This document shows, piece by piece, positions 1 to 24,449 of a stretch of 24,449 nt of DNA. Every line of letters starts with the position of its first letter. Position 1 is the stretch's first letter. Source of the DNA: a virus; the IMG/VR virus record IMGVR_UViG_3300044858_000331, positions 1 to 24,449 of that record, one strand, 5' to 3'. The notes under the pieces were generated by a model. The model worked only from the letters and a program-made list of their open reading frames with translations, made no database searches and was not told the DNA's origin. A program made the translations under genes and the position numbers.

Positions 1-1240
1 TGACGGCAGCAGGCCTCGCGTCAGTTTGGTTAGTGTCGCCCGGCAAAATGGTAAAACAGTTTGCATAGCCTCGCTACTTGGCGACTGGTTGCTAAATGAG
101 GCACGGGAACGGGGTACCCCGCAAACGGTTATTAGCGTGGCGCACAAATTGGATTTGGCTACAGCGCTGTTTAATTATTTGGCGCCGATACTGGAAGTTA
201 AATGCGGGGCTGAAGTTTCGTGGAGTTATGGCCGCCAAAAACTAACTATGCCTGATGGCAGCGTTTGGCATGTTAGGGCTGCTACCCCGGGCGCTGGTCA
301 CGGTTACAGCGTTGATTTGCTGATAATAGATGAGGCGTGGGCGGTCAGTACTGAGGCCATAGACCAAGGCCTCTTGCCTACCCAACGCGCCCGCAAAAAC
401 CCTTTGTGCAGTATGTGGAGTACGGCGGGGGATAGTAGCAGCGTGGCCATGTTGCGTTGGCGGGAACAGGGTTTACGGGCTATTGACGAACGCAAGCCGG
501 GCGGCCTTTACTTTGCTGAGTGGTCACCTGACCCCGCCAAAATGGATTTAATGACCCCTGCCGCGTGGGCCATGGCTAACCCAGCGTTGGGTTACACCCT
601 CGATATGGAAGTAATCGCCGCTGAGGCTGAGGCCCCAAACCGTAACGCGTTTCTACGAAGTTCGGTTAATACGTGGACTGCTGCCGCTGCTGGCTGGTTA
701 GAACCCGGGCAGTTTGCAGCCTGCCAAACTGACGCTGTAGCCCCACCGGGCGGAGTGCTAGCAATCGAGGTAGGCGAGGATAGCGGCCACTTTTACGGCG
801 TGCGCGCTGTCATATCGGGAACAAAAACTCACGTAGTAACCGCGTTCGTTGCTGACACTATGGCCGAAATGTGGCGGCATGTTGAGGCCGAAATAGTTAA
901 AGCGCCAAACCTTAAACTGGCTATAGTGCCGTCGCTGGAAGTTCACTGCCCGCCTCACCTATCGAGACGGGCAACCATTGTTGGCTACCGTGAACTAAAC
1001 CGCTGGACTGCTGCCGCGCGTTCGATCATTGTTGAGGGCCGCCTATTGCATAACGGCGAACACTTACTAACCGAACACGTCGAAAAGGCGGTACTGGTTA
1101 AACACAATGGCAACATAGTTATAAGTTCGCAACGATCACCCGGGCCTATCTCTATGGCACGCTGTTTAGTGTTTGCTGTTGCCTTAGCCGGCAAACCTGC
1201 CGCTATGGGCAAACCCATAATAGTTAGCGCTGCTGGCTAG
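1..1240 (+). CDS. terL: Terminase large subunit, 5'-truncated by the window edge (variant haplotype)
   Basis: This is the ATPase-nuclease part of the DNA-packaging motor. The open frame enters at the left edge (first whole codon at 2) and ends with TAG at 1238-1240; the HNH domain and adaptor region lie outside the window. The Walker A-like motif SVARQNGKT is encoded near 32-58 and the Walker B motif LLIIDE near 317-334, followed by WSTAG, a likely coupling motif. It aligns without gaps to codons 176-587 of the complete gene at 15795-17558. By eye there are about 72 base differences but only about eight amino-acid changes, for example Val to Ile after WH and His to Asn in PPHLS. This is purifying selection between two strain alleles and not decay. 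The TTG at 26 is not a real start, because homology continues upstream of it. Confidence 0.92.
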   Translation, partial: DGSRPRVSLVSVARQNGKTVCIASLLGDWLLNEARERGTPQTVISVAHKLDLATALFNYLAPILEVKCGAEVSWSYGRQKLTMPDGSVWHVRAATPGAGHGYSVDLLIIDEAWAVSTEAIDQGLLPTQRARKNPLCSMWSTAGDSSSVAMLRWREQGLRAIDERKPGGLYFAEWSPDPAKMDLMTPAAWAMANPALGYTLDMEVIAAEAEAPNRNAFLRSSVNTWTAAAAGWLEPGQFAACQTDAVAPPGGVLAIEVGEDSGHFYGVRAVISGTKTHVVTAFVADTMAEMWRHVEAEIVKAPNLKLAIVPSLEVHCPPHLSRRATIVGYRELNRWTAAARSIIVEGRLLHNGEHLLTEHVEKAVLVKHNGNIVISSQRSPGPISMARCLVFAVALAGKPAAMGKPIIVSAAG

Positions 1241-1248
1241 TATTGGTT

Positions 1249-1310
1249 TGGCACTGGCTGGAAGTTACCTAGTCTTTTCGTCGGGAACTGATCGGGCCTA
1301 GTCAGTGCCA
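1249..1310 (+). promoter_or_regulatory. Large imperfect hairpin between terL and portal
   Basis: Bases 1249-1261 can pair with 1298-1310: 13 pairs, two of them G-U. A second stem inside pairs AGTT at 1263-1266 with AACT at 1286-1289 and continues after one mismatch. CCTAGTC occurs twice, at 1268 and 1297. The right arm is followed by AAACTTTTAC, a poor T-tract, so it could be a weak terminator, an mRNA-processing site or a terminase recognition site. No convincing promoter or Shine-Dalgarno sequence precedes the portal ATG. The structure is identical in the second copy (17567-17628). Confidence 0.45.
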
Positions 1311-1343
1311 CCAAACTTTTACTAGATATGGCAAACTAAACCT

Positions 1344-2426
1344 ATGGGCCTTTTTACACGTGCTACCGCTGACAGCCGCGAACCTGTAGTAAAGGCCGCC
1401 GCCGGCAGTAATGTCGGTATGTCGCAACTCGATAACTTTTATGCGTTTACGCAAGGCAACACACGCCAACGCGCTATGAGTGTGCCGGCCATTACCCGGG
1501 CGCGCGATCTGTTGGCAAGTGTCATTGGTTGCACGCCACTAAAAATGTATAACGAAATGTGGAACGGCGAAGAAATGGAAGAGGTAGATATAGCGCCGCG
1601 TAGTTGGTTGCGTCGCCTTGACCCAGCGCTACCAAACAGCACACTATTTGCGTGGTTATTTGATGATCTTTTTTTTACTCAGCGGGCGTTTTTAGCGATC
1701 ACCGCGCGCACTGCTGACGGTTTCCCTAGCGCGTTTCAGCGTATGCCTAGCGCCATGGTATTAACGCAGGATCAGGCAGGCCCCGTTTTCTTTGCACCGT
1801 CTAAACAAATAATGTTTAGCGGGTTGCCAGTAGACCACCGCGACGTCGTGCAATTTATTAGCCCTATCCAAGGTTTGTTATTTACTAGCCCTAACGCTGT
1901 TTTAACGTCGCTTAAACTCGAAGGCGCCCGGTTGCGATCTGCTGCTAACTCACTGCCCAACGGCGTATTGCGCCAAGTTGGCGGCGAACCATTAAGCGGC
2001 GAGGAACTGCAACAACTGTCGCAAAGTTTCGAGGCCGCACGACTTACGAACACTGTTGCCGCATTAAATGAGTTTGTTACCTACACCGAAACCACTACAG
2101 ACCCCAGTAAACAAATGCTGGTTGAGGCCTCAGAATATCAGGCACTAGAAATAGCCCGGCTAGCAAACTGCCCGCCATATTTGTTAGGTGTAGCAACTGG
2201 TAGTTACTCATACCAAAACAGCACCCAAGCGCGGCAAGATTTATATATGTTTGGCGCCAAATTGTTTATGGACTGTATTAGCGAAACGCTAAGCGCAGAT
2301 AACGTGCTACCGCGCGGCACGTACGTAAAGTTTGATATAGAGGACTACCTAAGCGAAAACTATTTGATGGAAAAAGAAAACGAAAACTACGACACTGCCG
2401 AAACTGGAGTAATGCCCAATGCTTAA
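1344..2426 (+). CDS. Portal protein (HK97-like family)
   Basis: This 360-residue protein forms the dodecameric ring at the head vertex through which DNA is packaged and to which the tail is attached. It has the usual portal features: an N-terminal helical part with PAITRARDLLASVIGCTPL at residues 48-66, a central wing region, and a helix-rich C-terminal part with ANCPPYLLGV and a TQARQDLY segment near 290. It lies directly after terL and before the protease-capsid gene, the standard order in HK97-type phages. At 360 residues it is compact, since HK97-type portals are often 400-450. Its stop overlaps the next start by 8 bases (ATG at 2419, TAA at 2424), which suggests translational coupling. 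No strong ribosome binding site precedes 1344; the intergenic hairpin at 1249-1310 is the nearest upstream element. Confidence 0.93.
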   Translation: MGLFTRATADSREPVVKAAAGSNVGMSQLDNFYAFTQGNTRQRAMSVPAITRARDLLASVIGCTPLKMYNEMWNGEEMEEVDIAPRSWLRRLDPALPNSTLFAWLFDDLFFTQRAFLAITARTADGFPSAFQRMPSAMVLTQDQAGPVFFAPSKQIMFSGLPVDHRDVVQFISPIQGLLFTSPNAVLTSLKLEGARLRSAANSLPNGVLRQVGGEPLSGEELQQLSQSFEAARLTNTVAALNEFVTYTETTTDPSKQMLVEASEYQALEIARLANCPPYLLGVATGSYSYQNSTQARQDLYMFGAKLFMDCISETLSADNVLPRGTYVKFDIEDYLSENYLMEKENENYDTAETGVMPNA

Positions 2427-3960
2427 ACTAACTCAGCAAGAATTAACACTCGACGCGGCAGGCCCCGACGGCATGCCACGCCGCACACTGGCGGGCCTTG
2501 CCTTGCCGTACAACGTGCAAGCCACGGTAAGCGACGGCACTAAAGTTATGTTTATGCCGGGCAGCCTTGACGCTGGCGGCAAAATGCCCAAATTATATTT
2601 GGGCCATGACAGCACGCAGGCCGTAGGTTTGGTAACCGCTATGGTAGACACACCCGGCGGCATGATGTACGAAGCCCGCATAAGCGAAACCACGCTAGGA
2701 AACGAAGCGCTAGTACTGGCCGCTGACGGCGTTTTAGACGCAGTATCCGTAGGCGTAAACCCCACAAAGTTTAGTTACGACGCTGAAGGCGTAATGGTGA
2801 TCGAGGCCGCCCAGTGGCAAGAATTAAGCCTCGTGCCGTTCGGTGCGTTTGCTGGCGCGTCAGTAGATCGAGTGGCCGCCAGTATCCACCAACAGCCCGA
2901 CGAAGTAGAGTTAAATGATAAACAGGAACCCGTAGAGGAGAATAACGAAATGTCAAACCCAGTAGAAACCCCAGCCGTTATCGAAGCCGCACCAATGGCC
3001 CAGCCATTGTACGCGCAGCCACGCAATTTTAAGTTGCCATCGGCTAGCGAGTTTATCGCTGCAACAATTCAGGGCGGCGGCGTACTTGCCGAAATGAACG
3101 CACGTATTCAGGCAGCAGCGCCAAACATTACTACCACTGACACCCCCGGCCTGTTACCAGAAGTGCTGACCACAAATGTCTACGATTCGCTTAACCCGAT
3201 CAGACCGTTTGTTAGCGCTATTGGTGCTAAGGCCATGCCACAAAGCGGCGCAACATTCCGCCGCCCAGTCATTACGGTACGCCCAGTAGTAACACAGCAG
3301 CCAACGGGCCAACTAAACCAACTTGACCCAAGCACTGTTACCGTTGCTAATAACAACGTAAACAAATTGACATTTGGAACATTTGTAACAATGTCTGAAC
3401 AGGATTTAGACTGGACTGACCCAGCCTCGATTAACATTGTGTTAAACCAGTTGGCAATCGCTTACGGCCAAGCAACTGATAACTATGCAGTAGATACTTG
3501 CCATGCAGCAATTACACAAACTTCATCAGTAGCCGACACTTCAGATCCTGCCGACTGGATCGCCGCTATCTATGATGGCGCCCGTCAAATTAGCCAAACC
3601 AGCAACTACCTACCTACCCATATGTTCGTTACACCGGGTACGTGGGCAGCGTTGGGTTCATTGGTAGACAGCACAGGCCGCCCAGTATTCCCACAGATCG
3701 GCGCTATGAACGCACCGGGCGAACTGTCAGCCAACTCATGGAACGGTAACCCGCTTGGTTTGGTACTTGTAGTAGACAAGCACGCACCCGGTTCATTCAT
3801 GGGACACGCAGCAGGCCCAGCAGCAGGGTTCGAGTTCTACGAACAGCAAAAGGGCGCTATCTCGGTAGACGTACCAAGCACACTTGGCCGCACTATTGCC
3901 TACCGTGGCTACGCAGCCGCGTTCATGGCAGACGCAACCAAGTTCGTTAAGTTCGTCTGA
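2419..3960 (+). CDS. Prohead protease fused to HK97-type major capsid protein
   Basis: One 513-codon frame carries two head functions that are usually separate genes. Residues 1 to about 155 look like the HK97 prohead protease family (peptidase U35): YLGHDS holds the likely catalytic His and VLDAVSVGVNP the likely Ser. Residues 155-178 form an acidic linker rich in Glu and Gln. Residues from about 178 to 513 look like the HK97-fold capsid protein, with TTTDTPGLLPEVLTT near 239 at the start of the mature domain and a C-terminal LGRTIAYRGYAAAF. Expected roles are assembly of the procapsid followed by cleavage of the scaffold-like segment. GGAG at 2406-2409 lies 9 bases before the ATG, supporting this start. 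An internal start at 2950 is listed separately. Fusion of protease and capsid is, from memory, known in some of the smallest actinophages. Confidence 0.93.
   Translation: MLKLTQQELTLDAAGPDGMPRRTLAGLALPYNVQATVSDGTKVMFMPGSLDAGGKMPKLYLGHDSTQAVGLVTAMVDTPGGMMYEARISETTLGNEALVLAADGVLDAVSVGVNPTKFSYDAEGVMVIEAAQWQELSLVPFGAFAGASVDRVAASIHQQPDEVELNDKQEPVEENNEMSNPVETPAVIEAAPMAQPLYAQPRNFKLPSASEFIAATIQGGGVLAEMNARIQAAAPNITTTDTPGLLPEVLTTNVYDSLNPIRPFVSAIGAKAMPQSGATFRRPVITVRPVVTQQPTGQLNQLDPSTVTVANNNVNKLTFGTFVTMSEQDLDWTDPASINIVLNQLAIAYGQATDNYAVDTCHAAITQTSSVADTSDPADWIAAIYDGARQISQTSNYLPTHMFVTPGTWAALGSLVDSTGRPVFPQIGAMNAPGELSANSWNGNPLGLVLVVDKHAPGSFMGHAAGPAAGFEFYEQQKGAISVDVPSTLGRTIAYRGYAAAFMADATKFVKFV
2935..2940 (+). 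promoter_or_regulatory. Internal ribosome binding site GAGGAG for capsid
   Basis: GAGGAG ends 9 bases before the in-frame ATG at 2950, inside the coding sequence for the Glu-rich linker between protease and capsid domains. The copy in the second repeat is at 19253-19258. Confidence 0.65.
2950..3960 (+). CDS. Internal in-frame start: free major capsid protein
   Basis: An ATG at 2950 lies in frame at codon 178 of the protease-capsid gene. It is preceded by GAGGAG at 2935-2940 with a 9-base spacer, a better Shine-Dalgarno match than that of the full-length gene. Initiation here would yield a 336-residue protein beginning MSNPVETPAVIEAAP, the size of an ordinary HK97-type capsid protein with a short N-terminal delta-like region. 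Because a capsid needs hundreds of capsid subunits and few proteases, this start would set the stoichiometry. The arrangement is seen in sequence; its use is inference. The alternative is that all capsid comes from the fusion by autocleavage. Confidence 0.7.
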   Translation: MSNPVETPAVIEAAPMAQPLYAQPRNFKLPSASEFIAATIQGGGVLAEMNARIQAAAPNITTTDTPGLLPEVLTTNVYDSLNPIRPFVSAIGAKAMPQSGATFRRPVITVRPVVTQQPTGQLNQLDPSTVTVANNNVNKLTFGTFVTMSEQDLDWTDPASINIVLNQLAIAYGQATDNYAVDTCHAAITQTSSVADTSDPADWIAAIYDGARQISQTSNYLPTHMFVTPGTWAALGSLVDSTGRPVFPQIGAMNAPGELSANSWNGNPLGLVLVVDKHAPGSFMGHAAGPAAGFEFYEQQKGAISVDVPSTLGRTIAYRGYAAAFMADATKFVKFV

Positions 3961-3981
3961 TAACCGAAAGGTAGGCCAGTT

Positions 3982-4608
3982 ATGGCCGTCTACTCGGTCA
4001 CCCATAAACAGTTACTGGACAATTTCGCAGTACTGCAAACCCTCACGCCAAACGATTTAGTAGTAGGCGGCAGTTTTACAGTTGCAACAGTTGGCGTACC
4101 TTTTAACGGCACGTTCACCGTTCGGGCTATACCTGAGTATTTGTTTATTGGCGTAGACGAGTACGGTGATTTACTTTACGATTACGAAGTACCGGTACCT
4201 AATCAGGTTCTATATTCATGCACGGGAAACAACGTACAACGCAGCGCTGCCAGCGGCACAATTACGTTTACCGAAACTTGCACGTGGATTACGGCCACGC
4301 AAATAGAAGACTGGTTAGGTATTGGTACAGCGTCGGCACTTGATACGACATTCTTAACCCAATGCGCTTTGGCTGCTAATAGCCTTGCGTTTACTCGACG
4401 TCAAGAGGCAGGCTATATAGACAGCCTTACCACGTCGCCTAATGGGCAGGTAACCCTTGGCACGATCAGCCTTGGCGGTTTCTTTTACAGGCAGCGTGGC
4501 GCGGTAACAGACTTTGCAGCGTTTGACGGTATGGCCGCTGGCAGTTCGGTAGGCCTCAGCCCGGCTATTAAAATGCTGTTAGGCATACCACGGCCACAGG
4601 TTGCCTAA
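3982..4608 (+). CDS. Head-tail connector protein with an extra N-terminal beta-rich domain
   Basis: This 208-residue protein is probably the adaptor that docks below the portal. The C-terminal half (about 105-208) resembles head-tail adaptors of the HK97 gp6 kind: a short helical start with TATQIEDWLGI, then a helix with CALAANSLAFTRRQEAGY, and an ending AIKMLLGIPRP. The N-terminal hundred residues are rich in beta-forming and aromatic residues (FTVATVGVPFNGTFTVRAI) and do not belong to a standard adaptor; they may decorate the neck. AAAGG at 3967-3971 lies 10 bases before the ATG. The stop overlaps the next start (TAATG). Assignment rests on position and the C-terminal pattern. Confidence 0.68.
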   Translation: MAVYSVTHKQLLDNFAVLQTLTPNDLVVGGSFTVATVGVPFNGTFTVRAIPEYLFIGVDEYGDLLYDYEVPVPNQVLYSCTGNNVQRSAASGTITFTETCTWITATQIEDWLGIGTASALDTTFLTQCALAANSLAFTRRQEAGYIDSLTTSPNGQVTLGTISLGGFFYRQRGAVTDFAAFDGMAAGSSVGLSPAIKMLLGIPRPQVA

Positions 4609-4976
4609 TGCCTGTTGCCTACACCGATCTGTTTAATGAGGCGCTAGACGATCTAGCAGCCACGCTAACGACGGTTACAGGGCTGCAGGTAGTAACAGAC
4701 CCCCGTAACCTTGTGCCGCCTTGTGCGTTCATAGACGCGCCTAGTTTTGTGGTTTATGGCGGCGGCGGAAACATAGTGCAACTGACCTACACGGTGCGCC
4801 TAATTACCCTTGGCCCGGGCAACCTTGACGCGCAACGAAACCTAATGCACCTAGCAAGTTTGGTAGTAGGTAAAAACGTTGCCGTAACCGCTGGCCGCCC
4901 TACTATTGCTGTTATCGGTGGGGCCGAAATGCCCGCCTACGATTTAACTATAGAAATGCAAGCCCAAACCAGTTAG
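4608..4976 (+). CDS. Tail terminator-like / neck protein
   Basis: This 122-residue protein lies between the head-tail connector and the major tail protein, the usual place of the tail terminator, which caps the tail tube and joins it to the head. The sequence opens with an amphipathic helix (DLFNEALDDLAATL) and continues with a mixed alpha/beta pattern (PPCAFIDAPSF, VQLTYTVRLITLGPG, LHASLVV-like helix), a pattern compatible with the lambda gpU-type fold. No catalytic motif is seen. It starts at the TAATG junction with the preceding gene, so it is probably translationally coupled. Confidence 0.6.
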   Translation: MPVAYTDLFNEALDDLAATLTTVTGLQVVTDPRNLVPPCAFIDAPSFVVYGGGGNIVQLTYTVRLITLGPGNLDAQRNLMHLASLVVGKNVAVTAGRPTIAVIGGAEMPAYDLTIEMQAQTS

Positions 4977-4984
4977 GAAACCAA

Positions 4985-5164
4985 ATGCCTTACACGATTA
5001 TTAGCCCACGCTTAGGCGAACCCGGCACAGAATATGACGCCGAAAGTGCAGCCGCCAACGGCATAAACGTAGCGGCCCTAGTCGAGGGCGGCCTATTAAA
5101 GCAATCCACAAATGAAACCCCAAAACCTGCTAAAACTAATAGCAAGAACACACCAAAGGACTAA
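4985..5164 (+). CDS. Small hypothetical protein before the major tail protein
   Basis: A 59-codon frame starts at the ATG at 4985 and ends at TAA 5162-5164. The protein begins MPYTIISPRLGEPGTEYDAE, has an Ala/Gly-rich middle ending in VEGGLLK, and a Lys/Thr/Asn-rich tail. AGGAAA directly after the previous stop, 4-8 bases before the ATG, is a suitable ribosome binding site. From memory, similar short proteins with an EGGLL-like motif precede major tail protein genes in other actinophages, but I cannot name a function. The frame exactly fills the gap between its neighbours and is repeated unchanged at 21303-21482. Confidence 0.72.
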   Translation: MPYTIISPRLGEPGTEYDAESAAANGINVAALVEGGLLKQSTNETPKPAKTNSKNTPKD

Positions 5165-5169
5165 CTACT

Positions 5170-5580
5170 ATGGCAACCTCAACTTATCTCAGCAATCCGA
5201 ACGTGACCGTGAACGCAGTTTCTTTGCAGGATCAGTGCCAAGGTTTGGTTTTTACGCGCACTATTGAGGCGCTGGAAAGTACCGCGTTTGGCACAACGTC
5301 ACGCAGTTACACTGCTGGCCTAGAAAACTCCACGCTGCAACTTGATTTGTACGCGTCGTTTGCCGCTTCGGAAACTTACGCAACGCTTAAAGCATTGGTA
5401 GGCACCTCGGTAACCGTTTCGTGGTCACCGTCAGCAACCAGCCCCGGCACTGCTACCAACCCAACCATGACCCTTACAGGCGCATACTTGGAAGCGATCC
5501 CTTACACAATGGCACTAGGCGCATTGGGTACCGTAAGCGTTACCTTTACAGGCGGCGTTTACTCAGTAGTCGAAGTTTAA
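5170..5580 (+). CDS. Major tail protein
   Basis: This 136-residue, Thr/Ser/Ala-rich, beta-dominated protein probably forms the stacked rings of the tail tube. Alternating hydrophobic strands (LQLDLYASF, VSVTFTGGVYSVVEV) and a TMTLTGAYLEAIPY hairpin suit the tail-tube fold, and it is short but acceptable for the smallest siphoviruses. AAGGA at 5155-5159 precedes the ATG by 10 bases. Position immediately before the frameshifted chaperone and the tape measure is the strongest argument. No decoration domain is fused to the C-terminus. Confidence 0.83.
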   Translation: MATSTYLSNPNVTVNAVSLQDQCQGLVFTRTIEALESTAFGTTSRSYTAGLENSTLQLDLYASFAASETYATLKALVGTSVTVSWSPSATSPGTATNPTMTLTGAYLEAIPYTMALGALGTVSVTFTGGVYSVVEV

Positions 5581-5617
5581 TTAAAGCCGGCAACGGCCCG
5601 ACACAAAGGCAGGCACA

Positions 5618-5878
5618 ATGCAATTAACACTTAAAGCAACGTTTAACGACGGCACGACAAACACGGTTACCACCAATTTAAGTACGGTGGTTGCTTGGGA
5701 ACGCAAGTACAGGCGTAAGGCGTCAGAAATGGCGCAAGGCGTAGGCGTTGAGGATTTGGCGTATCTTTGCTACGAAGCAACACGCGCTACAGGTACCACG
5801 GTACCGGGCAACCTTGACCAGTTCATTAGTTCGCTGGCGTCTATTGAGGTAGTCGAGGCCGCTGACCCAAAAGCCTAA
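5618..5878 (+). CDS. Tail assembly chaperone, short form (G-like)
   Basis: The zero-frame product is 86 residues and ends DPKA-stop at 5876. Tail assembly chaperones bind the tape measure and recruit tube subunits. The protein has a beta-rich start (LTLKATFNDGTTNTV) followed by a helical part with VAWERKYRRKASEM and EDLAYLCYEATRATG, typical of the G-like half. AAAGG at 5605-5609 and a following AGG lie upstream of the start. The last codons contain the slippery heptamer that gives the long form. Confidence 0.88.
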   Translation: MQLTLKATFNDGTTNTVTTNLSTVVAWERKYRRKASEMAQGVGVEDLAYLCYEATRATGTTVPGNLDQFISSLASIEVVEAADPKA

Positions 5879-6009
5879 ACGGCACGGTGCGCCGCGCACT
5901 TGCCGAAATCTTAGTAGCAACAGGTTTTTGGCCTAGTGAACTATCATTCGAGTTAGACGATATGAACGCCACCATAGAAATACTGAATAAGCAACGCGGC
6001 GGTAGGTAA
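5618..6009 (+). CDS. Tail assembly chaperone, long form made by -1 frameshift (GT-like)
   Basis: This is join(5618..5872, 5872..6009). After reading AAA at 5870-5872 the ribosome can slip back one base and continue as AGC CTA AAC, giving a 45-residue extension and a 130-residue product. The extension includes RRALAEILVATGFWPSELSF and a final DDMNATIEILNKQRGGR, which reads as real protein and is helix-rich like known T-like extensions. It fills the otherwise unexplained 130 bases before the next gene and its TAA (6007-6009) overlaps that gene's ATG. Lambda gpG/gpGT is the model for this arrangement just before the tape measure. Confidence 0.9.
5866..5905 (+). promoter_or_regulatory. -1 programmed frameshift signal: CCCAAAA plus stem-loop
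   Basis: CCCAAAA at 5866-5872 is a perfect X XXY YYZ heptamer in the correct phase (C CCA AAA). The zero-frame stop follows two codons later. After a 7-base spacer, CGGCA at 5880-5884 pairs with TGCCG at 5901-5905, and inside it GTGCG at 5887-5891 pairs with CGCAC at 5895-5899 around a CCG loop. The spacing suits a stimulatory downstream structure. An identical copy lies at 22184-22223. Confidence 0.9.
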
Positions 6010-6617
6010 TGGTTGCGCGCGCGGCTATCCCCGAAATCTACGGTATTAAAGAGGCGCTAAAAGAGTTAAACGATTTTGATAACAAGTACAGGCGCGAAGT
6101 AACTAAACAGATCGGCGGCGCTGGCCAGCAGATCGTTAGCGAAGCGCGTAGCATGGTTGCCCATTTTGATAACAGCAAACAAAACGGGGCGCCGCTGTCG
6201 GGCATGGTTCGCGGCAATTTAATTAAAGGCCGTAATACCAGTTGGAAAACAGATCAGGTACAAAAAGGTTTTAAGGTAAAAGTAGGCGTACGGGCTAGCA
6301 AGGAACGCTACGTAAACTTTAACCGTAGTGATGATCTAGGCAACCGTTATACCAGCCAAGTGGTTTACGGTTCTAAGCCTTACCAACTTATGGTTATCCA
6401 ACAGGCTGACGCTGCAGGCGCAATTTATGACCATGCCGGGGCACAAACTCAGGGCACGTTTGTAACAAACCTTGACGTGGAAGTAGGCGGCCAGCCCCGC
6501 GCTGTAGATATTGCGGTAGAAAATAACCGCGAGGCAGTCACCGAAAAGGTTATGCAAATCGTAGATACTGTTATGGAAAAGACAAACCGAAAACTGGTAA
6601 CACGCCATGGCAATTAA
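6009..6617 (+). CDS. Tail-region protein of unknown function
   Basis: This 202-residue protein sits between the chaperone and the tape measure. It is basic at the start (NKYRREVTKQIGGAGQQIV) and includes an amphipathic helix and a beta-rich middle (GFKVKVGVRASKERYV). The opening helix with a G-Q-Q-I-V-S-E-A pattern loosely resembles HK97 gp10-like neck proteins, but those normally lie upstream of the major tail protein, so a tail-tip or tube-completion role is equally possible. The start overlaps the stop of the long chaperone (TAATG at 6007-6011) and the end overlaps the tape measure start by 11 bases, which points to coupled translation. Confidence 0.6.
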   Translation: MVARAAIPEIYGIKEALKELNDFDNKYRREVTKQIGGAGQQIVSEARSMVAHFDNSKQNGAPLSGMVRGNLIKGRNTSWKTDQVQKGFKVKVGVRASKERYVNFNRSDDLGNRYTSQVVYGSKPYQLMVIQQADAAGAIYDHAGAQTQGTFVTNLDVEVGGQPRAVDIAVENNREAVTEKVMQIVDTVMEKTNRKLVTRHGN

Positions 6618-8451
6618 CATACCGATAATCAGCAGCCTCGAAGGCAAAGGGTTTCAGCAAGCAATCACCCAACTAAAGGCGCTAGAAACCACGTCGCAAA
6701 AAGCGGGCTATATAGCAGGTAAAGCGTTTTTGCCAGCGGTTGCCGCTATGGGCGCGCTTACTGTTGCTGCCGGGTACAGCATTAAAGCCGCCGTAGAGGA
6801 CAGCGCCGCGCAAGCGATATTAGCCAAAACCCTACAAAACGTTACTAGCGCAACCGACAGCCAAATAGCCGCAATCGAGGAACAAATATCGGTAATGTCG
6901 CTGGCTACTGGCGTTGCTGATGATGAACTACGCCCAGCGTTTGCGTCACTGGTTCGAGTAACCCAAGACGTAACGGCAGCAACCGACGGCCTAAAACTTG
7001 CTATGGATATCTCAGCCGGCACGGGCAAGGATTTAGGTTCGGTTAGTGACGCGCTAGCGAAAGCGTACGGCGGCAACTATAAAGCGTTAGGCCTGCTGTC
7101 GCCTGAACTAAAGAAAATGATTAAAGACGGTGCCAGCCTCGATGAAGTTATGGCTGCTATGGCTAAAACGTTTGGTGGTCAAGCCGCTGTTGCAGCAGGT
7201 ACCGCGCAAGGGCAATTTAAGCGCCTTAACGTGGCACTTGACGAAGCCAAGGAAAGTATAGGCATGGCGTTATTGCCTGCTGTTATGGAAGTGTTGCCGT
7301 ACCTAATTAACTTTGGTAATTGGGCTGCTGACCATACAGGGATTTTGTTAGGCGTCGGCACTGCTATAGCCGCAATATCTACCGCGCTTATCGGATTTAA
7401 GGCAGCGCAAATTATCGCTAACGCGGTAACCGTAGTAACCACGGCGCTGAACTGGTCACTGGCTGCCAGCGCTGCCGCTGCCAACACGGCCCTAACGTTG
7501 GGCGTAGGTGCTGCCGCTATTGCTGCCGGGCTAGTAGTTGCTGCTGGCGCGTTTATGGTTTACAAAAACGCCACCAAATCAGCCGTGGAAGGTAATCGCA
7601 CGTTTGGCGGTTCGCTAACGCCACTGCCCCCAGCCATTGAGGAAGTAGACACTGCTATAGGCGGGGTATCCGATAAGGCTAAGAAAATGGCTGAACGCGT
7701 TAAAGAGGCCAGCGACGCACTTAAAACATATTTGGCAGACGCACTAGCCAACGCGCAAACCCAGTTAGCCGAAGCGCAAGAGGCGTTTAACGATTTTGCT
7801 ACAAACGTTAGCGACGGCATTAAAGACGCGTTTAGTTTCCAAGACGCTAAAGACGCAGGCGACGAAACAGGCGCCGGGTTTCTACAAGGTTTACGAGATC
7901 AGGTAGCAGGTATTGTTAAGTACGGCCAAGACGTCAAAACGCTGTTGCAGTTAGGACTATCCCAAGAAGCGTTGCAGGCTGTACTCGACGCAGGCGGCGA
8001 AAGCGGCGCGGCTATTGCAGCCGAACTTATTAAGGGCGGCGCTACAGCAATCCAAGAAACTAACGCCCTAGTGATGGCAGCCGAACAGGCCGCGTTTACT
8101 ATCGGTCAGTCAGCCGCTAGCCAATGGTACGGTGCCGGCGTTTCTAACGCCCAATCTTATTTGCAGGGCGTCGAGGCGGCGTTTGCTGCAGCCCAAGCCA
8201 AGTTGGGGCAAAAGGGTATTAAGTTGCCTGACATTAAAGGCATAGGCGCAGGATTTGCGGAAGCAATCAGCCCGCAACCAGTAGGCCGAGTAATACCTCA
8301 ACGCCCGGGCCAAGGCTATGAGGATTTCGCAAGCCTTACCGTAAACGTTACGGGCGGCCTTGCTACTAGCGCCGAAGTAGGGCAAGCGGTAGTAAACAGT
8401 ATCCGCGCCTATAACCGTTCAGCAGGCCCCGCAAATATACAGGTGGGCTAA
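6607..8451 (+). CDS. Tape measure protein
   Basis: This is the longest protein of the unit (614 residues). It sets tail length and probably enters the membrane during DNA ejection. It is Ala-rich and mostly helical, with hydrophobic stretches near residues 41-58 and roughly 245-320 (GILLGVGTAIAAIS, GAAAIAAGLVVAAGAFMVY). A helical repeat-like region with ALANAQTQLAEAQEAFNDF lies around 380-397. At about 0.15 nm per residue the tail would be near 90 nm, an estimate from the usual rule. The gene follows the chaperone and the 202-residue protein and overlaps the latter by 11 bases. No lysozyme or peptidase domain is recognisable in it. Confidence 0.93.
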   Translation: MAINIPIISSLEGKGFQQAITQLKALETTSQKAGYIAGKAFLPAVAAMGALTVAAGYSIKAAVEDSAAQAILAKTLQNVTSATDSQIAAIEEQISVMSLATGVADDELRPAFASLVRVTQDVTAATDGLKLAMDISAGTGKDLGSVSDALAKAYGGNYKALGLLSPELKKMIKDGASLDEVMAAMAKTFGGQAAVAAGTAQGQFKRLNVALDEAKESIGMALLPAVMEVLPYLINFGNWAADHTGILLGVGTAIAAISTALIGFKAAQIIANAVTVVTTALNWSLAASAAAANTALTLGVGAAAIAAGLVVAAGAFMVYKNATKSAVEGNRTFGGSLTPLPPAIEEVDTAIGGVSDKAKKMAERVKEASDALKTYLADALANAQTQLAEAQEAFNDFATNVSDGIKDAFSFQDAKDAGDETGAGFLQGLRDQVAGIVKYGQDVKTLLQLGLSQEALQAVLDAGGESGAAIAAELIKGGATAIQETNALVMAAEQAAFTIGQSAASQWYGAGVSNAQSYLQGVEAAFAAAQAKLGQKGIKLPDIKGIGAGFAEAISPQPVGRVIPQRPGQGYEDFASLTVNVTGGLATSAEVGQAVVNSIRAYNRSAGPANIQVG

Positions 8452-9737
8452 TGGCCACGTCAGTAATTGCCAGCGGCAACTATGAACTATTTATAGACAC
8501 TGGTTTTATACTTGACGGTTTCACGCTTGACTCAGCAACGCAAGGCGTATTAAATAACACCGAATACGTTTTAGACGGCACTACCGAGTTTGCGCCTATG
8601 TTGGAATACGCTAAAAACGTTTCGGTAAACCGTGGCCGCCGCGAGATAGGTGACCAATTCAGCGCTGGCACAATGTCGTTTACCCTTGACGACACACTAG
8701 CCAACGGCATACTAAACCCGCTGTACACGTCTAGCCCGTTCGTAGACCCTGCCGGGCAGTTCACCTTGGCGCCTTTGCGTCGAGTATCGCTAGGCCGTTA
8801 CGACAGCACCAACACGTTTATAACGCTGTTTGTAGGGCAAATAGTGAACTATGATTATTCGTACGAGTTGGGCGGAAATAATACAGTTACCGTTTATTGT
8901 GCAGACGATTTCTACCTACTGGCGCAAACCAGCCTTGCCGAGTTTAACGTTTCCGAGGAACTGTCTAGCGCCCGCCTTACCGCTGTACTCGATCTACCCG
9001 AAGTTAATTACCCGGCACTTAGTCGCAACATAAACACTGGCACCCAAACATTGGGCGGCGCCTCGGCCTACACCGTGCCCGAAGGTACCAACGTAAAGGC
9101 CTACTTAAATCAAATACAGCAGGCCGAACAGGGTCGCGTTTTTATGTCAAGAACGGGGGTGCTGAACTTTGACCCGAGGATAGGTAATACTCTCAGCGGC
9201 AGCGTTGCAGACTTCCACGACGACGGCACAAACATTCCATATAACAATTTGGGCATAACCTACAACGCTGACCAAATCGTAAACAGGGCCAGCATTCAGC
9301 ACTTAGGCGCTACGGTGCCTGAGGTTGCTGACGATCTAGCCAGCCAAGCCAAATACCTAATACAAACGGTAAGCATTACCGACAGCCTGCTTCACAATGA
9401 CGCCGCCGCCGCAACCCTCGCCAGTTACCTATTGGTAGGCGAACCCGAAGCCACGTTTACAGCGGTGCAAACCGATTACCTAATGCTGACCACGGCCCAA
9501 CGCGAAACCCTAGCCCTAGTAGATATTGGCGACACCATAACGATTACGAACACTATTGCCGGCGGCCAAGTAGCCCAAGAATTATCGGTCGAGGGCGTGG
9601 AACACCGCCTAGATTTTGTTAGCGGTCACCGGGTCACCTACTACACGGCGCCTACCGTGATCGTTTATGAGTTCATACTTAACGATCCAATTTATGGCAA
9701 ACTAGACATACAAGACCCGCAACCCGTTTTAGGATAA
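8451..9737 (+). CDS. Minor tail protein (tail tip / baseplate)
   Basis: This 428-residue protein starts at the TAATG junction with the tape measure. Residues 58-95 contain SVNRGRREIGDQFSAGTMSF followed by TLDDTLANGILNP, a pattern seen in minor tail proteins of many actinophages (a GR turn, an AGT strand, then a TLDN-like motif and NP). The remainder is beta-rich with a central helical insertion, and the last quarter (DIGDTITITNTIAGGQ, then LSVEGVEHRLD) resembles the hub-like domain of tail-tip proteins. It probably connects the tail tube to the receptor-binding protein. AGGTGGG just before the start is an acceptable ribosome binding site. Confidence 0.8.
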   Translation: MATSVIASGNYELFIDTGFILDGFTLDSATQGVLNNTEYVLDGTTEFAPMLEYAKNVSVNRGRREIGDQFSAGTMSFTLDDTLANGILNPLYTSSPFVDPAGQFTLAPLRRVSLGRYDSTNTFITLFVGQIVNYDYSYELGGNNTVTVYCADDFYLLAQTSLAEFNVSEELSSARLTAVLDLPEVNYPALSRNINTGTQTLGGASAYTVPEGTNVKAYLNQIQQAEQGRVFMSRTGVLNFDPRIGNTLSGSVADFHDDGTNIPYNNLGITYNADQIVNRASIQHLGATVPEVADDLASQAKYLIQTVSITDSLLHNDAAAATLASYLLVGEPEATFTAVQTDYLMLTTAQRETLALVDIGDTITITNTIAGGQVAQELSVEGVEHRLDFVSGHRVTYYTAPTVIVYEFILNDPIYGKLDIQDPQPVLG

Positions 9738-9747
9738 AGTACCCAAT

Positions 9748-10857
9748 ATGGCAACTACCCCGTACCCGTTTGTTAGTGGCGCTGTTTTAACCGCGTCGCA
9801 ACTTAATTCGACGTTTAACGTACCTGTAAACGCACAAACCGCTAGTTATGTGCTAGTGGCTAGCGACGCAGGTAAGCGCGTACAAATGAACGCTGCAGGC
9901 GCAACTACGATTACGGTTAATACGTCACTATTTAGCCCGGGTGACAGCCTTTTTATTCAGAACATTGGCGCGGGTACTTGCACGATTACTGCTGGTACGG
10001 CAACAGTTACAACCGCTGGCAGTTTAGCGTTGGCACAATGGGGGGGTGGCACGCTTTATTTTACCAGTGCTAGTGCTGCTGTTTTTTTTAGCGGTGCGGG
10101 TAGCGCTTATGGAACAGCAACCGGCGGCACGTCGTCAAGCATTACGGTTGGCGGCATAAATTACACGCTTTTAACTTTTACTAGCGACGGAACTTTAACG
10201 GTAACTAAGTCTGGCATTTTTGATTATCTTGCTTTTGGCGGCGGTGGTGGCGGCGGCGGCGAATGGGTAGGCCGTCAAGGCGGCGGCGGTGGTGCGTCTG
10301 CACAATCAAGCGGTGCAATTTATTTAGCGGCCAATACTTCGATAACGGTGGGTGCTGGCGGTGCTGGCGGTGCGGCAGGCAATAACGGAACGAACGGCAA
10401 CCCAAGTTTAATCGGTACGGCGTTTGGTGTTTTAGGTGGCGGCGGTGGCGGTTGGTCAGACGCGGCAGCAAGTCGCGGTGGTTGCGGCGGTGGTGGTTCA
10501 ATGGGCAACGCTGGCGCTACTTCTTTGTATGCAAATACTTCTTACGGGTTTTCGGGTGGTAACGGTCAATCAGGTTCTAGTACTGCTGGCGGTGGCGGTG
10601 GTACTGGCGGGGTAGGTGGCAACGGCCCAACAGGTACGGGCGGCCTTGGTATTCAGGTAAATACTTTTATTGGCGGTTCGTCTTTGTTTAAGGCGGCTGG
10701 CGGTGGTGCAGGCGCTAACGCTGGCGGGTCAGGTATTGGCGGTTCAGGTTCGACAGCGGCAGCAGCCAACACGGCTAGCGGCGGCGGTGGTGCAGCAGGT
10801 AGCGGCGCAAGTTCGGCAGGCGGCAGCGGCATAGTTTATATAAGGTTTAAGGTATGA
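9748..10857 (+). CDS. Glycine-rich receptor-binding tail fibre / adhesin
   Basis: This 369-residue protein has an N-terminal section (1 to about 150) of beta strands that probably anchors it to the tail tip, beginning with PYPFVSGAVLTASQLNSTFN, a start common in phage fibre proteins. From about 160 to the end it is dominated by glycine tracts such as GGGGGGGGE, GGGGGGG and GAGGAGGAAGNNGTNGN, separated by short aromatic-containing loops. It ends GGSGIVYIRFKV. Glycine-rich repeats of this type form polyglycine II helix bundles in phage S16 gp38, with exposed loops making the receptor contact. The same ending is typical of glycine-rich phage tail proteins. Role as host-recognition protein is therefore likely; receptor unknown. 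It overlaps the next gene by ATGA. Confidence 0.82.
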   Translation: MATTPYPFVSGAVLTASQLNSTFNVPVNAQTASYVLVASDAGKRVQMNAAGATTITVNTSLFSPGDSLFIQNIGAGTCTITAGTATVTTAGSLALAQWGGGTLYFTSASAAVFFSGAGSAYGTATGGTSSSITVGGINYTLLTFTSDGTLTVTKSGIFDYLAFGGGGGGGGEWVGRQGGGGGASAQSSGAIYLAANTSITVGAGGAGGAAGNNGTNGNPSLIGTAFGVLGGGGGGWSDAAASRGGCGGGGSMGNAGATSLYANTSYGFSGGNGQSGSSTAGGGGGTGGVGGNGPTGTGGLGIQVNTFIGGSSLFKAAGGGAGANAGGSGIGGSGSTAAAANTASGGGGAAGSGASSAGGSGIVYIRFKV

Positions 10858-11075
10858 ACGCACAATACTTCGCACAACTAGACGGCAACAATGTTGTCCT
10901 AGCAGTTCACGTTGTAACTTCGGAATACATGGCAGAAAACCCCGAACGATATTTGGGCGTATGGGTTGAAACGTTTATAGATTTACCAAACAAAACTTAC
11001 GCGGGCATTGGCTACACCTATGACCCATTAACGCAAGATTTTACAGCGCCAGTACATGTTGCACCGACTGAGTAA
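10854..11075 (+). CDS. Small tail-fibre-associated protein
   Basis: This 73-residue protein opens MNAQYFAQLDGNNVVLAVHV and ends with NKTYAGIGYTYDPLTQDF. From memory, proteins with the YFAQLD-NNVV start and KNYAGIGYTYD motif occur just after tail-fibre genes in many marine and freshwater phages. They are sometimes called fibre-associated, but no proven function is known to me. The gene starts inside the stop of the adhesin (ATGA), indicating coupled translation and a shared role at the tail tip. Confidence 0.75.
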   Translation: MNAQYFAQLDGNNVVLAVHVVTSEYMAENPERYLGVWVETFIDLPNKTYAGIGYTYDPLTQDFTAPVHVAPTE

Positions 11076-11199
11076 ATATGCGGCGCTGCTTTTTATGGTT
11101 GCAGTTATAGCGGCGGTATTAAATGGCTGCACAATTTCCAAAACCAACACAAATTACCAATGCTTTACAAAGGCGGCGTGCGATAATGAAAACCCCTGA
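11056..11199 (+). CDS. Small predicted lipoprotein in the lysis region
   Basis: A 47-codon frame lies in a region with no other complete gene. It begins MLHRLSKYAALLF: a basic N-terminus (His3, Arg4, Lys7), a hydrophobic core through residue 22, then LNGC, a lipobox with the acceptor Cys25. The mature part would be only 23 residues (CTISKTN and onward) with two more cysteines at 36 and 42. It overlaps the end of the preceding gene by 20 bases and the probable holin start by 14 bases. No good Shine-Dalgarno sequence precedes 11056, so it would depend on reinitiation; ATG at 11095 is a weaker alternative. The layout is similar to that of Rz1-like or superinfection-exclusion lipoproteins, but those parallels are inference. 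Confidence 0.58.
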   Translation: MLHRLSKYAALLFMVAVIAAVLNGCTISKTNTNYQCFTKAACDNENP

Positions 11200-11434
11200 A
11201 CAACAACACGCGGCACTAATAGTTTTTGTTGGCCGTCTAATGGCAGTATGTTTTACGTTTACAGTTATGGCGTTTATTTACGGCGTGCTGTTTGTAGATC
11301 AGCCAATGGAACAGGCCCCAACAGACGCGCAACTAATAGACCTGCTATCAACGTTGCTAGTGTTTTTGACCGGCACATTGTCCGGCCTTGTAGCGTCTAA
11401 CGGCCTCAAAAGCAAAACCCCGCCAACCGAATAA
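11186..11434 (+). CDS. Holin-like small membrane protein
   Basis: From ATG 11186 the product has 82 residues with two hydrophobic segments, roughly 10-37 (LIVFVGRLMAVCFTFTVMAF and onward) and 51-71 (DLLSTLLVFLTGTLSGLVA). A short polar loop (QPMEQAPTDAQ) separates them and the tail SNGLKSKTPPTE is charged. This suits a class II holin, which makes the membrane lesion that releases or activates the endolysin encoded immediately after it. The ATG at 11123 would add 21 basic residues; I prefer 11186 because AAAGG at 11169-11173 precedes it and the added residues look unlike a holin start. The TAATG overlap with the endolysin gene supports coupled expression. Confidence 0.72.
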   Translation: MKTPEQQHAALIVFVGRLMAVCFTFTVMAFIYGVLFVDQPMEQAPTDAQLIDLLSTLLVFLTGTLSGLVASNGLKSKTPPTE

Positions 11435-11988
11435 TGGCTATACCGCCAATAAAAAAACTGGTGCTGCCTACCTCGCTGCAACACGTTAAGCCGGGCGAAC
11501 TGCCCGCCAGCCTGCTAGTCGAGGTTAAACCGTTTGGCAAACTACACCCACTGGCCGCTAACGCTTACAACGCTGTTAGGGCTGCCGCGTTTGCTGCAGG
11601 TATAAAACAATTTAAGCCAATTAGCGCGGGCGATACTTACCGCAGTGTCAGTTTGCAACGCCAAGGTTTCTTAGCGCGCTACACACTTGACGTTATACCC
11701 GGGCAAAAGCCCCGCGTATACGAAGGCAAAAACTATTACCTAAAACCCGGCAACGCACCAATGGCAGTACCCGGCACAAGCCGCCATAACTTAGGTTTGG
11801 CCTGTGACTATGCAAACATGGCTGGCCCCACGTTTGAGTTTATGTGCGAACACGGCCCGCGTTTCGGCTGGTCATTGGAAGTAATGCCGGCTGAACCTTG
11901 GCACTGGTTTTACTGGACGGGTGACAAAGTACCAGCAGCCGTAACCCAATACCTACAAGGATTAGCGCCAGTATCCCCCACCGCGTAA
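11434..11988 (+). CDS. Endolysin, M15 family D-Ala-D-Ala/L-Ala-D-Glu type peptidase
   Basis: This 184-residue peptidoglycan peptidase cleaves stem or cross-bridge peptides of the cell wall at the end of infection. The VanY/M15 zinc site is visible: SRHNLGLACDYAN gives ligands His118 and Asp125, and EPWHW gives the catalytic base Glu154 and ligand His157. An upstream YRSVSLQ at 69-75 matches the conserved S-x-x-Q stretch. No signal peptide and no separate cell-wall-binding domain is seen, so it should need the holin just upstream. The bond cleaved cannot be told from sequence. Confidence 0.9.
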   Translation: MAIPPIKKLVLPTSLQHVKPGELPASLLVEVKPFGKLHPLAANAYNAVRAAAFAAGIKQFKPISAGDTYRSVSLQRQGFLARYTLDVIPGQKPRVYEGKNYYLKPGNAPMAVPGTSRHNLGLACDYANMAGPTFEFMCEHGPRFGWSLEVMPAEPWHWFYWTGDKVPAAVTQYLQGLAPVSPTA

Positions 11989-12036
11989 CACGTGGCTACT
12001 ACGGTTTTATGACCGACGAAAAGAGGACTACCACGC

Positions 12037-12219
12037 ATGAACGAACTACAAACGTTTACCTATGAATGTTTTATAGGCCGTATGGATAACGGCCAGCAAG
12101 TGTTAGTACAGATTTTTAGAAACCCTGACAGCCTCGAAGTGTTGGCTAGTCAAATCGCGTTTCGTACTGCTGCCGGCGACAGTTGGCAAACGCCTTACCA
12201 GTTGGAGAAAATGCCATGA
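12037..12219 (+). CDS. Small hypothetical protein in the lysis region
   Basis: This 60-residue protein (MNELQTFTYECFIGRMDNGQ start) has a compact beta-strand pattern with VLVQIFRNPD and EVLASQIAFRTAAGDSW. AAGAGGA at 12021-12027 lies 9 bases before the ATG, one of the best ribosome binding sites in the window. Its stop overlaps the start of the lysozyme gene (ATGA at 12216-12219), so the two are probably coupled. I do not recognise the family; no membrane segment or catalytic motif is seen. Confidence 0.68.
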   Translation: MNELQTFTYECFIGRMDNGQQVLVQIFRNPDSLEVLASQIAFRTAAGDSWQTPYQLEKMP

Positions 12220-12719
12220 CCCCATTTGTAGCAAAGTTGGCGCTAGGCGCTGTTTGCACTATTGCCGCGTCGCTTATGGCTTGGGTTATGCCCGGGCTAC
12301 CTGACAGCGGCCCAAGCCGCCCCGTAGCCGTCAAGTACGTTTACGAGGCAACCCCACTATTGCCCACCACAACGACGGTAAGCCCGTTTAACGAAGGTAA
12401 TTGCCTGCAGGTAGTGTCACTGGCCTTAGTGTTGGGTTGGCCTGCTAGCGAGGCTGACACAATCGCCCAAGTAGCAGCCCGCGAAAGCCGCTGCACTAGC
12501 GACGCATATAACGCGCTAGACACTGCAGGCGGTAGTTATGGCCTTTACCAAATAAACGGGTTTTGGTGCAACCCGTCTACGTACTGGCCGCAAGGCTGGT
12601 TACAGGCCCAAGGCGTATTAACCGACTGCCAACAGTTATTTGACCCAGCAGTAAACACAAAAGCCGCGCTAGCCATTTGGCGTAACAGCGGTTGGCTACC
12701 ATGGAAAACAGCACAATAA
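12216..12719 (+). CDS. Secreted lysozyme / transglycosylase-like wall hydrolase
   Basis: The 167-residue protein starts at ATG 12216, chosen over an upstream ATG at 12183 because GGAG at 12204-12207 lies 8 bases before it and because it overlaps the previous stop as ATGA. Residues 4-28 form a membrane anchor or signal segment (FVAKLALGAVCTIAASLMAW). A Thr/Pro-rich linker follows. The catalytic domain spans about 62-165: VAARESRC carries the likely catalytic Glu90, and GGSYGLYQIN at 105-114 is the characteristic substrate-cleft motif of lysozyme-like transglycosylases. Four cysteines (63, 93, 118, 138) could form two disulphides outside the cytoplasm. It would cut glycan strands and complement the M15 peptidase. 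Confidence 0.85.
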   Translation: MTPFVAKLALGAVCTIAASLMAWVMPGLPDSGPSRPVAVKYVYEATPLLPTTTTVSPFNEGNCLQVVSLALVLGWPASEADTIAQVAARESRCTSDAYNALDTAGGSYGLYQINGFWCNPSTYWPQGWLQAQGVLTDCQQLFDPAVNTKAALAIWRNSGWLPWKTAQ

Positions 12720-12743
12720 CCCGATAACAGAAAGACACCCGAC

Positions 12744-12971
12744 ATGCAGGAACCAATAGAACCCGACACTGGCATAACTGAACATACGCGCAAAATGTTT
12801 GCGCTTATTGACGATTTAGTTAGGCCTAACCACGTTGCTAAACCAGTAAACAGGCACGTTTACCATTTGATAGGTGAACTGGAAGCACTACGCCAAGACC
12901 TGTTACGCATGGATGACGTGCGCGCACGGTTTTTAGAACTGGCCATAATCGAGTTAGAGAAACTGCAATAA
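12744..12971 (+). CDS. Small hypothetical helical protein
   Basis: The 75-residue product begins MQEPIEPDTGITEHTRKMFA and is almost wholly helical from residue 14 (ALIDDLVRPN, then LIGELEALRQDLLRMDDVRA, RFLELAIIELEKLQ). AGAAAG lies about 10 bases upstream of the ATG. The stop and next start share TAATG. It is the first gene after the lysis enzymes and might be a small regulator or DNA-packaging accessory; a role as small terminase cannot be excluded, but no helix-turn-helix motif is evident. Confidence 0.62.
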   Translation: MQEPIEPDTGITEHTRKMFALIDDLVRPNHVAKPVNRHVYHLIGELEALRQDLLRMDDVRARFLELAIIELEKLQ

Positions 12972-13462
12972 TGTTTAGGTGCAGCCTGACCGCTGAGGAT
13001 TTAGACCGCTGCAAACTTGTAGCAGATCAGATCAGCAGCAACAGCCGCGAATATAAACAGCGTTACGGCGCACACAAACGCGTTACAGACCCCGAAACGC
13101 TAAACCTAAACGGTGTGCTAGGCGAATACGCGTTAGCAAAATACCTTAATTGGGCTTACTGGTATACGGAATATGACCCCAGCGCTTACGACGTTGCAGG
13201 CTATGAAGTTCGATCTACACGGCACGCCAACGGCCATTTGATAACACACCCGGGCGACAAACCCGGCATATATGTATTGGCAATAGTCGAGGCCGAAAAC
13301 ATGGTAAGGCTGCACGGCTGGCGCACCCTAAAAACGGCAAACCTGCAACGCCACTGGCGAAACGATATGCACACCCCCTGCTATATGACCCCGCAAACCG
13401 AGTTATGGCCTATGGATATGCTGCCAGCAACCGCGTTATACCTATGTGGTAAAACAGACTAA
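12971..13462 (+). CDS. Conserved phage protein, possible PD-(D/E)XK-like nuclease
   Basis: The 163-residue protein shows a helix with LNGVLGEYALAKYLNW (Glu52), then DPSAYDVAGYEVRST (Asp74, Glu79-x-Arg81), a strand with HLITHPGDKPGIYVLAIVE, and HGWRTLKTA. From memory this order (GE helix, D-V-x-x-Y-E-V-R, strand, GW) recurs in an unnamed protein family of many phages. The arrangement recalls a restriction-endonuclease fold in which the catalytic Lys is replaced by Arg. Nuclease activity is therefore only a suggestion. It is coupled to the preceding gene and lies in the DNA-metabolism block. Confidence 0.62.
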   Translation: MFRCSLTAEDLDRCKLVADQISSNSREYKQRYGAHKRVTDPETLNLNGVLGEYALAKYLNWAYWYTEYDPSAYDVAGYEVRSTRHANGHLITHPGDKPGIYVLAIVEAENMVRLHGWRTLKTANLQRHWRNDMHTPCYMTPQTELWPMDMLPATALYLCGKTD

Positions 13463-13493
13463 GTAAACCCGACTAGAAAAGGACACCCGACTA

Positions 13494-14090
13494 ATGGCAT
13501 TTGATTTACAAAATTACGTAGACGTACCAACCCGCCTTGCTGAGGCATACAAGCGTTGGCCTAACCTACGCATACAAGAAACCGTAAACGAAACAGTATC
13601 TATGCCCGATGGCAGTTGCTTTATACGTTGCACAATTACTGTTTGGCGTGATGAAACTGACACACTGCCAGCAATCGCTACAGCAGCCGAACCATACCCG
13701 GGCAAAACGCCTTACACAAAAAACAGCGAGTTTATGGTAGGTATGACTAGCGCCCTAGGCCGTGCGCTTGGGTATATGGGTTGCGGAGTGTCTAAAAGTA
13801 TTGCTAGCCGTAATGAGATCGAGGCACGCCAAGACCCAGCAGCACCGGGCGAAGTAATCGCACCGCGTGGCCGAGTGGAAGCGGGTAGCGCTGCAGGCAA
13901 CCCAAGCGCCCCCAGCGGCAACTTTGCTAGCGCTAAACAAATCAACTTTATTAAAGCATTGGCTAAAGGCCGCGAGTATGACGAAGGCGAACTACTAGAA
14001 AAAATCCATGAGATACTAGGCAAAAACGACGTAATACTAGAAACACTGACAGCAGCAGACGCCACAAAAGTAATCGGAATAATGAAATGA
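13494..14090 (+). CDS. Single-strand annealing / ssDNA-binding protein, Erf/Rad52-like
   Basis: This 198-residue protein would anneal single strands during recombination and concatemer formation. Residues 1-100 form the core: a beta-rich section (GSCFIRCTITVWR) then KNSEFMVGMTSALGRALGYM, close to the SALGRALG motif of Erf-like annealing proteins. A Pro/Gly/Ala-rich linker covers about 118-143. The C-terminal domain (145-198) starts with SAKQINFIKALAKG, an ending seen in other phage ssDNA proteins. AAAAGGA at 13477-13483 precedes the ATG by 10 bases. The stop overlaps the next start (ATGA). It sits upstream of a VRR-NUC nuclease, a natural partner in phage recombination. Confidence 0.75.
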   Translation: MAFDLQNYVDVPTRLAEAYKRWPNLRIQETVNETVSMPDGSCFIRCTITVWRDETDTLPAIATAAEPYPGKTPYTKNSEFMVGMTSALGRALGYMGCGVSKSIASRNEIEARQDPAAPGEVIAPRGRVEAGSAAGNPSAPSGNFASAKQINFIKALAKGREYDEGELLEKIHEILGKNDVILETLTAADATKVIGIMK

Positions 14091-14299
14091 CCCGCTACAA
14101 ATCTAACTACAGTTACGCCCAAGATTTACGCGACGTACGCCAACACAGCATGGAAACAGCGCGCAAACTGGCAGCCGAACAGGCGTTAGTAATGGACTTA
14201 AATAACCAAATACACGCGCTAAACGTCGAGGTAGAACGCCTAACTGACGAACTAAACCTAGCCCATGAAGCATTACGCAGGGCCTTTAGTCCACAATGA
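14087..14299 (+). CDS. Small coiled-coil protein
   Basis: The 70-residue product is a basic head (MTRYKSNYSYAQDLRDVRQH) followed by a heptad-like helix from about residue 20 to 65 with ALVMDLNNQIHALNVEVERL. It is probably a homo-oligomeric coiled coil; function unknown. Both ends overlap neighbours by ATGA, so it is expressed with the annealing protein and the nuclease and may bridge them. Confidence 0.68.
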   Translation: MTRYKSNYSYAQDLRDVRQHSMETARKLAAEQALVMDLNNQIHALNVEVERLTDELNLAHEALRRAFSPQ

Positions 14300-14643
14300 C
14301 GCCTAACCTAATGAGTGAACGCGATCTAAAAAACTCAATAGTGAACTTTGCACGTAGTTACGGCTGGCTAGTTCACCACGATTTACCAAGCCAACGCGCT
14401 AACGGCAGTTGGGCTACAGCAGTACAAGGCGACAGCGGTTTTCCCGATTTAGTGTTAGTTCACCCGGGCAACCATATTAAACGTTTGCCAGCACAAATTA
14501 TTTATGCCGAACTTAAAACGCAACGTGGCAAACTAACTACAGGTCAGCAACAATGGTTAGACATTTTGCAGGCAGCAGGGCAAACAGCGGTAGTTTGGCG
14601 CCCTGCAGATTTACAAGCAATCTTTACCAAACTGATGGTATAA
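14296..14643 (+). CDS. VRR-NUC domain nuclease (Holliday junction resolvase-like)
   Basis: The 115-residue protein consists only of a VRR-NUC domain of the PD-(D/E)XK superfamily. GFPDLVLV supplies Asp51, YAELKTQRGKL supplies Glu72 and Lys74, and TTGQQQWLDIL supplies Gln84 or Gln85 and the following helix; the N-terminal SERDLKNSIVNFARSYGW contributes a conserved Glu near position 8. Such stand-alone proteins cleave branched DNA. In a phage this would clear recombination or replication intermediates before packaging. It starts at ATGA with the preceding stop; ATG at 14311 is an alternative start that keeps the domain. Confidence 0.88.
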   Translation: MTPNLMSERDLKNSIVNFARSYGWLVHHDLPSQRANGSWATAVQGDSGFPDLVLVHPGNHIKRLPAQIIYAELKTQRGKLTTGQQQWLDILQAAGQTAVVWRPADLQAIFTKLMV

Positions 14644-14645
14644 AA

Positions 14646-15473
14646 ATGCTTACAGTAGGCAGCCTCTTTAGTGGCATTGGCGGTTTAGATTTAGGTTTAG
14701 AACGTGCAGGCATGGAAATAATATGGCAGTCAGAAATTGACCCTTACTGCAACAAAGTATTAAAAAAGCATTGGCCCGAGGTGCCTAACTATGGAAATAT
14801 TAAAGAAATTGACTGGTCAAGAGTGCCAAGACCTGACGTTATTTGCGGTGGCTACCCCTGCCAGCCCTTTAGCACCGCAGGAAAACGACGAGGAACTGAT
14901 GACCCTCGACACTTGTGGCCATGGGTTAGAGACGCCATTAGCAACTTACGACCACGCTACGCAATTTTGGAAAACGTCAGAGGCCATCTCACTATGGGGG
15001 GAACCACAGTTATTGGTGAACTTGCCGAAATCGGGTATGACGCGGAATGGCGTATTGTTTCAGCAGCAGGAATGGGCGCGCCCCATAGACGCGACAGAAT
15101 TATCATTGTGGCCTACCCCAACAACGCAAGAGAACGAACACCCGGGGGCAACATGGAACAGCAAGGGGCGAAGGGTAGCACCCAGCGGAGTAACTCATGG
15201 AATGAACTTGGCCGACGCAGTGCAAATGTGGCCAACACCAACAGCAGACGACGCCAGCAACGTGAACCCGAAACCAAACCGCTTTCGTGGGCTAGTAGCA
15301 GCAGTGAACGAAACTACGCCAACTGGTGGAAAACTGAACCCAGCGTGGGTCGAGTGGTTAATGGGGTTTCCAATCGGGTGGACAGACTTAAAGGATTAGG
15401 TAACGCAGTAGTGCCGCAAGTTGCGGAATATATAGGCCGCCTTGTAATGGCAGCCGAACTAGATAACTCATAG
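14646..15473 (+). CDS. DNA cytosine-5 methyltransferase (Dcm family)
   Basis: The 275-residue enzyme transfers a methyl group from S-adenosylmethionine to cytosine and probably protects phage DNA from host restriction; no partner endonuclease is present. Motif I is LFSGIGGLDLGL at 7-18, motif IV GGYPCQPFS at 68-76 with nucleophile Cys72, motif VI ENVRG at 109-113, motif VIII GAPHRRDRIIIVAYP at 144-158, and motifs IX-X GRVVNGVSNRVDRLKGLGN to about residue 262. The target-recognition stretch (about 160-230) is unusually poor in hydrophobic residues and rich in Asn, Arg, Ser and Gln. A start at 14553 would add 31 residues read out of frame from the nuclease gene, so ATG 14646 is chosen; its ribosome binding site is weak. 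A second gene lies inside it (14791-15399). Confidence 0.93.
   Translation: MLTVGSLFSGIGGLDLGLERAGMEIIWQSEIDPYCNKVLKKHWPEVPNYGNIKEIDWSRVPRPDVICGGYPCQPFSTAGKRRGTDDPRHLWPWVRDAISNLRPRYAILENVRGHLTMGGTTVIGELAEIGYDAEWRIVSAAGMGAPHRRDRIIIVAYPNNARERTPGGNMEQQGAKGSTQRSNSWNELGRRSANVANTNSRRRQQREPETKPLSWASSSSERNYANWWKTEPSVGRVVNGVSNRVDRLKGLGNAVVPQVAEYIGRLVMAAELDNS
14791..15399 (+). CDS. Nested overlapping gene inside the methyltransferase (+1 frame)
   Basis: This 202-codon frame lies wholly within the methyltransferase gene, shifted by +1. GAGG at 14778-14781 with a 9-base spacer gives it a stronger ribosome binding site than its host gene. The protein reads as real: FWKTSEAISLWGE at 59-71, LPKSGMTRNGVLF at 78-90, two WPTPT motifs at 107-111 and 147-151, and KLNPAWVEWLMGFPIGWTDL at 181-200. 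From memory the SGM-x-R-x-G, WPTP and LNP-x-WVEWLMGFP-x-GWTDL series marks a phage protein family often encoded near Dcm genes and sometimes annotated loosely as methylase. Its function is unknown. The conserved bases serve both frames: LNPAWVEWLMGFP and EPSVGRVVNGVSNRV are the same DNA. Confidence 0.75.
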   Translation: MEILKKLTGQECQDLTLFAVATPASPLAPQENDEELMTLDTCGHGLETPLATYDHATQFWKTSEAISLWGEPQLLVNLPKSGMTRNGVLFQQQEWARPIDATELSLWPTPTTQENEHPGATWNSKGRRVAPSGVTHGMNLADAVQMWPTPTADDASNVNPKPNRFRGLVAAVNETTPTGGKLNPAWVEWLMGFPIGWTDLKD

Positions 15474-15474
15474 A

Positions 15475-15673
15475 CCTAAGCCATTCGCACGGCAGTTGGT
15501 AACACTCGGTAACGAGGGTAGATCGACGCGCCCTGAAACATGCAACACGAAATGGTTTAGGCAAGGCGTTGAGGCGGGCTGTAAACATAATCAGCCAAGT
15601 AAGTAATGCTAGGTAACGGACTGAGTGCAACCCGTGGGCGGGCATTACTGCATTAGGCTTAATGGTGCCGGCA
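15475..15673 (+). other. Structured non-coding island upstream of the terminase
   Basis: The 245 bases between the methyltransferase stop and the leader peptide hold no convincing gene but several base-pairing elements in series. CCTAAGCCATT at 15475-15485 pairs with AATGGTTTAGG at 15551-15561 (11 pairs, one G-U) and encloses CTCG-GTAA-CGAG at 15505-15516, a hairpin with a GNRA loop. GGCTG 15577-15581 pairs with CAGCC 15592-15596. AGTAATGC 15602-15609 pairs with GCATTACT 15642-15649, and CATTA 15651-15655 with TAATG 15660-15664. TGCCGGCA at 15666-15673 is a perfect palindrome. After this an A/C-rich unstructured stretch leads to the next gene. It could be a structured RNA, the cos or packaging site, or an origin. 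The position before terL and the HNH domain favours a packaging role. Confidence 0.5.
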
Positions 15674-15718
15674 TAAACAAACCGATAACAAACCCAACCC
15701 AACCGAGGTAAACCCGAC

Positions 15719-15805
15719 ATGATGAACTACTACTACTCAGCATTAGCAAGCCGCGCAAGCGGCGCGGTAGCCCAAGCGAAGCGCGGGAGTAGCCATGCCA
15801 AGTAA
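15719..15805 (+). CDS. Possible 28-residue leader peptide ahead of terL
   Basis: ATGATG at 15719 opens a 28-codon frame (MMNYYYSALASRASGAVAQA, then KRGSSHAK) that ends with TAA at 15803-15805, overlapping the terminase start by 11 bases. GAGGT at 15705-15709 gives it a good ribosome binding site with a 9-base spacer, better placed than that of many larger genes here. Its translation would bring ribosomes to the terminase ATG. The peptide is basic and Ala-rich with no recognisable domain. It could be a coupling leader or a chance frame. Confidence 0.42.
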   Translation: MMNYYYSALASRASGAVAQAKRGSSHAK

Positions 15806-17558
15806 ACGCGAAGGCCCACGCCCACGCAACCAAGCCGACTACAAACGCAACAAACAAATACTGTTAGCAGAAAACCCATTCTGCCATTGGTGCAACATGC
15901 CGGCCACGGAAGCAGATCACCTAATCGAAGTAGATCGAGGCGGCGACAACTCACTAGAAAACATGGTCAGCGCCTGCAGAAAATGCAACGCAACACGCGG
16001 AAACAAGTACAGGGCTGCACGTGACGCAGGAAAATACACTGCCGCAAACCCAATGCCAGTAAGGGAAATAGAACACGAACACTCACAGCGTTTTTTTGGG
16101 GTATCGACTCCTGCCCCCGTCTCATCCTTTTCTATATCCCATAAGGGTTTGGCGGAACTGGCGCCGACTGGCCACGATCTACCCCGACTGGAAACGATCA
16201 CGCACAGTGGCGAACGATCTAGCGCTAGCCGCATATTGGGGTTTGCCCGTGACGTGCTTGACGTCGAGTTAATGCCGTGGCAGGTACGCGCGTTGCATGG
16301 TCAAACCGCTGTTGCTGATGATGGCAGCAGGCCCCGGGTTAGTTTGGTGTCTGTCGCCCGGCAGAATGGTAAAACAGTTTGCATAGCCTCGCTACTTGGC
16401 GACTGGTTGCTTAATGAGGCACGGGAAAGAGGTACCCCGCAAACGGTTATTAGCGTGGCGCACAAATTGGATTTGGCTACAGCGCTGTTTAATTATTTGG
16501 CGCCGATACTGGAAGTTAAATGCGGGGCCGAAGTTTCATGGAGTTATGGCCGCCAAAAACTAACTATGCCCGACGGCAGCGTTTGGCATATTAGGGCGGC
16601 TACCCCGGGCGCTGGTCACGGTTACAGCGTAGATTTGCTGATAATTGACGAGGCTTGGGCGGTATCTACTGAGGCCATAGACCAAGGTTTATTACCTACC
16701 CAGCGCGCACGCAAAAACCCTTTATGCAGTATGTGGAGTACAGCGGGCGACAGTAGCAGCGTTGCCATGTTGCGTTGGCGTGAACAGGGTTTACGAACTA
16801 TTGACGAAGGCAAACCCGGCAGCCTTTACTTTGCTGAGTGGTCACCTGACCCCGCCAAAATGGATTTGATGACGCCTGCCGCGTGGGCTATGGCTAACCC
16901 AGCGTTGGGGTACACCCTCGATATGGAAGTGATAGCGGCTGAGGCTGAGGCCCCGAACCGTAACGCGTTTCTACGAAGTTCGGTTAATACGTGGACTGCT
17001 GCCGCCGCTGGGTGGTTAGAACCCGGGCAGTTTGCAGCCTGCCAAACTGACGCTGTAGCCCCACCGGGCGGAGTGCTAGCAATTGAGGTAGGCGAGGATA
17101 GCGGCCACTTTTACGGCGTGCGCGCTGTCATATCGGGAACAAAAACGCACGTGGTAACCGCGTTCGTGGCTGACACTATGGCCGAAATGTGGCGGCATGT
17201 TGAGGCAGAAATAGTTAAAGCCCCAAACCTAAAACTGGCTATAGTGCCGTCGCTGGAAGTTCACTGCCCGCCAAACCTATTAAGACGGGCAACCATTGTT
17301 GGCTACCGTGAACTAAACCGGTGGACTGCTGCCGCGCGTTCGATCATTGTTGAGGGCCGCCTGTTGCATAACGGCGAACACTTACTAACAGAACACGTCG
17401 AAAAGGCAACATTGGTTAAACACAATGGCAACATAGTTATAAGTTCGCAACGATCACCCGGGCCTATCTCAATGGCACGCTGTTTAGTGTTTGCTGTTGC
17501 CTTAGTCGGCAAACCTGCCGCTATGGGCAAACCCATAATAGTTAGCGCTGCTGGCTAG
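15795..17558 (+). CDS. terL: HNH endonuclease fused to terminase large subunit (complete)
   Basis: The 587-residue DNA-packaging motor joins two usually separate proteins. Residues 20-75 are an HNH nuclease: zinc-binding Cys30/Cys33 and Cys61/Cys64, ADH at 40-42 with the catalytic His42, and CNATRGNK at 64-71. A Ser/Pro-rich linker covers about 95-140. The ATPase follows: MPWQVRALHGQ (adenine/Q region, 160-170), Walker A SVARQNGKT (186-194), Walker B LLIIDE (281-286) and WSTAG (314-318). The nuclease part (about 425-587) begins LAIEVGEDSG, where Glu431 stands at the place often occupied by Asp. HNH proteins encoded next to terL are needed for cos cleavage in HK97 and related phages, so the fusion puts both activities in one chain. 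GGAG at 15786-15789 precedes the ATG by 5 bases. No small terminase is recognised. Confidence 0.93.
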   Translation: MPSKREGPRPRNQADYKRNKQILLAENPFCHWCNMPATEADHLIEVDRGGDNSLENMVSACRKCNATRGNKYRAARDAGKYTAANPMPVREIEHEHSQRFFGVSTPAPVSSFSISHKGLAELAPTGHDLPRLETITHSGERSSASRILGFARDVLDVELMPWQVRALHGQTAVADDGSRPRVSLVSVARQNGKTVCIASLLGDWLLNEARERGTPQTVISVAHKLDLATALFNYLAPILEVKCGAEVSWSYGRQKLTMPDGSVWHIRAATPGAGHGYSVDLLIIDEAWAVSTEAIDQGLLPTQRARKNPLCSMWSTAGDSSSVAMLRWREQGLRTIDEGKPGSLYFAEWSPDPAKMDLMTPAAWAMANPALGYTLDMEVIAAEAEAPNRNAFLRSSVNTWTAAAAGWLEPGQFAACQTDAVAPPGGVLAIEVGEDSGHFYGVRAVISGTKTHVVTAFVADTMAEMWRHVEAEIVKAPNLKLAIVPSLEVHCPPNLLRRATIVGYRELNRWTAAARSIIVEGRLLHNGEHLLTEHVEKATLVKHNGNIVISSQRSPGPISMARCLVFAVALVGKPAAMGKPIIVSAAG

Positions 17559-17566
17559 TATTGGTT

Positions 17567-17628
17567 TGGCACTGGCTGGAAGTTACCTAGTCTTTTCGTC
17601 GGGAACTGATCGGGCCTAGTCAGTGCCA
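17567..17628 (+). promoter_or_regulatory. terL-portal hairpin, second copy
   Basis: This is identical to 1249-1310, although the upstream terminase sequences differ between the copies. The arms are 17567-17579 and 17616-17628. Confidence 0.45.
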
Positions 17629-17661
17629 CCAAACTTTTACTAGATATGGCAAACTAAACCT

Positions 17662-18744
17662 ATGGGCCTTTTTACACGTGCTACCGCTGACAGCCGCGAA
17701 CCTGTAGTAAAGGCCGCCGCCGGCAGTAATGTCGGTATGTCGCAACTCGATAACTTTTATGCGTTTACGCAAGGCAACACACGCCAACGCGCTATGAGTG
17801 TGCCGGCCATTACCCGGGCGCGCGATCTGTTGGCAAGTGTCATTGGTTGCACGCCACTAAAAATGTATAACGAAATGTGGAACGGCGAAGAAATGGAAGA
17901 GGTAGATATAGCGCCGCGTAGTTGGTTGCGTCGCCTTGACCCAGCGCTACCAAACAGCACACTATTTGCGTGGTTATTTGATGATCTTTTTTTTACTCAG
18001 CGGGCGTTTTTAGCGATCACCGCGCGCACTGCTGACGGTTTCCCTAGCGCGTTTCAGCGTATGCCTAGCGCCATGGTATTAACGCAGGATCAGGCAGGCC
18101 CCGTTTTCTTTGCACCGTCTAAACAAATAATGTTTAGCGGGTTGCCAGTAGACCACCGCGACGTCGTGCAATTTATTAGCCCTATCCAAGGTTTGTTATT
18201 TACTAGCCCTAACGCTGTTTTAACGTCGCTTAAACTCGAAGGCGCCCGGTTGCGATCTGCTGCTAACTCACTGCCCAACGGCGTATTGCGCCAAGTTGGC
18301 GGCGAACCATTAAGCGGCGAGGAACTGCAACAACTGTCGCAAAGTTTCGAGGCCGCACGACTTACGAACACTGTTGCCGCATTAAATGAGTTTGTTACCT
18401 ACACCGAAACCACTACAGACCCCAGTAAACAAATGCTGGTTGAGGCCTCAGAATATCAGGCACTAGAAATAGCCCGGCTAGCAAACTGCCCGCCATATTT
18501 GTTAGGTGTAGCAACTGGTAGTTACTCATACCAAAACAGCACCCAAGCGCGGCAAGATTTATATATGTTTGGCGCCAAATTGTTTATGGACTGTATTAGC
18601 GAAACGCTAAGCGCAGATAACGTGCTACCGCGCGGCACGTACGTAAAGTTTGATATAGAGGACTACCTAAGCGAAAACTATTTGATGGAAAAAGAAAACG
18701 AAAACTACGACACTGCCGAAACTGGAGTAATGCCCAATGCTTAA
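17662..18744 (+). CDS. Portal protein, second copy
   Basis: The 360-residue product is identical to that of 1344-2426. It has the same 8-base overlap with the protease-capsid gene. It follows the complete HNH-terminase gene here, so this copy shows the packaging order terL-portal intact. Confidence 0.93.
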   Translation: MGLFTRATADSREPVVKAAAGSNVGMSQLDNFYAFTQGNTRQRAMSVPAITRARDLLASVIGCTPLKMYNEMWNGEEMEEVDIAPRSWLRRLDPALPNSTLFAWLFDDLFFTQRAFLAITARTADGFPSAFQRMPSAMVLTQDQAGPVFFAPSKQIMFSGLPVDHRDVVQFISPIQGLLFTSPNAVLTSLKLEGARLRSAANSLPNGVLRQVGGEPLSGEELQQLSQSFEAARLTNTVAALNEFVTYTETTTDPSKQMLVEASEYQALEIARLANCPPYLLGVATGSYSYQNSTQARQDLYMFGAKLFMDCISETLSADNVLPRGTYVKFDIEDYLSENYLMEKENENYDTAETGVMPNA

Positions 18745-20278
18745 ACTAACTCAGCAAGAATTAACACTCGACGCGGCAGGCCCCGACGGCATGCCACGCC
18801 GCACACTGGCGGGCCTTGCCTTGCCGTACAACGTGCAAGCCACGGTAAGCGACGGCACTAAAGTTATGTTTATGCCGGGCAGCCTTGACGCTGGCGGCAA
18901 AATGCCCAAATTATATTTGGGCCATGACAGCACGCAGGCCGTAGGTTTGGTAACCGCTATGGTAGACACACCCGGCGGCATGATGTACGAAGCCCGCATA
19001 AGCGAAACCACGCTAGGAAACGAAGCGCTAGTACTGGCCGCTGACGGCGTTTTAGACGCAGTATCCGTAGGCGTAAACCCCACAAAGTTTAGTTACGACG
19101 CTGAAGGCGTAATGGTGATCGAGGCCGCCCAGTGGCAAGAATTAAGCCTCGTGCCGTTCGGTGCGTTTGCTGGCGCGTCAGTAGATCGAGTGGCCGCCAG
19201 TATCCACCAACAGCCCGACGAAGTAGAGTTAAATGATAAACAGGAACCCGTAGAGGAGAATAACGAAATGTCAAACCCAGTAGAAACCCCAGCCGTTATC
19301 GAAGCCGCACCAATGGCCCAGCCATTGTACGCGCAGCCACGCAATTTTAAGTTGCCATCGGCTAGCGAGTTTATCGCTGCAACAATTCAGGGCGGCGGCG
19401 TACTTGCCGAAATGAACGCACGTATTCAGGCAGCAGCGCCAAACATTACTACCACTGACACCCCCGGCCTGTTACCAGAAGTGCTGACCACAAATGTCTA
19501 CGATTCGCTTAACCCGATCAGACCGTTTGTTAGCGCTATTGGTGCTAAGGCCATGCCACAAAGCGGCGCAACATTCCGCCGCCCAGTCATTACGGTACGC
19601 CCAGTAGTAACACAGCAGCCAACGGGCCAACTAAACCAACTTGACCCAAGCACTGTTACCGTTGCTAATAACAACGTAAACAAATTGACATTTGGAACAT
19701 TTGTAACAATGTCTGAACAGGATTTAGACTGGACTGACCCAGCCTCGATTAACATTGTGTTAAACCAGTTGGCAATCGCTTACGGCCAAGCAACTGATAA
19801 CTATGCAGTAGATACTTGCCATGCAGCAATTACACAAACTTCATCAGTAGCCGACACTTCAGATCCTGCCGACTGGATCGCCGCTATCTATGATGGCGCC
19901 CGTCAAATTAGCCAAACCAGCAACTACCTACCTACCCATATGTTCGTTACACCGGGTACGTGGGCAGCGTTGGGTTCATTGGTAGACAGCACAGGCCGCC
20001 CAGTATTCCCACAGATCGGCGCTATGAACGCACCGGGCGAACTGTCAGCCAACTCATGGAACGGTAACCCGCTTGGTTTGGTACTTGTAGTAGACAAGCA
20101 CGCACCCGGTTCATTCATGGGACACGCAGCAGGCCCAGCAGCAGGGTTCGAGTTCTACGAACAGCAAAAGGGCGCTATCTCGGTAGACGTACCAAGCACA
20201 CTTGGCCGCACTATTGCCTACCGTGGCTACGCAGCCGCGTTCATGGCAGACGCAACCAAGTTCGTTAAGTTCGTCTGA
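18737..20278 (+). CDS. Prohead protease-major capsid fusion, second copy
   Basis: The 513-residue product is identical to that of 2419-3960, with the same GGAG before the start and the same domain order: U35-like protease, acidic linker, HK97 capsid fold. Confidence 0.93.
   Translation: MLKLTQQELTLDAAGPDGMPRRTLAGLALPYNVQATVSDGTKVMFMPGSLDAGGKMPKLYLGHDSTQAVGLVTAMVDTPGGMMYEARISETTLGNEALVLAADGVLDAVSVGVNPTKFSYDAEGVMVIEAAQWQELSLVPFGAFAGASVDRVAASIHQQPDEVELNDKQEPVEENNEMSNPVETPAVIEAAPMAQPLYAQPRNFKLPSASEFIAATIQGGGVLAEMNARIQAAAPNITTTDTPGLLPEVLTTNVYDSLNPIRPFVSAIGAKAMPQSGATFRRPVITVRPVVTQQPTGQLNQLDPSTVTVANNNVNKLTFGTFVTMSEQDLDWTDPASINIVLNQLAIAYGQATDNYAVDTCHAAITQTSSVADTSDPADWIAAIYDGARQISQTSNYLPTHMFVTPGTWAALGSLVDSTGRPVFPQIGAMNAPGELSANSWNGNPLGLVLVVDKHAPGSFMGHAAGPAAGFEFYEQQKGAISVDVPSTLGRTIAYRGYAAAFMADATKFVKFV
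19268..20278 (+). CDS. Internal capsid start, second copy
   Basis: This is the counterpart of 2950-3960. GAGGAG at 19253-19258 precedes the in-frame ATG by 9 bases, giving a 336-residue free capsid protein. Confidence 0.7.
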   Translation: MSNPVETPAVIEAAPMAQPLYAQPRNFKLPSASEFIAATIQGGGVLAEMNARIQAAAPNITTTDTPGLLPEVLTTNVYDSLNPIRPFVSAIGAKAMPQSGATFRRPVITVRPVVTQQPTGQLNQLDPSTVTVANNNVNKLTFGTFVTMSEQDLDWTDPASINIVLNQLAIAYGQATDNYAVDTCHAAITQTSSVADTSDPADWIAAIYDGARQISQTSNYLPTHMFVTPGTWAALGSLVDSTGRPVFPQIGAMNAPGELSANSWNGNPLGLVLVVDKHAPGSFMGHAAGPAAGFEFYEQQKGAISVDVPSTLGRTIAYRGYAAAFMADATKFVKFV

Positions 20279-20299
20279 TAACCGAAAGGTAGGCCAGTT

Positions 20300-20926
20300 A
20301 TGGCCGTCTACTCGGTCACCCATAAACAGTTACTGGACAATTTCGCAGTACTGCAAACCCTCACGCCAAACGATTTAGTAGTAGGCGGCAGTTTTACAGT
20401 TGCAACAGTTGGCGTACCTTTTAACGGCACGTTCACCGTTCGGGCTATACCTGAGTATTTGTTTATTGGCGTAGACGAGTACGGTGATTTACTTTACGAT
20501 TACGAAGTACCGGTACCTAATCAGGTTCTATATTCATGCACGGGAAACAACGTACAACGCAGCGCTGCCAGCGGCACAATTACGTTTACCGAAACTTGCA
20601 CGTGGATTACGGCCACGCAAATAGAAGACTGGTTAGGTATTGGTACAGCGTCGGCACTTGATACGACATTCTTAACCCAATGCGCTTTGGCTGCTAATAG
20701 CCTTGCGTTTACTCGACGTCAAGAGGCAGGCTATATAGACAGCCTTACCACGTCGCCTAATGGGCAGGTAACCCTTGGCACGATCAGCCTTGGCGGTTTC
20801 TTTTACAGGCAGCGTGGCGCGGTAACAGACTTTGCAGCGTTTGACGGTATGGCCGCTGGCAGTTCGGTAGGCCTCAGCCCGGCTATTAAAATGCTGTTAG
20901 GCATACCACGGCCACAGGTTGCCTAA
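20300..20926 (+). CDS. Head-tail connector, second copy
   Basis: The 208-residue product is identical to that of 3982-4608: a beta-rich N-terminal domain followed by an adaptor-like C-terminal half. Confidence 0.68.
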   Translation: MAVYSVTHKQLLDNFAVLQTLTPNDLVVGGSFTVATVGVPFNGTFTVRAIPEYLFIGVDEYGDLLYDYEVPVPNQVLYSCTGNNVQRSAASGTITFTETCTWITATQIEDWLGIGTASALDTTFLTQCALAANSLAFTRRQEAGYIDSLTTSPNGQVTLGTISLGGFFYRQRGAVTDFAAFDGMAAGSSVGLSPAIKMLLGIPRPQVA

Positions 20927-21294
20927 TGCCTGTTGCCTACACCGATCTGTTTAATGAGGCGCTAGACGATCTAGCAGCCACGCTAACGACGGTTACAGGG
21001 CTGCAGGTAGTAACAGACCCCCGTAACCTTGTGCCGCCTTGTGCGTTCATAGACGCGCCTAGTTTTGTGGTTTATGGCGGCGGCGGAAACATAGTGCAAC
21101 TGACCTACACGGTGCGCCTAATTACCCTTGGCCCGGGCAACCTTGACGCGCAACGAAACCTAATGCACCTAGCAAGTTTGGTAGTAGGTAAAAACGTTGC
21201 CGTAACCGCTGGCCGCCCTACTATTGCTGTTATCGGTGGGGCCGAAATGCCCGCCTACGATTTAACTATAGAAATGCAAGCCCAAACCAGTTAG
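20926..21294 (+). CDS. Tail terminator-like protein, second copy
   Basis: The 122-residue product is identical to that of 4608-4976 and begins at the same TAATG junction. Confidence 0.6.
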   Translation: MPVAYTDLFNEALDDLAATLTTVTGLQVVTDPRNLVPPCAFIDAPSFVVYGGGGNIVQLTYTVRLITLGPGNLDAQRNLMHLASLVVGKNVAVTAGRPTIAVIGGAEMPAYDLTIEMQAQTS

Positions 21295-21302
21295 GAAACC
21301 AA

Positions 21303-21482
21303 ATGCCTTACACGATTATTAGCCCACGCTTAGGCGAACCCGGCACAGAATATGACGCCGAAAGTGCAGCCGCCAACGGCATAAACGTAGCGGCCCTAGT
21401 CGAGGGCGGCCTATTAAAGCAATCCACAAATGAAACCCCAAAACCTGCTAAAACTAATAGCAAGAACACACCAAAGGACTAA
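21303..21482 (+). CDS. Small hypothetical protein before the major tail protein, second copy
   Basis: The 59-codon frame is identical to 4985-5164, with AGGAAA directly after the preceding stop as its ribosome binding site. Confidence 0.72.
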   Translation: MPYTIISPRLGEPGTEYDAESAAANGINVAALVEGGLLKQSTNETPKPAKTNSKNTPKD

Positions 21483-21487
21483 CTACT

Positions 21488-21898
21488 ATGGCAACCTCAA
21501 CTTATCTCAGCAATCCGAACGTGACCGTGAACGCAGTTTCTTTGCAGGATCAGTGCCAAGGTTTGGTTTTTACGCGCACTATTGAGGCGCTGGAAAGTAC
21601 CGCGTTTGGCACAACGTCACGCAGTTACACTGCTGGCCTAGAAAACTCCACGCTGCAACTTGATTTGTACGCGTCGTTTGCCGCTTCGGAAACTTACGCA
21701 ACGCTTAAAGCATTGGTAGGCACCTCGGTAACCGTTTCGTGGTCACCGTCAGCAACCAGCCCCGGCACTGCTACCAACCCAACCATGACCCTTACAGGCG
21801 CATACTTGGAAGCGATCCCTTACACAATGGCACTAGGCGCATTGGGTACCGTAAGCGTTACCTTTACAGGCGGCGTTTACTCAGTAGTCGAAGTTTAA
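21488..21898 (+). CDS. Major tail protein, second copy
   Basis: The 136-residue product is identical to that of 5170-5580. Confidence 0.83.
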   Translation: MATSTYLSNPNVTVNAVSLQDQCQGLVFTRTIEALESTAFGTTSRSYTAGLENSTLQLDLYASFAASETYATLKALVGTSVTVSWSPSATSPGTATNPTMTLTGAYLEAIPYTMALGALGTVSVTFTGGVYSVVEV

Positions 21899-21935
21899 TT
21901 AAAGCCGGCAACGGCCCGACACAAAGGCAGGCACA

Positions 21936-22196
21936 ATGCAATTAACACTTAAAGCAACGTTTAACGACGGCACGACAAACACGGTTACCACCAATTTAAG
22001 TACGGTGGTTGCTTGGGAACGCAAGTACAGGCGTAAGGCGTCAGAAATGGCGCAAGGCGTAGGCGTTGAGGATTTGGCGTATCTTTGCTACGAAGCAACA
22101 CGCGCTACAGGTACCACGGTACCGGGCAACCTTGACCAGTTCATTAGTTCGCTGGCGTCTATTGAGGTAGTCGAGGCCGCTGACCCAAAAGCCTAA
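21936..22196 (+). CDS. Tail assembly chaperone short form, second copy
   Basis: The 86-residue zero-frame product is identical to that of 5618-5878. Confidence 0.88.
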   Translation: MQLTLKATFNDGTTNTVTTNLSTVVAWERKYRRKASEMAQGVGVEDLAYLCYEATRATGTTVPGNLDQFISSLASIEVVEAADPKA

Positions 22197-22327
22197 ACGG
22201 CACGGTGCGCCGCGCACTTGCCGAAATCTTAGTAGCAACAGGTTTTTGGCCTAGTGAACTATCATTCGAGTTAGACGATATGAACGCCACCATAGAAATA
22301 CTGAATAAGCAACGCGGCGGTAGGTAA
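21936..22327 (+). CDS. Tail assembly chaperone long form (-1 frameshift), second copy
   Basis: This is join(21936..22190, 22190..22327), giving the same 130-residue product as 5618-6009. The stop overlaps the next start. Confidence 0.9.
22184..22223 (+). promoter_or_regulatory. -1 frameshift signal, second copy
   Basis: CCCAAAA at 22184-22190, a 7-base spacer and the stem-loop at 22198-22223 are identical to the first copy. Confidence 0.9.
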
Positions 22328-22935
22328 TGGTTGCGCGCGCGGCTATCCCCGAAATCTACGGTATTAAAGAGGCGCTAAAAGAGTTAAACGATTTTGATAA
22401 CAAGTACAGGCGCGAAGTAACTAAACAGATCGGCGGCGCTGGCCAGCAGATCGTTAGCGAAGCGCGTAGCATGGTTGCCCATTTTGATAACAGCAAACAA
22501 AACGGGGCGCCGCTGTCGGGCATGGTTCGCGGCAATTTAATTAAAGGCCGTAATACCAGTTGGAAAACAGATCAGGTACAAAAAGGTTTTAAGGTAAAAG
22601 TAGGCGTACGGGCTAGCAAGGAACGCTACGTAAACTTTAACCGTAGTGATGATCTAGGCAACCGTTATACCAGCCAAGTGGTTTACGGTTCTAAGCCTTA
22701 CCAACTTATGGTTATCCAACAGGCTGACGCTGCAGGCGCAATTTATGACCATGCCGGGGCACAAACTCAGGGCACGTTTGTAACAAACCTTGACGTGGAA
22801 GTAGGCGGCCAGCCCCGCGCTGTAGATATTGCGGTAGAAAATAACCGCGAGGCAGTCACCGAAAAGGTTATGCAAATCGTAGATACTGTTATGGAAAAGA
22901 CAAACCGAAAACTGGTAACACGCCATGGCAATTAA
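22327..22935 (+). CDS. Tail-region protein of unknown function, second copy
   Basis: The 202-residue product is identical to that of 6009-6617. It overlaps the tape measure start by 11 bases. Confidence 0.6.
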   Translation: MVARAAIPEIYGIKEALKELNDFDNKYRREVTKQIGGAGQQIVSEARSMVAHFDNSKQNGAPLSGMVRGNLIKGRNTSWKTDQVQKGFKVKVGVRASKERYVNFNRSDDLGNRYTSQVVYGSKPYQLMVIQQADAAGAIYDHAGAQTQGTFVTNLDVEVGGQPRAVDIAVENNREAVTEKVMQIVDTVMEKTNRKLVTRHGN

Positions 22936-24449
22936 CATACCGATAATCAGCAGCCTCGAAGGCAAAGGGTTTCAGCAAGCAATCACCCAACTAAAGGCGC
23001 TAGAAACCACGTCGCAAAAAGCGGGCTATATAGCAGGTAAAGCGTTTTTGCCAGCGGTTGCCGCTATGGGCGCGCTTACTGTTGCTGCCGGGTACAGCAT
23101 TAAAGCCGCCGTAGAGGACAGCGCCGCGCAAGCGATATTAGCCAAAACCCTACAAAACGTTACTAGCGCAACCGACAGCCAAATAGCCGCAATCGAGGAA
23201 CAAATATCGGTAATGTCGCTGGCTACTGGCGTTGCTGATGATGAACTACGCCCAGCGTTTGCGTCACTGGTTCGAGTAACCCAAGACGTAACGGCAGCAA
23301 CCGACGGCCTAAAACTTGCTATGGATATCTCAGCCGGCACGGGCAAGGATTTAGGTTCGGTTAGTGACGCGCTAGCGAAAGCGTACGGCGGCAACTATAA
23401 AGCGTTAGGCCTGCTGTCGCCTGAACTAAAGAAAATGATTAAAGACGGTGCCAGCCTCGATGAAGTTATGGCTGCTATGGCTAAAACGTTTGGTGGTCAA
23501 GCCGCTGTTGCAGCAGGTACCGCGCAAGGGCAATTTAAGCGCCTTAACGTGGCACTTGACGAAGCCAAGGAAAGTATAGGCATGGCGTTATTGCCTGCTG
23601 TTATGGAAGTGTTGCCGTACCTAATTAACTTTGGTAATTGGGCTGCTGACCATACAGGGATTTTGTTAGGCGTCGGCACTGCTATAGCCGCAATATCTAC
23701 CGCGCTTATCGGATTTAAGGCAGCGCAAATTATCGCTAACGCGGTAACCGTAGTAACCACGGCGCTGAACTGGTCACTGGCTGCCAGCGCTGCCGCTGCC
23801 AACACGGCCCTAACGTTGGGCGTAGGTGCTGCCGCTATTGCTGCCGGGCTAGTAGTTGCTGCTGGCGCGTTTATGGTTTACAAAAACGCCACCAAATCAG
23901 CCGTGGAAGGTAATCGCACGTTTGGCGGTTCGCTAACGCCACTGCCCCCAGCCATTGAGGAAGTAGACACTGCTATAGGCGGGGTATCCGATAAGGCTAA
24001 GAAAATGGCTGAACGCGTTAAAGAGGCCAGCGACGCACTTAAAACATATTTGGCAGACGCACTAGCCAACGCGCAAACCCAGTTAGCCGAAGCGCAAGAG
24101 GCGTTTAACGATTTTGCTACAAACGTTAGCGACGGCATTAAAGACGCGTTTAGTTTCCAAGACGCTAAAGACGCAGGCGACGAAACAGGCGCCGGGTTTC
24201 TACAAGGTTTACGAGATCAGGTAGCAGGTATTGTTAAGTACGGCCAAGACGTCAAAACGCTGTTGCAGTTAGGACTATCCCAAGAAGCGTTGCAGGCTGT
24301 ACTCGACGCAGGCGGCGAAAGCGGCGCGGCTATTGCAGCCGAACTTATTAAGGGCGGCGCTACAGCAATCCAAGAAACTAACGCCCTAGTGATGGCAGCC
24401 GAACAGGCCGCGTTTACTATCGGTCAGTCAGCCGCTAGCCAATGGTACG
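22925..24449 (+). CDS. Tape measure protein, second copy, cut by the window end
   Basis: The first 508 codons of the 614-codon gene are present, and the sequence stops at the position equivalent to 8131. The truncation is the end of the sequence and not a mutation; the part present matches 6607-8131. Confidence 0.93.
   Translation, partial: MAINIPIISSLEGKGFQQAITQLKALETTSQKAGYIAGKAFLPAVAAMGALTVAAGYSIKAAVEDSAAQAILAKTLQNVTSATDSQIAAIEEQISVMSLATGVADDELRPAFASLVRVTQDVTAATDGLKLAMDISAGTGKDLGSVSDALAKAYGGNYKALGLLSPELKKMIKDGASLDEVMAAMAKTFGGQAAVAAGTAQGQFKRLNVALDEAKESIGMALLPAVMEVLPYLINFGNWAADHTGILLGVGTAIAAISTALIGFKAAQIIANAVTVVTTALNWSLAASAAAANTALTLGVGAAAIAAGLVVAAGAFMVYKNATKSAVEGNRTFGGSLTPLPPAIEEVDTAIGGVSDKAKKMAERVKEASDALKTYLADALANAQTQLAEAQEAFNDFATNVSDGIKDAFSFQDAKDAGDETGAGFLQGLRDQVAGIVKYGQDVKTLLQLGLSQEALQAVLDAGGESGAAIAAELIKGGATAIQETNALVMAAEQAAFTIGQSAASQWY

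Follow-up and report, generated by a model that had tools for sequence, protein, structure and literature searches.

Two overlapping reading frames probably encode the subunits of one phage C5-cytosine DNA methyltransferase

The viral DNA analysed here (24,449 nucleotides in all; IMG/VR record IMGVR_UViG_3300044858_000331; referred to as the window) contains a cytosine methyltransferase gene, alpha, inside which a second long frame, beta, lies open at +1. This raises the question of whether two conserved proteins are read from the same DNA, as the original prediction had it, and of what the nested protein would contribute. The features discussed below are collected in Table 1. We used 14646 as the start of alpha; the mechanical open reading frame call reaches back to 14553 and is overlapped by the gene directly upstream, which encodes a VRR-NUC nuclease-like protein (14296-14643; PF08774, E 1.4e-6). 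The first part of the window (1-8131) recurs at 16319-24449. The two copies differ at 72 of 8,131 bases, and 60 or more of these mismatches fall within the first 955 bases (the terminase end). The window is a 16,318-base unit present one and a half times. It has the look of a small (~16 kb) phage in concatemeric form, or of two close variants of one assembled together.

Table 1. Positions in the window of the two overlapping genes and their parts
Feature	Position	Strand	Basis
Alpha, C5-cytosine DNA methyltransferase catalytic subunit	14646-15473	+	PF00145, phrog_363, M.HhaI profile match
Beta, 202 aa nested subunit, +1 frame of alpha	14791-15399	+	phrog_1008 E 2e-27, selection and stop tests
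Beta ribosome-binding site GAGG, inside alpha	14778-14781	+	GAG codon of HWPEVPN
Beta N-terminal half, over alpha motifs IV-VIII	14791-15108	+	Consensus-residue and stop tests
Beta module 1 (cluster 0, WPTPTTQEN...LADAVQM), probable target-recognition unit	15109-15228	+	Cluster 0: 33 loci, array positions 0-3
Beta module 2 (cluster 11, WPTPTADDASNVNPK...), probable target-recognition unit	15229-15333	+	Cluster 11: 10 loci, array positions 0-2
Beta motif IX (LNPAWVEWLMGFPIGWT)	15334-15384	+	Profile match to single-chain motif IX
Alpha-frame spacer, motifs VIII to X, neutrally evolving	15117-15392	+	Alpha dN/dS 1.05 and 1.19
Alpha motif X (GLGNAVVPQ)	15393-15419	+	G252, N253 invariant in 87 sequences

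Alpha carries the motifs expected of a PF00145 C5-methyltransferase, namely the SAM motif I, IV (PCQ), VI (ENV), VIII (RxR) and X. It matched PF00145 over residues 3-175 (E 6.8e-48) and phrog_363 along its full length (E 3e-88), and its profile aligned with M.HhaI across motifs I-VIII, with a second, weak stretch at X. Residues C72, E109, N110, R149, R151, G252 and N253 were invariant among 87 sequences. Motif and profile comparison showed motif IX to be absent from the alpha frame, the IX-like sequence being in the +1 frame; motif X adjoins the motif IX of beta directly, yet reads in the alpha frame.

The beta frame runs from the ATG at 14791 through 202 codons to a stop at 15397-15399 and, as the original prediction described, has its own GAGG nine bases ahead of the ATG. 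The proposed coincidences of motifs in the two frames (alpha/beta: VAYPNN/WPTPTT, VANTNS/WPTPTA and EPSVGRVVNGVSNRVDRL/NPAWVEWLMGFPIGWTDL) are exact. A tblastn search with beta returned 208 phage records, every one below 60% identity, in agreement with the original prediction that the motif series recurs in phages. Because a beta query is biased to open frames, we also used alpha by itself as query and retrieved 80 viral loci. All 80 had an open +1 frame, over 163-301 codons of alpha, and so the frequent stops that would have spoken against a nested gene were not seen; the longest open run in the +2 frame of the same loci was ~107 codons.

To obtain an expectation for stops, the synonymous codons of homologous alpha genes were resampled with the alpha proteins held fixed. 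For the first half of the overlap (alpha residues 64-156, 61 genes) ~248 stops were expected in the +1 frame and 4 were observed; for the second half (59 genes) the corresponding values were 133 and 1. The +2 frame had 252 and 425 stops in the two halves. Consensus residues of beta in the first half were also more frequent than alpha alone would produce (0.53 observed, 0.30 expected), the values outside the overlap being 0.47/0.38 and 0.40/0.33. The stop and consensus tests took the place of NN/NS in the first half, since the ratio there was no lower than in a non-overlapped control.

The start signals of beta lie within alpha codons where a synonymous choice exists. At the Glu codon that makes the GAGG, 35 of 47 relatives have GAG and none has GAA, against a ratio of 9:97 at the other Glu codons in alpha residues 1-46. 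At the NAY codon that makes the ATG, NAT was found in 39 of the 47 and NAC in none, compared with 75:131 at the comparison NAY codons. As the sequences are related, these counts are not independent events and Fisher values calculated from them overstate significance. The pattern indicates that the GAGG/ATG start of beta is maintained through synonymous codon choice.

We then asked which frame leads in which part of the overlap. Outside the overlap, the third codon positions of alpha are the most variable. Between motifs VIII and X the first positions of alpha are the most variable, which is the pattern of the beta frame. dN/dS was estimated with changes counted by their effect in both frames, using 6 disjoint close pairs and 16 more distant pairs. 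In the region from VIII to X, beta gave 0.36 [0.28-0.48] and alpha 1.05 [0.82-1.44] with the close pairs; with the distant pairs the values were 0.52 [0.46-0.59] and 1.19 [1.04-1.37], respectively. With beta constrained and alpha neutral, the alpha-frame stretch between these motifs is a neutral spacer, which fits the earlier description of the recognition stretch of the methyltransferase as noise-like. The leading frame over the first half is that of alpha (0.06 and 0.17), with the constraint on beta added on top. An overlapping-gene selection test of the kind proposed with the original prediction finds purifying selection on the nested frame that exceeds what the host frame imposes. Actinophage homologues in which everything is on a single chain (3 pairs) had dN/dS values of 0.33 [0.26-0.43] in the alpha frame and 0.96 [0.74-1.24] in the +1 frame, the mirror image of the nested genes' constraint.

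These results bear on the simplest alternative, that the +1 frame is an untranslated echo of alpha's motif conservation and codon bias. An echo would account for the unremarkable first-half NN/NS and for the single-chain homologues also being short of +1 stops there (13, with 28 expected). However, the deficit of stops and the excess of consensus residues were measured given the alpha proteins, and neither the beta-frame periodicity with a neutral alpha between VIII and X nor the codon choice at the start signals is what an echo would leave. Resampling, the consensus test and the single-chain control together rule it out, and we regard it as having a negligible chance of being correct. The stop, consensus, selection and start-codon tests agree that two conserved proteins are read from one stretch of DNA, and they indicate that the ORF at 14791-15399 is a real gene, with an openness far beyond chance.

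What, then, is beta? It had no match in Pfam or NCBIfam, and its family by profile is PHROG 1008, labelled DNA methyltransferase. An AlphaFold model of beta alone was poor (pLDDT 62, pTM 0.34) and gave no structural match; a direct search of the PDB with the beta profile yielded only chance matches to kelch and glycolipid-transfer proteins. More informative were relatives in which the same elements are arranged differently. In Mycobacterium phage Rita gp76 and its relatives, motif VIII is followed by LLPTP repeats, RLAPAFSEWMMGWPAGWVT and IGNGVVPQQA, all in the same frame. One such single-chain protein matched phrog_363 and phrog_1008 together and PF00145 from end to end; its AlphaFold model, in which the core and the IX/X end were well predicted and the repeats were not, had M.HhaI as its best Foldseek match. 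In Gordonia phages Float294 and Upyo and Streptomyces phage Samora, alpha ends after VIII, and the repeats, IX and X are in the +1 frame. The C-terminal half of beta, consisting of WPTP modules and LNPxWVEWLMGFPxGWTD, has its counterpart in the catalytic frame of the single-chain homologues, and its LNPAWVEWLMGFPIGWT aligned with the single-chain motif IX over 19 columns (profile probability 95.6, E 1.1e-8). Beta therefore holds motif IX and, judged by the position between VIII and IX, the recognition region.

Beta thus does not represent a family invented anew, since its motif IX and its shuffled WPTP modules are elements that single-chain homologues carry in the catalytic frame. The suggestion that the whole family arose by overprinting motifs VI-IX was not supported. 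The C-terminal half corresponds to the in-frame recognition/IX region of the single-chain homologues; the N-terminal half, with conserved YDxxTxxWKTS and PxSGMTRNG and no known homologue, looks overprinted on alpha motifs IV-VIII. That half, together with the lack of a Pfam match, is what could be said for beta as a separate overprinted protein (an inhibitor, anti-restriction protein or regulator) that merely sits in a methyltransferase gene. Against this, the C-terminal half is a region that single-chain enzymes carry in frame, alpha has no motif IX, and among 249 loci beta was found apart from alpha only in one fragment. We consider a separate protein improbable; nothing points to the inhibitory or independent anti-restriction role that had been offered among the options, and the role in specificity offered with them is the likeliest function.

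A programmed +1 frameshift could also join the N-terminal part of alpha to the +1 recognition region, giving one long product that would resemble the single-chain enzymes. The nested frame, however, is already open and under constraint at about alpha residue 49, a long way before the point at which the shift would be needed, and has its own conserved GAGG and ATG. Furthermore, motif X reads in the alpha frame, so the ribosome would have to shift back again. A frameshifted product seems to us marginally less credible even than a separate protein.

We consider it very probable that alpha and beta are two overlapping-frame subunits of one C5-cytosine methyltransferase, with beta bringing motif IX and target recognition. 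This reading draws on the openness of and selection on both frames, the internal start signals, the motif IX homology, the shuffling of modules described below, the reciprocal constraint in single-chain homologues and the precedent of M.EcoHK31I, a characterised two-polypeptide enzyme whose small subunit has IX alone; we counted against it the poor AlphaFold model of beta, the placement of the target-recognition domain (TRD) in M.EcoHK31I and the layout in Rhodococcus phage ReT1v-2. In the latter (L004:1835-2998) the +1 frame has the modules and the alpha frame has IX and X; IX and the modules are thus not obliged to travel together. In the viral contig L158:789-2033, the nested frame passes the end of alpha by more than 100 codons after IX and has a different downstream sequence.

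Cutting the recognition region at WPTP/LPTP gave 465 modules from 242 loci, with 31 clusters of at least 3 members. There were 103 distinct arrays, some occurring in both orders (e.g. 0-6 and 6-0), and some modules shared 75-89% identity between loci at which the N-terminal parts of alpha shared only 35-51%. The array in the window consists of clusters 0 and 11; the core sequence of the window is the same as that of locus L009 and was counted there. Tandem exchangeable modules between VIII and IX are what characterizes the multispecific phage methyltransferases, and the modules of beta are probable target-recognition units.

The arrangement is widespread. We collected 249 loci (near-copies included). 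Of these, 169 were viral, phage or window loci and 80 came from genomes spread over many bacterial phyla; the genome loci were found through the WVEWLMG motif of beta and so show where beta occurs rather than how often alpha lacks it. The motif regex used on the loci misses some cases (noIX rows). Beta was in the +1 frame of alpha at 248 of the 249; the exception is a truncated fragment (L204) in which the alpha-like frame still holds motif X. No other free-standing beta was found among these loci, and the idea of a separate family encoded near Dcm genes was therefore not borne out. When the Salmonella phage version was used as query against E. coli genomes, four chromosomal copies were found, none recognizable as EcoHK31I.

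In a tree of alpha motifs I-VIII rooted with M.HhaI, the single-chain and split actinophage forms group together (100/98), deep inside the nested forms. The nested form would then be older and the actinophage forms appear to have been re-fused or re-split, a direction that is provisional because the outgroup is single and long-branched; an unrooted reading still needs few changes. That these loci make up a large phage and bacterial methyltransferase class, with an exchangeable recognition array in an overlapping frame, its modules (necessarily free of stops in both frames) being swapped by recombination to give combinatorial multispecific methylation, and with the nested form ancestral and the actinophage forms re-fused or re-split, we hold to be an evenly balanced proposition.

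In the mechanism we propose, alpha would supply catalysis and AdoMet binding (motifs I-VIII and X), and beta, translated from its own internal ribosome site, would supply motif IX and the target-recognition modules. The heterodimer would methylate phage DNA at sites set by the module array, potentially several (there are two modules here), probably protecting the DNA against host restriction. The alpha-frame stretch between VIII and X would need only to stay open.

Annotation mostly hides the arrangement, in that one protein is dropped or both are named methyltransferase. Annotators recorded the internal gene in Paenibacillus phage Redbud (gp51). In Mycobacterium phage DosHalletts (L250:1314-2001) beta alone is annotated (gp71, hypothetical protein) and the catalytic alpha was missed; in ReT1v-2 the annotated features are the +1 ORF and, of alpha, just the final 50 codons. 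PHROG 1008 includes members, beta among them, that have no catalytic core and sit in the +1 frame of genes belonging to PHROG 363. Fused and split versions extending to motif X are covered by the PHROG 1008 profile as well, and its label is likely to have been inherited from the overlapping or fused gene. The methylase of Mycobacterium phage ShiLan is known for an out-of-frame HNH insertion (PMC11855218). It also matches the beta query (Rita and ShiLan, H44-H46), so that out-of-frame genes of two kinds occur within a single gene family.

What was one oddity of the 1990s becomes a widespread gene architecture. Here a long overlap on one strand occurs naturally, its two halves are led by different frames, and the relatives with nested, split and single-chain forms supply internal controls. 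Should the modules be recognition units, comparing array order with methylomes could give a module-to-site code, and the restriction systems that a phage evades could be predicted.

We found no description in the literature of such nesting as a general feature of phage Dcm genes; the breadth, the neutral alpha spacer, the shuffled modules in beta and the three related architectures were likewise undescribed in the literature we found. The closest known system is M.EcoHK31I (YGGCCR), the small gene of which is nested in the large one. Its large subunit has motifs I-VIII, X and a predicted TRD, and its small subunit has motif IX only (PMC3404938). As in alpha/beta, I-VIII and X are on one chain and IX on another, which is the motif layout that defines that system, and on the layout described in PMC3404938 the window locus would work in the same way. 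They differ in that the TRD is predicted in the large subunit of M.EcoHK31I, whereas here the alpha stretch is neutral and the modules are in beta. To our knowledge, the multispecific C5-methyltransferases of Bacillus phages make no use of a second frame. In M.AquI, I-VIII are on one chain and the recognition region and IX on another (PMC3404938), a layout seen in Float294, Upyo and Samora; unlike in the window, where X stays in alpha, its X accompanies IX and its genes are not nested. The Bacillus phage enzymes (SPR, phi3T, rho11 and H2) have several tandem target-recognition domains (PMC8936443) and, unlike alpha/beta, are single chains; it is these tandem domains that the module array of beta resembles.
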